Assembly: GCA_903861145.1 (NCBI GenBank)
Contig: CAIOTH010000034.1
Span: 1-64,000, forward strand
Direction: 5' to 3'
DNA length: 64,000 nt
DNA from: an uncultured Bacteroidota bacterium
GTDB taxonomy: Bacteria; Bacteroidota; Bacteroidia; Chitinophagales; LD1
Positions 1 through 64,000 of the stretch are shown piece by piece; within the stretch, counting starts at the first letter, position 1; every line of letters starts with the position of its first letter. Made by a program: the position numbers and the translations under genes. The notes under the pieces are model-generated. The model ran no database searches, had not been told where the DNA came from, and saw only the letters and a program-made list of their open reading frames with translations.

Positions 1-139
1 GCACGTTAAATGCCAACTTCTCCCTGCAGGTGGCCGGTAGGTTTTCTTTTACTATTTGCCGCAGCACATCCACTATCAGCCGCTCATCTTCCGGTAGCAT
101 TTCATACAGGTGGGTTAGTGATTCTATTTTGGAGTGCAT
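1..139 (-). CDS. DUF1801-type protein, N-terminal part (cut by window edge)
   Basis: Only the first 46 codons lie in the window; the gene runs off the left edge. The reading begins MHSKIESLTHLYEMLPEDER and continues with LRQIVKENLP and a REKLAFNV segment. This matches the usual start of short Bacteroidota proteins of the DUF1801 family (YdhG-like, roughly 110-140 aa, function unknown). No catalytic site is visible. The ATG at 139 is the only plausible start, since upstream sequence is AT-rich and non-coding. The family call rests on a short segment, so it is moderately sure. Confidence 0.6.
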   Translation of the reverse strand, partial: MHSKIESLTHLYEMLPEDERLIVDVLRQIVKENLPATCREKLAFNV

Positions 140-217
140 GCGTCAAAAATAAAAAATCAACCATTGGCTTTGGTCGTTCCCAAGCATTTGAAATGAGCGT
201 ATTTTCTTGGTTGTATT

Positions 218-285
218 CGACCCCAGGGGGGTCGCAGCTTTGTAGAAACCACCAACAATATAAAAATGCGACCCCAGCGGGGTCG
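218..285. repeat. Pair of CGACCCC palindromes, 51 bp apart
   Basis: Two short hairpins occupy this interval: CGACCCC-AGG-GGGGTCG at 218-234 and CGACCCC-AGC-GGGGTCG at 269-285. Each has 7-bp arms and a 3-nt loop. The unit after the first copy continues with a GTAGAAA-type spacer and a run of A before the second copy. This is the look of a dispersed intergenic REP-like family that I recall from Bacteroidota genomes. It also shows why the reading frame upstream of 326 should not be taken as coding. Confidence 0.6.
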
Positions 286-325
286 AACTTATTTTCTCTC
301 TACCTTCGCCATACAACTAAATGCC

Positions 326-844
326 ATGCCCTTCTTCCAACTAAAAACCAGTAACAAAACAATCCGCTTCCACTACTATACCTCTGCCGCACCGGTAACA
401 GTCGCCGCATTCAACCAACAACTACCATTTACATTAACCCTCATGCACGCCCGCACATCCGGCCACGAAATCTGGACCGACAAAGCACCGGTGCTCAATA
501 TCATACAAGAAAACGCCTCCATCTTCACCCAACCCGGCGAAGTAGTTATTGGTCCCCTCAACCCAACCCGCACAAAAACCTCCGGCTGCCTCGGCATCTA
601 TTACGGTGAGGGCAAAGGCCTCGATGCCTGCAACATTTTTGCAAAAGTATTTGATGAAGACTTAGATATTCTTAAAGAACTTGGAGAAGAAATATGGAAG
701 AAAGGAGGGCAGAAAATAATATTTGAGACACTTTCCGAAGAGGAAGAAATTATAGCGGCCTATGATAAAGCAAAAGCTAAAAAGCAAAAATCCTCTCCCG
801 CTGATGACGTTTTTAGTAGAATTGAAAGAAAGAAACGCCGCTAA
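326..844 (+). CDS. Cyclophilin-like protein, DUF3830 family (probable)
   Basis: A 172-aa protein starting MPFFQLKT. Residues about 1-130 carry the layout of the DUF3830/cyclophilin-like fold: a short beta hairpin, LTLMHARTSGHEIW, APVLNIIQENA, then a QPGEVVIGPL segment, a CLGIYYGEGKG segment and a helix after DACNIFAKV. Such small proteins are thought to have a peptidyl-prolyl-isomerase-like barrel, but no activity is established for this branch. The C-terminus is charged and Lys-rich. The longer frame begins inside the upstream palindromic repeat, so the ATG at 326 is preferred. It converges on the next gene with 16 nt between the stops. Confidence 0.55.
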   Translation: MPFFQLKTSNKTIRFHYYTSAAPVTVAAFNQQLPFTLTLMHARTSGHEIWTDKAPVLNIIQENASIFTQPGEVVIGPLNPTRTKTSGCLGIYYGEGKGLDACNIFAKVFDEDLDILKELGEEIWKKGGQKIIFETLSEEEEIIAAYDKAKAKKQKSSPADDVFSRIERKKRR

Positions 845-860
845 ACAATCCGGTTAAGTC

Positions 861-1235
861 TTACTTTTTCTTCTTCGGCACCCTCCCAATCCTTTCATCC
901 TTGCGCCTAATCATCTGGCACAACTCCAACACCGACGATTCAAAATCATTAGCACTAACCGGTATCATTTGCCATGCCGTTTCGCCCTCGCCATTATTTA
1001 AAACCGTAACCGATTGCATCGATGGAAATATCTTTTTCAAACTTGCATGGTGCTCATGCACAGTAGCCATCCAAACCCCATTCGATTCTGTATGGTCTGC
1101 TCTCTCCAGTAAAATCAAAACAATTTTATTCCCCACATAAACACCATGGCAGCCAAAAAACGGCTTCACCGTATAAGGCAACGGCTCCAAATACTCAAAC
1201 ACAAAATCAAAAGGAATAGGTTTTTTACCTGCCAT
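861..1235 (-). CDS. Conserved hypothetical protein, TfoX N-terminal-like
   Basis: A 124-aa protein starting MAGKKPIPFDF. The segment VKPFFGCHGVYVGNKIVLIL resembles the MFG..glyvdgK core of TfoX N-terminal/YjbR-like small proteins, followed by GVWMATVHEHHASLKKIFPS and a basic KKKK tail. The function is unknown; related folds are found in competence-linked TfoX and in MmcQ/YjbR. The frame extends upstream by 23 codons, but that stretch is Cys-rich and unlike the rest, so the start at 1235 is chosen. It is convergent with the DUF3830-like gene. The family assignment is tentative. Confidence 0.5.
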   Translation of the reverse strand: MAGKKPIPFDFVFEYLEPLPYTVKPFFGCHGVYVGNKIVLILLERADHTESNGVWMATVHEHHASLKKIFPSMQSVTVLNNGEGETAWQMIPVSANDFESSVLELCQMIRRKDERIGRVPKKKK

Positions 1236-1313
1236 ACGTACAGCAAGTTTACAGCAAATAGCGGGGCATAACAAAATTATAGACGAGCAATGCAAACCCG
1301 ACAAACCACGGCT

Positions 1314-1349
1314 CTGGTTTCCCCTTTAGGGGACGGAAGGGGTGCGGCT
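1314..1349. repeat. Small GC-rich hairpin repeat after the hydrolase gene
   Basis: TCCCC-TTTA-GGGGA at 1320-1333 is a perfect 5-bp hairpin, followed by GGAAGGGGTG. It lies just downstream of the minus-strand hydrolase gene and resembles the CCCCTCC...GGAGGGG element found after hflX. It may act as a weak transcription stop or be a dispersed repeat remnant. Confidence 0.4.
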
Positions 1350-1350
1350 G

Positions 1351-4300
1351 TTACTCCACCACAAACTTCCTGGTCACTGTATTAACCGCATTATTCTTAT
1401 CGGTAACAGTTACAAAGTAAATACCCTTGCTGTATTGAGCGGTGTTTAAAATAACGTTGTCATCAAAGCGTGCGCTGGCAATTCTGCCACCGGTAATATC
1501 GGTAACGGTTAACTCATGCTCACCCGGTTGGTTAGCAAACACCTGCAACTTATCCGTCGCCGGATTTGGAAACACACTAATATCAAAATTAGAAGTACCA
1601 GGTACCTGTGCCACAGCTGTGCTATAGTTGCTGTTAAACACCGGGAAAGCAATATTAGTAGGGTTGTCATTCGAAAAATGCACCCGTTGCACAGCTACCC
1701 TCGGCATCATATCCACTCCGTTAAAATTATACGATTGCCCATCACCCGGGTTACGGCGGAAAAACTCGTTATCATTTAAAGGCAGGTTAGCATTAGGCTG
1801 GTACTTGGTGTAATTGCTCGAACTAATAAGCACACGTATCTGGTGGCCCGGTGCCCAGCAATAAGCAATAGGCAGCATTTTGTAAACGTACTCATATATC
1901 TGCCCTATGTTAATGTTGCTGTAAGGTATGTTCTTATCACCGGGGTCTTCAACACCATTAAAACAGGTGGCGGTGCCGGTAACGGTCATACTATCAACCA
2001 AAGCCTTCGCCCAATCTCTTGCACGCGCATTAACTATACCCTCTTGCACAAAATAAACCTGCCCGTTGGGCCACACATCGCAAATGCGCACATCCCAATC
2101 ACAGTCGGTAGGCCCACTGCTTACACCACCGGGATTCGTTTTTCCAAACAAATCGACCAACGGAAAGCCCGCTATAGTAAACGTATCCTGGAAAACATCG
2201 CTGTTAAACTGTATCACCCCTTCGCGATCCATGGTATAAGGCGCATTGCTCGGGTCGCTTATCAGCATCTGTCCCTGCGTGGTACGCGTGCCATCCGGCG
2301 AGTGGTCAATCATGTTACTTCCACCTACAGTTAAAATCGGGTTATCCGGGTCATCCACATACATGCCATATCCCTCATCGCTTGTTGGTGCTGTAAAGTT
2401 GAAGGTTCCGTTTTGATGGAAATACATCCGTTTCCACTGTATGTTTTGTGTTGGCGGAAACATATCGCAGCTATTCCAGTAGTTACCGTATTTATAATTA
2501 TCCGGAAACCCAGCTGCAGCATCAGCCGCCGAATCAGGTCCCGGTACATAATAACGCGTACTAGGCACCCTCGAAAAATCTTTGTAAGGCACACCTATCA
2601 CACTTCCTCCATGCACCCCGCCTATCACTCCTCCTAATGTCGGTATCGACTCGGTTAGAGGCAACGTAAGTGCACCCATTCTTATTTCTATCGGCATATT
2701 ATCCAGCCCGCTTTTGCCAATCAAAAAGTTCATCATTTGCACAAACGAAATCACGTAATCTTTTGCCGGGGCGCGCACATAAATACTATCGGTTTGGTTG
2801 TATATGCCTAAAAACTGCCACTCATAACTAGTCTTGATAATAAACTTAGGTTCGCCCACAAAATTTTGAGGATTGTAGTTAAGGTTATACCGGTACCACG
2901 TAATCAAATCCGATTGCAACACCTGGCTTAACGGAATATTAGTCAACGAAAAATTGGTCAGGTCAATTTGCGTAATATCATTTACGTTGTTGGGGTAAGT
3001 GCGATCACCGGTAGTGACCTGGGCAATTGTTTGGTGCGCCCATGGGCCAATCGCTATTTTTTGCATGTACTTATTAGGCGTTTGCAAAGCCTGGTGCGTG
3101 TAGTTCATGGTATTAATCTGCCCCTCGGTAAAAATATCCCACCATCCGCTTAGGTGAAAAGCAGGCACATCTAAATTGTTATACCGGCTGTAAACCAGGT
3201 TTGGCAAAGGTTTTTGTGTTATTGGGTCAACTGCTTCACCATTCTCATTCACCGGTGCTGCACTCGCATCCATATCCGATCTTCCTGCCGAGTTGGGATA
3301 AAATCCTGCCGGGCTTATACTGCCATCAGGCCTGGGGTAACGGTGCACCGTAAAGTGATCTACCGATAAGGTGGCCGCATCAAATTTATTAGGCTGGTAA
3401 ACTTTTACAATCGCGTTCAGTGTATCAGTTTGCGGCAAATTGTAATCGGCTGAAGTATGTATCGAATTTTGACGGTCATCATCTATCGGCATTAAATCAT
3501 CATTAATGATATTGAATATCTGCCCCTTCAACCAACCGGTTACAATACCAGGTCGGAACACGCCGTTATTATACCCCGTTGCAATGTAATGCTCGGTAGT
3601 TGCTACTATCGGCATTAAACATTTTAAGTGAGGTATCGAATCACTTATGCGATGCGCAAGGCCTAATTGTAACTGTGTGTTGCCCAACGCCGAAGCCCCA
3701 AACATACCTATACTGCCATTATTAATATTTTCGTTGGTATGTGGCAGGCTATCGTAAAAGCCCGGTATAACCAGGTTTTCAATACACTTAATTGAGTTAT
3801 AACCGTCCTCGTGTTTATTAGAAAATCGTGGGTCCGAAGGATCCAGGTAATCCAAAATATGCCCGCTAGCGTGGTATGGGTTTTTATTCCAGCTATCCGA
3901 GTACATCGGGAAATAATCTCCTTCCGAGCTGTATGCTCCGCGCATATCCTGGTAAATGTAATTGTAGCCTAACAGGGGAAGTACACCGCCCAAGGCATCG
4001 AAACCGCCTTTGTTATATGGGGTCCGGGTAAATATGGTTGGTAACTGGTAAGGGTTAGGATTAGGTTGCCCGTTTAACGAATCGTAAAAAACAATTTGCT
4101 GTCCTACGTGCAACAAAGTAATGCTGTCCGTCTGTACGGTATCCCCCAGCAAAACTATTTTGCCCAGCGATAGGCGCAATGAGTCGCGCAGCCGCGGCAC
4201 ATAAACATCAGTCATTAGTTTCGTGCCATCAGGCATTATAAAAGGCACCGTAATCTTGGTAGCGAACGAACTAACACCTATGCCATTCGATTGGCCAAAA

Positions 4301-4353
4301 CCCGACAGGGCAAAAAGCATGAAAACAATTACAGGGGTGTAAAATTTCCTCAT
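1351..4353 (-). CDS. Secreted CocE/NonD-type (S15-like) hydrolase with T9SS sorting domain
   Basis: A 1000-aa secreted serine hydrolase of the X-Pro dipeptidyl peptidase/CocE family, expected to cleave acyl or peptide bonds outside the cell. A signal peptide covers residues 1-20 (ending GFGQ). The alpha/beta-hydrolase part includes IMPDGTKLMTDVYVP, the DMRGAYSSEG box, and the nucleophile elbow GASALG with Ser221. Asp406 in GWWDIF and His440 in GPWAHQ are the likely triad partners. A jelly-roll CocE-type domain follows (PTSDEGYGMYVDDP, and HQIRVLISSSN near the end). The last 80 residues form a type A T9SS sorting domain (VFPNPATDKLQV ... GIYFVTV). It is longer than ordinary CocE proteins (550-650 aa) because of insertions. 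Substrate is unknown. Confidence 0.85.
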   Translation of the reverse strand: MRKFYTPVIVFMLFALSGFGQSNGIGVSSFATKITVPFIMPDGTKLMTDVYVPRLRDSLRLSLGKIVLLGDTVQTDSITLLHVGQQIVFYDSLNGQPNPNPYQLPTIFTRTPYNKGGFDALGGVLPLLGYNYIYQDMRGAYSSEGDYFPMYSDSWNKNPYHASGHILDYLDPSDPRFSNKHEDGYNSIKCIENLVIPGFYDSLPHTNENINNGSIGMFGASALGNTQLQLGLAHRISDSIPHLKCLMPIVATTEHYIATGYNNGVFRPGIVTGWLKGQIFNIINDDLMPIDDDRQNSIHTSADYNLPQTDTLNAIVKVYQPNKFDAATLSVDHFTVHRYPRPDGSISPAGFYPNSAGRSDMDASAAPVNENGEAVDPITQKPLPNLVYSRYNNLDVPAFHLSGWWDIFTEGQINTMNYTHQALQTPNKYMQKIAIGPWAHQTIAQVTTGDRTYPNNVNDITQIDLTNFSLTNIPLSQVLQSDLITWYRYNLNYNPQNFVGEPKFIIKTSYEWQFLGIYNQTDSIYVRAPAKDYVISFVQMMNFLIGKSGLDNMPIEIRMGALTLPLTESIPTLGGVIGGVHGGSVIGVPYKDFSRVPSTRYYVPGPDSAADAAAGFPDNYKYGNYWNSCDMFPPTQNIQWKRMYFHQNGTFNFTAPTSDEGYGMYVDDPDNPILTVGGSNMIDHSPDGTRTTQGQMLISDPSNAPYTMDREGVIQFNSDVFQDTFTIAGFPLVDLFGKTNPGGVSSGPTDCDWDVRICDVWPNGQVYFVQEGIVNARARDWAKALVDSMTVTGTATCFNGVEDPGDKNIPYSNINIGQIYEYVYKMLPIAYCWAPGHQIRVLISSSNYTKYQPNANLPLNDNEFFRRNPGDGQSYNFNGVDMMPRVAVQRVHFSNDNPTNIAFPVFNSNYSTAVAQVPGTSNFDISVFPNPATDKLQVFANQPGEHELTVTDITGGRIASARFDDNVILNTAQYSKGIYFVTVTDKNNAVNTVTRKFVVE

Positions 4354-4494
4354 AGTTAAAACAATTGCATTTCAGTAAAACAAACGAAATTCCGCCAATA
4401 ACAGCAGCTTTTCAGCTACAAATGATAGTAAAAATTTCTCACAATGAAAAATCCTTCTTTATTCAATGTTCAGTATTCGTTATTCAGCATTAAA

Positions 4495-4528
4495 TCTTCT
4501 TTGTGTCTTAGTGCCTTTGTGGCTAAAT
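4495..4528. repeat. Low-complexity dispersed repeat upstream of hflX
   Basis: The text TTCTTTGTGTCTTAGTGCC followed by TTTGTGGCTAAAT sits just upstream of hflX, next to a degenerate ATTCA-rich run (4462-4492). I recognise this as a very common filler repeat in Bacteroidota intergenic DNA. No function can be assigned. Confidence 0.5.
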
Positions 4529-4572
4529 GTTTTAAAGTGCCTCAGCTGCAAATGGTTTTTTATTTTTGATGT

Positions 4573-5835
4573 ATGAATGAGAAAGGAAAAGCGAAGATTG
4601 ACAACATGAACGTGAAAGAAGAGACTGCCGTTTTGGTGGGCTTAATATCACAAGATCAAACCGAAGACCAAACAAAAGAATACCTGGCCGAGCTTGAGTT
4701 TTTAGCACTTACCGATGGCGTAAAAACCGTAAAAACTTTTGTACAAAGGCTCCAACATCCCGATACTAAAAGCTACGTTGGTAAAGGCAAGCTGGAGGAA
4801 ATAAAAGCTTACTGCGAAGCCAAAGGCGTCGACCTCGTTATTGTAGACGATGAAATTTCGCCCTCGCAGTTACGCAACATGGAAGAAGTATTGAAAAAGA
4901 AAGTGCTCGACCGCGCCATGCTCATTCTCGATATTTTTGCCAACCGCGCACGCACGGTGCAGGCCAAAACACAGGTTGAGTTGGCACAACTGCAATACAT
5001 GTTGCCCCGATTAAAGGGAATGTGGAGTCACCTTGAACGCCAGCGTGGCGGTGCCGGAACAAGAGGAGGGGCCGGTGAAAAGGAAATTGAAACCGACCGT
5101 CGTATCGCCTCTAAAAAAATCGCCTCGTTAAAAGAGAAGCTTAAAGAAATTGATAAACAAAACGAAGTGCGCCGCAAAAACCGCGGCGAAATGATACGTG
5201 TTGCACTTGTAGGTTATACTAACGTAGGCAAAAGCACCATCATGAATTTGTTGGCTAAAGAAAAGGTATTTGCCGAAAACAAACTCTTCGCCACACTCGA
5301 TACCACCGTGCGCAAAGTAACTTTTAACGCCGTTCCCTTCTTGTTAAGCGATACCGTAGGTTTTATCCGCAAACTGCCAACGCACTTAATCGAGAGTTTT
5401 AAATCAACTTTAGATGAAGCGATTGAAGCCGATATTTTGCTGCACGTGGTAGATATTTCGCACCCTGCCTTCCAGGACCAGATGAATGTAGTAAACGAAA
5501 TTTTGAAAGAACTGCACTGCGAAACCAAACCGGTTATAGTAATTTTCAACAAAATGGATTTGTACGAAAAAAACCGCTTTGATGAATTTTTACCTGCCGA
5601 AATCAGAAGCGGTTTATTGCAGGAGTTGCAGGATACCTGGATGGCCAGCACCCACGATAACTGCATTTTCGTCTCAGCCACCCAAAACCGTAACACCGCC
5701 GACCTTCGCCAACTACTTTTCAAAAAAGTAAAGGAACTATACCTGATCCGTTATCCCTACAAAGCCGGCTACTGGCAAGGCTATGAAAACTACGAAGGCC
5801 AGGGCGAAGTGGAAGAAACGGGCGCAGAAAATTAA
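4573..5835 (+). CDS. hflX: GTPase HflX (ribosome-associated)
   Basis: A 420-aa P-loop GTPase that in other bacteria binds the 50S subunit and splits stalled or heat-damaged ribosomes. The HflX N-terminal domain covers residues about 15-195, with YVGKGKLEEIK, ISPSQLRNMEEVL, and a Gly-rich RQRGGAGTRGGAG linker (157-168) followed by a coiled segment. The G domain shows G1 GYTNVGKST (214-222), G3 DTVGFI (260-265) and G4 NKMD. Length is normal for the family. An exact TATTTTTG promoter-like element lies at 4561-4568, only 4 nt before this start. If it is real, translation may instead begin at the second ATG, 4606 (MNVKEETAV), which fits the family N-terminus well. It stands alone between opposing genes. 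Confidence 0.95.
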   Translation: MNEKGKAKIDNMNVKEETAVLVGLISQDQTEDQTKEYLAELEFLALTDGVKTVKTFVQRLQHPDTKSYVGKGKLEEIKAYCEAKGVDLVIVDDEISPSQLRNMEEVLKKKVLDRAMLILDIFANRARTVQAKTQVELAQLQYMLPRLKGMWSHLERQRGGAGTRGGAGEKEIETDRRIASKKIASLKEKLKEIDKQNEVRRKNRGEMIRVALVGYTNVGKSTIMNLLAKEKVFAENKLFATLDTTVRKVTFNAVPFLLSDTVGFIRKLPTHLIESFKSTLDEAIEADILLHVVDISHPAFQDQMNVVNEILKELHCETKPVIVIFNKMDLYEKNRFDEFLPAEIRSGLLQELQDTWMASTHDNCIFVSATQNRNTADLRQLLFKKVKELYLIRYPYKAGYWQGYENYEGQGEVEETGAEN

Positions 5836-5848
5836 GAACGGTCATATG

Positions 5849-5867
5849 CTCAATCCGAAGGATTGAG
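5849..5867 (+). terminator. Hairpin after hflX
   Basis: CTCAATCC-GAA-GGATTGAG is a perfect 8-bp stem with a 3-nt loop, 14 nt after the hflX stop, followed by a T-rich stretch (GTTTATTTTAT). It could end hflX transcription, or it may be one of the dispersed short palindromes of this genome. Confidence 0.45.
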
Positions 5868-5878
5868 GTTTATTTTAT

Positions 5879-5922
5879 CCCCTCCTTTTTTTAAGGAGGG
5901 GTGCCCGAAGGGCGGGGTGGTT
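5879..5922. repeat. CCCCTCC...GGAGGGG palindromic repeat
   Basis: CCCCTCC at 5879-5885 and GGAGGGG at 5895-5901 form a 7-bp stem around a T-rich loop, followed by TGCCCGAAGGGCGGGGTGG, which holds a second GCCC-GAA-GGGC hairpin. This compound element is a familiar dispersed intergenic repeat of Bacteroidota. Confidence 0.6.
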
Positions 5923-6001
5923 GACTGTTTATAATTTCCGCTTTCAAAACCGCCCATCTCTTATATTTTTAAACCCATATTATTAACTAAAACTTTGCAT
6001 T

Positions 6002-6370
6002 ATGGGGTTTGTATCCGAATTTAAAGAGTTTGCCATGAAAGGCAGCGTTGTTGATTTGGCAGTAGGCGTTGTTATTGGCGGTGCCTTTGGCAAAATAGTT
6101 ACTGCATTGGTAAGCGATATTGTAATGCCCCCCATTGCACTTTTAACGGCCAGAGCCGGTAGCGACTGGCGCACCATTACCATTGGACCCGGAATTAAAA
6201 TCGGTGACTTTGCAGGCTCTGTGGTTGATTTTTTAATAGTAGCTGTCGCCATCTTTTTGGCAGTAAAAGCAATCAACCACTTCAAAAAAGAAGAAGCCGC
6301 AGCACCCGCCACCGAACCTTCATCTACCGATAAGTTGCTAATGGAAATCAGGGATTCGCTAAAAAAATAA
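6002..6370 (+). CDS. mscL: Large-conductance mechanosensitive channel MscL
   Basis: A 122-aa inner-membrane channel that opens under membrane tension to release osmolytes during hypo-osmotic shock. The N-terminus [20 protein letters not shown] is the typical amphipathic helix. TM1 covers residues about 15-45 ([21 protein letters not shown]), then a periplasmic loop, and TM2 about 72-95 ([18 protein letters not shown]). A charged C-terminal helix ends RDSLKK. Length is slightly below the E. coli protein (136 aa), within the family range. Its neighbours run in the opposite direction on the downstream side, with a bidirectional hairpin between. Confidence 0.96.
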
Positions 6371-6386
6371 TTGATGGATTTTAATG

Positions 6387-6422
6387 GAGGGATTATGTGG
6401 TATCAGAATCATGTAATCCCTC
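6387..6422. terminator. Bidirectional terminator-like hairpin between mscL and the barrel gene
   Basis: GAGGGATTA (6387-6395) pairs with TAATCCCTC (6414-6422), a 9-bp perfect stem with an 18-nt loop, placed between two convergent genes. Flanks are only weakly T/A-rich, so termination strength is uncertain. Confidence 0.5.
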
Positions 6423-6448
6423 AATCCTTTAATCAGGGTTCAGACAAA

Positions 6449-7075
6449 TTAAAACGTCCCCACCTTAATAAAAATAATACCCCCCACACCACTTATATCG
6501 CCGCTCTTAAGGCCGTTAATCGATAGGCCTGCGGCTACCCGGTAATTAAGGCCCAGCCCCACTCTAAAATATTTGCTGCAATTATAAGTACCATAAACCG
6601 CCGGCACTATTTCACCAAAATTGTAGTAGTAGTTGCCGCCATTATACGTATACTGAATATGTCCCCAACCCGCACTCAACTCCGGTTGGAACGAAAACAT
6701 TTTTTTGTCAAATAAAATGTAGCTAAAACCCAGCCCCACGTATTGGTGATGCAGGTAGGTGGCAGTATTAGGGTCGTTGGGCGCAACAATTTTTTGTATT
6801 TGATTTTGTGTTGTAATACCATCGTAAATGGCGCTTACCACATACTTATGATTAATTACCCAATTAAGGTTTATTCCAAAATTCCCCCCCGCCTGGGTTT
6901 TTAATATCTGCACTACCGCTGCATCCAAACCCACATAACACCTGCTGCTAAACTTGGTTGCTTTAAAAAAAGGTTGGTTGGTAGTGGTATCTTCAACAGA
7001 CATTTTTTGCGCATTGGCGTTTAGCCCTGCTACAAACAACATCAAAACCAGTATACTTTTAAAAAACCAACTCAT
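6449..7075 (-). CDS. Putative outer-membrane beta-barrel protein
   Basis: A 208-aa protein with a signal peptide (residues 1-22, cut after NANA). The mature part alternates polar and hydrophobic residues typical of beta strands (CYVGLDAAVVQI, GNFGINLNWVINHKYVVSAIYDG, YVGLGFSYILF, FQPELSAGWGHIQYTY). It ends in a terminal phenylalanine (FIKVGTF), the usual outer-membrane insertion signal. No enzyme motif is seen. It resembles the many small unclassified porin-like barrels of Bacteroidota. The gene stands alone, between mscL and the GT39 gene. Confidence 0.6.
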   Translation of the reverse strand: MSWFFKSILVLMLFVAGLNANAQKMSVEDTTTNQPFFKATKFSSRCYVGLDAAVVQILKTQAGGNFGINLNWVINHKYVVSAIYDGITTQNQIQKIVAPNDPNTATYLHHQYVGLGFSYILFDKKMFSFQPELSAGWGHIQYTYNGGNYYYNFGEIVPAVYGTYNCSKYFRVGLGLNYRVAAGLSINGLKSGDISGVGGIIFIKVGTF

Positions 7076-7132
7076 TACCTAACCACTTTACTTTATCCAA
7101 AGGCTAAAAATAAAAATTAACCGGTAGCAACC

Positions 7133-8680
7133 CTATAAAGCCGCATTAAACGCGTCCTTCAATTCCTTTACATGGGTTTGGTAGTAAACTTTCCAATAAG
7201 GCTTTGGGTCGCGGCAAACGTAAATGTGCAAACCATCCTCTCTAAAATATTCGTTATGCAAAGTTGCGGCCTCCTTGTAATCATTAAACAATCCATCCAG
7301 TTTATTCGGGTCGCGGGCAACTAAAATCATACAGGTATTGCTCACGCTATCGGGCGCCCAAAACAAAAACGCGTCCGATAAGCTTACCGGGTCCGGCAGC
7401 CCCTGCTGCTTTCCATAATATTGTAAAGCGCCAGCCTGTCCGTAATCATTGGCGAAAACAAGGCAGTGCCGCCTGTCATCGCTGTCCAGTTTATAATATT
7501 CCGCTACGGCCAAATCGCTCAACTGTTTCCATCCCGTTTCATCAGCATAATCCTGCGGTATCGGGTGGTTCTTCCCATCTTCCCATCTGGTAGGCCAATC
7601 GCCAATAAATCTGGTCGAGAACTTACAATAGCGATCCATTTTTTCAACCGGCAAAACCGGTAACGAAAGCGGAAGGATAAAAATTCCGACAACAAAAACA
7701 TTTGCCACAAAAGCATAGCTTAACCATCTAAGCTTTCCGGTTAAATATTTCTCCATTACATAGGCACCGGTGGCAAATAACATGGGGTAGGCTCCCAAAG
7801 CATAGTAGGCCTTACCTTTCCCCAGCATCAAAAACACCATGGCAAAACCGTAACTAACGGCAATAAACCGAAACTTCTTCTCACCTTTTAAAAAGCGCAT
7901 TCCAAACAAACCGGTCAGCCAAATAAAAACGCCCGGCATATTCATCAGCAACTGACCCAATATAAATGTCACGGGGTTCTCGTTCACCAACTGCGTGCGC
8001 CGCAATTCACCCATATGTGTTATCACGGGGAAGTGATGTTGCCATTGCCAAACCAAATTCGGCGAAACAATAACTACAGCAACAAGTAAGGCATAACCCA
8101 AATACTTACTCCACAGCAGTTTTCGGTGCTCGCTAATAAGCAAGGCTAAAAACAGCGCAGCCGCAAAAAATATAATGCTGTATTTATTCAAAAACGCGAC
8201 GGCTATGGCCACCCCAATGCCAATCCAAATTTTTTCATTACCGGTGTTAACCAACCTTACAACAAGGTAAGCCACAAGCAGCCAAAAAAACTCGTCAAAG
8301 GGCACAGGCATAAACTGATGGTCTGAGCGCAAAAAGGCGGGCGAGAGAATAAAAGCAACACAGCCCACAAAAACAGCAAAGTTTTTACCTCCTAGCTCCC
8401 TAACCAATAAGGCAATAATTATAACCGATGCTACTCCCGATAATATGGGAAAGAGCTTCACCCCCAATTCCGAATAACCCCAAAAATGCTGAATAAGGTA
8501 TGCCATAAAACCCATCAAAGGAGGGGTTGACATATACCCGAAACTAAGGTGCCGGGCCATGGCCATATAAAGCAGCTCATCCCGGTGCAACTCATAATTA
8601 GTTGCAGTAAATAAATGCATCAAAAGGGTAAAACCCGCCAGGCCAATTGTAAGCCACCAAAAGTTCCTGGTATTTTTCAT
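7133..8680 (-). CDS. GT39-family membrane glycosyltransferase
   Basis: A 515-aa polytopic membrane protein of the ArnT/PMT glycosyltransferase family 39 type, which moves a sugar from a polyprenyl-phosphate donor to a protein, lipid or glycan. The first TM (about 9-26) is followed by the family's acidic loop motif HRDELLYMA (Asp34, Glu35) and STPPLMGF. About ten further hydrophobic helices run to residue 345. A soluble C-terminal domain (about 350-515) follows, with CRDPKPYW near the end. Acceptor and donor cannot be told. The gene is single, in line with the upstream barrel gene but with 57 nt between them. Confidence 0.85.
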   Translation of the reverse strand: MKNTRNFWWLTIGLAGFTLLMHLFTATNYELHRDELLYMAMARHLSFGYMSTPPLMGFMAYLIQHFWGYSELGVKLFPILSGVASVIIIALLVRELGGKNFAVFVGCVAFILSPAFLRSDHQFMPVPFDEFFWLLVAYLVVRLVNTGNEKIWIGIGVAIAVAFLNKYSIIFFAAALFLALLISEHRKLLWSKYLGYALLVAVVIVSPNLVWQWQHHFPVITHMGELRRTQLVNENPVTFILGQLLMNMPGVFIWLTGLFGMRFLKGEKKFRFIAVSYGFAMVFLMLGKGKAYYALGAYPMLFATGAYVMEKYLTGKLRWLSYAFVANVFVVGIFILPLSLPVLPVEKMDRYCKFSTRFIGDWPTRWEDGKNHPIPQDYADETGWKQLSDLAVAEYYKLDSDDRRHCLVFANDYGQAGALQYYGKQQGLPDPVSLSDAFLFWAPDSVSNTCMILVARDPNKLDGLFNDYKEAATLHNEYFREDGLHIYVCRDPKPYWKVYYQTHVKELKDAFNAAL

Positions 8681-8860
8681 CGTTCCGTATAATTACTAAC
8701 TAAACACTAATTTCGAACTAAAATCACCAAAAAACAGGCAAAAATCCCAAAAACCACCCAAATTGATCCCAATTCTCACTGTCTACTAAATAAATTTAAT
8801 CACGGTTTGTGCTTTACTATTAACCAAAATGTTTTGGGCAAATAGCTATTTTCACGCGTC

Positions 8861-10204
8861 ATGTATGCCATAATAGACGTGGAAACCACCGGGGGAAGCC
8901 CCATGCTGGACCGGGTAATTGAAATTGCAGTTTTTGTGTTTGACGGTGAAAAAATTACCGATTCATACGCTACACTAGTCAATCCACGCCGCGGTATAGA
9001 CCCTTACGTAACCAAGCTTACGGGCATTACCGAAGAAATGGTAAAAGATGCCCCCTTTTTTGAGGACATACACGAGCGGTTACTTGAGCTAACACACGAA
9101 AACATTTTTGTTGCCCATAATGTAAAGTTCGATTTTGGTATGATTCGCCAGGAGTTTAAGCGCCTGGGTATCGATTTCAATCGTAAACAATTAGATACTG
9201 TAAACCTGGCCCGTAAAGTTTTACCCGGTTTTAATTCATATAGCTTGGGTAACATTTGCGATAGTATTGGCATCGAAATAAAAGACCGTCACCGGGCAAA
9301 AGGCGATGCCGAAGCCACGGTTAAACTACTCGAGGTAATTCTTAAAAACACCAACTCAGCTAAATACATCGAAATTGAATTGAGTCATGGTATCGACCTC
9401 GATTTGTTGCCACCATATTTATCGAAGGCCGAAATAGAAAAACTACCCGAAGATGCCGGCGTGTTTTACTATAAGGACGAAGTAGGCAAAATACTTTATC
9501 TCGATGGTTCCAAAAACATTCGCAAAAAAGTAATTACTGAGTTTTCAAGCCCGGCCGATGGGCCCGAACATAAGCGCATGTTCGAGTTAATGCGTAACAT
9601 TGATTACGAACTATCGGGCAATGAACTCATAGCAAAATTACTTGCCTATCGGGAGTTGAAGCAGCACCAACCCGAGTTTAATAAAAAGCCCAAAACACAG
9701 GCGTTTACCCACGGTATATTTTTAGATATGGATGAAGGTGGTTTTAGCCAGCTAAAAATTCATCCCCTCGATTGGCCCAATGGCGAACTGATTCTTCGTT
9801 TCGCATCTAAAGCGGTTGCCAATAAAATACTGGGCAAAATCATTAAAGAAAATAACCTGCATGCCTGGTTTGCCCTGCGCTCAAAAATGAAAGAGCAAGG
9901 AACTATTGACGCCAAATCGCAGAAAAGTTATAACAGCAGTTTAGAAAAAGCAGCGCGTAAATATTTATACCGCCAGCCCAACTTTTTTATTGTAGGCGCA
10001 GGCATTCACCCCGATGAGAACTCAGCCATCTGGATTGAGAATAATGTATACATGGGTTTCGGATATTTTAATCCCGAATTAACCGAGGCTACACCGGCTA
10101 ACTTGAAGGAAGTAATTAAGCACGATGAAGATGATATGGAAGTGCAAAAAATCATCCGTGGCCAAATGCGTAAGCTCAAAAACTCGAAGGTGATACCGTA
10201 TTAA
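8861..10204 (+). CDS. DEDDh exonuclease fused to a degenerate GIY-YIG (UvrC/Cho-like) domain
   Basis: A 447-aa protein. Residues 1-165 form a DnaQ-type 3'-5' exonuclease with Asp6 and Glu8 (IDVETTGG), Asp91 (HNVKFD) and His144/Asp149 (HRAKGD), so all acidic DEDDh positions are present. Residues about 195-285 align by eye with the GIY-YIG domain of Cho/UvrC (PEDAGVFYYKDEVGKILYL, KNIRKKV, GNELIAKLLAY, QPEFN). The catalytic positions are changed: Tyr to Phe202, the YIG glycine to Asp215, the Arg to Lys, and the LLLE Glu to Ala. The first domain looks active and the second structural. This fusion is widespread in Bacteroidota and is presumed to serve DNA repair. The C-terminal 160 residues are unassigned. 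It converges with the next gene, 4 nt apart. Confidence 0.85.
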   Translation: MYAIIDVETTGGSPMLDRVIEIAVFVFDGEKITDSYATLVNPRRGIDPYVTKLTGITEEMVKDAPFFEDIHERLLELTHENIFVAHNVKFDFGMIRQEFKRLGIDFNRKQLDTVNLARKVLPGFNSYSLGNICDSIGIEIKDRHRAKGDAEATVKLLEVILKNTNSAKYIEIELSHGIDLDLLPPYLSKAEIEKLPEDAGVFYYKDEVGKILYLDGSKNIRKKVITEFSSPADGPEHKRMFELMRNIDYELSGNELIAKLLAYRELKQHQPEFNKKPKTQAFTHGIFLDMDEGGFSQLKIHPLDWPNGELILRFASKAVANKILGKIIKENNLHAWFALRSKMKEQGTIDAKSQKSYNSSLEKAARKYLYRQPNFFIVGAGIHPDENSAIWIENNVYMGFGYFNPELTEATPANLKEVIKHDEDDMEVQKIIRGQMRKLKNSKVIPY

Positions 10205-10208
10205 TTAA

Positions 10209-11432
10209 TTACGCTTTAGTATCGACCAACCGCTCAATTGCCTTTTCAAAAACATCTACCGGTATTTCAAATTTTGCATTCGTCATTTCACTACCCATAA
10301 TGGCATCAAAGTATTCTACCTGTAACATCATGGCCAAAAGATATAATTGGCCACTTGTTCTACCCGAAGCATTTATTTCTAAAACCCTTGCCTTTTTAGC
10401 ATAGGTAAAAGCTACATTGGTAAATGCTGCCCCATGTATGCCGGCAATAATTTTACTTTCCGAAAAAAGTTTTACCTGCTCTTCAAAATTTAATGCGCCC
10501 GGGTCTATTATTTCAAACCCATGCTTCTCTAAAATGGGCAAAAGGCTATCAATGTTGCTCAATGTTCTGTTAAACCGGGCGGGCCGGGTTAAAAAAAGTC
10601 GCCTAAAAGGTTCCGCCTTGGTTCTTAGGTTTTCAACCAGCGCTAATGTCTTTTCCCATAAGGCAGTATCATAGGCCGCCGGCCGTATAAAAAAAAGCGA
10701 TTTACTTTTTATAAAATCATTTTCACCCTGTATTAGCCAATTGTAACTATTTACCTCAGGTTGCTTGTACAAGTATTGAAAGAACCCCGTTTCGAAAGTC
10801 TTCCGTCCAATAATTAATGGCGTCGACTTATCAATATTATATTTCTCCAGCAGCCATAACTTATTAAACACATCGGCAAAAAAATGATAGTAGTTATTGC
10901 CAACATTACCATCAAACAAAACCGCAGTATCAACGGTTATTTCATGTCCCTTTTTTAGAAAGCGGTATTTAAGATACCCACCTAACGAAGGCTTTGCATT
11001 CATCAAAAAAACAGAGCCCATGGCAATTTTATTCAACCCCGTTATTGCATAACCGTAAGTTGGCTCAACTATGCTGGGCCGGTCAAGAAAGTAACAGGTC
11101 CCATTCATGCGCAGTTTCAGGTTGTTGCGCCACGACAGGGCAACATCCTTATCATAAATATCATCGCGGGCATAATCAAATGGGCGCGCTTCTTCAATGG
11201 CAATAAGTTTTACCGAATTGCCATGCTGGCCTACAATTTGCCAAAACCAATTTTTTAATGCTTCTTTAACCTGTGTCAACATGATAAGCGCTTCCTCAAT
11301 AAACGGTGATTCATTTTCAGCTATTCCGGTAGTATTAATTTCAAACTCAGGCCTTATCGGAATGCTGAAGTGATAATAAAAAAAATATAGCACTGTAAGG
11401 GAAAGGAAATGGCTTTTCATAACCAAAAGCAC
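10209..11432 (-). CDS. GT61-family (EOGT-like) glycosyltransferase
   Basis: A 407-aa glycosyltransferase of the family 61/DUF563 type, probably adding a pentose or hexosamine to a surface glycan. Visible family motifs are GNVGNNYYHFFAD (about 175-187), RRLFLTRP, then the pocket LFSESKIIAGIHGAAFTN. The start is uncertain. The ATG at 11432 gives a hydrophobic N-terminus (about 5-22, possible membrane anchor) and leaves only 14 nt to the divergent DUF486 gene. A later ATG at 11282 (MLTQVKEAL) would give a 357-aa cytosolic enzyme closer to usual lengths. It is alone on its strand here, away from the main polysaccharide cluster. Confidence 0.8.
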   Translation of the reverse strand: MLLVMKSHFLSLTVLYFFYYHFSIPIRPEFEINTTGIAENESPFIEEALIMLTQVKEALKNWFWQIVGQHGNSVKLIAIEEARPFDYARDDIYDKDVALSWRNNLKLRMNGTCYFLDRPSIVEPTYGYAITGLNKIAMGSVFLMNAKPSLGGYLKYRFLKKGHEITVDTAVLFDGNVGNNYYHFFADVFNKLWLLEKYNIDKSTPLIIGRKTFETGFFQYLYKQPEVNSYNWLIQGENDFIKSKSLFFIRPAAYDTALWEKTLALVENLRTKAEPFRRLFLTRPARFNRTLSNIDSLLPILEKHGFEIIDPGALNFEEQVKLFSESKIIAGIHGAAFTNVAFTYAKKARVLEINASGRTSGQLYLLAMMLQVEYFDAIMGSEMTNAKFEIPVDVFEKAIERLVDTKA

Positions 11433-11446
11433 AGCCGTATTTTCAG

Positions 11447-11821
11447 ATGCAGGGATTTAAAACCATTTTCTTTCTAGTTATATCTAACACCTTTATGACT
11501 CTTGCCTGGTATGGGCATCTCAAGTTTAAAGAGTTTAGTTGGGGCAAAAACCTGGGTATGCTTGCCATTATTTTAATTAGTTGGGGGCTGGCCTTTTTCG
11601 AATATATGTTCCAGGTGCCTGCCAACGAAGGCGGTTTTAAAGGCAACGGCGGCCCATTTACTTTGGTGCAATTAAAAACCATTCAGGAGGCAATTACGCT
11701 TCTCGTTTTTATGGGCTTCACGCTATTATTTTTTAAAGACGAAAAATTGGGGTGGAATCACCTGGTGGGCTTTGCGTTAATGGTGCTGGCTGTGTTCGTC
11801 ATTTTTAAAAAGTGGGACTAA
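11447..11821 (+). CDS. DMT-like small membrane protein, DUF486
   Basis: A 124-aa inner-membrane protein with four hydrophobic helices (about 5-22, 33-50, 75-93, 100-120). The conserved FEYMFQVPANEGGF block and GPFTLVQLKTIQEAITLLVF block identify the DUF486 branch of the drug/metabolite transporter superfamily. These half-size members probably work as dimers; no substrate is known. The start is divergent from the GT61 gene. A methyltransferase gene follows 70 nt downstream on the same strand. Confidence 0.85.
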   Translation: MQGFKTIFFLVISNTFMTLAWYGHLKFKEFSWGKNLGMLAIILISWGLAFFEYMFQVPANEGGFKGNGGPFTLVQLKTIQEAITLLVFMGFTLLFFKDEKLGWNHLVGFALMVLAVFVIFKKWD

Positions 11822-11891
11822 TCGTAATTACTTCAAAATGCTATCTTTCATTTTCATAAGTTAGTTTTCGATTGAAAACAATTATTCAACA

Positions 11892-12839
11892 ATGGAAGTA
11901 ACCCTTTACTGCCCTTCTTGCCAAACTCAGTTAAATGCAGACAAAACGGATGTATACACCTGCAATAATTGCAAGCGGCAATACCCGGTAAGGCGCAATA
12001 TTCCAATATTGATTGATGACCAAAAATCGGTTTTCTCAACCAGCGACTATAATGAAGCCGGTGCAATAACCCCCATCCCTACTGGTGGGCTAAAATTGGC
12101 TATCAATAAAGCCATTTGGTTCTTACAGCGTGCAGCACCAAACTTAACCCTGAACGTAAAGGCGAAGGAAAATTATGATTTGTTGGGGCGAATGCTTTTA
12201 GAAAAAAACAGCAACCCAAAAGTTTTAATAATAGGCGGCAGAACAACCGGCATGGGCATGGAAGATTTTATAAAACTACCCATTACTTTTATTGAAACCG
12301 ATATTGCCTTTGGCCCCAATACCAAAATTATTTGCGACGCGCATAGCCTGCCGTTTAAAGGTGAGGAGTTTGACGGCGTTGTAATACAAGCAGTAATGGA
12401 ATATCTGGTCGACCCATATCAATGTGCCGCCGAAATACACCGGGTGCTAAAGGCCGATGCCCTGGTGTATGCCGAAACTCCCTTTATGCAGCAGGTTCAC
12501 GGCGGCCCTCACGATTTTACAAGGCTCACGCATTTAGGGCACCGCCGCTTGTTCCGCAATTTCGAAGAAGTAGTTTCAGGCGCCTGTGTTGGCACAGGCA
12601 CTGCCCTTGCTACATCTTACAAGCATTTCTTAATGAGCCTTAGCAACAAACGTTTTATTCAGGATTTGCTCATGCTCTTCGCCGTTTGGACCTCCTTTTT
12701 CCTTAAGTACTTCGATAGGCTCTCTATCAATAAGCGCGTCTCTTACGATGCCGCGTCCGGCTATTATTTCCTGGGCAGAAAAAGCAAAAACACTATTTCT
12801 GATAAAGAGATACTGAAGCTTTACAAGGGTAATTTATAG
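11892..12839 (+). CDS. SAM-dependent methyltransferase with N-terminal zinc ribbon
   Basis: A 315-aa class I methyltransferase. The N-terminus is a Trm112-like zinc ribbon with Cys7, Cys10, Cys24 and Cys27, followed by RRNIPILIDD. The Rossmann part begins PKVLIIGGRTTGMG (a modified glycine loop), then FIETDIAFGPNTKIICDAHSLPF, with the Asp of CDAHSLPF expected at the SAM pocket. Then come FDGVVIQAVMEYLVDP and the EIHRVLKADALVYAETPF strand-helix pair typical of Methyltransf_11. Such proteins are often in glycan or lipid modification loci, but the substrate cannot be told. The C-terminal 70 residues are hydrophobic (LLMLFAVWTSFFLKYF), perhaps membrane-associated. Confidence 0.75.
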   Translation: MEVTLYCPSCQTQLNADKTDVYTCNNCKRQYPVRRNIPILIDDQKSVFSTSDYNEAGAITPIPTGGLKLAINKAIWFLQRAAPNLTLNVKAKENYDLLGRMLLEKNSNPKVLIIGGRTTGMGMEDFIKLPITFIETDIAFGPNTKIICDAHSLPFKGEEFDGVVIQAVMEYLVDPYQCAAEIHRVLKADALVYAETPFMQQVHGGPHDFTRLTHLGHRRLFRNFEEVVSGACVGTGTALATSYKHFLMSLSNKRFIQDLLMLFAVWTSFFLKYFDRLSINKRVSYDAASGYYFLGRKSKNTISDKEILKLYKGNL

Positions 12840-12990
12840 CGGTACATCCGTTGTTTGGGAAATTATTTTCGTACCCAAACAAAAATTTCTTCAAAAATTG
12901 CAACCGTAATTTTTTTCCTTCCGTATAGGTTAATGTGTGGCTTGTATTTCATAGCCTAATTCTTTAATCAAGCAGCTTAAACCTACAACT

Positions 12991-13281
12991 ATGAACCTAT
13001 TCTACGACCCATCTATTTCTGCGCTTCGCCAATTAGTTGATTCATCTGATAAATCATTAAAAGTGCACAACGTTGTAATCGATTTCGATGGTGAGGTAAT
13101 CATTGACCCCGAGGTAAAATATACAGGGATAGAATTGAGCAGGTTTAAATTTCACACCCGTATTAGCCAATCAATCAAAAAAAACGCCAAGGGCATGAAG
13201 GCACTCTTCGAAACCCTTTTACAGGCATATAGCGATACTCAACAAAATATGGAAATGCATCGCCTAAATCGCGCTGCTTAA
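12991..13281 (+). CDS. Small hypothetical protein
   Basis: A 96-aa soluble protein that I do not recognise. It begins MNLFYDPSISALRQLVDSSD, has a strand-rich middle (HNVVIDFDGEVIIDPE) and a helical C-terminal half (RISQSIKKNAKGMKALFETLL). It has no signal peptide and no cysteines. The codon pattern fits the neighbours. Its stop codon overlaps by 4 nt (TTAA) the stop of the opposing small gene at 13278. The region before it (12840-12990) is AT-rich and could hold its promoter. Confidence 0.6.
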   Translation: MNLFYDPSISALRQLVDSSDKSLKVHNVVIDFDGEVIIDPEVKYTGIELSRFKFHTRISQSIKKNAKGMKALFETLLQAYSDTQQNMEMHRLNRAA

Positions 13282-13526
13282 GCAAAGTTGTTTAATGCTT
13301 TGTTATGTATTAATACGCAAACACCGGTTTGCGTATTAATTGCATTATAGGGCTCCATGTATACCGTTCCCCGCTTTACATGCCTGCGGTGCGACCACTT
13401 TCTAAACTTATTCTGGTTAGGCCTTTGCTCTTTCAACCTGGGCTGCTTTTGCGCATCCGGAAAACCTTGTGCAGATAATATACCATTTAAGGCCAAACCA
13501 ATAAACATGATAACCAGGTGTTTCAT
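13278..13526 (-). CDS. Small secreted basic protein, hypothetical
   Basis: An 82-aa ORF with a signal peptide (residues 1-19, cut after LSAQ). The mature part is basic and Pro/Gln-rich (QKQPRLKEQRPNQNKFRKW), followed by HRRHVKRGTVYMEPYNA. The core K..R.HVKRGTVYMEPY looks conserved and not like chance sequence. The last 25 codons read straight through a perfect 14-bp hairpin (13309-13340), which is odd for coding DNA. The true product may be shorter, or the hairpin may terminate the opposing gene. Confidence 0.45.
   Translation of the reverse strand: MKHLVIMFIGLALNGILSAQGFPDAQKQPRLKEQRPNQNKFRKWSHRRHVKRGTVYMEPYNAINTQTGVCVLIHNKALNNFA
13309..13340. terminator. Perfect 14-bp inverted repeat between convergent small genes
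   Basis: ATTAATACGCAAAC (13309-13322) is followed by loop ACCG and its exact reverse complement (13327-13340). It lies 27 nt beyond the stop of the plus-strand small gene and inside the 3' end of the minus-strand ORF. The A/T-rich outer arms could let it work as a terminator in both directions, or it could be a protein-binding dyad. Confidence 0.5.
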
Positions 13527-13747
13527 AACGTTCTGCTCATTAATTATTTGTGAGTAGCTAAGTTTATAAAAAATATTGAGCGTTTTTCGATTTTAACTAT
13601 TCCACTTTCAAATATTTATAAAAGACCCTTGCCGCCATCCGGTTGCCACTTTAATAACAAGAATACACACCTCCAACTCTTCCCCATTACTAAAACGGAA
13701 TTTTACCTCCATTTTGCCTAATATTGACGCACTTAATTTTATAAGAT

Positions 13748-16357
13748 ATGTTGAAGAAGGTATTAATCGGGTTTGGGGTATTTATCCTGCTTTTTGTTGT
13801 TACACTGGCGCTGGTTCCGCTTATTTTTAAAGATAAGTTGGTGGATGTAGCACGCCAGCAAATTAATGAGCAACTAAATGCTAAAGTTGATTGGAGCGAT
13901 ATTGGCGTTTCCGCCTTTAAAGACTTTCCCAATTTCAGCTTGTATATGAAAAACCTGGTGGTTGTAAATGAGGCTCCTTTCAAAGGCGACACCCTGGCTC
14001 ATATCGGCGAATTAGTGGTTAGCGTTAACACCATGAAACTGCTCAAGGGCAAGCATATCGATATCAACGGCATTATTGTTACCAAACCATACATCTACGT
14101 ACGGGTGCTTAAAGATGGCACGGCTAATTACAACATCATGAAACCGGATAGCGTAAAAGCACCGGCAACACCGGCTGATACCGGTAGTTATAGCATTGGC
14201 CTCAAAAAGTTTAACGTCAAAAACGGCATCATTATTTACGATGACAAAGAAGAAGGTGTTTATGTCGAGCTGGCTGATTTTACCAATAAATTTTCGGGCA
14301 ACTTCGGAAAAAACGAATTTGAATTAACCGATAAGGGTACAGCTGCTTCGGTAATTGTAAGGCAGGGCAAAATTGCATACCTCAACAAAGTAAAACTGGG
14401 CCTAAACATTACTATGGATGTTGACCAGGCAAAAGGAAAATACACCCTTAAAAAGAACAGCATCCAGCTTAATGATTTAACGCTTGGCGTAAACGGAAAC
14501 GTAGTAATGGTAAACTCAAAAAACATTACTACCGACCTTACGCTTAACGTTAAGGAGCCCGATTTTAAACACCTTATCTCATTAATCCCTGCTGTTTATA
14601 GCGAAGAGTTTAAAAAGGTAAAAACCTCCGGCGCAATGGCGCTCGATGGGTATGTAAAGGGCAAATACAACGGCGTCAGCTATCCTGCTTTTGGTGTAAC
14701 CCTTAAAATAGACAACGGCTCATTCCAATATCCCGATTTGCCTGCAGCTATTACCGATATTAATATCGACATAAAGGCTAAAAATCCCGGTGGTAGCCTC
14801 GATAACACCGTAGTCGACGTAGATAAGCTTAGCATGAGCCTTGCCGGCGACCCGTTTAATATGACCCTGCACGTTACCAGCCCTGTGCTTGACCCTGAAA
14901 TTGATGCTACGTTAAGTGGTAAGGTTGATTTGGGTGGCGTTAAAAACTACTACCCTTTAAAAGGCGATGAGCTAACGGGTAACTTAACTATGGACGTTAA
15001 AGCCAAAGGCAAATTAAGCGCCGTTGAAAAGCAGCAGTACCAAAATTTTGATGCCAACGGAACCGTTGAGATGAACAATGTAAAATACGTAAGTAAAGAC
15101 CTGGCTAAACCGGTGCAAATAAACATGCTTAAACTAACCTTTAAGCCCGAACTGGTTCATCTCGATACACTTGATGCCCGCATTGGCAGAAGCGATTTTG
15201 AAGCCTCAGGGGAGCTGGATAATTTATTGAATTACATATTTAGCAAGGGCACCTTAAAGGGCGACCTAACCCTTAACTCGCATGTGCTCGACCTGAACGA
15301 ATTTTTGGCGCCGGAACCGGTAAAGGCGCCCGCCTTAACTTCCGAAAAGAAAAAAGTTGAGGAACCTAAAATATCTACCGCTAAAACAGCCACAAAACCT
15401 GCTGCCAGTTCATCGCAAGTACCTGCCAACATCGATTTTACTTTCGATGCTTACGTTGCTAAAATCTATTATACCAATATCGTTTTAGATAGTGTAGGTG
15501 GCGAGGTTGTTATGCGCAATGAAACCGTTACACTTAATGATCTTCAAGGCAAAGTTTTTGATGGCAGCATTGTGATGAACGGCGACTACACTACGCTTAG
15601 AACAGAAACACCTAAAGTGGATATGAAAATGAACCTGGATATGATTAGCGTTGAAAAGGCTGTATTGGGTTTTGAAAAATCGCTGTCATCGTTACCACTT
15701 GTAAAATACGCCCAAGGCGTTCTTTCAACAGTGCTCACCGTAAAAACGGATTTGGATAAAGAAATGAGCCCCAAATTAAAAACTATGATAGCCGATGGAA
15801 GGATTGACATTCACCACATGCAGTTTAAACCAAACAAAACCACCGGTAACCTTGCCGAACGTATGCGCATGAATGAGTTGAAGATGATTAAAGCCAAAGA
15901 TTTTTATACCAATATAAAAGTGGCTAACGGCAATCTGTTTGTCGAACCCTTCAATATTCCTCTTGGCAAAATCAATATTACTGTCTACGGCTCGCACGAC
16001 ATGACGGATAGCACCTCAATGAATTACAACATGGTTATGGATGCACCCGCCGGTAGCGATACCACTGCCAAAGGAAAGCGTACTAAATATAAAGTGGGTA
16101 TGCACGGCAAAACCGGTGAACCATCAGTGCATGAAGCAACGGATGAAAACGACACCGCCATCACCAATGCCACTGCCGAGCAGCAAAGCTTGAAGGACCA
16201 GGCAACTCAGGCAAAAACGGCCGGTGAAAACAAGTTCCAGGAAGAACAGGACAAACGCAAACAAGCCGCCGCTGAAAAAGCTCAGAAAAAGGCCGATCGC
16301 TTAAAAGAACATGCCGATCAAAAAGCAAAAGACCAGGCAGGCTCTGCTTCTCAATAG
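13748..16357 (+). CDS. AsmA-family envelope protein
   Basis: An 869-aa AsmA-like protein, a family now linked to phospholipid movement between inner and outer membrane in diderms. There is one N-terminal TM (residues about 4-26, VLIGFGVFILLFVVTLALVP). The AsmA N-terminal block follows (INEQLNAKVDWSDIGVSAF, DFPNFSLYMKNLVV). Long beta-rich repeats of the AsmA/TamB kind fill residues about 80-790. A Pro/Ala/Lys linker sits near 525-555 (KKKVEEPKISTAKTATKP). The C-terminal 70 residues are a charged helical tail rich in Gln, Lys and Ala, a likely coiled coil. The length is typical for Bacteroidota members. The gene stands alone. Confidence 0.85.
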   Translation: MLKKVLIGFGVFILLFVVTLALVPLIFKDKLVDVARQQINEQLNAKVDWSDIGVSAFKDFPNFSLYMKNLVVVNEAPFKGDTLAHIGELVVSVNTMKLLKGKHIDINGIIVTKPYIYVRVLKDGTANYNIMKPDSVKAPATPADTGSYSIGLKKFNVKNGIIIYDDKEEGVYVELADFTNKFSGNFGKNEFELTDKGTAASVIVRQGKIAYLNKVKLGLNITMDVDQAKGKYTLKKNSIQLNDLTLGVNGNVVMVNSKNITTDLTLNVKEPDFKHLISLIPAVYSEEFKKVKTSGAMALDGYVKGKYNGVSYPAFGVTLKIDNGSFQYPDLPAAITDINIDIKAKNPGGSLDNTVVDVDKLSMSLAGDPFNMTLHVTSPVLDPEIDATLSGKVDLGGVKNYYPLKGDELTGNLTMDVKAKGKLSAVEKQQYQNFDANGTVEMNNVKYVSKDLAKPVQINMLKLTFKPELVHLDTLDARIGRSDFEASGELDNLLNYIFSKGTLKGDLTLNSHVLDLNEFLAPEPVKAPALTSEKKKVEEPKISTAKTATKPAASSSQVPANIDFTFDAYVAKIYYTNIVLDSVGGEVVMRNETVTLNDLQGKVFDGSIVMNGDYTTLRTETPKVDMKMNLDMISVEKAVLGFEKSLSSLPLVKYAQGVLSTVLTVKTDLDKEMSPKLKTMIADGRIDIHHMQFKPNKTTGNLAERMRMNELKMIKAKDFYTNIKVANGNLFVEPFNIPLGKINITVYGSHDMTDSTSMNYNMVMDAPAGSDTTAKGKRTKYKVGMHGKTGEPSVHEATDENDTAITNATAEQQSLKDQATQAKTAGENKFQEEQDKRKQAAAEKAQKKADRLKEHADQKAKDQAGSASQ

Positions 16358-16381
16358 AACTTAAGTGGAGCTATAAATTGC

Positions 16382-17125
16382 TTAAGATGTTTTCTTCAAA
16401 TACCCCCTTGGGTTGAAGGTCATAAAGTGACGTTCCATGTAATCGTCAATCGTAAATGTAGGGTCGCTCTTCATGTATTCTTCAACCGCTTCATAAGGCC
16501 CTTCACCAAGCGAGTTGGGGATAATAACCGGGTGTCCGTTAAAGTTTGTATCCTCAACAATAATGTATGAGCCTTTGGTAACCAATGGCGCATAAAGTTG
16601 TAGTTCTCTTAAAACATGTGCTTTGTCGTGTGTTGCATCAAGTATAACCAACACGGTTTTCTTATCTTTTGCAAGCTCTCTAACCTCTTTAATAATTTCA
16701 TCGCTGGTTGATGAGCCTATTAAAAACTTAATGCGCTTATGTGTCGTAACCCGGTCAGCATCTTCAGGTATTTTGCAATCCCTTATATCTACGGTAGCAA
16801 CTATTCCTTTACCGGTATGGTCAAGCATATCAGCTAAAAACAAGGCCGAACCCCCTCTCGATGTACCCGTTTCAATAATCAGGTCGGGCTTCAAGTCATA
16901 AATTAATTCGTGGTAAACCCATAAATCAAGCGGACATTTAAGCAAACGCACCCCGCGCCAGTGGGTAGTATTCCATGATTTATTGTACGAGCTTGCGGCA
17001 TAATACAGCTTATGAAAATTATCTACAACTTCCTTTTCTGTATTGGTGCTGATGTATATTTTGTTGTAAGTCATCACTCTGAAAGTAGAGAGATGCGTTT
17101 TAAGATAGAGTAGCAGTTTCTTCAT
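16382..17125 (-). CDS. CmcI-type SAM methyltransferase/hydroxylase
   Basis: A 247-aa protein of the CmcI (cephalosporin hydroxylase/rhamnosyl O-methyltransferase) family, now regarded as SAM methyltransferases. Family marks are the WRGVRLLKCPLDLWVYHELI block, the SAM loop IIETGTSRGGSALFLADML, VATVDIRD, IKFLIGSSTSDEI, the LVILDATHDKAHV strand with its acidic and histidine residues, then YIIVEDTNFNGHP and GPYEAVEEYM. In genomes like this one such enzymes usually O-methylate sugars or polyketides; no partner gene is adjacent. It ends 24 nt from the convergent AsmA gene. Confidence 0.75.
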   Translation of the reverse strand: MKKLLLYLKTHLSTFRVMTYNKIYISTNTEKEVVDNFHKLYYAASSYNKSWNTTHWRGVRLLKCPLDLWVYHELIYDLKPDLIIETGTSRGGSALFLADMLDHTGKGIVATVDIRDCKIPEDADRVTTHKRIKFLIGSSTSDEIIKEVRELAKDKKTVLVILDATHDKAHVLRELQLYAPLVTKGSYIIVEDTNFNGHPVIIPNSLGEGPYEAVEEYMKSDPTFTIDDYMERHFMTFNPRGYLKKTS

Positions 17126-17223
17126 GCAATAAAATATGTTGGTTTAAAATAACCGGGGAGCTTGATTGAGTAAGCCAAAAATAAAATTATTTCCGAAACA
17201 CCGCCTGCAAACCGGGTACATAA

Positions 17224-17256
17224 AAAGCCCCTCGCATTAAATTGCGAAGGGCTTTG
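17224..17256 (-). terminator. Intrinsic terminator of the first YXWGXW gene
   Basis: AAAGCCCCTCGCA (17224-17236) pairs with TGCGAAGGGCTTT (17243-17255) with one mismatch, directly downstream of the minus-strand gene ending at 17262. The minus strand gives a GC-rich stem followed by TTTTT. Confidence 0.75.
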
Positions 17257-17261
17257 GTTTT

Positions 17262-18638
17262 TTACCTTCTGCCGCCGTGCGCAGTCCCGGCGTTAAAATG
17301 GTTTCCTCCACCAGAAGATGAGGGCCTTTGTGCTGAAGCAAAGCTTCTTTCACTCTCCCTTTGCACCGGCTGGCTCTGCTGGTAGCTTCTTTGCGGTGCT
17401 GCAAAGTTTTGAGTTGAATGTGTTTGCACCTGTGGCTGACTAAAGTGCTGTTGTTGCGCCGGCCTTTGGTATTGCACATTGTTGTTCGGGCGGCTTATGT
17501 TATTCTCAGGGCGGTTAAACTGTTGCACCGGCCTTTGTTGCTCAACATTATTTCTGGCAATGTTTTGGTTTATCGGCCTATTGTATTGCGCATTATTACC
17601 AGTATGGTTAATGTTGGCAATAACGTTGTTGTGTTGCTGCACAGTTTGCATATTGTTATTGGCAAAGTGGTTAGGCTGCACAGTGTTGTGGTTATAAGCG
17701 GTTTGATTATGAAACTGGTTCAGGTTATTTTGTTGATGAACCTGGTTAGCGTTAATGTGTGGTGCCACCGCATGATTAATGTTATGAATGTTCACCGATG
17801 TAATATTATGGCTGGTAGCAACTGCTATGTCATTAGTTCTTGGGCCCGAAAAATAAGTGTGGTTACCATGAACACTGTGCTCATTAATGATATTGATATG
17901 TGCACTGATTCCTCTAAAATCATCACGGCCATAAAAACTGCGGTTAGCTAAATAGAAACCAAGGTTAGCCTCACAAAATCTATCGCGGGCAACAAAATTC
18001 CAGCAATATGGATTAGGCCTGTAATCGTAATACGCTGAGTAGCTTATATAAGAGGCCAAAGGTGCCCAACAATAGTAGTTGTCATAACTTCCCCAGCTAA
18101 CCCACGCAGGTGCCCATTCATAACCGGGCATCCACATCCAGCCATAGGTATTATCCCTAAACCAACGTCCATAGTGAAAAGGCACCCCGCCCCATTCATA
18201 GTCCGATGACCATGTCCAGCCGTAATCCGAATACACCCAGTGTCCTGCGGTGGCATAAGGCGAAAAGTCAGCAGGCACATCTGTAGGTACCCAAACGTTG
18301 CCATAACTTCCATAGGTAACCCAGTTACCGTAAGGGCTCAATTGGTCGTAAAAGCTTTCATAGCTAACATCATCGTTATCTGCAAAAGCCTGCGTGCCCG
18401 GTTCATTATTGTTGCTGTTATAGCCACCGTTGTAATTGTAATCGCCATTGTTGGCAACACTATTATCGTAAACCTGGTTAGGGTCGTTGGTGGCATTATT
18501 GTAATTGCTATTGGTATTATCATAACTGGTGTTACTTTGTTGAACAGCAGTAGGGTCGTTATAATAATTATTGTCCTGGCTAAAAGCACTTGAAACCATC
18601 AAGGCCGAAAACGAGAAAATCCAAAATACCTTTTTCAT
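17262..18638 (-). CDS. Secreted YXWGXW/DUF6600 repeat protein (paralog 1)
   Basis: A 458-aa exported protein. The signal peptide is residues 1-20 (ending SAFSQ), followed by an Asn/Tyr-rich low-complexity stretch (about 21-85). The folded core, about 90-235, has repeated aromatic motifs: FYDQLSPYGNWVTYGSYG, VWVPTDVPADFSPY, GHWVYSDYGWTW, WGGVPFHYGRWF, MWMPGYEWAPAWVSWG. This is the DUF6600/YXWGXW type. A long Asn/Gln/His-rich tail follows (QNNLNQFHNQTAYNHN and so on), ending GGGNHFNAGTAHGGRR. Function is unknown; the core suggests a wall- or surface-associated repeat domain. It is paralogous to the gene at 23541. Confidence 0.8.
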   Translation of the reverse strand: MKKVFWIFSFSALMVSSAFSQDNNYYNDPTAVQQSNTSYDNTNSNYNNATNDPNQVYDNSVANNGDYNYNGGYNSNNNEPGTQAFADNDDVSYESFYDQLSPYGNWVTYGSYGNVWVPTDVPADFSPYATAGHWVYSDYGWTWSSDYEWGGVPFHYGRWFRDNTYGWMWMPGYEWAPAWVSWGSYDNYYCWAPLASYISYSAYYDYRPNPYCWNFVARDRFCEANLGFYLANRSFYGRDDFRGISAHINIINEHSVHGNHTYFSGPRTNDIAVATSHNITSVNIHNINHAVAPHINANQVHQQNNLNQFHNQTAYNHNTVQPNHFANNNMQTVQQHNNVIANINHTGNNAQYNRPINQNIARNNVEQQRPVQQFNRPENNISRPNNNVQYQRPAQQQHFSQPQVQTHSTQNFAAPQRSYQQSQPVQRESERSFASAQRPSSSGGGNHFNAGTAHGGRR

Positions 18639-18794
18639 ATAAGTGGGTTTGTATTTTGTGTAAATGCCAAAAGCATTCCAAGTGTTATTTATAACATCGC
18701 AATTGTTAAATTTTTAAGAAAATAGTTTCGGACAGCCGATCCCTAAAAGTGTAAGGCTCTAATAATCACTAACATGTAATGGTGCTGATTTATA

Positions 18795-18822
18795 CGGCAG
18801 GCAATAAATTTATTACCTGCCG
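18795..18822. promoter_or_regulatory. 28-bp near-perfect palindrome between divergent genes
   Basis: CGGCAGG at 18795-18801 and CCTGCCG at 18816-18822 frame an AATAAATTTATT centre; only one of the 14 symmetric pairs is mismatched. It sits in a 300-bp gap between two genes that diverge (DUF6600 to the left, DUF4139 to the right), so a terminator is not expected there. A dimeric-regulator operator is the natural reading, and a repeat element is the alternative. The rest of the gap shows no gene. Confidence 0.45.
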
Positions 18823-18939
18823 AAAGCCTAAAGCTGATTCGGTTGAAGAACCTCGATCGGTTTGCACTCCTTTTAAATATCTTGCAAAAACAATTTTATT
18901 GAATTCGCGTTTTGTTGCATCCATACTAAAACACCAATT

Positions 18940-20841
18940 ATGAAAAGACACATCCTATGCCTGGTTACTTTATTATTTGTTCAGCTTTTGTTTGCCGATA
19001 ACACCCGCAAAAACGTTGATAGTAAAATATTAAAGGTTACCGTTTACATTGACGGTGCACAAATAACACGCACCGCGCGGGCAAGCATAAATGCAGGGGC
19101 AACTGATATTGTATTTGGCAACCTCTCGCCTTATCTCGACAAATCCAGCGTTTCCGTCGAAGCCAAGGGCGGTTTTACGGTGTTAAGCGTTACGCAACAA
19201 ATAAACCACCTCAACGAGCAAAAGAAGAAGGAAGAAGTAGATGCCTTGCAGAAAAGAAAGGAGGATTTTGTAAAGCGCCTGGACGATGAAGAAAACCTGA
19301 AGGCAGTTTATGATGAGGGCATTGACATGCTTTTAAAAAACCAATTGGTAAATAGCCAGCATACCGACCTTAAGGCTGCCGATTTAAAAGCAGCTATGGA
19401 ATTTCACCAGGAGAAGTTAACCGAACTAAAAAAAACAGTGCTTGCTTATGAGCGCACCATCAAAAAGCTAAACGATACAATCTCACGTATCAATGAGCAA
19501 CTTAAAGTGGTTAATGCTTCGCAGGATGCCTCCACCAGCGATTTAATAATTACGGTAAACGCTAAACAGGCTACTGAAGGCGATTTTGTTATTTCGTACT
19601 TTGTAAGTTATGCCGGCTGGTACCCCACTTATGATTTACGTGTAGATGATATTTCGCAACCCATGAAAATATCTTACCGTGCCAATGTGCATCAAAGCAG
19701 CGGCGAAGACTGGAAAGATGTAAGGCTTGTTTTAAGCAACGGCGAACCCAAAACAAATAGTATTGTACCCGATCTTAAAACCTGGTACCTGGCCAACGGT
19801 TCAGGCCTTGGTGGCGCACCGGTTTACTCGGGCATAGGCCAATACGCCAACCGCATACCCGACCCTTATGTTACCGAGGTTAAAGGAAGAATTTATGATG
19901 CGCACAACGAACCCCTAATTGGCGCCAGTATTTTGGTAAAGGGCACTACTATTGGTACTACAACTGATGATAAGGGCAACTATGTACTGCAACTTCCTTA
20001 TGGCAAAAACTATTTAAAAGTTAGTTACATCGGTTATCAAAACCAGGAGGTACCCGTTTTTACCAATTTGATTAACGTGAAAATGATTGAAAGCAATTTG
20101 GAACTGAATGAAGTAATGGTATCGGAAGAGATTAGAAACGTTCCCGGAGTTTCGTATTTATCGCTAAACAAGTACCGGGAAAAAGAAAAGGACGAGAAAA
20201 AAGTGAATGTTCCCACCGAAGCATTCTACACACCAACAACATTTTCGTACGAAGTTGAATTGCCTTATAGCATACCTACCGATGGCAAAACCTATACGGT
20301 TGATATGAAAGAACAACAAGTGCAATCAGACTATATTTATAAGTGTGTGCCTAAAATAGATAAGCAAGCGTTTTTAACCGCACGCCTAACCGGTTGGGAG
20401 GAATACAATTTGTTAGATGGGCAAGCCAACCTGTATTTCGAAGGCACCTATATGGGCCAAACGCTGTTAGTCACCTCAACGGCTGAAGATACATTGCAGA
20501 TTTCTTTGGGCCGCGATAAAGCGGTTTCAATTACCCGAACAAAACTAAAAGAGTACAGCAAGCGCACGTTTTTTGGTGATAAGAAAATTGCCAGCCGTGC
20601 CTTCGAAATTGCAGTGCGCAACAATAAAAAACAGCCTATTAATATTGTGATTGAAGACCAGTTGCCGGTGTCTACGCAAAAAGAAATTGAGGTTGACAAG
20701 CAGGAGTATAAAGATGCCAGGCTAAACGAAACCACCGGTAAGCTAACCTGGAACCTGCAAATACCACCGGCTACCGAAAACAAACTGAATTTTAAGTACA
20801 CAGTTAAGTACCCTAAAGATTACCACTTCCTGCTGGAATAG
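18940..20841 (+). CDS. MuiA-like DUF4139 protein with inserted carboxypeptidase-regulatory domain
   Basis: A 633-aa exported protein of the mucoidy-inhibitor A (MuiA/DUF4139) type. Signal peptide residues 1-19 end LFAD. The DUF4140 N-terminal domain covers about 25-85 (KVTVYIDGAQITRTA), then a long coiled coil (about 88-190). The DUF4139 domain begins near 205 (FVISYFVSYAGWYPTYDLRVDD, LSNGEPKT). A CarboxypepD_reg/CNA-B-like beta sandwich is inserted at about 312-395 (VKGRIYDAHNEPLIGASILV ... GNYVLQLPYGKNYL). DUF4139 then resumes to the end (FFGDKKIASRAFEI, EIEVDKQEYKDA). Function is unknown. MuiA affects exopolysaccharide appearance in enterobacteria, which may not carry over here. Confidence 0.8.
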   Translation: MKRHILCLVTLLFVQLLFADNTRKNVDSKILKVTVYIDGAQITRTARASINAGATDIVFGNLSPYLDKSSVSVEAKGGFTVLSVTQQINHLNEQKKKEEVDALQKRKEDFVKRLDDEENLKAVYDEGIDMLLKNQLVNSQHTDLKAADLKAAMEFHQEKLTELKKTVLAYERTIKKLNDTISRINEQLKVVNASQDASTSDLIITVNAKQATEGDFVISYFVSYAGWYPTYDLRVDDISQPMKISYRANVHQSSGEDWKDVRLVLSNGEPKTNSIVPDLKTWYLANGSGLGGAPVYSGIGQYANRIPDPYVTEVKGRIYDAHNEPLIGASILVKGTTIGTTTDDKGNYVLQLPYGKNYLKVSYIGYQNQEVPVFTNLINVKMIESNLELNEVMVSEEIRNVPGVSYLSLNKYREKEKDEKKVNVPTEAFYTPTTFSYEVELPYSIPTDGKTYTVDMKEQQVQSDYIYKCVPKIDKQAFLTARLTGWEEYNLLDGQANLYFEGTYMGQTLLVTSTAEDTLQISLGRDKAVSITRTKLKEYSKRTFFGDKKIASRAFEIAVRNNKKQPINIVIEDQLPVSTQKEIEVDKQEYKDARLNETTGKLTWNLQIPPATENKLNFKYTVKYPKDYHFLLE

Positions 20842-20844
20842 TTT

Positions 20845-21414
20845 TTAATACAGCCTCACCAAAGTGCAACTATCGGTGCTTATAGTTACAGTACCCGCAT
20901 AGCCAATATTATTGGCTGTTGTAGCCGTGTAATTATAAGTGCCTATGTGCATAGTAAAGTTAGTGCAACCCGATGAACCACAGGTTGGTGTGGTGCTGGG
21001 GAAAGCCGTATTTATATAAGACGTTGCACCGTTTAATTTTACCTTAATGTTGTTTGCTGCCGAGTCAACCCAAAATGTAACACTACCAGTGGTGCAGAAC
21101 AGCTGTTGTAAATTGCAACCGCCTTTGGTTACCGAAACACTTCCCTGCCAGGTGGTATCGCCATTGGTAGCAGTATAGTTGTAAGTACCGGTAGATAAGT
21201 TGAAACTGGCACAGCCCGGGCTACCACAAACCGGTGGTACGGTGGGGTAATACTCCGTCATAACAGCAGTTTGATTGCCTATGGAAACTGTTATGGGATT
21301 AGGACTACAATTAACTGCTGTCCAAAATGTAAGGTTAGGGTTGCCAATATCTTTCCGGCACGATGCAAAAAACAAAGTGCTTAATATGGCTGCTATATAA
21401 AGTGCGTTTTTCAT
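20845..21414 (-). CDS. Lipoprotein with an internal duplication
   Basis: A 189-aa lipoprotein: residues 1-19 form the signal, with lipobox FFASC and Cys19 as the lipidated residue. The mature part consists of two similar halves. The first has VCGSPGCASFNLSTGTYNYTA and TKGGCNLQQL; the second has TCGSSGCTNFTMHIGTYNYTA and STDSCTLVRL. Each half keeps a CGS.GC pair, a GTYNYTAT block and a late cysteine, which suggests two small disulfide-stabilised beta domains. I do not recognise the family. Three nt separate it from the convergent DUF4139 gene. Function is unknown. Confidence 0.7.
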   Translation of the reverse strand: MKNALYIAAILSTLFFASCRKDIGNPNLTFWTAVNCSPNPITVSIGNQTAVMTEYYPTVPPVCGSPGCASFNLSTGTYNYTATNGDTTWQGSVSVTKGGCNLQQLFCTTGSVTFWVDSAANNIKVKLNGATSYINTAFPSTTPTCGSSGCTNFTMHIGTYNYTATTANNIGYAGTVTISTDSCTLVRLY

Positions 21415-21438
21415 TTGCTAAGTTTTTATTTTTAAGAT

Positions 21439-21466
21439 GGCATGGGATATAGACTAAACCCATGCC
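21439..21466. other. 8-bp hairpin between thioredoxin and lipoprotein genes
   Basis: GGCATGGG and CCCATGCC form a perfect 8-bp stem with a 12-nt loop in the gap between two same-strand genes. The minus strand lacks a T-run after the stem, so it is not a clear intrinsic terminator. It may be an attenuating or mRNA-end-stabilising hairpin. Confidence 0.35.
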
Positions 21467-21576
21467 AAACAGTTTACGCTGTTTTAACGAAGTTATTGTT
21501 AAACATTGGTGCGGCTCATTTTTTTTAGAAAAATTGAGTTAAATAAAAAGGTAGGTAAACGTTAAATAACCAGCTC

Positions 21577-22932
21577 TTATTTATCTAAAACGGCCGAGAT
21601 GGTTTTTTCTAAATCGTCAGTCCGAATAAACCTGTGCACTATTTTTCCTTTATCATCTAGCAACACAACAGTGGGGGTGTATTGAATAAAGTAGTCGGCA
21701 TGCGCGCTGCTTTTCTCAGGCAACACAATGTTGGTCCAGGTTAAATGGTTGTAGTCAATAAACTGTTTCCATTTGGTCTTGTCGTTATCTAACGATGCGG
21801 CAAACACCTCCAACCCGCGGGCGTGGTACTCTTTGTATATCCTTATAAAATCAGGCATAGCCTTTCTGCAATGCGGGCAATCCGATTCCCAAAAAATAAG
21901 AAACGTTAGCTTATTGCTTTTCGCCACGCTTTGTAATGTTTGTATTTGATGGCTTAAGTTTTCGCCGCTAACGTCTGGGGCCAATAAGCCCGGCAATACG
22001 TGCTCTACTAATTTTAACTTGGCAGCTAATACCGGCTGATTTGCATCCAGCAAGGATTGGTTTGCCTTTGCCCACTTCACCAGGCTCTCAACATAAGGTT
22101 CGCGGTATTCATCCAAAAAATTATTGAACAGAACAGTTAATAGGTTTTTTTGCGCCTCTTTACTCCCTTTGGTTCTGCTCATTAAATTACTGATAAAACT
22201 TAACCGGCTATTAGTATTGGTATCGGCTAAATAATCAATATACCATGAAATTTTGTTGCTTAAGTCGGATGTACGATAAAGGGCAGTATCTAAAAAATTG
22301 GATGCATCAAAAAAGCCCGATTGCATTTGCGCCAGCAACGGCGTATTGTTGTTTGCTTGCGGCACCTCGCCTAAATTAGCCAGTACACCCGAAGTAAATG
22401 TACCCTTATAGCCCATCTTTAAATATTCCATCAACTCGTTTTGCGCAGCCAGTTTCTTCTTGTATTTATCAACGCAGTTTTTATCGTTACCCTCGCAGTC
22501 CGCTCTAAAGTCGCGCAATAAATCTTTAAAGCGCATGTTCTCTTTCTTAAATGCCCTATAGGCATCATTCTCTTTCGATCCGCTTATTCTCATTGATTTT
22601 ACCTCTTGCCTGGCATCGGTTTTAATAATAACCATGTAAACCGGTTCGGCGGGCGATAGCAGTAAGCTCATTTTATAGCTCTTATATTTTAAATCGTACA
22701 TCCCGGTAACTTTAACCGCTACCTTTATAACAAAGCTGCCATCATTATTTACCTGGGTAACCGATACGCTTTCGCCGTCGTTATATGGAACCAGCCTCAC
22801 ATCAGCCTTATCGGGCTTAAACGTAACGCCGGTATCGGGCACTATTTGCCCGGTAATTTTTACGCTATCTGTAATTTGCGCAAACACACACTGCTGCGCA
22901 AAAACAAAAAGTAAAATCAGGCCAATGCGCAT
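21577..22932 (-). CDS. TlpA-like thioredoxin-fold protein
   Basis: A 451-aa exported protein: signal peptide 1-18 (ending CVFAQ), an N-terminal DUF4369/DUF5106-like beta domain (about 22-125, with SYKMSLLLSPAEPVYMVI), a helical middle (130-315), and a thioredoxin domain from about 320. The redox pair is Cys352-Pro-His-Cys355 in FWESDCPHCRKAMPDF, followed by the cis-Pro loop IQYTPTVVLLDDKG. It is expected to act in the periplasm or at the membrane as a disulfide reductase, as in many Bacteroidota ResA/TlpA proteins. It may sit in an operon with the following membrane-protein gene at 22968, 35 nt away on the same strand. Confidence 0.85.
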   Translation of the reverse strand: MRIGLILLFVFAQQCVFAQITDSVKITGQIVPDTGVTFKPDKADVRLVPYNDGESVSVTQVNNDGSFVIKVAVKVTGMYDLKYKSYKMSLLLSPAEPVYMVIIKTDARQEVKSMRISGSKENDAYRAFKKENMRFKDLLRDFRADCEGNDKNCVDKYKKKLAAQNELMEYLKMGYKGTFTSGVLANLGEVPQANNNTPLLAQMQSGFFDASNFLDTALYRTSDLSNKISWYIDYLADTNTNSRLSFISNLMSRTKGSKEAQKNLLTVLFNNFLDEYREPYVESLVKWAKANQSLLDANQPVLAAKLKLVEHVLPGLLAPDVSGENLSHQIQTLQSVAKSNKLTFLIFWESDCPHCRKAMPDFIRIYKEYHARGLEVFAASLDNDKTKWKQFIDYNHLTWTNIVLPEKSSAHADYFIQYTPTVVLLDDKGKIVHRFIRTDDLEKTISAVLDK

Positions 22933-22967
22933 AAGGTAAGTTTTGAAACGGTAGCTTAAATATCAGC

Positions 22968-23423
22968 TTATTTTATTACCCGTGTATTCATAAAAACATA
23001 AATCTGCTCAACTAACCATGCAAATACCAGCCACGCCGGAAAGTAATCCAGCTGTATTAAGCCCATAATATTATGCCCGGTGGTGTAATGCCACGGGCAG
23101 CTCCCGGTAATACACTGCAACAAAAACCCCGAAGTAAATTCGATGATGTAAATGATAAGCACATACAAAGGCAGTCGCAACCAAACCGGTATAGGTTTGA
23201 CTTTATCATGAAACAAAATGCCCAGCACCGGTATTAGCCCGTAAATAAAAGCCATCCATACGTACGATGTTCCCGCCATGGCCATAAGCGGTTTTCCGCA
23301 CAGCGGGCTTTGTGTAAACAAGGCAATAAAGGCAGTAAAAAAAACTTCGATGGCAATGCCAAAGCAGGCAAAGCCAACAATCATAAACACAACGTGTCGC
23401 CACGGATATTTGCTAAAGGACAT
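22968..23423 (-). CDS. CmpB/TMEM229-like membrane protein
   Basis: A 151-aa inner-membrane protein starting MSFSKYPWRHVVF, with four hydrophobic helices. The C-terminal half has the hallmark of the putative ABC-transporter type IV (CmpB)/TMEM229 family: a GFLLQCITGSCPWHY segment followed by GLIQLDYFPAWLVF. The N-terminal half has LMAMAGTSYVWMAFIYGL. Molecular function is unknown. The longer frame to 23468 adds MGKRSIVAYFFHLHI, which is less likely; the ATG at 23423 fits the family start. It lies upstream of the TlpA-like gene on the same strand. Confidence 0.7.
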   Translation of the reverse strand: MSFSKYPWRHVVFMIVGFACFGIAIEVFFTAFIALFTQSPLCGKPLMAMAGTSYVWMAFIYGLIPVLGILFHDKVKPIPVWLRLPLYVLIIYIIEFTSGFLLQCITGSCPWHYTTGHNIMGLIQLDYFPAWLVFAWLVEQIYVFMNTRVIK

Positions 23424-23493
23424 GATATGAAGATGAAAAAAATAAGCAACAATTGAACGTTTGCCCATAAATGAGTCTCAAATCCGGGCATAA

Positions 23494-23525
23494 AAAAAGG
23501 ACGAGCTTTTGGGTTCGTCCTTTTT
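23494..23525. terminator. Intrinsic terminator of the second YXWGXW gene
   Basis: AAAAAGGACGA (23494-23504) and TCGTCCTTTTT (23515-23525) form an 11-bp perfect stem with T-runs on both strands. It lies just after the minus-strand gene ending at 23541. Confidence 0.85.
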
Positions 23526-23540
23526 ATGGATTTATTGTTT

Positions 23541-24737
23541 TTACCGTCTACCGCCCCCACCTCTTGGTGCGGAAGGAGCTGAAAAATGCTGTTGTTGTTG
23601 CGGTGCCTGGTAATGCTGCTGTTGAACCGGCGCAGATGGTCTTTCGCTTGGCACAAAAGTTCTTTGTACCGGTTGTTGGCTTGGTGCATTAAACTGGCGT
23701 TGTGGCTGCTGTGCAGGAACGTTTTGACGCTGTTGCTGATCAAAATTTTGATGTTGCTGCGGGCTTTGTCTTGGCGGTGTCCATTGCTGCGTTGGTTGTT
23801 GCCTCTCGGGCTGTACATTATTATTACGCTGTATTGGTTCCGGCCTGTTTGTTGGTTTCAAATCCTGTGTGTTAACTACCTTATTAGGTTGGTTATGTTG
23901 CACGTCCGAGCGAACAATGTTCGGGCGATAAATATTAACCTGGTTACCTGTAACCTTTGTTTGAGCCGGTGCACTGATGTTGTTTATTTGCACCCTATTA
24001 ATTTTCTGGCCGCTATATTTTTCAACTTCTTCAGGTTTTGGCCCGCCAAAAAACACGCTTTGGTTATACGTGTTGGCATGTGCAATAATATTGATATGCG
24101 TATTTATTTCATTGATGTTATGCGCAACAACTTCATTGCGCTCTATGTGGCGTCCAAAATCTTCACGGCCCATGTACTCATGTCGAACAAAATGCCAGTG
24201 GCGTGCGTCAGGCCTGTAATGTGGCGATAATATATCGTGCGGGCCAATACATGCCCAGCCATAATAACCGTCGTAATCTCCCCAAATTACCCAGGCTGGT
24301 GCCCAGTTATATCCTGGCATCCAAATCCAGCCATAATAGGGGTCTTCAAACCAACGGCCATAGTGAAACGGCCCCCATCCCCACGGAAAATCTGAAACCC
24401 AGGTCCAACCTAAATCAGTGTAAACCCAATGTCCGTTAGTCATATAAGGCGAAAAGTCAGGGTCAACCTGGTTTGGTACCCAGCAATACCCATAACCGGG
24501 GTAGTTAATCCAGTTGCCATAGGGACTTAGCTGATCGTAAAACGTTTGATAGCTAGGGCCACCATTATCATTATTCTCATCATCATAATCATTCTGCTGC
24601 TGGTTTACTTGCGGGCCAATCATACCATTATCGCTTTCATTATAGTAAGCGTCATCAGTGGTATTATTGTCTTGCTGACTGTAACCTATAAACAAGGTTG
24701 TAAGTAAAACGAGCGCGGTCCCCAATAATTTCTTCAT
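23541..24737 (-). CDS. Secreted YXWGXW/DUF6600 repeat protein (paralog 2)
   Basis: A 398-aa exported protein. The signal peptide is residues 1-20 (ending FIGYSQ), followed by an Asn/Asp/Gln-rich segment. The core at about 62-170 has FYDQLSPYGNWINYPGYG, CWVPNQVDPDFSPY, GHWVYTDLGWTW, WGWGPFHYGRWF and IWMPGYNWAPAWVIWG. These line up motif for motif with the paralog at 17262. A Gln/Pro-rich tail follows, with PERQQPTQQWTPPRQSPQQ, ending in PSAPRGGGGRR. The function is unknown. The conserved aromatic core beside rapidly varying low-complexity tails suggests a surface or cell-wall role. Confidence 0.8.
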   Translation of the reverse strand: MKKLLGTALVLLTTLFIGYSQQDNNTTDDAYYNESDNGMIGPQVNQQQNDYDDENNDNGGPSYQTFYDQLSPYGNWINYPGYGYCWVPNQVDPDFSPYMTNGHWVYTDLGWTWVSDFPWGWGPFHYGRWFEDPYYGWIWMPGYNWAPAWVIWGDYDGYYGWACIGPHDILSPHYRPDARHWHFVRHEYMGREDFGRHIERNEVVAHNINEINTHINIIAHANTYNQSVFFGGPKPEEVEKYSGQKINRVQINNISAPAQTKVTGNQVNIYRPNIVRSDVQHNQPNKVVNTQDLKPTNRPEPIQRNNNVQPERQQPTQQWTPPRQSPQQHQNFDQQQRQNVPAQQPQRQFNAPSQQPVQRTFVPSERPSAPVQQQHYQAPQQQQHFSAPSAPRGGGGRR

Positions 24738-25081
24738 AAAAAGTATTTACTATTTAAAATTACAAATTCAAGGCCAATGGCCTTAGTAAATCAATCAATT
24801 TGTTAAATACTTTACTTAATAAATGTTATAGCGTTGTTTGTTACAGCAAAACATCAAATAAGCATGGCATCCTTCAATCAGCCCAAAAATATACAAACTC
24901 TTTACACCAACATTATTTTTTCCAAACTTAAAAATGCACTCCCCGTGCATTTAATCACGTGTTATTAAAAGTTATAACTGTTTGTCACAATTCTTTCTTT
25001 TTTATCCTAAATTTCTAACTTCGTTGCGTAAGTTAACCTGTGGTTAAGCATTTAACTGATTGTTCTCAAAAAAATAAACAC
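24738..25081. other. Divergent intergenic stretch, no gene seen
   Basis: A 344-bp AT-rich gap between two divergent genes. No ORF of convincing composition, tRNA or hairpin was found. It presumably holds the promoters of both flanking genes; a TAACTTCG close to the -7 consensus lies at about 25015-25025, but no well-spaced TTTG partner was found. Confidence 0.4.
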
Positions 25082-25633
25082 ATGAAATATTACTTTTTAT
25101 TAGTTGTTGCCGCCATTTGCCTCAACAGCTGTAATCGTCCTGAACCTACAATGAGTAAGGAAGCTAAGAAAGCGCGTATGGACTCATTGAGAAATGACTT
25201 GTTGCAAACCGACCTTGCCTTTTCGCAGTTATCTGAACAAAAAGGACGCAATGCCGCATTCGTTTCATATGCCTCTGAGCATGCTACTTTGCTAAGGCCT
25301 TTTAGTATGCCGGTAACAGGTAAAGACACACTAGAGAAACTTTTGAACTCATATCCCGATACCGCATATGTGCTTACATGGGTACCTATTAAAGCTGATG
25401 TTGCACATTCAGGCGAAATGGGATATACCTATGGAACCTACTCTTTAAACATTAAGAACATTGGTAAAGAAGAAGGAACCTATTGCACTATTTGGAGAAA
25501 AGACAAAAACCACACCTGGAAATTTGTGCTCGATACCGGCAATGAAGGACTGAACGCTAAAGACGAATCTGCCGATAAAGCAATTAAGGCAGAAGAGAAA
25601 AAAGAAGAAAAGAAAGAAACTAAAAAGAAATAG
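25082..25633 (+). CDS. Lipoprotein with SnoaL/DUF4440-like domain
   Basis: A 183-aa lipoprotein starting MKYYFLLVVAAICLNSCNRP, with Cys17 as the lipid site. The mature protein has a helix (MDSLRNDLLQTDLAFSQLSEQKGRNAAFVSYASE), then strands AVHST-like ATLLRPFSMPVTGKDTLEKLL and GYTYGTYSLNIKN, ending EGTYCTIWRKDKNHTWKFVLD. This is the layout of SnoaL/DUF4440 (NTF2-like) domains. The last 25 residues are almost all Lys and Glu. The upstream GTG (25040) frame is rejected because the signal starts at 25082. A strong terminator follows. The ligand is unknown. Confidence 0.7.
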   Translation: MKYYFLLVVAAICLNSCNRPEPTMSKEAKKARMDSLRNDLLQTDLAFSQLSEQKGRNAAFVSYASEHATLLRPFSMPVTGKDTLEKLLNSYPDTAYVLTWVPIKADVAHSGEMGYTYGTYSLNIKNIGKEEGTYCTIWRKDKNHTWKFVLDTGNEGLNAKDESADKAIKAEEKKEEKKETKKK

Positions 25634-25654
25634 TCATCTGCCCATTGCGGCAAC

Positions 25655-25689
25655 AAAAAACCTCGTCTCAATTTAAGACGAGGTTTTTT
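25655..25689. terminator. Bidirectional intrinsic terminator
   Basis: AAAAAACCTCGTCT (25655-25668) and its exact reverse complement (25676-25689) form a 14-bp stem with a 7-nt loop, with T-runs on both strands. It lies between the convergent lipoprotein gene and purH and should stop transcription from both sides. Confidence 0.9.
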
Positions 25690-25710
25690 GTTTTTAGCTA
25701 GCAGGGAATA

Positions 25711-27231
25711 TCAATGCCTGAAATGCCTTACGCCGGTCATTACCATAGCCTGGCCGTTTTTATTGGCGGCTTCAATTGATAGCTTATCGTTTATACTTCC
25801 GCCTGGCTGCGAAATGGCAACAATGCCGGCTTCATGCGAAATATTAACGCAATCAGGGAAAGGAAAGAACGCATCGCTGGCCATTACTGCGCCATGTAAA
25901 TCAAAGCCAAACTCTTTCGCTTTTTTAATAGCCCCTTGCAACGCATCAATACGCGAAGTTTGCCCACAACCCATACCAATTAATTGGTTGTTTTTTACCA
26001 ACGCAATACCATTTGATTTGAGGTGTTTAACTGCAATTACTGCAAAAGTCAAATCTGCTATTTGTTGTTCGGTGGGTGCTTTATCGGTGGCTACTTTAAA
26101 TTCGTTTTTGCCTTCGGCCTTTAAATCGGCATCCTGCTCAAGCACGCCATTCAGTAAATTTTTGAAGGTTTTATTTATTGGGGCTTTTGCCTTTTGGCGG
26201 ATTATAATTCTATTCTTTTTCGATTTCAAAACTGCCAATGCATCATCATCGTAACCCGGCGCAATAAGCACTTCGAAAAACAATGTGTTTAGTTCGTTAG
26301 CTGTAGCTAAATCAATATTGCGGTTAGCGGCAATAACTCCTCCAAAAGCCGAGGTAGTATCGCAGGCAAACGCGGCCTTATAAGCATCGCAAATATTATC
26401 GCGGCTGGCAAGCCCGCACGAGTTGGTATGTTTAATAATAGCTACCGTAGGCGCTTCAAACTCAGCAACCAGGTTAATGGCGGCATCTACATCAACCAGG
26501 TTATTGTACGATAACTCTTTGCCATTTAAAATATCGAAAAGCTCATCCAGGTTACCATAAAAAACACCCCGTTGGTGTGGGTTTTCGCCGTAGCGCAAAA
26601 CCTTCCCGTTCAACTCACTCTTCTTAAATACTTCGAAATTATAGCTGCGGTTAAAGTAGTTAAAGATAAGCGTGTCGTAATGCGAGGAAGTCATAAAGGC
26701 TCTGGCTGCAAAGCGTTTGCGGTCTTCAATGTCCGATACTCCGTTTTTTGCTTGCAGTAAATCAAGTAAATGCCCGTAATCGCTTTGCGATGATACAATG
26801 ATAGTATCCTTAAAGTTTTTAGCTGCCGCGCGTATCAGCGATATGCCGCCTATGTCAATTTTCTCAATAATTTCCTCTTCGCTTTTGCCTGCCTTAACAG
26901 TTTCTTCAAAAGGGTATAAGTCAACAATTACCAGGTCAATTTCGGGTATTTCATATTGCTTCATTTCGGCAATATCACTGGCGTTGTCACGTCGCCCCAA
27001 AATGCCACCAAATATTTTTGGGTGGAGCGTTTTTACCCGCCCGCCAAGTATAGATGGGTAAGAAGTTAACTCCTCAACGGGGGTCACTTTAACGCCAAGG
27101 CCTTCAATAAAACTTTGCGTGCCACCTGTTGAATATATTTTAACGCCCAGCTTGTTCAGTTCATTAACAATCAGGTCAAGCTTGTCTTTATAATAAACCG
27201 AAATAAGGGCCGATTGTATTTTTTTGCTCAT
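25711..27231 (-). CDS. purH: Bifunctional AICAR formyltransferase/IMP cyclohydrolase
   Basis: A 506-aa enzyme that carries out the last two steps of de novo purine synthesis: formylation of AICAR and ring closure to IMP. The N-terminal IMP cyclohydrolase (MGS-like) domain shows SALISVYYKD, IYSTGGTQ, GRVKTLHPKIFGG and VDLYPFEETV. The C-terminal transformylase domain holds the catalytic Lys267-His268 in KHTNSCG, and RYGENPHQ precedes it. The end carries MGCGQTSRID and a SDAFFPFPD block, finishing GVRHFRH. Length is normal. The purN gene is directly upstream on the same strand (79 nt between), so the two probably form an operon. Confidence 0.97.
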   Translation of the reverse strand: MSKKIQSALISVYYKDKLDLIVNELNKLGVKIYSTGGTQSFIEGLGVKVTPVEELTSYPSILGGRVKTLHPKIFGGILGRRDNASDIAEMKQYEIPEIDLVIVDLYPFEETVKAGKSEEEIIEKIDIGGISLIRAAAKNFKDTIIVSSQSDYGHLLDLLQAKNGVSDIEDRKRFAARAFMTSSHYDTLIFNYFNRSYNFEVFKKSELNGKVLRYGENPHQRGVFYGNLDELFDILNGKELSYNNLVDVDAAINLVAEFEAPTVAIIKHTNSCGLASRDNICDAYKAAFACDTTSAFGGVIAANRNIDLATANELNTLFFEVLIAPGYDDDALAVLKSKKNRIIIRQKAKAPINKTFKNLLNGVLEQDADLKAEGKNEFKVATDKAPTEQQIADLTFAVIAVKHLKSNGIALVKNNQLIGMGCGQTSRIDALQGAIKKAKEFGFDLHGAVMASDAFFPFPDCVNISHEAGIVAISQPGGSINDKLSIEAANKNGQAMVMTGVRHFRH

Positions 27232-27309
27232 GGTATTGGGTTAGGAATAATGCGCGCAAAAATATCCCTGCGTAGCTAACAACTTCAAAATATTATAAAC
27301 GCTTGTTGA

Positions 27310-27873
27310 TTACAGCAGTAGTTTTTCAATGGTTTTAGGAAACCATTCGTGTTCCAGCTTTTGAACTTTTTGGGCTATTGTTTCTGATGTATCCCCCAGG
27401 GTTATGTCTGTGGTTTTCTGCAAAATTACTTCACCTTCATCGTAACGCTCATTTACGTAATGGATGGTAATACCCGTTTCGACATCTCCATTTGCCAAAA
27501 CCGCTTCGTGCACCTTCATGCCATACATGCCCTTACCACCATGTTTGGGCAATAATGCGGGGTGCAGGTTTATGATTTTATTAGGGTAGCGCTGTAAAAG
27601 ATACCCGGGTATAAGTTGTAAAAACCCCGCCAGCACTATTATATCAATATTTAAGGTGGCCAAAACCCTGCCCAAAATTTCGGGGTCGTTCAGTGCGCTT
27701 TTGCTAACAATGGCTGAGATGATTTTATTGCGATGCGCTATTTTTATAACACCGGCCTCGGGGTTATTGGTAACAACCAGCGCCACTTGTATGGATGAGT
27801 TTCCCTTAAAATATTCAATAATAGCCTCAGCATTACTCCCTGTTCCGCTGGCAAAAATTGCAATCTGCTTCAT
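27310..27873 (-). CDS. purN: Phosphoribosylglycinamide formyltransferase (GAR transformylase)
   Basis: A 187-aa cytosolic enzyme of purine synthesis, which transfers a formyl group from 10-formyl-THF to GAR. Motifs: IFASGTGSNAEAIIEYF (phosphate loop), VLAGFLQLIPGYLL, INLHPALLPKHGGKGMYG with the catalytic Asn-His pair, and TGITIHYVNERYDEGEVILQ with the catalytic Asp. It lies upstream of purH on the same strand. Confidence 0.96.
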   Translation of the reverse strand: MKQIAIFASGTGSNAEAIIEYFKGNSSIQVALVVTNNPEAGVIKIAHRNKIISAIVSKSALNDPEILGRVLATLNIDIIVLAGFLQLIPGYLLQRYPNKIINLHPALLPKHGGKGMYGMKVHEAVLANGDVETGITIHYVNERYDEGEVILQKTTDITLGDTSETIAQKVQKLEHEWFPKTIEKLLL

Positions 27874-27878
27874 GGTGT

Positions 27879-27979
27879 GTTCAAGTGTTCAGGTGCGCAT
27901 GTGTTCATGTTGAAACAGCGCACGCAAATATATAGGGCTTTAGCACTTGAACACATGAATACATGAACACGTGCGCACA
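27879..27979. repeat. Imperfect inverted repeat of TGTTCA/TGAACA units
   Basis: GTGCGCATGTGTTCATGT (27893-27910) and the reverse complement of 27962-27979 match at 17 of 18 bases; a second GTGTTCAAGTG unit flanks each arm. It fills the gap between purN and the giant PKD gene. Strings of GTGTTCA/TGAACAC are common dispersed intergenic repeats in Bacteroidota. Confidence 0.55.
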
Positions 27980-27981
27980 TT

Positions 27982-30900
27982 TTATTTACTAATTACAAAG
28001 CTTCGCACCTGGCTATCGTTTTTATAACGAACGCGGATATAGTATTCAGAAGCTTCGAATTGTTTTACCGGAATATCGTAGTTGGTGCGTTCTGCAGGTA
28101 AATCCATCGAAAACTCCGGTATAACCGGTTGGCCAAGCATATCATACACTGTTATATAAACGGTGCCCGCCTGCGGAAGTATTATACCAAGCTGGCAATT
28201 AGCGCCCGCCGGGTTTGGCGATGGGCCAGCTAACTGCATGGTTGTGGTTAACGAGGTGCACTCCTGGTTATTAGTAGTATCGGTTTCAGTTTCACCATCA
28301 TTTACATTTTTGGCTGTAACGCAAACAAAAGTATTGGTATAGCCCTGGTCAACTACAAACTGTGCCGGGAAGGTATTCACTACCGTTTGCCCCGAAAGTA
28401 GGAAACCCGTCCAGTTTTGCTCAAACACCTCTTTGCTTCCAAGGGTGGCGTATAACTGGGCTGATGTAATAATGCGGGTACCCAGGTTGGCTATATAAGC
28501 GGTTACGGTTACCAATTCACTTCCGTCTGGTTGCGCCACAGGGTCTGCCATAACCAGTGTTAAGCCTAAATCAAGGTTTGTTGGCATTACGTACACCGTC
28601 CGCTCAAGCGAGTCATAACAACCGCAATTACTATACGCATATAGCGTTACATTGTAGTTATTGTCCTGAACATAATTATGCGGTGGCGGGTTAATTTGCG
28701 GTATACTGGTAGGGGTGCTGCTTCCATCGCCAAAATTCCATATATAGTTAACGGCCCCGATGCTGCGGTTGGTAAACGTTACCAAAAGCGGCGCAGTGCC
28801 ATATAACGGGGTGTATGAGAATAACGCCGTTGGCACAGCCCCCACCTCAATCACTTTTGTTATTGAATCAACACATCCCTCCTGGTTGGTAACCGTAAGG
28901 CTTACATTAAAGGCACCGGTATCGGCAAAAACTACTCTTGGCCTTTTTAGGTTCGATATCCGGCCGCCTATATCCCAATGCCAATGGTCAACTGGGTTAA
29001 GGCTAATACTGGTATCAATAGGCGAATAGAATCGCCCTTCGCAGCCAATTAAGCCATAAAAATTAGCCACTGGTTTATTAACTATTTTAACCAAGGTGTC
29101 AAGAGTTGAAATACAGCCTATAGCATTTTGAACCTGCAATTCTACATCGTATGTACCAGCCGGGCTAAATTCGAATTGCGCGGTTTGCGTGTACGCATAT
29201 GGCCCATCGCCATTTTGGCGGAATTTCCATATTCTGCTTACTTCGGAAAGTGATTGCGTTAAGTCTTTAAATGTAGTAGGATCACCAAGACAATTATCCT
29301 GTACCGAAAGTTTGGCTATAAACGGCGGGTTAACGTGTATTTGTTGCGTAATCGAATCAGCACAGCCGAGAGAGTTTATAACTTCCAGCATAATATTGTA
29401 TACGCCCTGGGTAGGGAATGTGTACTGAATGTTGCGCCCGGTATCAGCATCGGTAACACCATTAATTCTCCAGTAGCGCCTGGCAATGGCCGACCCCCCT
29501 ATAACCGAACTGGTATCGGTAAGCTGCAGTGAGGAACCGGCGCCGGCGCACAATATATAAGGATAAACACTATTATTTGCTGAATCTATATAGCCCGCAT
29601 GAGGAGCAGGTAAAATGTTGATGTGTTCGGTTTTTATAGCAAAGCAACCCGAGTCGGTGGTTACGGTTAGCGAAACCGTGTAACTACCATAGCCATAATT
29701 AATGCGGTACGAGGTTTGGCCATCGGCTTTAACCGAAGCCGTATCCATCGCCGGTATTCCACCGCCGTAATTCCAGTAAGTGCCATTAATCTGGTCGCCA
29801 TTAATTGCCGGAGTAGAAGTATTGATAAATGTGGTGGTATTGGCAAGGCATAAATTGGGCACGGTAAAATTAGCCACCGGTGCCTGCGCACGCGTAAACA
29901 CCTGCGAGGAATCGTAATTTTTACAACCGTGATTATCTACCGTGTACAAATAATAGGTTTGCGATAAGCTAACCGTTGGTGCCGATGTTGTATCCATAGG
30001 GAAAGCAATCGGTGTCCATAAAAACGAATCAATAGTTAAAGGCAGTGGTAGTATAGTCAGCGTTCCGTTTTTGCAAATAGTATCAAATAATGGTAACAAT
30101 TGCACATGGTAGAAAGTATCAATAAACAACGGTACCTTTTTGGTTATTATTGAGCAATGCGCATTGGTTGTGTCGGTTATTTTTGTGTAATAATAACCCG
30201 CAGTAAAAGGATTTATAAAATTGGCGTTAACGTTTAGGTTAACTACTGATGATGGGCTGGTGCTATCATACCACACATAGCTGTATGCACTAGGGTTATT
30301 GATTAGCTGAACAATTTGCCCGGTATCGCCAAAACACACATAATCGGTATCCGGATGGCTGCCTGCATAAGGCATAGTAATATTTATACTATCCCAACTT
30401 ATGCGGTTAAACACGTCAACAGTAGTTACTGCATAAATACCACTTTGGCTAACGTTCAAGGTATCGGAAGTAGCACCGGTCGACCATTTATACTTAGCAA
30501 ACCTGCTGCCCGTACGCAAAGTAATAGGGCACAACTTATAATTCTGCACAATATCGGGCCCCAGGTTAACCGGTGGGGCGTATTTATCAAACAGGTAATT
30601 GTTTACCAGCTTTTGTTGATCAGATGATAGAGAACTATTGTAAACAATTACTTCGGCTATTTCGCCATTCAAAAATCCGTAGGGTACATTGCCGCCAAAT
30701 GGGTCAGTACCGCTCATATGCCCCAAATAATAAACATCATTTGTAAACGGGCTTACAAACTGTGCCTGAGCATTTGGTATTGCGAAAACACCATTGGTAT
30801 CAATAATTGCACTAACGTTAAGGGTTTTAACCACCCCGTAAATATGATATGGGCAGGCAACCCCGGGGGGCATAGAATTAGCATCATGAAACTCTTGTGG

Positions 30901-33567
30901 ATAGCCTCCCAGGCTACAATGCAAATCATTTACAAACTCAAATCCATTGCCGCCATTTCTTTCAGTAAACATCCCACAGTTTACATCACCAACGCAAAGC
31001 ATGCCCGCAGGCTCCCCGTTCGGCTGTGCACCGTTGGCCTTGGCTACTATAAATATGCTTATAGAACTTTGGTCCATACCATTAATAACAGGGCCCGTCA
31101 TGTAATTACTGGTGCCGTTAAACTGTACTGAGGGCTTATGATTAATGAGTGCTACCGAGTTGTGAACGCTGGGCTGCTGAAACTGTATCAATCCGTTGCT
31201 GGCCGTAGCGTCATAATGATTTCCACTCGAGTCGCTCCATTGGCTTACCCCTTGGGCATTTGTTATAACCCCCGCATCGGCCTTTAGCCATAGGGCTAAG
31301 TTGCCGGTGGTAAGATTGTCGGGAACAAATTGGCGAAACGTATTTGTAACCGAAACGGCTTGATCGGTGCAGGCGTTATAAGCCGTTACCTGCCAATAAT
31401 AAGTTTGGTTTACGGGCAACACCACTGTTTTTTGATTGCTATGTAGGTTGAGGTAAATGCTATCATTACCTCCTAGTGACGGATTGGTGCTAATTGCTAA
31501 GCGGTAGTATGCTGCTCCCGGCACCGACTGCCATCCAAAGGTAATAGAGTCGCCCGAGGCCACCGAATTGTTAACCGGAAATTCAAGTATAGGAGTGGTT
31601 GGTAATGCCGGTTCAGGTACTATTACAAAAAGATTGCTTACACTACCTTTGCAGCCATTGGTTTGCGTAACTGTAAGTGTAACGGTATAGGTATCGGCTT
31701 GTGCAATGTAACCATGGGTAGGGCTTTGCATGGTGGATGTGCCACCGGCCAAATCGCCAAACTGCCAGCTCCAGTAAGTAAGCAGTTGCCCGCCGGCTGC
31801 AGTACTTAAATCTATAAAAGTAAATTGAGGATTGCTGAGACAGGCCTCGCCAGTTTGAAACGCAGCCGTTGGCGGTATGTTTACCGTAACCGGTATAGTG
31901 GTATCGTTACTACAGCCCGATGTGGTAAGTGTTAAGTGTACCTGGTAAGTGCCGGGCGAAGCAAACGTGTGAGAAGGAAAACGAACAATGCTGGTATCGC
32001 CATCACCAAAATCCCAATGGTACGATGTAACACCCAAACTATCGCTTAAATTAAAAGGCGTAAAAGGGAAACCTGCACAAACAATACTGCTGCTAAAATT
32101 TACATGCGGAGCAACACCCGTTACGGTTACAGTTGTTGATGCGCTTCCGCTACAACCACCGCCATCGGTAACGGTTACCGAATATGGGCCCGAAGCAGTT
32201 ACATCTGTAAAACTTACATTACTACCGGTGGACCAGTGGAAACCCAAATTGCCCCAACCGGTGGCAGGGGTATGCAAAGTAAGATGGTTACCCGAGCAAA
32301 GCGATGGCGCATTAGCCAACGAAACTGTGCTTGCAAAAACGTCCATTACCACGGTAACCGTATCTAACACTAAGCTACATCCATGGTTATCGGTAACCGT
32401 TACCCAATAATTACCGGCGGCACTAACATTAATAGTACTAGTGGTTTGCCCGTTGTTCCACAAAAAGGTTGGGCTTACAAGCGATGATGTATAAGGCACT
32501 ATCTGTATCGATCCATTTTGGCAAACGTTTGCCGTATGAGGTAAGCTATCGGGGTATGCAACAGTTATGGTACTGTTACTGGTAAAGTTAAATACATCAG
32601 TAGTAGTTACACTGAAGGTACCCGCATGTACAAAAATAGTATCAGTAGTCTGCCCGTTACTCCATTGATATTTTTTATAATTATTGCCAGGGCTAATGGC
32701 TACGGCGCAAAGATTAGTTGTGTCTAAAATGTTTTGTCCAAGGTTGGCCACAGGTGCGTACCGGTTTAAAAGATAAGTTTGAACCTGTTGTATTTGAGTG
32801 CCGGTTAAACACGCATTGTACACCAAAACCTCTGCTATTTCACCATTAAAAATTCCGTCTGGCAGGCCTCTCTCCGAATAGCCAATATGGAAAGTATCAT
32901 TCGTAAAGGTGCCCTTCATGATATTGTTATCTGCAACAGTAAGACCATCAGTTAAGGTAGATGTAACTGCAAAAGTATTTGTATCAAGCTGTACACTTTG
33001 GGCATTTACCTTTCTTATATCGAATATTTTGTAAGGGAAAACCGTATTAGGCATCGCTGTTGCGTTATTCATATAAGCGCAACAATTATGGGCATTATTG
33101 TTATTCAAAAACAGCTCTCCAAGGTTAGCAATAGGTGCCCTTTCAAGTGTGAAGCCACTGCCTGTATTGCCAACGGCAAAAATGCCCCCATGATTGTGGG
33201 CCTGTGCCCCATCAGCCTTGCACACAACAAATACATAAAGGCCACAGTTGGTGCCTAAACCCGGAATTGGATTGCCGGTTAAATACTGAGTGAGACCATC
33301 GAACTTAACCGATGGTTTATTATTGAGTAAAGGAACATTGGGCACCAACGTTGGTTGATTGGCAACACTGGTTTGGGAGGTGTTATTAAGGCTGCCGCTT
33401 ATATCATTCCACGCGGTAACAACTCCACCGCTTGAAACCAAACCACTATCTGCCCTTAACCATAAAGACAGGCCTGTAGTTGGCAATTGCCCAAAACTAT
33501 GGCCCGCAATAAAAAGCAGGGTAAGCAGTAAAACCGACTTCGGATAGAATTTTCTTATCACTCGCAT
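27982..33567 (-). CDS. Giant secreted PKD/lectin-like protein with T9SS sorting domain
   Basis: An 1861-aa surface or secreted protein. The signal peptide starts at 33567 (MRVIRKFYPKSVLLLTLLFI ... GHSFGQ); the frame extends 13 codons further, but this start fits a signal better. Two related concanavalin/LamG-like modules lie near residues 30-290 (SLWLRADSGLVSSGGVVTAW ... KPSVKFDGLTQYL) and about 800-1060 (LALWLKADAGVITNAQGVSQW ... KPSVQFNGTSNYM). PKD and Ig-like repeats fill between and after them (YHWDFGDGDTS, YIWNFGDGSS). Then comes a CARDB-like domain (about 1640-1760) and a type A sorting domain (AGPSPNPAGANCQL). It is likely an adhesin or glycan-binding protein. Confidence 0.85.
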   Translation of the reverse strand: MRVIRKFYPKSVLLLTLLFIAGHSFGQLPTTGLSLWLRADSGLVSSGGVVTAWNDISGSLNNTSQTSVANQPTLVPNVPLLNNKPSVKFDGLTQYLTGNPIPGLGTNCGLYVFVVCKADGAQAHNHGGIFAVGNTGSGFTLERAPIANLGELFLNNNNAHNCCAYMNNATAMPNTVFPYKIFDIRKVNAQSVQLDTNTFAVTSTLTDGLTVADNNIMKGTFTNDTFHIGYSERGLPDGIFNGEIAEVLVYNACLTGTQIQQVQTYLLNRYAPVANLGQNILDTTNLCAVAISPGNNYKKYQWSNGQTTDTIFVHAGTFSVTTTDVFNFTSNSTITVAYPDSLPHTANVCQNGSIQIVPYTSSLVSPTFLWNNGQTTSTINVSAAGNYWVTVTDNHGCSLVLDTVTVVMDVFASTVSLANAPSLCSGNHLTLHTPATGWGNLGFHWSTGSNVSFTDVTASGPYSVTVTDGGGCSGSASTTVTVTGVAPHVNFSSSIVCAGFPFTPFNLSDSLGVTSYHWDFGDGDTSIVRFPSHTFASPGTYQVHLTLTTSGCSNDTTIPVTVNIPPTAAFQTGEACLSNPQFTFIDLSTAAGGQLLTYWSWQFGDLAGGTSTMQSPTHGYIAQADTYTVTLTVTQTNGCKGSVSNLFVIVPEPALPTTPILEFPVNNSVASGDSITFGWQSVPGAAYYRLAISTNPSLGGNDSIYLNLHSNQKTVVLPVNQTYYWQVTAYNACTDQAVSVTNTFRQFVPDNLTTGNLALWLKADAGVITNAQGVSQWSDSSGNHYDATASNGLIQFQQPSVHNSVALINHKPSVQFNGTSNYMTGPVINGMDQSSISIFIVAKANGAQPNGEPAGMLCVGDVNCGMFTERNGGNGFEFVNDLHCSLGGYPQEFHDANSMPPGVACPYHIYGVVKTLNVSAIIDTNGVFAIPNAQAQFVSPFTNDVYYLGHMSGTDPFGGNVPYGFLNGEIAEVIVYNSSLSSDQQKLVNNYLFDKYAPPVNLGPDIVQNYKLCPITLRTGSRFAKYKWSTGATSDTLNVSQSGIYAVTTVDVFNRISWDSINITMPYAGSHPDTDYVCFGDTGQIVQLINNPSAYSYVWYDSTSPSSVVNLNVNANFINPFTAGYYYTKITDTTNAHCSIITKKVPLFIDTFYHVQLLPLFDTICKNGTLTILPLPLTIDSFLWTPIAFPMDTTSAPTVSLSQTYYLYTVDNHGCKNYDSSQVFTRAQAPVANFTVPNLCLANTTTFINTSTPAINGDQINGTYWNYGGGIPAMDTASVKADGQTSYRINYGYGSYTVSLTVTTDSGCFAIKTEHINILPAPHAGYIDSANNSVYPYILCAGAGSSLQLTDTSSVIGGSAIARRYWRINGVTDADTGRNIQYTFPTQGVYNIMLEVINSLGCADSITQQIHVNPPFIAKLSVQDNCLGDPTTFKDLTQSLSEVSRIWKFRQNGDGPYAYTQTAQFEFSPAGTYDVELQVQNAIGCISTLDTLVKIVNKPVANFYGLIGCEGRFYSPIDTSISLNPVDHWHWDIGGRISNLKRPRVVFADTGAFNVSLTVTNQEGCVDSITKVIEVGAVPTALFSYTPLYGTAPLLVTFTNRSIGAVNYIWNFGDGSSTPTSIPQINPPPHNYVQDNNYNVTLYAYSNCGCYDSLERTVYVMPTNLDLGLTLVMADPVAQPDGSELVTVTAYIANLGTRIITSAQLYATLGSKEVFEQNWTGFLLSGQTVVNTFPAQFVVDQGYTNTFVCVTAKNVNDGETETDTTNNQECTSLTTTMQLAGPSPNPAGANCQLGIILPQAGTVYITVYDMLGQPVIPEFSMDLPAERTNYDIPVKQFEASEYYIRVRYKNDSQVRSFVISK

Positions 33568-33996
33568 GTAGTTATAACTCATCCAATTTACTAAAAAATG
33601 ACTCAAATATTAAAACCCTGCCCTGTAAACCTCAAACCCGGTATTTTATACTAAAAGGCGAACCTTGTATTATACAATCTATACCGTAATTAATGGGTTA
33701 CGGGTTTTTCTTAAAAATGTTCCAAATAAAGGCACATAAATGCCATTATTATAGAGATGGGTGCCGCAACTGAGGGGTTGCAGCGGCACTTATATCCCAC
33801 TTCAATATTATATTTTACCGGGTTAAATACGACCAAAACGGCAGCCTTTTTCCCAACGCAATTAAGGGGTTGATTAATTTAATATACGCTTATACTTAAT
33901 AATGGAAAACATACCTGTGGTGAAGGAAGACAATCCTAAGATACGGTTTTGTTTTGAAACTTCGAAAACAGCCGCAATATTGGATCCCTTGTGGTA
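33568..33996. other. Gap between the glycan cluster and the giant PKD gene
   Basis: A 429-bp AT-rich gap between two minus-strand genes. A GC-rich hairpin, GTGCCGCAAC then GTTGCAGCGGCAC, lies at 33761-33789 (10 paired bases with a 3-nt bulge). It has no T-run on the minus strand but could mark the end of the upstream glycosyltransferase transcript. A 38-codon frame at 33902-34018 runs into the next gene and does not look real. Confidence 0.4.
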
Positions 33997-35226
33997 TTAT
34001 CTACAAATGCTTTGGTAAATCTTCTTATACTTTTCAACTCCCACAACTAAGCTGTAAATCTGCTCGGCCCTTTGGCGGATATATGTGCTATCGTAAGTTG
34101 TATTTAAAAGCGTGTGTATCGCCTTTTCATATTCTGCATCATTCAGGGTTTTTATCAGCACGCCCGATTTTTCATCTATAATCTCATCCACATCACCCAC
34201 CCCCGCATTGCAAATGTGTGGCATGCCCATACCCATAATTTCGCCCTGCTTGGTAGGGCTACTGGCCGATTTTGAAAATACCGGCTTAATAAAAAATATA
34301 GAGCAATTGGACAGCGCGAGATAGGTTGGTACCTGCTTATGGGGCGCCGGGGTGATGATAAAACAAGCCTCGGGTATGCCCTTGCTTTTGGCCTTTGCTA
34401 AAATATCGCCCGACGCATCGCCGGTAATAAAAAGAAATTTTGCATCGGGTTTTGTGCGTAGCAGGCACTTAAAAAAGTCCAGCATTTCATCCAGCATATA
34501 CCAGGTACCTACACTGCCTAAATAGCTTAGCACAAACTGGTTGTTGGCTAAATTGAATTGCTGTTTTAGCTGCCGTAACAAGCTAACATCAATACTCTTT
34601 TCCGAAAACAAATCAAGGTCGGCGCAGCAGGGTATTACCTCAATAGGTATGGGCTGGTTTTTAATATGCTTCCAGCTGTGTATAATATCCACTCCCTTTT
34701 TGGTGAGGCAAACCGAGTAATCGGCTGCCGAGAAAAAAAGCTCCTCTTTCTTTTTGAAGAATTTATATACCTGTTTAAAAAGAGGATTTGATAAATTCCA
34801 AACACCACCTTCAACTCTTTCATCGGCATAAAAGCCGCGCATATCAAACAGAAATTTTACACTAAATTGCTTTTGCATATCTATACCCACCATGGCCGAT
34901 ATATAACTACGGCAATGCACAATTTTAAATTGCTTTTGATGATGAAGCGCTACCGCCTTTTGTTTCATTTTTTGCAAATCCCAAATGGTGGAAAGCACCG
35001 GTGGCTTTTTGGTGTAAGGTAATGGCTGCCAGCCAATATTGCTTTGTTGTAGCATGGCTGAAATAGCCGCCCGGTTCTTTTCATACCGTTCTGCCTTTTC
35101 AAAACTTATGAGCGTAAAAGCATACCCCAATTTCGAAAGGCCTTGCAGGTATGGTATAACCTGGCTTTGCCCCAAAGGGTCGGTCATACCATCATACGAT
35201 ATGTAAAGCACATTAATTGGCTGCAT
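33997..35226 (-). CDS. GT4-type glycosyltransferase
   Basis: A 409-aa glycosyltransferase of the GT-B fold, family 4 type. N-terminal acceptor half: VLYISYDGMTDPLGQSQVIP, VHCRSYISAMVG, LFDMRGFYADERVEGG. The C-terminal nucleotide-sugar half includes VIPCCADLDLF, NQFVLSYLGSVGTWY, KFLFITGD, a CSIFFIKPVFSKSASSPTKQGE segment (the donor-contact region with its Glu), then MPHICNAGVGDVDEI. It would add a sugar to a lipid-linked or cell-surface glycan. It overlaps asnB by 14 nt, so both are translated from one transcript. It is the last gene of a four-gene minus-strand operon. Confidence 0.85.
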   Translation of the reverse strand: MQPINVLYISYDGMTDPLGQSQVIPYLQGLSKLGYAFTLISFEKAERYEKNRAAISAMLQQSNIGWQPLPYTKKPPVLSTIWDLQKMKQKAVALHHQKQFKIVHCRSYISAMVGIDMQKQFSVKFLFDMRGFYADERVEGGVWNLSNPLFKQVYKFFKKKEELFFSAADYSVCLTKKGVDIIHSWKHIKNQPIPIEVIPCCADLDLFSEKSIDVSLLRQLKQQFNLANNQFVLSYLGSVGTWYMLDEMLDFFKCLLRTKPDAKFLFITGDASGDILAKAKSKGIPEACFIITPAPHKQVPTYLALSNCSIFFIKPVFSKSASSPTKQGEIMGMGMPHICNAGVGDVDEIIDEKSGVLIKTLNDAEYEKAIHTLLNTTYDSTYIRQRAEQIYSLVVGVEKYKKIYQSICR

Positions 35227-37069
35227 GGTCGTTCATCCATTTATGTAACAGCACAAGTGCCCAAATACGGTTATAAAGAAAATCCTCACCTTTTTCGAAA
35301 CGCGCAAGCAATTGCTTCACCTTTTCGGGTTTAACCACCGCACATTTCGCAACTATCTCCTCGTTCAAATACTTTTCAATCAGGTAGTGCAAGTCAGTCT
35401 TTAGCCACTTTACTAACGGGATAGAGAAGCCCCATTTAGGCCTGTCGAAAAATTGGCGGGGTACATAATCATACAATACTTCTTTCAATAAATATTTCGA
35501 AACACCATCCTTCTTCTTCAAATCTTCCGAAAGGTTCAAGGCAAATTCAACAATGCGGTAATCGAGGAACGGCGAACGCGCCTCCAGCGAAAACTGCATA
35601 CTGGCTATATCTACTTTTACCAGCAAATCATCCTTGAGGTAGTATTTAATGTCAAACAGCGCCTGCTCTTCGGCCGCTGAAAGATTACGGACTAGCTTTC
35701 CGAAATTTTCCTCAAAAATTATTTCCGTCGCATATTCAGGCCTTACAATTTCATCCAGCTCATCCTCGCTAAAAAAGTATTGCTCCTGCGAAAAAATGTG
35801 GCTCTTACGGCGCTCATTGGTTTTGAAATTGAAAACTCCGGCACCGCGCTTGTATTTACTACCTGCCTGTGATAAGGCAGCTGCAATAGGTTTGCGTAAC
35901 ATTTGCACCAAAGGGTTGTTCAATCTCTTAGCCCAATCATAAGCACCGTAGCCTAAAAACAGTTCATCGCCGCCATCACCGGTTAAGGTCATAGTAACAT
36001 ATTTTCTGGCCAGCTTTGAAACCAGCATGGTTGGTATACCCGATGAATCTGCGTATGGCTCGTCGTACGCAGTCATCATTTTGTCCATCAGCTCAAGCGC
36101 ATCATTTTCAGTAACAATAAACTCATGGTGTTCTGTACCCAAATGCTCTGACACCTTACGTGCGTACTCCGACTCATTAAACTTAGCCTCCTTAAACCCG
36201 ATTGAAAAGGTTTTAACCGGTTGTTTCGAAATGCTTTGGGCAATGGCGGTAACCGCGCTTGAGTCAATACCCCCGCTTAAAAAAGTACCAAATGGCACAT
36301 CGCTAATCATCCGGTATTTTACCGACGTGGTAAGCAACTCCTTCAACTCCTTTTTAGCGGTATTGAAGTCGCTGGCTACTTGCGGTGTTATTTTTTCCTC
36401 CGGCTTCCAATAGCTTTTTATTTGCATAGTGTTATCCTTAATAACGGCATAACTGCCGGAAGGCAGGCGGTTTATCTGCGCATAAATAGTATGTGGTTCG
36501 GGTATATACCCTGCATATAAAAACGTGCGGATGGCAGGTTTAAAAACACTTAAACTGCTTTTAATTTGAGCTGGTTGAAGCAGCGATTTTATTTCGGACC
36601 CAAAGGCAAAATTGCCATTTTGATGATAGAAATAAACGGGCTTAACCCCCAACCGGTCCCTGAATAAATAAAGCGTGTGTTCAACAATATCGTAAATGGC
36701 TATGGCGAACATGCCATTGAGCAAATGCACAAACTCAACACCTTTTTTTTCAAAGGCTTCTAAAATAATTTCGCTATCGCTGTGGGTGCGCGGTTGTATA
36801 TTTAGCTGCGTTTGTATTTCCTGAAAATTATAAACCTCACCATTAAACACCATAACATACCTGCCACTTTGCGAAAACATAGGTTGGTTGGCAGCAGCAC
36901 TTAAATCGATAATGCTTAACCGGCGATGGCCAAGGCCACAGGTTTGCGCTTCATTCAGGTAAAACCCTGATGCATCGGGCCCGCGATGTTGCATAGCATT
37001 GATTATTTGCTGCAAATCGGCTTGGTTGAAATGCCTGTTGTTAGAGAAAAAGCCTGCAATTCCGCACAT
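35213..37069 (-). CDS. asnB: Asparagine synthetase-like glutamine amidotransferase
   Basis: A 618-aa enzyme that transfers glutamine-derived ammonia to an aspartate or, in glycan clusters, possibly to an acid sugar. The N-terminal Ntn glutaminase domain has catalytic Cys2 (MCGIAGFF), the LGHRRLSIIDLS block, VFNGEVYNF (75-83) and HSDSEII (96-102). The synthetase domain has the ATP-pyrophosphatase loop LSGGIDSSAV (264-273), SIGFKEAKFNESEYAR, and TGDGGDELFLGYGAY. Length and motifs are normal for AsnB. Placement between a WlbA-like dehydrogenase and glycosyltransferases suggests a role in making an amidated surface sugar, as with other asnB copies in O-antigen clusters; ordinary asparagine synthesis is the alternative. 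Confidence 0.9.
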   Translation of the reverse strand: MCGIAGFFSNNRHFNQADLQQIINAMQHRGPDASGFYLNEAQTCGLGHRRLSIIDLSAAANQPMFSQSGRYVMVFNGEVYNFQEIQTQLNIQPRTHSDSEIILEAFEKKGVEFVHLLNGMFAIAIYDIVEHTLYLFRDRLGVKPVYFYHQNGNFAFGSEIKSLLQPAQIKSSLSVFKPAIRTFLYAGYIPEPHTIYAQINRLPSGSYAVIKDNTMQIKSYWKPEEKITPQVASDFNTAKKELKELLTTSVKYRMISDVPFGTFLSGGIDSSAVTAIAQSISKQPVKTFSIGFKEAKFNESEYARKVSEHLGTEHHEFIVTENDALELMDKMMTAYDEPYADSSGIPTMLVSKLARKYVTMTLTGDGGDELFLGYGAYDWAKRLNNPLVQMLRKPIAAALSQAGSKYKRGAGVFNFKTNERRKSHIFSQEQYFFSEDELDEIVRPEYATEIIFEENFGKLVRNLSAAEEQALFDIKYYLKDDLLVKVDIASMQFSLEARSPFLDYRIVEFALNLSEDLKKKDGVSKYLLKEVLYDYVPRQFFDRPKWGFSIPLVKWLKTDLHYLIEKYLNEEIVAKCAVVKPEKVKQLLARFEKGEDFLYNRIWALVLLHKWMNDHAAN

Positions 37070-37108
37070 GGTGGCTAAAATATAAAGAGAAATAGACTTA
37101 AAGCCCGA

Positions 37109-38077
37109 TTATTCCTTGGCAAAGGGATGTGCGGCCGATTTAAGTTTAGCGTATGGATGATAATCGGAGGTTAAACCGATGGGTGTTTGATGCCTGATAG
37201 CATGTGCTATTTGTATGCTGGGCAGTGCTTCGGCAACGCCAAAACCTTTGCCTTTTAAAATTTCTTCATAGCTACGCGTGTGCAGGTCGGCAAAGCCATC
37301 ACTAAACTCAATTTCCTCACCTTCCAACGTCATTGAGCGATAAGTGCGTCCCCCCTTTTGTTTTACAGCTTCGGGTAATGTATCGGCTTCAATACTTAAA
37401 AACCATCTCACCCGCGCCTTCGAAAATTCAAGATACCCGGCAGCACGGTCGTGTGTATGAATATGTACCACGTTCGATTTTACCTCGCCAAACAACCAAT
37501 GCAGCATATCAAAAAAGTGAATGCCAATGTTTGTAGCAATGCCACCCGACTTGGAAACATCACCCTTCCAACTGGTATAATACCAACTACCACGCGAGGT
37601 AATGTAGGTTAAATCGAAATCGTAAATTTTGTCGGCAGGGCTTTTGTCAATTTTCTCCTTTAGCTTAATAATGTTTGGGTGCAAGCGTAGCTGAAGAATG
37701 TTGTTGATTTTATGGCCGGTTTCTTTTTCAAGCTCTATAAGCGCCTCGGCGTTCCAGGGATTAAGCACCAGTGGTTTTTCGCAAATTACGTTAGCCCCGT
37801 TGCGCAACCCAAAACGAATATGCGAATCGTGTAAATAATTGGGTGAGCAGATAGAAACATAATCAACCCCTGCGCCCTTGCGCTTTATTTTGTCAATGTG
37901 CCTGTCAAACCTTTCAAACTCCACAAAAAATGCAGCATCCGGAAAGTAGCTGTCCATTACACCTACACTATCGAAAGGGTCATACGCCGCAAGCAGTTGA
38001 TTGCCGGTATCTTTTATAGCTTTTAAGTGCCGGGGAGCAATGTAGCCCGCTGCACCTATAAGAGCGAATTTCTTCAT
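37109..38077 (-). CDS. Gfo/Idh/MocA sugar dehydrogenase, WlbA/WbpB-like
   Basis: A 322-aa NAD-dependent oxidoreductase. The Rossmann start LIGAAGYIAPRHLKAI (6-21), the YVSICSPNYLHDSHIRFGL block and the catalytic EKP (100-102) are present. The middle has LQLRLHP and YITSRGSWYYTSWKGD, and GGIATNIGIHFFDML holds the conserved GG..xD..H helix. Overall it matches WlbA/WbpB, which oxidises UDP-GlcNAcA at C3 on the way to diacetamido-mannuronic acid sugars of O-antigens. It is 4 nt after the preceding glycosyltransferase, and asnB follows 39 nt later, all minus strand. The exact substrate is inferred from similarity only. Confidence 0.85.
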   Translation of the reverse strand: MKKFALIGAAGYIAPRHLKAIKDTGNQLLAAYDPFDSVGVMDSYFPDAAFFVEFERFDRHIDKIKRKGAGVDYVSICSPNYLHDSHIRFGLRNGANVICEKPLVLNPWNAEALIELEKETGHKINNILQLRLHPNIIKLKEKIDKSPADKIYDFDLTYITSRGSWYYTSWKGDVSKSGGIATNIGIHFFDMLHWLFGEVKSNVVHIHTHDRAAGYLEFSKARVRWFLSIEADTLPEAVKQKGGRTYRSMTLEGEEIEFSDGFADLHTRSYEEILKGKGFGVAEALPSIQIAHAIRHQTPIGLTSDYHPYAKLKSAAHPFAKE

Positions 38078-38081
38078 ATTA

Positions 38082-39365
38082 CTACTTCATATTTTTAAGA
38101 ATGAGATAAAGTTTTTCAGCCTGGTTCTTTCGCGAATATTGCTGAAAATTAACGGTTTCGTTTGGTTTAGCATTTTTATAAACCTTAAACTGCGAAGATA
38201 AAAATGCCGTCGCCGATTCAGCATTTTCCGCAACTGTTCCACCATTTGTTTCCTTCAGTATTTCAGTCATCACATTGGTCTTATTTCCAATCATCAAAAC
38301 AGGCCTCTTTAAAACAAGATAATCAAACAATTTGGCGTTTAACCAACTGTCTGAATTTGAAGTTAATAGCAGCAAAACATGCGAAATGCTTATCTGCTTC
38401 ATTACCTCAAAATAACCGGTTTTATTATGCAGGTGCACATACTTTTGCAGCACCGGGTTGTAGTTCATAATGCGGGTAATGGCGCTGGGATCAGCTTCAA
38501 TGCCCCAAAAATGCATTTCAAACTCTTCGGGCGTAACCATGCTCTCACTTATAAATTTAACTGCGCCTTCTAAAAACACCTCTAATCGTTGCATAGGATA
38601 GATGTGCCCTGCGTACGAAACCACAAATTTTTGGGTGGATGGAAGAATGCCCTTAACCTGCTCTTCAATATCATCGTCATAACCGTTGTATACAATCTTA
38701 ATGTTATCGTGCTTTACAAATGGCGGCATAACTTTAACCATCGAGGGGGCAACTGTTGTTATTAACGAGGAGCTTGAGACATATTTCCTTTCAACTAGTT
38801 TGTAAAAGCTGTTTAAAATAAAACTTAATGGGCCTAAAGAGTAATCGCTTTGATTGTGGTTGAGGGTCCAGCTGTCTCTGTAATCGGCTATCCACGGCGT
38901 TTTATATTTTTTAGATAACAAGGCCGCGTAACGAAATAAAATAAAGGGCTTACCCGAAGCAATTATCATATCAAATTTTTCGTGCTTTAATAACTCATCA
39001 GCTGCAACATAAAGTTCTGCTTTCGAGTCAAATCGTAAACTCAAAAACTCCAGAAAACTGAATAGGTAGGTAACTACCTGGCGTAATCTTCTCACCTTAT
39101 CACTTTGCAGCTTAGCCGCAATACGGTCTTTAATAGCAGGTGTAAATCGTACCTTTATAAGCGTTTTGTTTTTCTGCCTTTCGGTAACGCTTTTTGGTTG
39201 AATTTCGGTTTGATTAGCACCTGATGACTGGTCAAGTTCCCAATCGCGGGTAATTACGGTGGTATCTACATCAAACCCAGGCAGGTATTTATACCAACTG
39301 TAAGGCCTCAGCCCCCCGATGGAGATGAACGGCGGAAAATCATAAGCTAGAATAAGAATCTTCAT
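38082..39365 (-). CDS. GT4-like glycosyltransferase
   Basis: A 427-aa GT-B glycosyltransferase, started at MKILILAYDFPPFISIGGLR (ATG at 39365; the extra 19 codons upstream do not look like coding). The N-terminal half has YSWYKYLPGF, WIADYRDSW, and FDMIIASGKPF. The donor half has KFVVSYAGHIYPMQRLEVFL and HVLLLLTSNSDSWLNAKLFDYLVLKRPVLMIG, the usual E/D-x-x-x region replaced by a KLFDYL segment. It is the first gene of the four-gene minus-strand operon ending with the GT4 enzyme at 33997. The sugar and acceptor are unknown. Confidence 0.8.
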   Translation of the reverse strand: MKILILAYDFPPFISIGGLRPYSWYKYLPGFDVDTTVITRDWELDQSSGANQTEIQPKSVTERQKNKTLIKVRFTPAIKDRIAAKLQSDKVRRLRQVVTYLFSFLEFLSLRFDSKAELYVAADELLKHEKFDMIIASGKPFILFRYAALLSKKYKTPWIADYRDSWTLNHNQSDYSLGPLSFILNSFYKLVERKYVSSSSLITTVAPSMVKVMPPFVKHDNIKIVYNGYDDDIEEQVKGILPSTQKFVVSYAGHIYPMQRLEVFLEGAVKFISESMVTPEEFEMHFWGIEADPSAITRIMNYNPVLQKYVHLHNKTGYFEVMKQISISHVLLLLTSNSDSWLNAKLFDYLVLKRPVLMIGNKTNVMTEILKETNGGTVAENAESATAFLSSQFKVYKNAKPNETVNFQQYSRKNQAEKLYLILKNMK

Positions 39366-39502
39366 GGATGAAATTCGGAACGCAGCTAATGTAAAAACTT
39401 TTTGAAGGAGTATAGATGGCATTACCGGTATTTACTGTTGGCGCCGACGATTATTCAACCGCCTGTTTTCGGCGCTTCGCTTTTACGAACTATTAAATAC
39501 AT

Positions 39503-39533
39503 TTTGACCCGAAGCCCAATTTGTATAATATTG
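39503..39533 (+). promoter_or_regulatory. Bacteroidota-type promoter for the ATP-grasp/phosphatase gene
   Basis: TTTG at 39503-39506 and TAATATTG at 39526-39533 are separated by 19 nt, close to the -33/-7 consensus TTTG...TAnnTTTG of Bacteroidota sigma factors. It would start transcription near 39540, about 38 nt before the ATG. Confidence 0.6.
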
Positions 39534-39577
39534 ACGGTAGATAAGGGAACCATTAAAGCCCATCAAAGATTTAAATA

Positions 39578-41221
39578 ATGCCTAATATAATAGTAATTGG
39601 CTCCTCTACCAAATCGGCGGCATATACAATTAAACAATTAAGCATGTACGGATTAAATGTAACGGTATATGCGTGGCTTGATTCACCCCTCAGGCATTCA
39701 AAATACGTCAATAAATACATTTTGGCGCAGTCTCCTGACCGGGATGTGAAGGCTTTTGCCGATGGGCTATTAAAGTATCTTGAATTAAACAAGATAGATT
39801 GCCTGCTTGCTATAAACGACCAGGCCCTTGAGATTTGCAAATTATATTACGACCAGCTTTCGAATTACACTAAAATAATAGGCATTAACCACTCATTTAC
39901 CGATGAATATGCGCATAGTAAATATGAGTTAATAAAGGTAGCTGCGCCGCTGGGTATTAAATCGCCCGATACAATTTTAATAAGCCAGCTAAGCGATGTG
40001 GAGGGCCGGCGCAACGAATTTACTTTCCCTTGTATTGTAAAGCCGGCGAGCACCAATATTTTAAAAGACAACCACCTTTTTTACTTCCGGGTAAGTAGAG
40101 TTAATAGCTACGAGCAATTGGTTGACTATGTGCGCGAGCATGTAAGCAACGTAAATATCCTGGTGCAGAAAATCATTCCCGGCTATGGCATTGGCTATAA
40201 TATTATAGCGAAAGATGGCGAGGTTTTAAATGAGTACATACACCGCAGGTTGCACGAATATATTGGCGAGAGCACCTACCGCGAATCGGTTTCGGTAGAA
40301 GAGTATGGGTTAAAGGAAAAAGCCCATGCCCTGATAAAAAAGATAAACTGGAATGGAGTTGCCATGTTGGAGTTTAGGATTGACGGAAACGATGCCTACA
40401 TTATGGAAATAAATGGCCGCTTTTGGGGCTCAATCGAGGTTTCGGTAAGGTGCGGGCTTAACTACCCGGTGCAGTTGTACGAGATGCAGTATTTGAACAA
40501 GGAAATTGAAAGGGGCTTACCGGTAAAGCATGTTAGGGTAAGAAATTTAAAGGAAGAGATAATCAATAACATACGATATGTTGTTCAGCAAAAAAGCCTT
40601 AAAAACCTGTTTAAATGGTTTGGAACTTTAAAGGGTGTATTTGCCAGTAATGAGTTTATTGAGGACAATGTTTTTGACGACCCTAAATTTGTTTTGGCTT
40701 GCTACTATTACAGCATAAAGTTAGTTTGGAGTAGGGTGGTTGATGAGTTAGGTTTAAAAAGCGTATCAATAGCGAAACACCAGGCGCCGGTGGCAGAAAA
40801 AAATCTTGTTATTGCATTTGCCTGCACCGGCAATATATGCCGTAGCCCTTTTGCCGAGTACTATGCGCGCAAATTTAATCCGCAACATTCCTATTTTTCT
40901 TTTGGCATTTCTACAGTCGATAACCGGCTTAGCCCGGTTAATGCCGTTAATGCAGCAGCGCAAATGGGAGTCGATATCTCCAATTTTTCATCAAGGTCAT
41001 TTGATAAGCAGCAGGTAGAGGGGGCAGATTATATTTTTGTGATGGATAGGCTCAACTTTTATAACCTTAGGCAAAAAGGAATTGATGAGAAGAAAATTTT
41101 CTTTTTGGATGAAATTGAAATAGCAGACCCTTACGGAAAACCGGTTGAGGAATTTAGTAAGGCTTACCAGCAAATAATTAAATGCATCGAGCAAAAATTA
41201 CCGGTACACCAGGCAAATTAA
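39578..41221 (+). CDS. Fusion of ATP-grasp ligase and low-molecular-weight tyrosine phosphatase
   Basis: A 547-aa two-domain protein. Residues 1-330 are an ATP-grasp carboxylate-amine ligase: N-terminal Rossmann-like IIVIGSSTKSAAYTIKQL, the phosphate-binding FPCIVKPAST, and the metal-binding MEINGRFWGS with Glu277 and Asn279. A helical linker (335-400) follows. Residues 406-547 are an LMW protein tyrosine phosphatase with the P-loop Cys416-TGNIC-Arg422-SP and the catalytic acid Asp517 in ADPYG. In other systems LMW-PTPs control capsule tyrosine kinases (Wzb/Wzc pairs), so a role in glycan control or amino-acid decoration is plausible but unproven. It sits inside the polysaccharide cluster, converging (4-nt overlap) with a deacetylase gene. 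Confidence 0.85.
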   Translation: MPNIIVIGSSTKSAAYTIKQLSMYGLNVTVYAWLDSPLRHSKYVNKYILAQSPDRDVKAFADGLLKYLELNKIDCLLAINDQALEICKLYYDQLSNYTKIIGINHSFTDEYAHSKYELIKVAAPLGIKSPDTILISQLSDVEGRRNEFTFPCIVKPASTNILKDNHLFYFRVSRVNSYEQLVDYVREHVSNVNILVQKIIPGYGIGYNIIAKDGEVLNEYIHRRLHEYIGESTYRESVSVEEYGLKEKAHALIKKINWNGVAMLEFRIDGNDAYIMEINGRFWGSIEVSVRCGLNYPVQLYEMQYLNKEIERGLPVKHVRVRNLKEEIINNIRYVVQQKSLKNLFKWFGTLKGVFASNEFIEDNVFDDPKFVLACYYYSIKLVWSRVVDELGLKSVSIAKHQAPVAEKNLVIAFACTGNICRSPFAEYYARKFNPQHSYFSFGISTVDNRLSPVNAVNAAAQMGVDISNFSSRSFDKQQVEGADYIFVMDRLNFYNLRQKGIDEKKIFFLDEIEIADPYGKPVEEFSKAYQQIIKCIEQKLPVHQAN

Positions 41222-42216
41222 ACCGGCCTGTATTTTCTTAAATTGCTTTGCAACTCTTCAATCCTAAGTATCATATCCTGCTGCGGCTCAGAAATTAAGT
41301 TTAACCGCGATAAAAATGTCATTCCCTCAGCCATATTTTTCATATAAGAGTGCTCACCAATACCCAGAACATATTTATAACCCGCTAACGAGGCCTTCTT
41401 TAAAACAGCATCATCGCACAAACCATTCGGCGGGGCCAGTATGGAAATCTTCCTTCCCATATTTTTTTCTATCTCAGCTTTTGATTCAACAAGCTCTTCG
41501 CCCATTTCCGCTTCACTTTTAATGCTGGTTAAAACGCAATGCCGTTTTGTATGCGAGCCGAACGTTACACCATGTTTGGCGCACTCATTTATTTCAGCCC
41601 AATTCATCATTCTTTTGGGGATAATCTTAAGATTAAACTTCGTGAGCCAGGCATCCAATACCGTTTCACGGTCATTGTGTTCCAGCTCAAATAGCTTTTT
41701 AAGGATGGTTATATAAAAACCGTCTAATGTTGATTGGTACTGCTTTAAAGAATAATCTACTCCTCCCAACTGGAGCAGATCATCTGGTTTCTTTTCTACA
41801 AAATAATTGAACAAAAAATTCAGCTTTTCTGTCCAGATTACGCCCTGTTTGCCATTTACAATATCAGTTACAACATTGTGATTGGAAGGCAACGAGTAAT
41901 GTTTGATTACCGGTAAAACATTGGAATAAAAGTCGTAGTAGCCATCGTCAAAGCTTAAAATCAACCTTGGCTTTTTACCCGGGTTGCTGTGAACATCGTC
42001 AACCGAAATCACTTCATAATGCTTCAAAACATATTGAATAAGCTGCTCGAACCTTTCAGGCTTAATAGGGTCAAAAAAATGGTCGTTGTCGCTCGATATT
42101 CTGTGCAGGCATAGGGTTGTAATGCGGCCTTCGCGGTGCTTTTTATTTCTGAGCCTTCCCTGCACATCAATAAAATACAAGGATTTAAACACCGCAGCCT
42201 TTAAAAGATTTCGCAT
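41218..42216 (-). CDS. NodB-type polysaccharide deacetylase
   Basis: A 332-aa carbohydrate esterase family 4 enzyme, expected to remove N-acetyl groups from a glycan using a metal ion. Motif 1 is LSFDDGYYDF (Asp90, Asp91); motif 2 is GSHTKRH (His222 and His226). A C-terminal ILAPPNGLCDDAVLKKAS segment matches the late NodB motif, though with PPN in place of the usual RxPY/F. The N-terminus is helical, without a clear signal peptide, so it may act in the cytoplasm on a lipid-linked intermediate. Its stop overlaps by 4 nt that of the ATP-grasp/phosphatase gene. Confidence 0.85.
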   Translation of the reverse strand: MRNLLKAAVFKSLYFIDVQGRLRNKKHREGRITTLCLHRISSDNDHFFDPIKPERFEQLIQYVLKHYEVISVDDVHSNPGKKPRLILSFDDGYYDFYSNVLPVIKHYSLPSNHNVVTDIVNGKQGVIWTEKLNFLFNYFVEKKPDDLLQLGGVDYSLKQYQSTLDGFYITILKKLFELEHNDRETVLDAWLTKFNLKIIPKRMMNWAEINECAKHGVTFGSHTKRHCVLTSIKSEAEMGEELVESKAEIEKNMGRKISILAPPNGLCDDAVLKKASLAGYKYVLGIGEHSYMKNMAEGMTFLSRLNLISEPQQDMILRIEELQSNLRKYRPV

Positions 42217-42349
42217 AACAAACCTGGATTGTAGCGTTTTTGACCCGATACTACAATGTGAATTTAAGGAAATAACTTTCCACTATGCTTAATGGTTGTG
42301 TTTTGAAACCAAAAACAACGGCATCAATCCGGTTGTTTTCAATGGTTAA

Positions 42350-42381
42350 TTTGCATTGGGCGTAGGTCAATAGTAACTATG
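42350..42381 (+). promoter_or_regulatory. Probable promoter of the GT4 gene at 42483
   Basis: TTTG at 42350-42353, 20 nt, then TAACTATG at 42374-42381 (one mismatch to TAnnTTTG). Transcription would start near 42388 and leave a leader of about 95 nt. A hairpin with AAAACAAC/GTTGTTTT arms lies just upstream (about 42310-42340). Confidence 0.45.
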
Positions 42382-42482
42382 TCTTTTTTTAATCTGAAAA
42401 CTTTCAGATAATTTGCCGCTGACAATAACAACTTTTAAAGGCACGTGCCTGTTAAACTAATGCCCCAATAAAGGAATTTATA

Positions 42483-43742
42483 ATGCCCAACAGCCCAAGA
42501 ACGCTGATTTTTTTGACAGATTCTTTCCCATTCGGAAGTGCTGAGACTTTTATTGAAAATGAGTTCCCGTTTTTGGTTGAATCGTTTGACCGGATATTTA
42601 TTATAACGGTAAACCTGGTTGATGAAAAAACAAGAAATATCCCTGACAATATTGAAATAATAAGGATACCCTTTAAGCCATCATTTAAGTATAAGGTGTT
42701 ATCACTGCTCAATTATTTTAATCCTATTATACAAAGGGAATTACAACTGATAAAGGATGAATTTTTATTAAAACCTAACAAGGAGGTTTTATATGTTTTG
42801 CTGGCAAGTTATGCTAAAGCCCTTGAGGTAAATGATTTGTTGAATGATTTGGTATCGAAACACCAAATTGATAAGAGCGGGCTTTACCTATACTCATATT
42901 GGATGAACGATGTTACATCCGGCATCGCTTTATTTAGAAGTAAAAACCCTGAAGTAAAAGCTATTTGCAGGGTGCACCGGTGGGATGTTTATTTTGAAAC
43001 CCAAACCCCGCCTTACCTGCCGCTACGAAATTTTATGATTGAAGCATTGGATATGGTGTATTGCATATCGTTAGATGCCCTGGGCTACCTGGAAAAGCTT
43101 ACCAATGGGCGTGCCGATCATCATTTAACGCTTTCTCGCCTCGGTACTTTTAATCGTGAAAAAATTAAAACCTTACCCAATCAGGGCTTTCTGCGCATTA
43201 TCAGCTGCTCAAACCTGATACCACTAAAGCGGGTGCATTTAATTATTGAGGCGCTGGCCCTTATTGATGATATAAAAATTGACTGGCGGCATTTTGGAAA
43301 AGGCCCGCTTGACCGTGAATTGAAAAAGCTAGCAGCTGAAAAGCTGTCATCTAAAGCCAATATTGAATACACCTTTGCAGGGCAGATTAGCAATACTGAA
43401 ATACTACAGTTTTATAAAAACAACAAGGTTGATTTGTTTATTAATGTCAGTGAAACCGAAGGCATCCCGGTTTCAATTATCGAGGCAAACTCATTTGGCA
43501 TTGCTGTTATTGGTACCTTAGTTGGAGGGGTGGGTGAGATATTACAGGAAGGGGAAAACGGCTTTTTGCTTAAGCAGAGCTGCTTACCAAGGGATATTTC
43601 GGACGCTATAGTAAAGTTTTACCGGCTTGATGAAAGCGAAAAGCAAAGGATAAGAGAAAATGCAGTTTTAATTTGGGAACAGAATTATAGCGCCGAAAGG
43701 AATTATCGCGATTTTCTTGATTCAGTTCTCTCTTTAACCTAA
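42483..43742 (+). CDS. GT4-type glycosyltransferase
   Basis: A 419-aa glycosyltransferase. The N-terminal half begins RTLIFLTDSFPFGSAETFIE, typical of Bacteroidota GT4 enzymes. The acceptor half has SGLYLYSYWMNDVTSGIALF and CRVHRWDVYFE. The donor half has FLRIISCSNLIPLKRVHLIIEAL and DLFINVSETEGIPVSIIEANSFGIAVIGT, containing the EGIPVSIIEA donor-binding loop with its ExE-like glutamates. It would extend a surface glycan. Its stop overlaps by 4 nt the stop of the opposing GT4 gene. Confidence 0.9.
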   Translation: MPNSPRTLIFLTDSFPFGSAETFIENEFPFLVESFDRIFIITVNLVDEKTRNIPDNIEIIRIPFKPSFKYKVLSLLNYFNPIIQRELQLIKDEFLLKPNKEVLYVLLASYAKALEVNDLLNDLVSKHQIDKSGLYLYSYWMNDVTSGIALFRSKNPEVKAICRVHRWDVYFETQTPPYLPLRNFMIEALDMVYCISLDALGYLEKLTNGRADHHLTLSRLGTFNREKIKTLPNQGFLRIISCSNLIPLKRVHLIIEALALIDDIKIDWRHFGKGPLDRELKKLAAEKLSSKANIEYTFAGQISNTEILQFYKNNKVDLFINVSETEGIPVSIIEANSFGIAVIGTLVGGVGEILQEGENGFLLKQSCLPRDISDAIVKFYRLDESEKQRIRENAVLIWEQNYSAERNYRDFLDSVLSLT

Positions 43743-44977
43743 CCTGTTCGGTAAAGACTGATTAGTTTATCGGCGTAAGATTCAATGTCATATTTTTTAG
43801 CAAAGGCCACGGCATTTGTGGACATGGCAGCATAAGTGTTTTTATCGCCAACAACCTTTTCAATAGCATCAACAAACTCCTCGGGGTTTTGCTGGTATAT
43901 CATATAACCGTTTTTGCCGGCTTTAATTAAATCCCGGTTTCCTTTGCCATCAAGTGTTACAACCGGCAGGCCGCTTGCCATAGCCTCTAAAAGCACCAAG
44001 CCAAAAGGTTCGTAAGTAGCCACGTGCACATACACGTTTGCGTCGGCGTAATAATCAGCTACGTTAACTTTGTTGCCCGGCATTAAAACCACATTCTCTA
44101 AATTATTGGCCTTTACTTTAGCTTTAACTTTATCAAAATCATAGCTCTCGCCAAGCATAATAATTTCGAACGGCAGGTTTCTTTTTTGTAAAGCAAGGGC
44201 AACATCAACCAAAAATTGCTGATTCTTTTTGGACAGAAAAGTGCCAACGTTTACTATGCGTATTTTGCTCAAATCCCTTTCTTTCCCGGCACCATGAAAG
44301 TTTTTGGTTACAATGGCATTATCAAGCGGGTAAATATCTTCGGCTAGTTTGTGCGGCAGCACTGTTTCAAAATATTGAGTGGTATCAGCCGAAATGGATA
44401 TAAAACGGTTATCGCATTGCAGGTACCTTTTTACCAGGTGTTGTTTTTCGTAAAAATCGGTAAGCAGGTTTTTATGCAGCAAGGTTTGCAGCGAAAAATT
44501 ACGCAGCTGCGGCATGTTATCGTGGCAATGCGTAAAGTATTTAATACCCGGAAAAATGACTTCGTGGGTTATTAATTCAGCAATAAATAAATTAGAGTGG
44601 ACGATGTGTGGCTTAAACTCATTTACAATTTGTGTAAAATGGCCTAGGTCAACGTTGTTTGGTTTTGTAACCGAAAGATTGACATACGAATCGCAGTTGC
44701 AGAAATCGGGGTCTTTCAACAAAATCTCTTCCAGGTGGGTGCTGTCGTTAATAGTTCGGTCGAAGGCTTTTTGAAACGTTACCAACTTAACATGAATATC
44801 AGGCCGACGTTTTAGCTCATTGAAGATATTAAACACCAACGACTCGGCGCCTCCTCCATGTGTCATGGTGTTGGCGGTTAATAAAACTCTTAATCTTTCG
44901 TTTTCAGAAGTACTCAATGTAGCCGGGTTTGTGCCAAATTTAAATGGCTTTTTTAAACGGTAACGAATTTCAGTCAC
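43739..44977 (-). CDS. GT4-type glycosyltransferase
   Basis: A 412-aa glycosyltransferase. N-terminal half: LRVLLTANTMTHGGGAESLV (glycine-rich loop), then FKPHIVHSNLFIAELITHE. Donor half: KIRIVNVGTFLSKKNQQFLVDV, FEIIMLGESYDFDKVK, and VYVHVATYEPFGLVLLEAMASGLPVVTLDGKG, the classical EPFGLVLLEA loop with the two catalytic-site glutamates. It lies 8 nt overlapping and downstream of the deacetylase gene at 44970, indicating a two-gene operon in which deacetylation and glycosyl transfer are coupled. Confidence 0.92.
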   Translation of the reverse strand: MTEIRYRLKKPFKFGTNPATLSTSENERLRVLLTANTMTHGGGAESLVFNIFNELKRRPDIHVKLVTFQKAFDRTINDSTHLEEILLKDPDFCNCDSYVNLSVTKPNNVDLGHFTQIVNEFKPHIVHSNLFIAELITHEVIFPGIKYFTHCHDNMPQLRNFSLQTLLHKNLLTDFYEKQHLVKRYLQCDNRFISISADTTQYFETVLPHKLAEDIYPLDNAIVTKNFHGAGKERDLSKIRIVNVGTFLSKKNQQFLVDVALALQKRNLPFEIIMLGESYDFDKVKAKVKANNLENVVLMPGNKVNVADYYADANVYVHVATYEPFGLVLLEAMASGLPVVTLDGKGNRDLIKAGKNGYMIYQQNPEEFVDAIEKVVGDKNTYAAMSTNAVAFAKKYDIESYADKLISLYRTG

Positions 44978-45968
44978 TAGTCTTAATGGCAGTAAATAAC
45001 TGGTTCAGGCAAGTATCAATGGTATAAATACCATTTCGCTTTTTAATATCGGGGTTATCGGGTTTTTCATTAAAAAGAAAATGATCGGCGGCAAGCTGAA
45101 CATTAAAACCCATTTGCTTTGCCGAGGTTAAAAGTGCTGGGGTGTAAGAGCCATCGGGATATGCTATTTCCCTGACTTCATATTGAACAAGGTTTTCCAA
45201 ATACTTTTTCGAACGGCTCACTTCATCCAATGCTTTGTCGTGGGCAATTGTGCCAAGGTTGTTGTGGTAGTAGCCATGCGAACCTATTTTAATGAATGCT
45301 GAATGCGACGTTTCAGCAATTTGTTGATCACTCATCAACTGCCAGTATTCTTTTATAGCGGGTTCATTTTCGAAAGAGACATATTTGCCAAAAGCATCTT
45401 TTACCTTTAGTTTATAACTGTAATCAGCTTTTTGATGTTTAATAACCTCGTACAGCGATTTGCCCGAAAACTTAGAAAAATAGGTGTTCCCCTGCTTTTT
45501 GAACTGCTCGCCCTCAACTTCTACTTCCTTATCGGTTAGTACGCTGGCAATATTTACGTAATCGGCCCATAACATATTGTCGCCAACCTCATTAAGCCCT
45601 GTAATGAAGAATGTTGCCGGGCATTTAAACTCCTCTAATATGGGCTTGGCGTTAGCAAAGTTGTTGAGGTAGCCATCGTCAAAAGTGAGTGCGAAGTTAG
45701 GCTTGCCCGAAACGAATTTGCCCTCAAAAAAATCACTCAGGCTTATAACGGCACAGTATTTTTTCAGAAACTTAATTTGGTTGGTAAAGCAGGCAACAGA
45801 TGCATGCCGACGGTTAAAACGGGTGCTCCCGGTGGCACTCACCCCGTGGTACATAAGTATGTAATTCCCATCAATTTGGCCGGCTATCAACCCACCCATA
45901 AACGAACCACCAATTTGTTCGGTAAGGACGCGCTTTGCTTTTGAAACAACTTTGGCGGTAATGCTCAT
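44970..45968 (-). CDS. NodB-type polysaccharide deacetylase
   Basis: A 332-aa CE4 enzyme. Motif 1 is ALTFDDGYLNNF (Asp97, Asp98); motif 2 is IGSHGYYHNNL (His231, His235); motif 3 is REIAYPDGSY; the N-terminal YILMYHGVSATG block is also typical. The chain has an extra helical insert (residues about 130-210) between motifs 1 and 2. There is no clear signal peptide. Its relative at 41218 has the same length but only distant similarity; together they suggest two distinct de-N-acetylation steps in the cluster. It is the first gene of an operon with the GT4 gene at 43739. Confidence 0.88.
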   Translation of the reverse strand: MSITAKVVSKAKRVLTEQIGGSFMGGLIAGQIDGNYILMYHGVSATGSTRFNRRHASVACFTNQIKFLKKYCAVISLSDFFEGKFVSGKPNFALTFDDGYLNNFANAKPILEEFKCPATFFITGLNEVGDNMLWADYVNIASVLTDKEVEVEGEQFKKQGNTYFSKFSGKSLYEVIKHQKADYSYKLKVKDAFGKYVSFENEPAIKEYWQLMSDQQIAETSHSAFIKIGSHGYYHNNLGTIAHDKALDEVSRSKKYLENLVQYEVREIAYPDGSYTPALLTSAKQMGFNVQLAADHFLFNEKPDNPDIKKRNGIYTIDTCLNQLFTAIKTSD

Positions 45969-46172
45969 AATTATGGAATGAGGATGGTTAATTTGAGCGC
46001 GGTATACAGCATATACAATAGTAATTTATTAGCCCCATTTTAGCAACATAGCGCGTGTGGTTAGTTTTTAATCTGCTGCGACATTTTCGCTTTATTCGCC
46101 CTCTGAGTGAAAAAATTAACCTTCGGCTAATCTAAACCTCAATATTTGCCATATTATTTGGTGCACTACCTG

Positions 46173-46180
46173 TATATTTG
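46173..46180 (+). promoter_or_regulatory. -7 promoter element of the SprB-repeat gene
   Basis: TATATTTG is an exact match to TAnnTTTG. The -33 partner at the proper distance is weak (TATTA); two TTTG copies nearby are 12 and 24 nt away. Transcription would begin near 46187, 72 nt before the ATG. Confidence 0.45.
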
Positions 46181-46258
46181 CAAGCTGCTGTAAGTGGCTG
46201 ATATTTAATTACCACCGCATCGTATTTTTTGATTGAATAATTTTAAGTAAGAACCTAT

Positions 46259-49200
46259 ATGTTTAAAAAAGCTACCTATCTCACTTTAGTAATCGCACTT
46301 TTTTCGGTTAAACTATTTGCCCAGTGTTCTTCAACCAACTTTGGCACAAGCCAGGTTATTAGCACCAATACCAGCTGGAATGCCGGAACTTATAACATAA
46401 CAGGCGATTTTACCGTTAACGCGGGCGTAACACTTACCGTTAATTATAATGGTAATTGTCCTTTAACCATTAACGCTACCAACATTAATATTTTAGGAAC
46501 TATCAATGCCAACGGAACAGGTTATGTTGGTGGTGCCGGTGGTGCCGGTGGCAGCAGTTCGGGCGGCGGCGGCGGCAGCGAGGCCGGCGGTGGAGTAGGT
46601 GGAGTATTAGGCGGCGGTACCGGCGGCGGTGCCCATGGCAATAACGGTAGCAGCGCTACCGGCGGTTGCAGCATTAATTGCGGAACTATATGTATAGGTG
46701 GTAATGATGCTGACCGCGCAGGTGGCGGTGGCGGCGCAGGTGGTGCAGGTGGCTCGTTTGGCGCGCGCGGTGGTAGCGGAGGAGCAGGAGCCTTAGGAAG
46801 AATAGATAATGAACCTAGTAATTCAAGATGTGGTTCAACACCGGTGGGCGGTGGCGGTGGAACTGCAAATGCAAGCCCTGTGGGTTATAGCAATACAGCA
46901 ACTACGGTCGATTTGCCTGTAGGTTCGGGCGGCGGTGGCGGCGGTGGCGGCGGCGGCGGCTTTAATGCCGGCACTGCGGGCGCAGCGGGTGGTAACGGTG
47001 GTGGCACCGTTAACCTTAACGCTACCGGTAACCTGGTGGTTAGCGGTACAATTACGGCCAACGGAACTTCAGGCGGTAATGGTGGAAACGGTGGTGTTCG
47101 CTCGGGCGGTCTTGCAAATTGGAATTGTGAAGCTTGCGCTAACGGAAATGGTGGTGGTGCAAACGATTGCCGTGATGCCAGCCAATGTGGAGTTTGTACC
47201 TATTACACCTGGGTATGGGCCGGTGGTGCCGGCGGTGGTGCCGGTGGTGGATCGGGTGGTGGTATTAAATTAGAGGCTACCGGTGGCATGACAGTTACCG
47301 GCGTATTACAAGCTAACGGCGGTGCCGGTGGTAATGCAGGGCACGGCAACACTGCCGACGGAAGCTGCAACAATTATGCAAGCGGTGGTGCAGGTGGCGG
47401 CGGTGGAGTTATTAAGTATGTTTATGACCCATGTGCCAATAACACTTTCACCCCTTCACAAATTCAATCTAAAGCAGGTGTTGCCGGCGTTGGAACAGAT
47501 GGAACCGGTAGCGCAAACCCCGGCGATAGCGGCGTTATTTTTAACGAAATAGCTAACATATATGTACCGGGCTTTGCACCATTTACTGCGTTGACCGCCT
47601 ATCCAAGCCAGGTGCTTTGCGGTTTGGGCCATACACCAAACACCCTTAATACTTATTCAGTTACCGGTGGCGGAGGAACTTATGTTTATCAATGGTTCTC
47701 GTCAACTACTAATCCGGTTGGTCAAACAGGGGCGGCAACCGGTCCGGCTACCGGTTGGGCTGCGTTCTCGGGTGCCACGGCATCTTCTTTACCGGGCGCT
47801 TCAATTGGGTCTTTAAACACTACTACTTATTACCAATTGCAAATACAATCGGGTCCATGTACAACATGGTCTAACGTGGTTACGGTGTTGGTTGACTCTA
47901 TTCCTTCGGTTACCAATGTTGTTGTTAGTGATGTGTTGTGTAATGGAGGCAGCACGGGCACTATTACAGTTACTGCTGCAGGTGGTGTACCTGGTTATAA
48001 ATACTCGTCTGATGGAAGTAGTTATTTCCCGAGCAATATATTAACCGGCCTTAACCGTGGGAGTTATAATGTGTATGTAAGCGATACTAACAACTGTTCA
48101 GCTCCATATGCCCTGAACCCAGTAATTGTTAGTGAGCCGGCCTTACTTACATTTACCGACGTAGCCGTGCAGCCAAACTGTTCGGGTTTATCAAATGGGT
48201 CAATTACTATTAATGCTGCGGGTGGTATAACGCCTTACCAGTATGCTATTAATGCCGGTAACAATCAAACCAATAGCGCATTTATCGGCCTTGCAGCAGG
48301 TAATTATCTTGTATTGATAATAGACGCAAACGCCTGTCCTGATACGGCTACAATTGTACTAAGTAACCGATATATACTTTCGCTGGCTATTGATACCCAA
48401 ACCAGCACCTCGTGCTTTGATGTAAGCGATGGCACGGTTACCTTAGCGGCAAGCGGTGGTATTAATCCATTTACTTATTCTATTGATGGAACAACTTTCC
48501 AATCCTCAGATACGTTTAGCGCTCTGGCAGGTGGCTATTATGTTGCCACTGTTCACGATTCAGCGGGTTGTGCTAATCAATTAAACCTGCAAATTAACCA
48601 GGCAGCACAAATGACTGTACAAATTGAGGCACTGGTAAACATTCCTTGTAACAACTCAGCACCGGGTGCGGCTTACATATCACCATTAGGCGGAACTGCG
48701 GCGTATACTTACTCATGGAGTAACGGTGATACCACGCAGAACGAAACATCGCTTACCCTGGGCGCCTATACTGTTACTATTACCGATGTGCATTCATGCT
48801 CGGCCACAACCGGCATTAATATTACTTACGACCCATCGCCGGTTACAACTATTTCAACTACCGATGTGATTGGTTGTTTTGGCAATACTAATGGTAGTGC
48901 ATCGGTTGCAGTTACCGGTGGCTCTTTACCATACGTTTACCAATGGAGCAATGGTGCGGTTACTGATTCTATTTCGAATGTTACCGGTGGGGTTTATATC
49001 CTTACCGTTTCTGACCTTAACTACTGCACCAGTATTGATACGGTTGTAATTCATCAACCTGCCGCTTTGCTTGCTAATCTTGATACGGTTGCCCCTCAAT
49101 GTTACGGGCTGAGCAATGGTATGGCGGGTGTAAGCCCTGCGGGTGGCACTCCGGGTTATGTTATTGCCTGGTCAACTACTTCTAATGCTGATACTATTGT

Positions 49201-49999
49201 AAACCTGGCAACAGGCCCATATTCAGTTACCATTACTGATGCCAATAACTGCTCAGCAATTTCAAGCTTTAACTTAAGCCAACCCGATGCGCTTAATGGC
49301 AGTTTAACCAGCGCCAACGATTCATGCTACGGCAGCCCGAATGGTAGTGCAGCACTTGCGGTTACCGGTGGCGTATTGCCTTATACCTATATGTGGAGCA
49401 ACGGTGCCACTACAGAAGTTATCGGCAATTTAACGGTGGGCAGCTACACAGTAATGTTGAGTGATGCTAATGGCTGTAATTTGGCCGATACAGTTAACAT
49501 TACACAACCGGCCCAACTAACCTTTACTGCTTCGGAAACCGATGCTACGGGCAGCCTGGATAACGGCACTGCCAGCGTAAGCAATATTAGCGGAGGCGTG
49601 GCCCCATACAACATTCGTTGGAGTAACGGGCAGGGAACAAACACTATCAATAACCTTGCAGCAGGCGCCTATATCGTTATTGTTTCTGATCAAAACGGTT
49701 GCGAGCGTGCCGATACGGTTATTGTAAACCAATTGGTAGGTGTAAATATGGTGCAGGGCGATATTCCTTTCAGTATTTATCCTAACCCGGCTAATACAGC
49801 GTTTACTATTGAATTGTCGGATTTGAAAAAGGAAACGACCTTAAATATTAAAAATGTTTTGGGCCAATCGGTTTTATCTAAAGTAATAACCACACTTAAA
49901 ACCAGGGTTGACTTAACTGACTTTGCAGGTGGCGTTTACCTGATTGAATTAAGCCAGGGCGACACTAAAACCACCAAACAAGTGGTTGTATCTAAGTAA
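46259..49999 (+). CDS. Gly-rich SprB-repeat adhesin with T9SS sorting domain
   Basis: A 1246-aa secreted protein. A signal peptide (1-21, ending KLFAQ) is followed by a beta-rich segment (TFNITGDFTVN-like, about 40-85) and a very Gly-rich region (about 88-400) with GGAGGAGGSSSGGGGGS-type runs and some cysteine-bearing loops. An Ig-like domain lies near 440-545. From about 553 to 1160 there are seven clear SprB-type repeats and one worn copy, each with a C[FNY]G...G start and a Y.WSNG..T..I.NL..G.Y.V.V.D.N.C end. A type A sorting domain (FSIYPNPANTAFT) closes the chain from about 1169. SprB repeats occur in gliding adhesins, but motility genes are not seen here, so a general adhesin role is safer. 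Confidence 0.88.
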   Translation: MFKKATYLTLVIALFSVKLFAQCSSTNFGTSQVISTNTSWNAGTYNITGDFTVNAGVTLTVNYNGNCPLTINATNINILGTINANGTGYVGGAGGAGGSSSGGGGGSEAGGGVGGVLGGGTGGGAHGNNGSSATGGCSINCGTICIGGNDADRAGGGGGAGGAGGSFGARGGSGGAGALGRIDNEPSNSRCGSTPVGGGGGTANASPVGYSNTATTVDLPVGSGGGGGGGGGGGFNAGTAGAAGGNGGGTVNLNATGNLVVSGTITANGTSGGNGGNGGVRSGGLANWNCEACANGNGGGANDCRDASQCGVCTYYTWVWAGGAGGGAGGGSGGGIKLEATGGMTVTGVLQANGGAGGNAGHGNTADGSCNNYASGGAGGGGGVIKYVYDPCANNTFTPSQIQSKAGVAGVGTDGTGSANPGDSGVIFNEIANIYVPGFAPFTALTAYPSQVLCGLGHTPNTLNTYSVTGGGGTYVYQWFSSTTNPVGQTGAATGPATGWAAFSGATASSLPGASIGSLNTTTYYQLQIQSGPCTTWSNVVTVLVDSIPSVTNVVVSDVLCNGGSTGTITVTAAGGVPGYKYSSDGSSYFPSNILTGLNRGSYNVYVSDTNNCSAPYALNPVIVSEPALLTFTDVAVQPNCSGLSNGSITINAAGGITPYQYAINAGNNQTNSAFIGLAAGNYLVLIIDANACPDTATIVLSNRYILSLAIDTQTSTSCFDVSDGTVTLAASGGINPFTYSIDGTTFQSSDTFSALAGGYYVATVHDSAGCANQLNLQINQAAQMTVQIEALVNIPCNNSAPGAAYISPLGGTAAYTYSWSNGDTTQNETSLTLGAYTVTITDVHSCSATTGINITYDPSPVTTISTTDVIGCFGNTNGSASVAVTGGSLPYVYQWSNGAVTDSISNVTGGVYILTVSDLNYCTSIDTVVIHQPAALLANLDTVAPQCYGLSNGMAGVSPAGGTPGYVIAWSTTSNADTIVNLATGPYSVTITDANNCSAISSFNLSQPDALNGSLTSANDSCYGSPNGSAALAVTGGVLPYTYMWSNGATTEVIGNLTVGSYTVMLSDANGCNLADTVNITQPAQLTFTASETDATGSLDNGTASVSNISGGVAPYNIRWSNGQGTNTINNLAAGAYIVIVSDQNGCERADTVIVNQLVGVNMVQGDIPFSIYPNPANTAFTIELSDLKKETTLNIKNVLGQSVLSKVITTLKTRVDLTDFAGGVYLIELSQGDTKTTKQVVVSK

Positions 50000-50019
50000 T
50001 CGAATTTGTATATTTATTG

Positions 50020-50059
50020 AAGGCCCCGGGGATGCAAATCTTTGGGGCCTTTTGTTTTT
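50020..50059 (+). terminator. Intrinsic terminator after the SprB-repeat gene
   Basis: AAGGCCCC (50020-50027) pairs with GGGGCCTT (50044-50051), followed by TTGTTTTTG. The stem is perfect over 8 bp and lies 20 nt after the stop. Confidence 0.85.
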
Positions 50060-50116
50060 GCACTTCTTAATCATTTGGTAACAGAACCGGTTTAACTTAG
50101 TACAAAATCAATCATC

Positions 50117-51070
50117 ATGAGTTTTTCAAGAAAGAAGTTTTTGCAGACCGGTTCATTAGCTGCATTAGGTGCCGCAGTAACTTTAAATGCCTCTGCCGAA
50201 ACCCGGATTGTTGCACCTAACCGCAAACGCGTTTTGAGGGTGGCACATCTTACCGATATACATGTTCAACCACAATCGCCGGCACCACATGGGTTTGCAG
50301 CAGCATTACATGCAGCGCAGAATTTGGCCGACAAACCAGATATTATTTTCAGCACCGGCGATTGCATTATGGATGCCAGCAGCAAGCACAGGGATGTAGT
50401 GGTGAAAGAATGGGAAGTGTGGAACAGCACGCTTAAAAATGAGAACTCGTTAGAGGTTGTGCATTGCATAGGCAACCACGATGTGTGGGGCTGGACCATG
50501 CCGCACGCCACTATTAAAGCCGATAAACACTACGGTAAGCTTTGGGCTATTGAAGAACTAAAGCTTAAAAACCGCTATTACTCGTTTGATAAAAATGGCT
50601 GGCATTTTATAGTGCTGGACAGTATACACCCCGTTGAGCCTTTTGGCTATACGGCCTTATTGGATGGTGAGCAGTTTGAGTGGCTGAAAGAAGATTTAAG
50701 CAAGGTGCCTGCCAGCACCTATGTATGCGTGTTGAGCCATATACCCATTGTTGGCGTTAGTGTGTTTTTTGACGGCGCCAAAGTGCATGGTAGTACGTGG
50801 CATGTTTCGGGCTCGGACATGCACCGCGATGCACATGAAATTAAGAACCTGTTTTGGCAACATAAAAATGTAAAGCTGTGCCTTAGCGGCCACATACATT
50901 TAATTGACCAGCTTGAATATCTGGGCGTAAAATACCTGTGCAACGGCGCGGTAAGCGGTGCCTGGTGGGGTGGCGATAACCAGGAGTTTCCACCAGCATT
51001 TGCCACTATTAATTTATACGATGATGGCACCAGCGACCACGAGATACATTATTATGAATGGAAGGTTTAA
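50117..51070 (+). CDS. Exported metallophosphoesterase
   Basis: A 317-aa calcineurin-like phosphoesterase. The N-terminus SRKKFLQTGSLAALGAAVTL resembles a Tat-type signal, but with RK in place of the usual RR; a lipid anchor is not seen. Metal and active-site motifs: HLTDIHV (Asp47, His49), STGDC (Gly81-Asp82), GNHDVWG (119-125), LSHIP, and SGHIH. Such enzymes cleave phosphate mono- or diesters; some release phosphate from lipids or nucleotides in the periplasm. The substrate is unknown. It follows the SprB gene terminator and is separately transcribed. Confidence 0.85.
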   Translation: MSFSRKKFLQTGSLAALGAAVTLNASAETRIVAPNRKRVLRVAHLTDIHVQPQSPAPHGFAAALHAAQNLADKPDIIFSTGDCIMDASSKHRDVVVKEWEVWNSTLKNENSLEVVHCIGNHDVWGWTMPHATIKADKHYGKLWAIEELKLKNRYYSFDKNGWHFIVLDSIHPVEPFGYTALLDGEQFEWLKEDLSKVPASTYVCVLSHIPIVGVSVFFDGAKVHGSTWHVSGSDMHRDAHEIKNLFWQHKNVKLCLSGHIHLIDQLEYLGVKYLCNGAVSGAWWGGDNQEFPPAFATINLYDDGTSDHEIHYYEWKV

Positions 51071-51198
51071 CTGAAGAGGAATAATAGAGGTAAAGCGCAG
51101 ATTATAGGGCTGCGTCTTCGAGTTAAAAAAATAGGCTTTATTTGTAGTAGCGATTGCAGTTTATTGGCAACCGTTAATTAAGCCATCAAATATTCTGC

Positions 51199-53025
51199 AT
51201 GAAAACAATTCTCCTCGCCGTTTTGTGCTTTGTTGCACTTTTCTCCTTAGCTCAAATTCCGCAGTCGATGAATTACCAGGCGGTTGCCCGTAGTGCCAGC
51301 GGGGCAGTCCTTGCAAACCAACAGGTAAAAATCCGCTTATCTATTCATGATGGGTCGGCAACCGGGTCAATTGTTTACCAGGAAACGGATACGGCTACCA
51401 CAAATCATTTTGGGTTGTTTACAACCAACATTGGTAACGGCACGGTAACCGTTGGCACGTTTAGCGGTATTACCTGGGCTACCGGCAATAAATACCTTGA
51501 AGTGGAACTAGACCCAAGCGGAGGAAATAATTTTAGCACTATGGGTACCTCGCAGCTTATGAGCGTGCCGTACGCTTTATATGCCGAAACAGCCGGTAAC
51601 GGTGCTAACGGGCCAACCGGCGCCGCTGGTGCAACAGGGATACCGGGTAACGCAGGCGCAACAGGTGCCACCGGTTTGAACGGCGCCACTGGCAGTAACG
51701 GTAATAATGGAATAACAGGTGCTACAGGCAATAACGGAAGCAACGGCGTAACCGGGGCTACCGGCCCAACCGGCAATAATGGAAATGGCGGAGCTACAGG
51801 CGCTACCGGTGCCACCGGAGTTGGCACATCGGGTGCCACTGGTGCTACCGGTATAGGTGGAGGTGCAACCGGGCCAACAGGTGCAACGGGCAATAATGGA
51901 AGCAACGGCGTAACCGGGGCTACCGGCCCAACCGGCAATAATGGAAATGGCGGAGCTACAGGCGCTACCGGTGCCACCGGAGTTGGCACATCAGGTGCAA
52001 CCGGTGCTACCGGTATAGGCGGTGGTGCTACCGGACCTACCGGAGCAACCGGCAATAACGGAAGTAATGGTGTTACGGGCGCTACAGGAAATAATGGTGC
52101 TACCGGGATTACCGGTGCCGGCATTGCCGGCGCTACAGGCCCAACCGGCGCCACCGGCGGCAATGGCAACAACGGCCTTACCGGCCCAACCGGCAATAAC
52201 GGAAACAATGGAGTGACAGGGGCCGTTGGCCCTACAGGTAACGATGGCGCTATAGGTGCTACCGGTGCTATTGGAATTACCGGCACCACCGGAGTTACCG
52301 GCCCAACCGGAGCCACAGGTAACAACGGAGGCATAGGCGCAACAGGGGTTACAGGCCCAACAGGTAATAATGGAAATAACGGAACCACGGGCGCAACCGG
52401 TGCAACCGGAGTCGGCACAGTGGGGGCGACAGGTGCCACAGGTATAGGTGGTGGCGCAAGCGGGCCAACCGGCCCAACGGGAGGTAATGGCACTAATGGA
52501 GCAACGGGTGCTACCGGCGGGTTTGTAGCTAACGTTGGCGATTTATACGGCGGCGGTATAGTAGTGGATGTTTGGGATTCAGCAGGGGTACAGCATGGTT
52601 TAATAGCCTCAACAATTGATATGACGAGTGCAACCAGTTGGAGTAACGTTACTACTACTGCGGTTGGCATAAGCGCACAAAGCTTTAGTAATGGCAAGGG
52701 CAACACCGCGGCAATTATTAGCCAAAGCGGTCAAACATCAAGCGCGGCCCTATCTTGCACAAGCTACCATGGCGGAGGATATACAGATTGGTATTTACCT
52801 TCTGTTTGGGAACTACAGCAATGCTATAAGAACGCAGCTATTGTAAATCACAATTTGGGAGATGCCCAGGGATTTCAAGTAGTAGGCATCAATGTCTATT
52901 GGAGTTCGACCGAAGGTAATAGTAACTACGCATGGAGCGTAACTTTTAGCACCGGTGTACCCCGCAGCGATTTGCTGAAGAGCACAAGTGCAGGTTGCTA
53001 TGTGCGCGCGGTTAGGAGGTTTTAA
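51199..53025 (+). CDS. Collagen-like Gly-X-Y repeat protein with DUF1566 C-terminal domain
   Basis: A 608-aa secreted protein. Signal peptide 1-18 (ending FSLAQ). The N-terminal beta domain (about 20-128, [20 protein letters not shown] ... SVPYALYAE) is the common head of Bacteroidota collagen-like proteins. Residues about 131-440 are Gly-X-Y triplets dominated by [14 protein letters not shown] and GNNGSNG, expected to trimerise. The end (about 445-608) is a DUF1566 lectin-like domain ([52 protein letters not shown]), closing CYVRAVRRF. It has no T9SS sorting domain. A surface fibre or spore-coat-like filament role is likely. Confidence 0.85.
51736..52059. repeat. 162-bp tandem repeat inside the collagen gene
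   Basis: Two nearly identical 162-nt units (51736-51897 and 51898-52059) encode the same 54 residues, or 18 Gly-X-Y triplets, and a third, more diverged copy starts at 52060. Identity is visibly high even at silent sites, so the duplication is recent. In-frame length change by slippage or recombination is likely. Confidence 0.85.
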
Positions 53026-53039
53026 ACAGATAGAAAAAG

Positions 53040-53112
53040 AGCGGCGGACGAGGCTCGAACCCGCGACCTCTAGTTTGGGAAACTAGTGCTCTACCAACTG
53101 AGCTACCACCGC
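53040..53112 (-). tRNA. tRNA-Gly (anticodon CCC)
   Basis: Read on the minus strand, the acceptor arm GCGGTGG pairs with CCGCCGC; the D arm is GCTCAGTTGGTAGAGC. The anticodon arm CTAGT-TTCCCAA-ACTAG shows CCC (reads GGG), and the T arm is GCGGGTTCGAGCCTCGT. The discriminator base is T. The CCA end is not encoded. The gene is complete. An integrase gene starts 85 nt beyond its 5' end. Confidence 0.95.
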
Positions 53113-53146
53113 ATAGGGCTAAAAGTATAGATTTTTTCAGGTTTTA

Positions 53147-53168
53147 ACTTGCAAATGACTTGCAAATT
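53147..53168 (+). repeat. Tandem 11-bp direct repeat before the integrase
   Basis: ACTTGCAAATG is followed at once by ACTTGCAAATT, 29 nt before the integrase ATG. Such tandem units near an integrase often are arm-type binding sites. The overlapping string TGCAAATTTTG recurs at the 3' end of the integrase gene (54391-54401). Confidence 0.45.
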
Positions 53169-53196
53169 TTGTGTGAGCTTGGTTTAACCACAAACC

Positions 53197-54402
53197 ATGA
53201 GCACATTTAAAGTCCTATTGGACAAAAGAAGAAAGCTAAAGGACGAAACATATCCTTTAGTAGTTAGAATTTATATAGGAACAAAATTTAAAGACATTGG
53301 CCTTAAAACCTATCTGAAAGAAAAGGAGTTTGACTCTGAAACACAAAAGGTAATAAGAAAACACCCCAACAAAAAGCAGATTAATCAAAAGATTGAAACC
53401 ACACTTTTACAAGCCCGACAGACAGCTTTAAAGCTTGAGATAGCTGATGAGTTGGTTACCTCTGAAAAGATTAAAAACCTTGTTGTAAAGCCCCAATCTA
53501 AACTTGATTTTATAGAGTATGGATGGTTAAAGGTGGATGAGTTGAAAGCACAGGGCAAATATGGTAATTCATGTTTCTACGGTGCAGGGATAAATACCTT
53601 AAAGAAATATTCAGGCAAGACTTACCTGGCTTTTAAGGAAATCAATTACACCTTTTTGAAGCAGTTGGAAGGTAAAATGCTGGCTAAAGGAGTAAAGGTT
53701 AATACTGTAGCACTAACTTTTAGAACCATCCGAGCCATTTATAATAAAGCCATGAAGGAAAAACAGGTTGGCAAGGAGCATTACCCATTTGAGGAGTTTA
53801 AAATAAAAAGTGAAGCCACTGCTAAAAGGGCAATAGAAAAACAAAGTATCCAGCAGCTTATTAGCCTTGATTTAACGAAGGATAGCCCCCACTTTAAAGC
53901 AAGGGACTACTTTTTGCTATCATTCAATTTAAGGGGCATTTCCTTTGCTGATATGGTTACAATAAAGCCAAGTGATATTACCAATGGCAGGTTGATTTAT
54001 CAGAGAAAGAAAACGCACAAGCTTTACAACATTAAGCTGACAGAGAAAGCACTGCAAATTTTAGATTATTACGGAGAAGAAGGAAGGACTTATATTTTGC
54101 CTGATATTCCAAAAGCAGCAGTAAACAACCAAGCAGAAGAAAGAAAGTATATCCAGTATGCCACTAAAACCACCAATAAATGGTTAAAGAAGATTGGTGT
54201 AGATATGAAACTACAGCAGAAGTTAACCACCTATGTTGCAAGACACAGTTTTGCCACGTGTGCTAAAAAAATGGGTTATTCAAAAGACCTAATTTCAGAG
54301 GCTTTAGGGCATAGTTTCGGGAATAAAATTACCGAAATATATCTTGATAGTTACGATATGGAGGTAATAGATGCAATGACGGAACAGGTATGCAAATTTT
54401 GA
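53197..54402 (+). CDS. Tyrosine recombinase/integrase
   Basis: A 401-aa site-specific integrase of the Bacteroidota type. An N-terminal arm-binding domain (about 1-50, KVLLDKRRKLKDETYPLVVRI ... YIGTKFKDIGLKTY) is followed by a SAM-like core-binding domain (about 105-205). The catalytic domain (from about 215) has Arg246 (NLRGISFADM), the Lys-bearing RKKTHKLY turn, Arg349-His350 in YVARHSFAT, His372 in LGHS, and the nucleophile Tyr382 in EIYLDSY. All catalytic positions seem intact. It sits 85 nt from the 5' end of tRNA-Gly, and a terminator follows its stop. It is probably active, but its attachment sites could not be defined. Confidence 0.92.
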   Translation: MSTFKVLLDKRRKLKDETYPLVVRIYIGTKFKDIGLKTYLKEKEFDSETQKVIRKHPNKKQINQKIETTLLQARQTALKLEIADELVTSEKIKNLVVKPQSKLDFIEYGWLKVDELKAQGKYGNSCFYGAGINTLKKYSGKTYLAFKEINYTFLKQLEGKMLAKGVKVNTVALTFRTIRAIYNKAMKEKQVGKEHYPFEEFKIKSEATAKRAIEKQSIQQLISLDLTKDSPHFKARDYFLLSFNLRGISFADMVTIKPSDITNGRLIYQRKKTHKLYNIKLTEKALQILDYYGEEGRTYILPDIPKAAVNNQAEERKYIQYATKTTNKWLKKIGVDMKLQQKLTTYVARHSFATCAKKMGYSKDLISEALGHSFGNKITEIYLDSYDMEVIDAMTEQVCKF

Positions 54403-54411
54403 AAAAGAAAG

Positions 54412-54440
54412 AGCAGGGCGAAAACCCTGCTTTATTTTAT
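54412..54440 (+). terminator. Intrinsic terminator after the integrase
   Basis: AGCAGGG (54412-54418) pairs with CCCTGCT (54425-54431), followed by TTATTTTATT. It starts 10 nt after the integrase stop. Confidence 0.8.
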
Positions 54441-54465
54441 TAGTTTAAACTTTTTGGCCATCAAA

Positions 54466-54774
54466 TTATTCCACAATGCCAGGAAGCATTGGTGTAAAAT
54501 CAGCAGCACCATATAAATAGGGATTTTTGGCTCCAACTTCAGGACGAATTAGCTCTTCATCAGGCTTAGGATGATTTTTTAATAACCGAGATACAGCTTT
54601 ATCATGTTCTGTTATAGCCATTCCCAAATTTGAAGTATTAATTTCCTCTATAGATGTAGAATCTCCCGACTTAATAGTAATGGTAGTAACAAACCCTAAC
54701 TCAGTTTGAGAAGTTGTTATATCAACAGATTCATCTTGTTTTTTATCTTGTTTTATTATTGTAGCCTTATCCAT
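54466..54774 (-). CDS. Hypothetical island protein
   Basis: A 102-aa protein with no recognisable family. The first half is Lys/Asp/Thr-rich and probably disordered (KQDKKQDESVDITTSQTE), then a strand-like segment (LGFVTTITIKSGDSTSIEE). The end is Pro-rich (KNHPKPDEELIRPEVGAKNPY ... FTPMLPGIVE). No signal peptide, cysteine or TM segment. It is transcribed opposite to the neighbouring genes and starts 74 nt from the divergent zinc-finger-like gene. Composition fits the AT-rich island. Confidence 0.5.
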   Translation of the reverse strand: MDKATIIKQDKKQDESVDITTSQTELGFVTTITIKSGDSTSIEEINTSNLGMAITEHDKAVSRLLKNHPKPDEELIRPEVGAKNPYLYGAADFTPMLPGIVE

Positions 54775-54847
54775 AATAGGCAGAAAGTTAATAAATATTT
54801 TGCCCTGATTATTGACCTGCTTTTTAACTCATTGCTACTTTTACAAA

Positions 54848-55153
54848 ATGCTAAGAAAACAAGACCCCGATTCACCTTATAATTGGAAACATTCTGATTG
54901 TGATGATGAAACAATATTCCCTTGGGAAGATGTTTTTGAATGTTTAACCATACCCAATATCAATCATACTTATAAGCAGTGTCCGAAGTGTGCTATTAAA
55001 AATGATGCAGCTGGAGAAAAAACTGAGATAATAACAGTGCATTTCATAAGTCCTAATTGGACATGGGAAAGATTATGTGGCAGAGAAGGCTATCTAATCA
55101 TTTGTAAAAAGCACAAAAGACAAATTGATTTTTTAATTACAAAATTGAATTAA
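54848..55153 (+). CDS. Small cysteine-rich protein, likely zinc-binding
   Basis: A 101-aa protein starting MLRKQDPDSPYNWKHSDCDD (ATG at 54848). It has CPKC (in YKQCPKCAIKND), then SPNWTWERLCGREGYLIICKKHKRQIDF. The block SP.WTWE.LCGREG...IC..H is one I recall from many short unnamed Bacteroidota proteins, often in accessory regions. The Cys-x-x-Cys and later Cys/His positions suggest one zinc site. The product has no known function. The 12 extra upstream codons are left out because they precede a better start. Confidence 0.6.
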   Translation: MLRKQDPDSPYNWKHSDCDDETIFPWEDVFECLTIPNINHTYKQCPKCAIKNDAAGEKTEIITVHFISPNWTWERLCGREGYLIICKKHKRQIDFLITKLN

Positions 55154-55191
55154 ATAAACCCGTTAATAAAAATTTTCCTATTCCATCCCTT

Positions 55192-55257
55192 CTACTATTG
55201 AATGAAGCTGTTTGTAAATTTTGAAAGAGAAGGCAGGGGGAATTATTTCCCTCTGCT
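55192..55257 (+). pseudogene. Possible relic of an integrase 3' end with terminator
   Basis: The frame LLLNEAVCKF-stop at 55192-55224 ends like the integrase (EQVCKF-stop), with the near-identical string TGTAAATTTTGAAA. A matching terminator follows (GCAGGGGGAA paired with TTTCCCTCTGC, 55234-55257, one G-T pair). No longer integrase sequence can be read upstream, so this is either a worn relic of a second integrase or a duplicated gene end. Confidence 0.35.
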
Positions 55258-55281
55258 ATTTTAAAAAGTTAGTTTAGCCAT

Positions 55282-55551
55282 ATGGAAAATATGTCTCAAA
55301 TAAAAGGCCGAAATCTAATTGAACTAGGCTTATTGATACCCCTTCTTACTATTTACTCAATTTCAGCAGTCTAGTACATACCAGTTGACAAATTAAATTG
55401 TAATCCGGCTATAAGGCAAGATGTTTTAAAGTTTCATACACCCTTTGTCCTGGAGGAGAAGGATTGTATAGAAATATTTTCGCTTGATGATTATAACCTG
55501 AAACTTAAAAAACTTTACTGGGACATATTGACTGGTTTATTAACAAGGTAA
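55282..55551 (+). pseudogene. ORF interrupted by an in-frame amber codon
   Basis: A frame starts at ATG 55282 (MENMSQIKGRNLIELG) and reads 30 codons, with a hydrophobic run (LLIPLLTIYSISAV), to a TAG at 55372-55374. It continues open in the same frame for 58 more codons (YIPVDKLNCNPAIRQDV ... LYWDILTGLLTR) to TAA at 55549. Together it would be an 89-residue small protein with one TM segment. Composition on both sides of the TAG is alike, so a recent nonsense mutation is likely. It leads directly into the run of unknown genes, 11 nt before the next ATG. Confidence 0.5.
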
Positions 55552-55562
55552 TTGATTGATAC

Positions 55563-55970
55563 ATGGCAAAAACAAAAAGGTATTTACTGGTTACAGAGTG
55601 TGAAACCACTGGTTACATAATTGGCTTTTTTGATGATTTGGAAGAAGCTGAGAAAGCAATGGAGGAATTGAGCGCCAAACAAGGTACATTTTGGAGTACC
55701 GGAATAAGTCAGGAATTTGAAAAAGCTATGAATTACCAGAGCTATAAAATTCACCCACTTGTTAATCAGACACTGATTGAAAATTGTCCAAGAGGTACAT
55801 GTGATGGACATCATATTCTCAACATTTTTGACACCGAAGAAGTTGAAAATTTTAGCCTTAACCGGTTCATATTTGAAAGAGCTAACACCATAAATTTGTA
55901 TGATGTTAATATTTTCAGCAAGCTGAAAAAGAGATTTTTAACACTTCACCCTGAGTTTATAGCTAACTAA
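55563..55970 (+). CDS. Hypothetical island protein
   Basis: A 135-aa soluble protein without recognised family. It starts MAKTKRYLLVTECETTGYII, then a strongly helical acidic segment (DDLEEAEKAMEELSAKQG), a middle with ENCPRGTCDGHHIL (a CPRGTC.GHH cluster that could bind metal), and a basic end (SKLKKRFLTLHPEF). No signal peptide. It is the first intact gene of a compact same-strand run to 58443; the next gene starts 2 nt after its stop. Confidence 0.55.
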   Translation: MAKTKRYLLVTECETTGYIIGFFDDLEEAEKAMEELSAKQGTFWSTGISQEFEKAMNYQSYKIHPLVNQTLIENCPRGTCDGHHILNIFDTEEVENFSLNRFIFERANTINLYDVNIFSKLKKRFLTLHPEFIAN

Positions 55971-55972
55971 AA

Positions 55973-56407
55973 ATGATTCCTTTAATAGCAGTATCATTTT
56001 ATTTTCGCCTTGGAGCCTGGTTATCCAGGCTTGGTGAATTGGGTGTGCATATTAAACGGGTTAAAGATGAACCACCACAGGAAAAGAAAATGGGATGGAG
56101 TTTTAAAGATAAATGGGGCCAGGGTAAATTACTGTGTGCGGAATGTGGTTACAAAGAACCCATCACTGTATATTTTTATAATCCAGGTGAAGATGAAAGT
56201 ATATCTACTTGCTGGCAATGCCTTAAATGTGGTTGTATAACGACTATAGAAGACCATAGAAAAGGAATGTCTGCTAATAACAACCCTTTAAATCTAACGT
56301 GTTCCTGTGGAGGTGAATTAAGCAACGCACATAAAGTATTTTGTCCCGTATGTAAAAGCAATAGTGTTAGTTATAAATGGAATGGAGTTCTTATTAATTA
56401 TGATTAA
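55973..56407 (+). CDS. Hypothetical zinc-ribbon protein
   Basis: A 144-aa protein. It starts MIPLIAVSFYFRLGAWLSRL, an amphipathic or weakly hydrophobic helix. From about residue 50 it holds three cysteine pairs or clusters: LCAECGY, CWQCLKCGC, and CSCGGEL ... FCPVCKS. This pattern fits two zinc ribbons or rubredoxin-like knuckles. Function unknown; nothing catalytic is seen. It is packed 2 nt after the previous gene and 11 nt before the next, so it shares a transcript with both. The start after TAAAA is close to the preceding stop, which suggests translational coupling. Confidence 0.6.
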   Translation: MIPLIAVSFYFRLGAWLSRLGELGVHIKRVKDEPPQEKKMGWSFKDKWGQGKLLCAECGYKEPITVYFYNPGEDESISTCWQCLKCGCITTIEDHRKGMSANNNPLNLTCSCGGELSNAHKVFCPVCKSNSVSYKWNGVLINYD

Positions 56408-56418
56408 TCTGAAAACTC

Positions 56419-56721
56419 ATGTCAATCACAACCCTTTCAAGAATAGCAGCAGCAATCCTTTTGTTTATTGCCCTCATTCACCTGCCAATAGGGTATTACA
56501 CCTTTATGCGAATAGCTGTTACCTGTATAGCTGCTTATAATGCCTATGAAGCCAGGAATGATGCTAATAAACTGTGGATGATGTTTTTCATTGTGGCAGC
56601 AATAGTTTTCAATCCCATCATTCCTATTTATCTCAGGCATAAAAGTGAATGGATGCCAGTTGATATATTTTTTGGAGTTGCTTTTTTAGTATCAATGCTC
56701 AATAAGAGAGGTAAAATTTAA
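56419..56721 (+). CDS. Small membrane protein, DUF6804-like
   Basis: A 100-aa membrane protein with three or four hydrophobic helices (about 6-23, 28-42, 50-70, 75-93). The blocks LPIGYYTFMRIAVTCIAAYNAYEA and FNPIIPIYLRHKSEWMPVDIFFG match the DUF6804 family as I know it (YYT.LR..., FNPI.P..L...W..ID). The role of this family is unknown. Members are often found in accessory regions of diverse bacteria. It sits between the zinc-ribbon gene and another membrane gene on the same strand. Confidence 0.65.
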   Translation: MSITTLSRIAAAILLFIALIHLPIGYYTFMRIAVTCIAAYNAYEARNDANKLWMMFFIVAAIVFNPIIPIYLRHKSEWMPVDIFFGVAFLVSMLNKRGKI

Positions 56722-56751
56722 AAATCAATATTGGTTTTATTTATAGAAATC

Positions 56752-57102
56752 ATGAGTGAGCAGGAGGATAAATTGACACTAAAAACAGTTGCTATGGTTA
56801 TCCTGACTTGTGCTTTAGGTTTATTGTTGATAATGATTTATCCAGGAGAAGAAGAAGAAGTTAAGCATTTTATATTGGTTCGCTGGTTAGTATTTCTATT
56901 ATTTCCAACTTTGGCTTTTATACCAGCCACAGTTGAAAGTAAGAAGCATAAATTAAAGTTCATATTGACATTTATTCTTGCAGTTTTATTGATTTTTTTA
57001 TACTATATGGTGGATAGTGCATATAGCCATTGGTTAGTTTTTATATCAAGTATTCTTATACTTTTTCTTTTTATGGCTAATTCTCATAAGTTTGATAAAT
57101 GA
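56752..57102 (+). CDS. Hypothetical four-helix membrane protein
   Basis: A 116-aa membrane protein starting MSEQEDKLTLKTVAMVIL (ATG 56752; an alternative TTG start at 56731 is less likely). Four hydrophobic helices: about 10-27, 42-58, 68-86, 91-108. Between the first two is an acidic loop PGEEEEVKHF. No family is recognised. Its TGA overlaps the next ATG (ATGA at 57099), a sign of translational coupling with the coiled-coil membrane protein that follows. Confidence 0.55.
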   Translation: MSEQEDKLTLKTVAMVILTCALGLLLIMIYPGEEEEVKHFILVRWLVFLLFPTLAFIPATVESKKHKLKFILTFILAVLLIFLYYMVDSAYSHWLVFISSILILFLFMANSHKFDK

Positions 57103-57830
57103 AAATAAAAGTCTATTTCTTAGCAATTCTGATAGCAGGTTTACTCATATGGGTGATTTATCTCCATCATCAGAACACTGTAGCACAAACAAAATTTGAC
57201 ACACTTAATCAGCATTTTATTGAGTATGTTAAAAAGGATTCTCTTATATCTGAGAAACTTAAAATTCAACAATTCAAAGAGGATAGCTATATTAGACAAC
57301 AAGAACATGATACCACTCTAATATTACTAATCATACCACTGGTATTTGGGATTTTTGCTGCTCTTAGCTTCATAGTCTCTGAGAGAAGATTCATAGATTT
57401 TAGGGTAGAGCAGGACGCAAAACATAGCGAACATATAAGAAAGAATAATAAACTCCATGATGAATTGTTTGGTTTAAAGGCTGTTTTAGAACGAGAGTTA
57501 GGTTTATTAAAATCTGAGGAAGCTGAAAAATATTCAAAATCTGACATCAGTGGTTATTTGGTATATAAATTTATGTCATTAATGTATTTAGCCAATTGCT
57601 GTAAGTATCATTTAGAACACGGTCATACTGAATTTACAAAGCCTCTATTGAAAGGTATTGAAGATACACTTGAGAAAGTACTTACTAATATTTCATCAAG
57701 TGAAGTTATTTTAACTGGTTTAACACCGAATGATTTTATTGAAAGTTTTTCTGCCATTAGAAGCCTGAATGTTACAAAGATTGATTTTCTACTTGCTCAA
57801 GTTCAAGCCAAAATGAAGTTTGAAGATTAG
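57099..57830 (+). CDS. Hypothetical membrane protein with two TM segments and a coiled coil
   Basis: A 243-aa protein with no recognised family. TM1 is residues about 4-22 (KVYFLAILIAGLLIWVIYL), TM2 about 76-96 (LILLIIPLVFGIFAALSFI). Between them is a helical segment rich in charged residues (LNQHFIEYVKKDSLISEKLKI). A long C-terminal cytosolic-looking helical region follows (KHSEHIRKNNKLHDELFGL ... LLAQVQAKMKF). It overlaps the previous gene by 4 nt, so they are probably translated together and may form a complex. Confidence 0.55.
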   Translation: MKIKVYFLAILIAGLLIWVIYLHHQNTVAQTKFDTLNQHFIEYVKKDSLISEKLKIQQFKEDSYIRQQEHDTTLILLIIPLVFGIFAALSFIVSERRFIDFRVEQDAKHSEHIRKNNKLHDELFGLKAVLERELGLLKSEEAEKYSKSDISGYLVYKFMSLMYLANCCKYHLEHGHTEFTKPLLKGIEDTLEKVLTNISSSEVILTGLTPNDFIESFSAIRSLNVTKIDFLLAQVQAKMKFED

Positions 57831-57942
57831 GTGTAATTTTAAGCAGCCTGTTTTAGCCCTCACAATCATTGCACCAATACTCATATAGTTTTTGGTGTTA
57901 TTCTTTTATATAGCTTCTTTGCATCAAACAAATTATCTAAAC

Positions 57943-58443
57943 ATGTTTAAAAAGAAAGCAAAAACATATGCTGATTTATACTTGCGGATACTTCAAATTG
58001 GTAAGGAAAGACTTCAATCAGGGATAACTTATAATGAGCTATATAATCAACTAAAACAAGAGGATTTTGATTGTGGGAATGATTGCATAGACCTTGCGGT
58101 GAAGCATTGGTTTGTAGAAAGTTTCTTTCACGTTTCCAATGATATTGAAATATATACTGGTATTAATAACATTGACCAGCATAAGGACTGTCATTTTGTT
58201 TTAAGAGGTGAGCATTCTTTGACTTTACTTGACCATCAAAAATCTAAAAACAATCTTAAAATAGCATGTATAGCAGTAGCGATTGCATTTATAGGAGTAG
58301 TTGCCTCAATAGTTCAAACAGAGATAGCCCTAAATAGCTTAAAAAAATCACAAGAATCAAGTAAGCAGAATATAGAGCAACCTCTGAACCATGAATCATC
58401 CAAAATATCTCCCATCTATCAGATAGATTCCTTAAAAAAGTAG
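57943..58443 (+). CDS. Hypothetical protein with winged-helix-like head and one TM segment
   Basis: A 166-aa protein starting MFKKKAKTYADLYLRILQIG (ATG 57943; an upstream TTG at 57892 is rejected). Residues 1-85 resemble a small winged-helix domain (ERLQSGITYNELYNQLKQ, then NDCIDLAVKHWFVESF). A TM helix lies at about 110-130 (IACIAVAIAFIGVVASIV), followed by a short polar tail. No family is recognised. It is the last gene of the run, 112 nt after the coiled-coil gene, perhaps with its own promoter. Confidence 0.55.
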   Translation: MFKKKAKTYADLYLRILQIGKERLQSGITYNELYNQLKQEDFDCGNDCIDLAVKHWFVESFFHVSNDIEIYTGINNIDQHKDCHFVLRGEHSLTLLDHQKSKNNLKIACIAVAIAFIGVVASIVQTEIALNSLKKSQESSKQNIEQPLNHESSKISPIYQIDSLKK

Positions 58444-58522
58444 TTTTCTGATAGTTATGAATAATTATGTGCCTACAAGAGCAATCAGGCTTTATTGAAT
58501 CAGTTGGAATATCATTCATCTT

Positions 58523-59029
58523 TCAACCTACTGCATATTTAGGGTAAAAATTATCATAAGTCTTTAAGCCAGCATTTAGTAATTCTTCACTATAGTTTTT
58601 AATAAGTGTTTTTCTTTCAGGAACACTCTTACCACCGGTGATTAAAGGATTGATTCTGTTTTTGCCTCTGTTAAGATTCAGAGCTATGTTTTGCGTCCTT
58701 AAATGCTTAATAGCCTGCTTAATACTTGAATCATTATAGCTTTCACCAAACAGGCCACAGAACTGTTTAAAGTTCTCCATAATAGAGCTATTGAATAAAA
58801 ATACCCCGGTTTCAAAATCTATTTCATAAAGGAGCAGATACAGGAACAGCTTTTTAGGGCATCCTTCAAGGCTGAATAAAAATGGTATTGCTTCGGGATA
58901 AATATACCTTCTATTAAAGAGAAATAATTCCGGTGTGCTTTCTACGGGAAGTATTATATCATCTTCAAGATTTCTTTTAACCTGCCTTGTGGCTGTATGA
59001 GTGGAATATTGGCGGGTATTTGGCTCACG
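58523..59029 (-). pseudogene. Headless winged-helix-like gene at the island edge
   Basis: The frame is open for 168 codons from just after a TAG at 59030-59032 down to TGA at 58523. It reads YSTHTATRQVKRNLEDD, FNRRYIYPEAIPFLFSLEG, KKLFLYLLLYEIDFETGVF, then MENFKQFCGLFGESYN, KQAIKHLRTQNIALN and KNRINPLITGGKSVPERKTL. Composition is coding throughout, yet no ATG, GTG or TTG occurs before the internal Met (58780). This points to a gene that lost its start, most simply at the island boundary. The end (INPLI..GKS..E...LI..Y) recalls the winged-helix of RepL-like replication proteins; that is a weak inference. Confidence 0.55.
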
Positions 59030-59061
59030 CTAAAATGGACAAAAACGGAATAAGTAATAAG

Positions 59062-59616
59062 CTACTCTACTTCATCCAGCCATGCAATTTTAAGGTCTTT
59101 GGGAAGCAAATTTACAAGGAGCTTATATTTTCCACCCTCAACTATTAAAAGGGGTTCGTCAATATCGAAGCTGATGATTGACCAATAGTAATTTAATTCG
59201 GTAGGCGTTAATTTACGGAATGTAATATTTGCACCTTTAAAATCACTCACTACCTGGTTCCATACAACTTTGAAATCTGCGGGTGTTTGAACCAGTTTAC
59301 CTTTTAATGATTGTGTTTCTTTCGGCTTGCCTTTTTTATCTAAAATAGGAACCTGAAAAGTGGTATTGCCCGCTTCAATATCGCGGATTACCGGTATTTC
59401 TTTATACCTCAACCATAGCCGTGGGCCTATAATTACCATACCGCTATTATTGGAATAATCGGGTGCCGTTAACTGCTTAGCCAGCATTGTTTTTGCCTTA
59501 TCGTTATTCTCATCGCTGGTGTACTTATAGTTTACGCCCTTTGGTATTTCTATTTTTTGAGCCGTTAATAATGTAACACTGCTTAATAGCAGGAGTATAA
59601 AGCTAAAGCGATGCAT
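59062..59616 (-). CDS. Secreted hypothetical protein
   Basis: A 184-aa exported protein: signal peptide 1-19 (MHRFSFILLLLSSVTLLTAQ). The mature chain has KIEIPKGVNYKYTSDENND, then GMVIIGPRLWLRYKEIPVIRD, and PADFKVVWNQVVSDFKGANI. It has no cysteines and no catalytic motif. Codon use and composition are host-like, not island-like, so it marks the return to the chromosome backbone. I do not recognise the family. No operon partner. Confidence 0.6.
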   Translation of the reverse strand: MHRFSFILLLLSSVTLLTAQKIEIPKGVNYKYTSDENNDKAKTMLAKQLTAPDYSNNSGMVIIGPRLWLRYKEIPVIRDIEAGNTTFQVPILDKKGKPKETQSLKGKLVQTPADFKVVWNQVVSDFKGANITFRKLTPTELNYYWSIISFDIDEPLLIVEGGKYKLLVNLLPKDLKIAWLDEVE

Positions 59617-59796
59617 AAAATGAGGTTTGAATGCAAATTAATAATTATTAATGGCGTATGAAAAACAATGATTCGCCGTTTAAAGCCCTGCAAATGGCGA
59701 ATTATCCTTTTGAGGAGTGCTGCTTATGCCGTAAACTTCATGCAACTATGTAAGCCGTTTTGCATCTTATAATCAAGTAATACGTATAAGCACAAA

Positions 59797-60006
59797 ATGA
59801 AAACGTCAAAGTTCATCATAGTAGTAATTGTTTTGGCCTGCTCATCATGTGGAAAGTTTAACGTGAACGAGGCTGCCAGCTATAGCCACAAATGCCCTTC
59901 AAAACATGCGCGGCGTTTGCATAGTTATGGTGGCAAATTGTATTATAGTTATAATGCTGAGCAAAGCTCTGGGATGAATCATGAACTGCGTTGCCAGGCA
60001 AACTGA
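59797..60006 (+). CDS. Small lipoprotein
   Basis: A 69-aa protein starting MKTSKFIIVVIVLACSSCGK. The hydrophobic stretch ends with VLAC and SSC cysteines, either of which could be the lipidated residue. The short mature part has KCPSKHARRLHSYGGKLYYSY and ends with HELRCQAN, with two more cysteines. I have seen comparable small lipoproteins in Bacteroidota but cannot name one. It stands 9 nt before the stop of the convergent T9SS gene. Confidence 0.5.
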   Translation: MKTSKFIIVVIVLACSSCGKFNVNEAASYSHKCPSKHARRLHSYGGKLYYSYNAEQSSGMNHELRCQAN

Positions 60007-60015
60007 GCTATTATA

Positions 60016-60927
60016 TTATTCTATCACCAACTTTCTTACGATACTTAGCCCGGTATTATCAGTTACCCGTACAAAGTAAACTCCGCTTGAAAATGAGCCG
60101 GTAGCAATTTGTAGCGTGTTGTTAGCCATTTTATACTTTGCAACCATTCGTCCCTCTGCATCATTTATTTGAACGGCAGCTCCAATTGAGTTTTCGTCCA
60201 ATTGGATTACCGCATAGCTTTGTGCAGGATTAGGAAATAGTTTCAGCGAAAGGGAATTGGATAAATCGCTGACTGCTGTTGGGAAAGAAAAGCATGGTAG
60301 AGTTGAATCTATCTGGTAGGTGCCCACCAGTGAATCGAAATAGCATGCCAATTGGGGCTGGGTGTAATCGAGAAGGCAGTTGTAATAAGGATAAATGAAT
60401 TCGGTTGAACCAAGTTTTTCAATTACTGTGAAGCCAGAGGAAGTGTAGTACCGCAATGTTTGTCCATTTGCAGATATTACGCCCGATGAGGTAATGGGCA
60501 AACGCATAAACGTATCGGCCTGAGGACAGACATTACCCGGTAGGCTGTCGGCACCATCATAATAATTACGCATGCTAATTGAATCTCCGATTGGTAGGCT
60601 GAAATCGTATGTAAGGATAAAGGTATCGTTGCGTAAAAAATAAACTGAATCATTCTTTTCGTAAGCGTAAATATTTGCTTCCCAGGTAGAATCGTTTTGG
60701 TGGGGGTAGTATAACTGGCTAAGTAACTTACATTGTGTGCTGTTAATTACGGTATCTTTTACAACCTCAATTTTGATTGCACCGGTTGGTCCCCAGGTGC
60801 CTATGTACTGGGGAATATAGTAATACCATTTAGCTGCAATAGGAAACCACGTTTGTGCCTTGGCGGAGTAATGTACCGCGCAAAGAATAAACAACAGGGT
60901 CAACAATCTAAAGGGCCGCTTTCTCAT
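60016..60927 (-). CDS. Secreted protein with T9SS sorting domain
   Basis: A 303-aa protein started at 60927 (MRKRPFRLLTLLFILCAVHY ... SAKAQ signal peptide); ten more codons upstream are ignored. The mature chain has short beta segments (WFPIAAKWYYYIPQYIGTWG, KIEVVKDTVINSTQCKLLS) and two or three cysteines. It resembles small unclassified secreted Bacteroidota proteins. The C-terminus is a type A sorting domain: LSLKLFPNPAQSYAVIQL ... GVYFVRVTDNTG. No enzymatic motif. It is exported by T9SS; its role is unknown. Confidence 0.75.
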   Translation of the reverse strand: MRKRPFRLLTLLFILCAVHYSAKAQTWFPIAAKWYYYIPQYIGTWGPTGAIKIEVVKDTVINSTQCKLLSQLYYPHQNDSTWEANIYAYEKNDSVYFLRNDTFILTYDFSLPIGDSISMRNYYDGADSLPGNVCPQADTFMRLPITSSGVISANGQTLRYYTSSGFTVIEKLGSTEFIYPYYNCLLDYTQPQLACYFDSLVGTYQIDSTLPCFSFPTAVSDLSNSLSLKLFPNPAQSYAVIQLDENSIGAAVQINDAEGRMVAKYKMANNTLQIATGSFSSGVYFVRVTDNTGLSIVRKLVIE

Positions 60928-61070
60928 AACGAGTGTTAAGGCATACAAGATAATCACTATTTTTTATTGAATATTCATTTAATCAGTGTGCGGTCACAAT
61001 TGTTAATGGTTCTGTTTTCTTTACTAATCTTGCCATAGTCAATTGGCATACATCAATTTAAATAAGGCAC

Positions 61071-61988
61071 ATGCTTAAAACTATTTTAGTGTTGATTGTA
61101 ACTATTGTGGTATTACCCATTGTGGCGTTTAAGTTCGACCAATCGCTTACCGTTGAGCAGTGGCACATGCTTAAAACGGCCTGCTATATCATGTTAGGAG
61201 TTGCTCTTGCATGCTTTATTACCGGCGAGCTAACGGGCAACTCGAGCCAGGTAGATAAGCTGTGGAGCATTGTACCCGTTGTATACGCATGGTATTTTGC
61301 TTATGCGGGAGCATGGAACCACCGGTTAATATTAATGGCCCTCGTGGTAACTGTTTGGGGTATCAGGTTGACATATAATTTTTCGCGTCGAGGGGCCTAT
61401 AGCTGGAAATTCTGGACGGGTGAGGAGGATTATCGTTGGGCCATAGTAAGGCAAACGCCTTTGTTACAGGGGCGAATAAGATGGATGTTGTTTGATTTGT
61501 TTTTTATATGCCTGTATCAAAACACCTTGTTGCTAATGATTACTTTACCCATGGTTGTAAGTTGGCAGGGAAAAGACAAACCGCTAGGAGTGTCAGATGC
61601 CACAATTGCCCTACTGTTTATAGGGTTTGTTGTAATTGAAACTATAGCCGATCAACAACAATGGAATTTTCAAAATAAAAAGCACGGCATTTTAAAAACC
61701 GGTGAACAACTTAACGCTGAACAGGCCAATGGATTTATTAGTAGCGGCTTATGGGCTTTTGTGCGGCATCCCAACTATGCCGGTGAGCAGGCTATTTGGA
61801 TAAGCTTTTATTTGTTTAGCGCAACCTGCACCGGGCGCCCGATTAACTGGAGCATGGCCGGGTGCCTTTTACTAATGGTGCTTTTTCAAAGCAGTTCGGA
61901 TTTTAGTGAGGGGATATCTTCAAAAAAATACGCTGCCTATGCCGAATACAAAAAAAGAGTGGGCAGGTTTATTCCTAAATTTTGGTAG
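61071..61988 (+). CDS. DUF1295 (steroid-5-alpha-reductase-like) membrane enzyme
   Basis: A 305-aa inner-membrane protein with about eight hydrophobic helices. The block SSQVDKLWSIVPVVYAWYF and GIRLTYNFSRRGAYSWKFW (the conserved acidic/aromatic start) are typical of DUF1295. The end has the signature GLWAFVRHPNYAGEQAIWI, the NADPH-binding RHPNY loop of the steroid 5-alpha reductase/ICMT superfamily, then KYAAYAEYKKRVGRFIPKF. It presumably reduces or methylates a lipid; the substrate is unknown. It is followed by the DUF4412 gene on the same strand, 92 nt away. Confidence 0.85.
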   Translation: MLKTILVLIVTIVVLPIVAFKFDQSLTVEQWHMLKTACYIMLGVALACFITGELTGNSSQVDKLWSIVPVVYAWYFAYAGAWNHRLILMALVVTVWGIRLTYNFSRRGAYSWKFWTGEEDYRWAIVRQTPLLQGRIRWMLFDLFFICLYQNTLLLMITLPMVVSWQGKDKPLGVSDATIALLFIGFVVIETIADQQQWNFQNKKHGILKTGEQLNAEQANGFISSGLWAFVRHPNYAGEQAIWISFYLFSATCTGRPINWSMAGCLLLMVLFQSSSDFSEGISSKKYAAYAEYKKRVGRFIPKFW

Positions 61989-62045
61989 CGTTTAGTGTAA
62001 TTGATTCTATCGCGGCCCACATCAAAATACTTTATTTTCAATTGC

Positions 62046-62053
62046 TATTTTTG
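62046..62053 (+). promoter_or_regulatory. -7 element of the DUF4412 gene
   Basis: TATTTTTG is an exact TAnnTTTG match, 27 nt before the ATG. No good -33 TTTG is visible at the right distance, so the promoter is only a candidate. Confidence 0.4.
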
Positions 62054-62080
62054 TCGGCATAAACTATAACAAAAACCACC

Positions 62081-62830
62081 ATGAAATTTACGACACTATT
62101 ATTGGCTGTACTGCTAAGCTATGGCGCATTTGCACAAGGGTTCTACTTTGAAATGAAAATGAGTTCGAGCAAACAGGGCGATATGGGCAATATGAAAGTA
62201 TTCTCGCAGGATGGAAACACACGAAGCGAAATACATATGGGCACACCTATGGGCGCCATAGATATGGTTGCGCTTAACTTAAAGAGCACACCTAACCTGG
62301 TGTACATGGTTAACGAAAAGGATAAAACCTATTCGGAAACGGATGCCACCAAAAGCAGCCAATGGAAAGATAACTCGCAAGATGAATATGAAATTACGGT
62401 GCTTGGGAAAGAGAAAGTAAACGGATATAACTCGACGCATGTTAAAGTAAAGCGTAAGGATTCGAAAATTGAAGAGGAGATGTGGACCAGTACAGAGATT
62501 CCCGATTACGGTTCGTTCGAGATGGCCAAGACTAAGTTTACGGGTAGGGTAAACCTTATAAAGGCCCTAAAGGAAAAGGGCGTTGAGGGCTTTCCAATCA
62601 GAATTAAAACAGCTGCCGGTGGTAACGATATGCAAATTGATTTTGTGAAGGCTGAGAAAAGAAGCAACCCGTCTTCCTTATTTAGCATTAGTGGGTATAC
62701 AAAATCGGCAAATGCTGCAATTGGCGGCATTGATATGAAAGAGGCGATGCAGAAGATGCAAAATATGACACCAGAGGAGCGCAAAGCATTTATAGAGCAA
62801 ATGAAACAACAAACCCCGCAAAACCATTAA
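62081..62830 (+). CDS. DUF4412 secreted protein
   Basis: A 249-aa exported protein: signal peptide 1-18 (LLAVLLSYGAFAQ). The DUF4412 domain covers about 20-205 (GFYFEMKMSSSKQGDMGNMK, YEITVLGKEKVNGYNSTHVK, VEGFPIRIKTAAGGNDMQID). The last 40 residues form a Met/Gln-rich helix (MKEAMQKMQNMTPEERKAFI). The function of DUF4412 is unknown; it is common among Bacteroidota secreted proteins. No operon partner. Confidence 0.8.
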   Translation: MKFTTLLLAVLLSYGAFAQGFYFEMKMSSSKQGDMGNMKVFSQDGNTRSEIHMGTPMGAIDMVALNLKSTPNLVYMVNEKDKTYSETDATKSSQWKDNSQDEYEITVLGKEKVNGYNSTHVKVKRKDSKIEEEMWTSTEIPDYGSFEMAKTKFTGRVNLIKALKEKGVEGFPIRIKTAAGGNDMQIDFVKAEKRSNPSSLFSISGYTKSANAAIGGIDMKEAMQKMQNMTPEERKAFIEQMKQQTPQNH

Positions 62831-62994
62831 GATTGAAGCGGTTACCTTGTACGGCTGCCGGGCCTAAAATTTTAAGCATAATGTTTTTGCATCTTATTTT
62901 GAGCTGTTAACTGCAACGAAACCATGCAATTGATATACTTAACTTCGTTGCGTTGTTGTTTGAGGGTGATTGTATAGAGTCAAAAATGTCCAAT

Positions 62995-63166
62995 CCGGTT
63001 ATTTCGTTCGCTTCGTGTCAAAGCATTGAAATGGCCAAAAGTCCTCTCCTTGAGTCAGAGCAGGACCCAGCTTAAATAACAACCGGCTTTGCGTTAAACC
63101 ACCAAAGGTTTTTGCGCACCGCCTGAAGGGTGGAGTATCCTAACTGCTCCACCCTTATTTTTTTTC
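62995..63166 (+). ncRNA. Candidate structured small RNA
   Basis: The 578-bp gap 62831-63408 holds no protein gene but has three nested or stacked stems on the plus strand. CCGGTTATTT (62995-63004) pairs with AAAT (63074-63077) and AACCGG (63081-63086) around a 3-nt bulge. Inside lies GTCCTCTC (63041-63048) with GAG-C-AGGAC (63058-63066). Next is GCGTTAAACC (63091-63100) with GGTTTTTGCGC (63107-63117). An intrinsic terminator follows. The arrangement suits an independent RNA of roughly 170-220 nt. It cannot be named; 6S-like RNA is one possibility. Confidence 0.45.
63126..63165 (+). terminator. Strong intrinsic terminator
   Basis: AAGGGTGGAG (63126-63135) pairs perfectly with CTCCACCCTT (63147-63156) and is followed by A and eight T. 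The T-run is only on the plus strand, so it ends rightward transcription. The only annotated plus-strand gene upstream ends about 300 nt earlier, which is why a separate RNA is proposed. Confidence 0.9.
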
Positions 63167-63408
63167 TAAAAACCAGCGTAATATTTTAGTGAAGATTTGT
63201 TCTACGCCCTGATGCTACCGCGCATGTAAATGACGTCTTTGCTACGATGGCATTTTGTAGGGCAGCGGCACTTGAAAATGTAGTTATCTAATGGAGAATG
63301 TATTTAATGCATGGCTTGCTACTTAAAGACACAGCGGAAGATTGCCGCGAACAATGACTCATTTATTTTTACAGGAATTATTCTCGCGATGACACCTGTT
63401 AGTGTGAA

Positions 63409-64000
63409 TTACAGGTCGAGTGGTAAGCCAAAGTAGCTTACGTATTCCTGAATGGCTTTAACCTGTACTGATTCAGGATTAATTTGTAGGGCCTTTTCGT
63501 AGGTTGATTTTAGCTTAATAAGGTATTGCTTGTTTTTACTGAGCAACCATTGCGATAGGTAATAACACGCGTTAATTTCTATCACATTGTCCTCATAAAC
63601 GGGTTTGCCTTTGGTTACCCTTACAAACCTTTTATAGGTAGCTGCGCATTTATCATAAGCGCGCATTGAAAAATAGGCAATCATTAAAAACAGGAAAATG
63701 CTATCGGCAGTACCTGCCAGGTTTATTTGCTGGTACGATATTAATACCGACTCCAGCTCCTCGGCGCCTTTTTTAATACCGTTTCCGCCCGATAAAATCA
63801 GCAAGCCACTATAAACCAACTCAAGATTAATAAGGTCGTTTTTGTAATATTTTTCGAGACCCTTATTGCTTAGCATTTCCTTGCACTTTAAGGCCAGGGC
63901 ATTTATTTCTTTCATTTCCTCGGCCGGTACAATTTTATAATAATCGGACCGGTGAACCTGGTGGTGATAAGTATTTAAATAGATAGAGGTTTTAAGCGCC
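63409..64000 (-). CDS. Helical-repeat (TPR-like) protein, cut by window edge
   Basis: The frame is open from the right window edge to TAA at 63409, so at least 196 codons belong to a longer gene whose start lies outside; an internal Met at 63915 is not the true start. The visible part is all helical: YHHQVHRSDYYKIVPAEEMK, LINLELVYSGLLILSGGNG, SIFLFLMIAYFSMRAYDKC, ACYYLSQWLLSKNKQYLIKL, YEKALQINPESVQVKAIQEY. The last segment has TPR spacing (A..INP...). It may serve as a cytosolic scaffold; no family can be named. Confidence 0.6.
   Translation of the reverse strand, partial: ALKTSIYLNTYHHQVHRSDYYKIVPAEEMKEINALALKCKEMLSNKGLEKYYKNDLINLELVYSGLLILSGGNGIKKGAEELESVLISYQQINLAGTADSIFLFLMIAYFSMRAYDKCAATYKRFVRVTKGKPVYEDNVIEINACYYLSQWLLSKNKQYLIKLKSTYEKALQINPESVQVKAIQEYVSYFGLPLDL

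Follow-up and report, generated by a model that had tools for sequence, protein, structure and literature searches.

Surface proteins are attached to glycans via modified sugars, the synthesis of which is known in a few species only. In Porphyromonas gingivalis, T9SS cargo is joined to LPS by a linking sugar, 2-N-seryl, 3-N-acetylglucuronamide, for which VimE has been proposed as a deacetylase and VimA as the protein adding serine (PMC7468200). The role of WbpS in the same species was shown by deletion, and the protein was placed with the eps_aminotran_1 (TIGR03108) family, which converts uronic acids into uronamides; similar gene sets occur in exosortase loci (PMC7468200). According to a 2025 study, Prevotella intermedia uses an N-alanyl sugar despite lacking both VimA and VimE (PMC11969387).

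Here, we describe a protein composed of an ATP-grasp ligase and a low-molecular-weight tyrosine phosphatase (LMW-PTP), encoded by a 64,000-nucleotide stretch of DNA from an uncultured Bacteroidota bacterium (contig CAIOTH010000034.1, assembly GCA_903861145.1; referred to as the window). The family of each half is known, and the fused architecture is present unremarked in public genomes. An initial annotation, made from the sequence alone, had regarded this combination as undescribed, and our literature search, outside which most subscription journals lay, likewise found no published description of a ligase-phosphatase fusion.

Results

Domain architecture of the fusion protein

The fusion gene (39578–41221, forward strand) starts with ATG and encodes 547 amino acids in one uninterrupted frame. 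The initial annotation had assigned an ATP-grasp domain and an LMW-PTP to this single open reading frame, and both were confirmed by Pfam matches above cut-off: ATPgrasp_Ter (PF15632) at residues 193–325 (E = 1.1e-9, 38.6 bits vs. a cut-off of 29.1) and LMWPc (PF01451) at residues 412–539 (E = 1.5e-18, 67.8 bits vs. 23.2). When compared with NCBIfam models, the first half fell into the group of PRK12767 ('carbamoyl phosphate synthase-like'), whereas the second half resembled Wzb-like phosphatases, in both cases below equivalog cut-offs. The ATP-grasp part spans residues 1 to about 395 (39578–40762), and the PF01451-type domain residues 409–547 (40802–41218). Since residues 358–390 (EDNVFDDPKF...), located before the phosphatase, are similar to the tail at the C-terminus of unfused ligases of this family, the ligase part is, as judged from its sequence, a whole solo-type protein, and the phosphatase appears to have been joined onto a complete ligase.

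The catalytic residue sets of both halves are intact. An alignment of six fusions (see below) revealed that the predicted ATP-binding and metal residues K115, K155, E265, E277, N279, and R281 are invariant, the last three being part of the metal-site motif MEINGRFWGS (40403–40432), in which W283 and G284 are likewise unchanged in all six proteins. The same holds for C416, G418, N419, I420, R422, and P424 of the P-loop CTGNICRSP (C416–P424; 40823–40849), where residue 423 is either serine or threonine, and for D517-P518 of the general-acid loop (41126–41131). Thus, the five residues singled out by the initial annotation (E277, N279, C416, R422, and D517) are located where it had placed them and do not vary among the fusions. 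The linker is the least conserved stretch, with 49% identity to the closest fusion (L013) vs. 62–67% in the rest of the protein. The differences between these two genes amount to 0.58 at codon position 3 vs. 0.24–0.27 at positions 1 and 2, in both domains. The structure predicted from the window and L013 sequences was poor (mean pLDDT 41), and scans for promoters and terminators around the fusion gene gave signals at shuffle level only.

With respect to the class of the phosphatase half, a profile search indicated the protein-tyrosine phosphatase 7dhd, Wzb, and AmsI as the nearest solved structures. Weak matches to ArsC models and to YwlE were also obtained, but the Wzb/AmsI-type enzymes scored far better. 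In the phosphatase tree, the fused clade adjoins Wzb/Etp-type enzymes, and the ArsC-like sequences form a separate branch. We take Ile420 together with D517-P518-Y519 to be a pTyr-type pattern, rather than that of the arginine phosphatase YwlE, the isoleucine presumably occupying the position of YwlE Thr11.

Distribution and phylogeny of the fusion

A database search for the same two-domain architecture retrieved five further full-length fusions with 25–63% identity to the window protein. Bacteroidota genomes other than that of the window account for four of them, and plasmids of Vibrio alfacsensis for the fifth. The closest one, L013, derives from a Bacteroidetes metagenome-assembled genome (63% identity; the same contig is found in G780), and it is followed by those of G022 (39%), G377 (32%), and G783 (29%). 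The Vibrio protein, present on three plasmids (25% identity, 99% query coverage), is annotated merely as 'ATP-grasp domain-containing protein'. The architecture is rare: a class-level sample contained it in at least 3 of 395 genomes (those of the window, G022, and G377), and in a sample spread evenly over the phylum the window's own fusion was the only one among the candidates scored. No relative of the fusion was found in a scan of viral contigs, and phage records gave single-domain matches only, with no full fusion among them. Two further loci, L014 and L015, were rejected as chance matches, the matched stretch belonging to an open reading frame that, by our own reading, is UDP-GlcNAc 2-epimerase-like.

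The six fusions group together in the tree of the phosphatase half (support 95/74). In that of the ligase half, all six lie to the same side of a branch with 89/87 support when one long-branched outgroup is left out, whereas with that outgroup included the Vibrio ATP-grasp half groups with it. Both trees taken together lend moderate support to one old fusion event.

Genomic setting of the fusion gene

The fusion gene is a part of a glycan cluster extending from about 33997 to 45968, which also encodes four GT4-like glycosyltransferases, an AsnB-like amidotransferase, a Gfo/Idh/MocA sugar oxidoreductase, and two NodB-type polysaccharide deacetylases; the surface-glycan context noticed in the initial annotation is real. 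Upstream of the fusion, all genes are on the reverse strand, namely a GT4 glycosyltransferase (33997–35226), the AsnB-like amidotransferase (35213–37069), the best model for which is the TIGR03108 XrtA amidotransferase (512 bits, below the cut-off of 817), the sugar oxidoreductase (37109–38077), and a GT4-like glycosyltransferase (38082–39422) that is divergent from the fusion and matches PF13439 weakly (27.2 bits vs. a cut-off of 28.5). Downstream, a deacetylase gene (41218–42216, reverse strand; PF01522, E = 8e-19) is convergent with the fusion gene and overlaps it by 4 bp, and beyond it lie two GT4 glycosyltransferases (42483–43742, forward, and 43739–44977, reverse) and the second deacetylase (44970–45968, reverse). 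The three GT4 enzymes, the oxidoreductase, and the second deacetylase were assigned by family profile matches. The window deacetylases match PgaB/PdaB models, not VimE. Neither VimA nor WbpA/B/D/E was detected among the nine cluster proteins scanned, and scans of cluster proteins likewise gave no BY-kinase, Wza, or Wzz; a BY-kinase of 822 amino acids is encoded on another contig of the same genome.

Both edges of the cluster are occupied by genes of putative T9SS cargo with a C-terminal sorting domain (PF18962), a large PKD-repeat protein on the left (27982–33606, reverse strand; E = 1.2e-6) and a SprB-repeat protein on the right (46259–49999, forward strand; E = 8.5e-14). Cargo genes of this kind account for 4 of the 51 open reading frames of the window, as counted with a profile to which these same proteins had contributed, and they are also found at the cluster edge in G022 and G377. 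As such genes are common, their position is only suggestive. The PorU sortase was present in all 20 Bacteroidota genomes tested (full-length in the window's genome, G000, and in 19 others), which is a necessary condition only. Further to the right, the window encodes a protein in which collagen triple-helix repeats are combined with an Lcl C-terminal domain (51199–53025) and, about 7 kb beyond the cluster, a tyrosine recombinase (53197–54402; Arm-DNA-bind_5, phage integrase) that may mark a mobile element.

A deacetylase gene adjacent to the fusion or one gene off was found in four loci (the window, L013, G022, and G377), and the one in L013 is an orthologue of, and has the same position as, the window gene at 41218–42216; the GT4-like gene at 38082–39422 also has its orthologue in the same place in L013 (E = 2e-147). 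A TIGR03108-like AsnB gene lies near the fusion in the window, G022, and G377, and none was present in the regions examined of G783 and L013. The Vibrio plasmid with the fusion also carries a full XrtA locus, and on pVa1 an XrtA-associated tyrosine autokinase is encoded about 27 kb from the fusion. Genes of FkbM-type methyltransferases were observed beside two fusions, in G022 (L006, 594–1484; co-directional and overlapping, confirmed by Pfam) and in G783 (L041, 5649–6368; convergent, assigned by similarity to the G022 protein). In Vibrio, the fusion gene overlaps at its end, by 4 bp, with the gene of a 335-amino-acid protein (L016, 16722–17729), which matched none of the families searched; its identification by eye as a deacetylase was supported neither by profile comparison nor by family scans.

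Phosphatase genes beside unfused ligases

We surveyed the neighbours of 16 unfused ATP-grasp relatives in Bacteroidota loci and compared them with those of the six fusions. In 14 of the 16 unfused loci, the gene of a phosphatase of a different fold was directly adjacent to the ligase gene. It was a PHP gene, often with overlapping ends, in 12 cases (L042–L050, L053, L054, and L071), and a PgpA-family gene in two (L052, 6014–6472, and L072, 7808–8317, the latter with a 4-bp overlap). In L051, a HAD gene is located two genes away, and L073 is the only one of the 16 loci with no phosphatase neighbour. No PHP gene was found in any of the six fusion loci, each represented by 6.8 to 64 kb of DNA, so that PHP adjacency differs between the two groups (12/16 vs. 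0/6; Fisher p = 0.003, or 0.015 with near relatives collapsed). The PHP/PgpA pairing also exceeds chance under a 0.5% adjacency rate, which is our own estimate. In the ligase trees, fused and PHP-linked ligases form separate clades. As L072 (PgpA) and L051 (HAD) are nested inside the PHP-linked clade, the partner phosphatases seem to have been swapped and to be exchangeable by function.

Pairing with PHP is not confined to Bacteroidota. In the archaeon Natribaculum, the genes of a deacetylase, a PHP protein, and an ATP-grasp protein are consecutive and overlapping. No PHP neighbour was present in the other haloarchaeal relatives examined, and among eight plasmid-borne relatives, seven of them haloarchaeal, one had such a neighbour. 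The genome of the window itself contains a paralogous module on contig C134 (L042, 6481–11515), composed of an AsnB-like protein, a DUF7033 deacetylase, a solo ATP-grasp protein, and a PHP protein; the deacetylase resembles the VimE model NF053580 (E = 1.3e-12), though far below its cut-off.

CpsB is a PHP enzyme. The PHP neighbours described here, however, match TrpH/CehA-type models and not the CpsB model, and for this reason we no longer counted the pairing with PHP in favour of a tyrosine phosphatase. PgpA belongs to a lipid-phosphate phosphatase family and is, to our knowledge, not known as a protein-tyrosine phosphatase or any other protein phosphatase. Phosphatases of at least three unrelated folds take the position next to the ligase, which speaks for a small molecule as the phosphatase substrate.

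Discussion

ATP-grasp enzymes couple a carboxylate to an amine via an acyl phosphate. We propose, with a probability of roughly 0.4, that the fusion catalyses two steps in the synthesis of surface-glycan precursors: its ligase half would acylate a sugar amine, and its phosphatase half would remove a phosphate. In such a pathway, the neighbouring deacetylase would free the sugar amine, and the ATP-grasp part would activate a carboxylate as an acyl phosphate and join it to an amine, most likely the one so released. The fused LMW-PTP would take a phosphate monoester off a substrate or product within this pathway; it could do so, for instance, once a phosphorylated acid (such as phosphoserine or phosphoglycerate) has been ligated. 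The AsnB-like neighbour would amidate a uronic acid. The product would probably be an acylated amino-sugar (uronamide) similar to the linking sugar of the Wbp/Vim pathway, to which a sortase could attach surface proteins. Here we infer the ligase chemistry, the phosphatase substrate, the identity of the sugar, and the tie to cargo anchoring. The proposal is based on the following observations: (i) the catalytic sets are invariant in six fusions down to 25% identity, (ii) unfused relatives pair with other phosphatases, while the fusion loci show no PHP gene, (iii) the deacetylase and AsnB setting is shared among fusions, (iv) the partner phosphatases of the PHP-linked clade seem exchangeable, (v) Natribaculum has consecutive deacetylase, PHP, and ATP-grasp genes, (vi) the deacetylase of the paralogous module weakly resembles VimE, and (vii) PorU is present in the 20 Bacteroidota genomes tested and a full XrtA locus on the Vibrio plasmid. 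Several observations speak against it: because the ligases with a fused phosphatase and those linked to PHP belong to different clades, it is only by analogy that LMW-PTP may fill the role of PHP; most plasmid-borne relatives have no PHP neighbour, and L073 has no phosphatase neighbour; the phosphatase half most resembles Wzb/AmsI; and the regions examined of G783 and L013 contain no AsnB gene near the fusion.

The initial annotation had left open whether the fusion is a control switch or a coupled modification step. The pairing with phosphatases in 14 of 16 unfused loci speaks for the coupled step, and the switch is less favoured, though still a serious competitor. In such a switch, the Wzb-like half would dephosphorylate tyrosines of a BY-kinase, glycan enzymes, or the attached ligase, and it is plausible, but not favoured, that ligase activity would in this way depend on how far the export machinery is phosphorylated. 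The close relation of the phosphatase half to 7dhd, Wzb, and AmsI, its place next to Wzb/Etp-type enzymes in the tree, and the presumed pTyr-type pattern (Ile420, D517-P518-Y519) are all consistent with a switch, as are the BY-kinase elsewhere in the window's genome and the XrtA tyrosine autokinase on pVa1. However, the cluster proteins scanned included no BY-kinase, Wza, or Wzz, and the unfused relatives, one archaeal pair among them, are accompanied by TrpH/CehA-type PHP, PgpA, or HAD genes, of which the PHP genes fail the CpsB model and PgpA, as far as we know, is no protein phosphatase. These findings suggest that the fused phosphatase half carries out a reaction of the pathway itself and does not serve for regulation alone.

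A looser arrangement, in which the two halves share the cluster and a membrane or complex location, act on independent substrates, and are fused for the sake of co-expression, is in our opinion improbable; the poorly conserved linker may allow the domains to move independently, but a common pathway is indicated by the fact that deeply diverged proteins have kept the fusion and that unfused relatives are repeatedly paired with phosphatases. A function unrelated to glycans, as an arginine phosphatase or an arsenate-reductase-like enzyme, is very unlikely for the phosphatase half, because the ArsC and YwlE matches on which this idea is based are weak and far outscored by Wzb/AmsI-type enzymes, the ArsC-like sequences branch separately, and isoleucine is found at what we take to be the position of YwlE Thr11. 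As the genome containing the window is a draft in 174 contigs, we also considered a frameshift, a chimeric assembly, or a chance join. The initial annotation had named a sequencing or assembly error between the domains as a possible flaw, yet the chance of any such artefact is negligible in view of independent full-length copies in five other genomes, complete Vibrio plasmids included, the conserved end of the linker, and the coding-type codon-position pattern in both halves.

A conserved ligase-phosphatase pair next to deacetylase and amidotransferase genes is a concrete candidate for another route to linking sugars. A broader view is rather doubtful, in which a family of ATP-grasp ligases would use a phosphorylated acid to make the acylated sugar joining sorted proteins to surface glycans, and the necessary dephosphorylation would be carried out by at least three unrelated folds (PHP, PgpA, and LMW-PTP), in one lineage by fusion; if true, linking sugars could be made independently of VimA, and a Wzb-like phosphatase would have a role in metabolism. 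A practical caution is that an LMW-PTP encoded among glycan genes may have a function other than tyrosine signalling.

Compared with known systems, the fusion shares its whole ligase part, including the C-terminal tail, with solo PRK12767/ATPgrasp_Ter (PF15632) proteins, often annotated 'carboxylate--amine ligase', which likewise often have a deacetylase and an AsnB-like gene nearby; these relatives differ in having no LMW-PTP and, in Bacteroidota, in being mostly located beside a PHP, PgpA, or HAD gene. With Wzb/AmsI-type enzymes, the window protein has in common the fold family, the P-loop CxGNICRSP, and the acid loop DPY. Those enzymes, however, are normally free proteins whose genes neighbour those of a BY-kinase and an export protein (L105 and L107 are examples), whereas the window protein is fused to a ligase in a cluster with no kinase among the proteins scanned. 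The setting of the fusion, with a sugar deacetylase and an AsnB-like protein, resembles the Wbp/Vim linking-sugar pathway of P. gingivalis and, in Vibrio, an exosortase locus. The former likewise combines a deacetylase, a TIGR03108-type amidotransferase, and an expected amine-acylating enzyme, though in the window the deacetylases match PgaB/PdaB models and the TIGR03108 match is below cut-off, and the likeness extends to the PorU sortase of the window's genome and the T9SS cargo genes flanking the cluster. VimA, in contrast, is a GNAT-type transferase, no phosphatase has been described in that pathway, and the ATP-grasp/phosphatase fusion would stand in VimA's place. XrtA/PEP-CTERM exopolysaccharide loci also contain an amidotransferase, a deacetylase, and glycosyltransferases, and the Vibrio fusion shares its plasmid with such a locus; that locus, however, has its own FemAB-type protein, and the fusion stands outside the described XrtA gene set.
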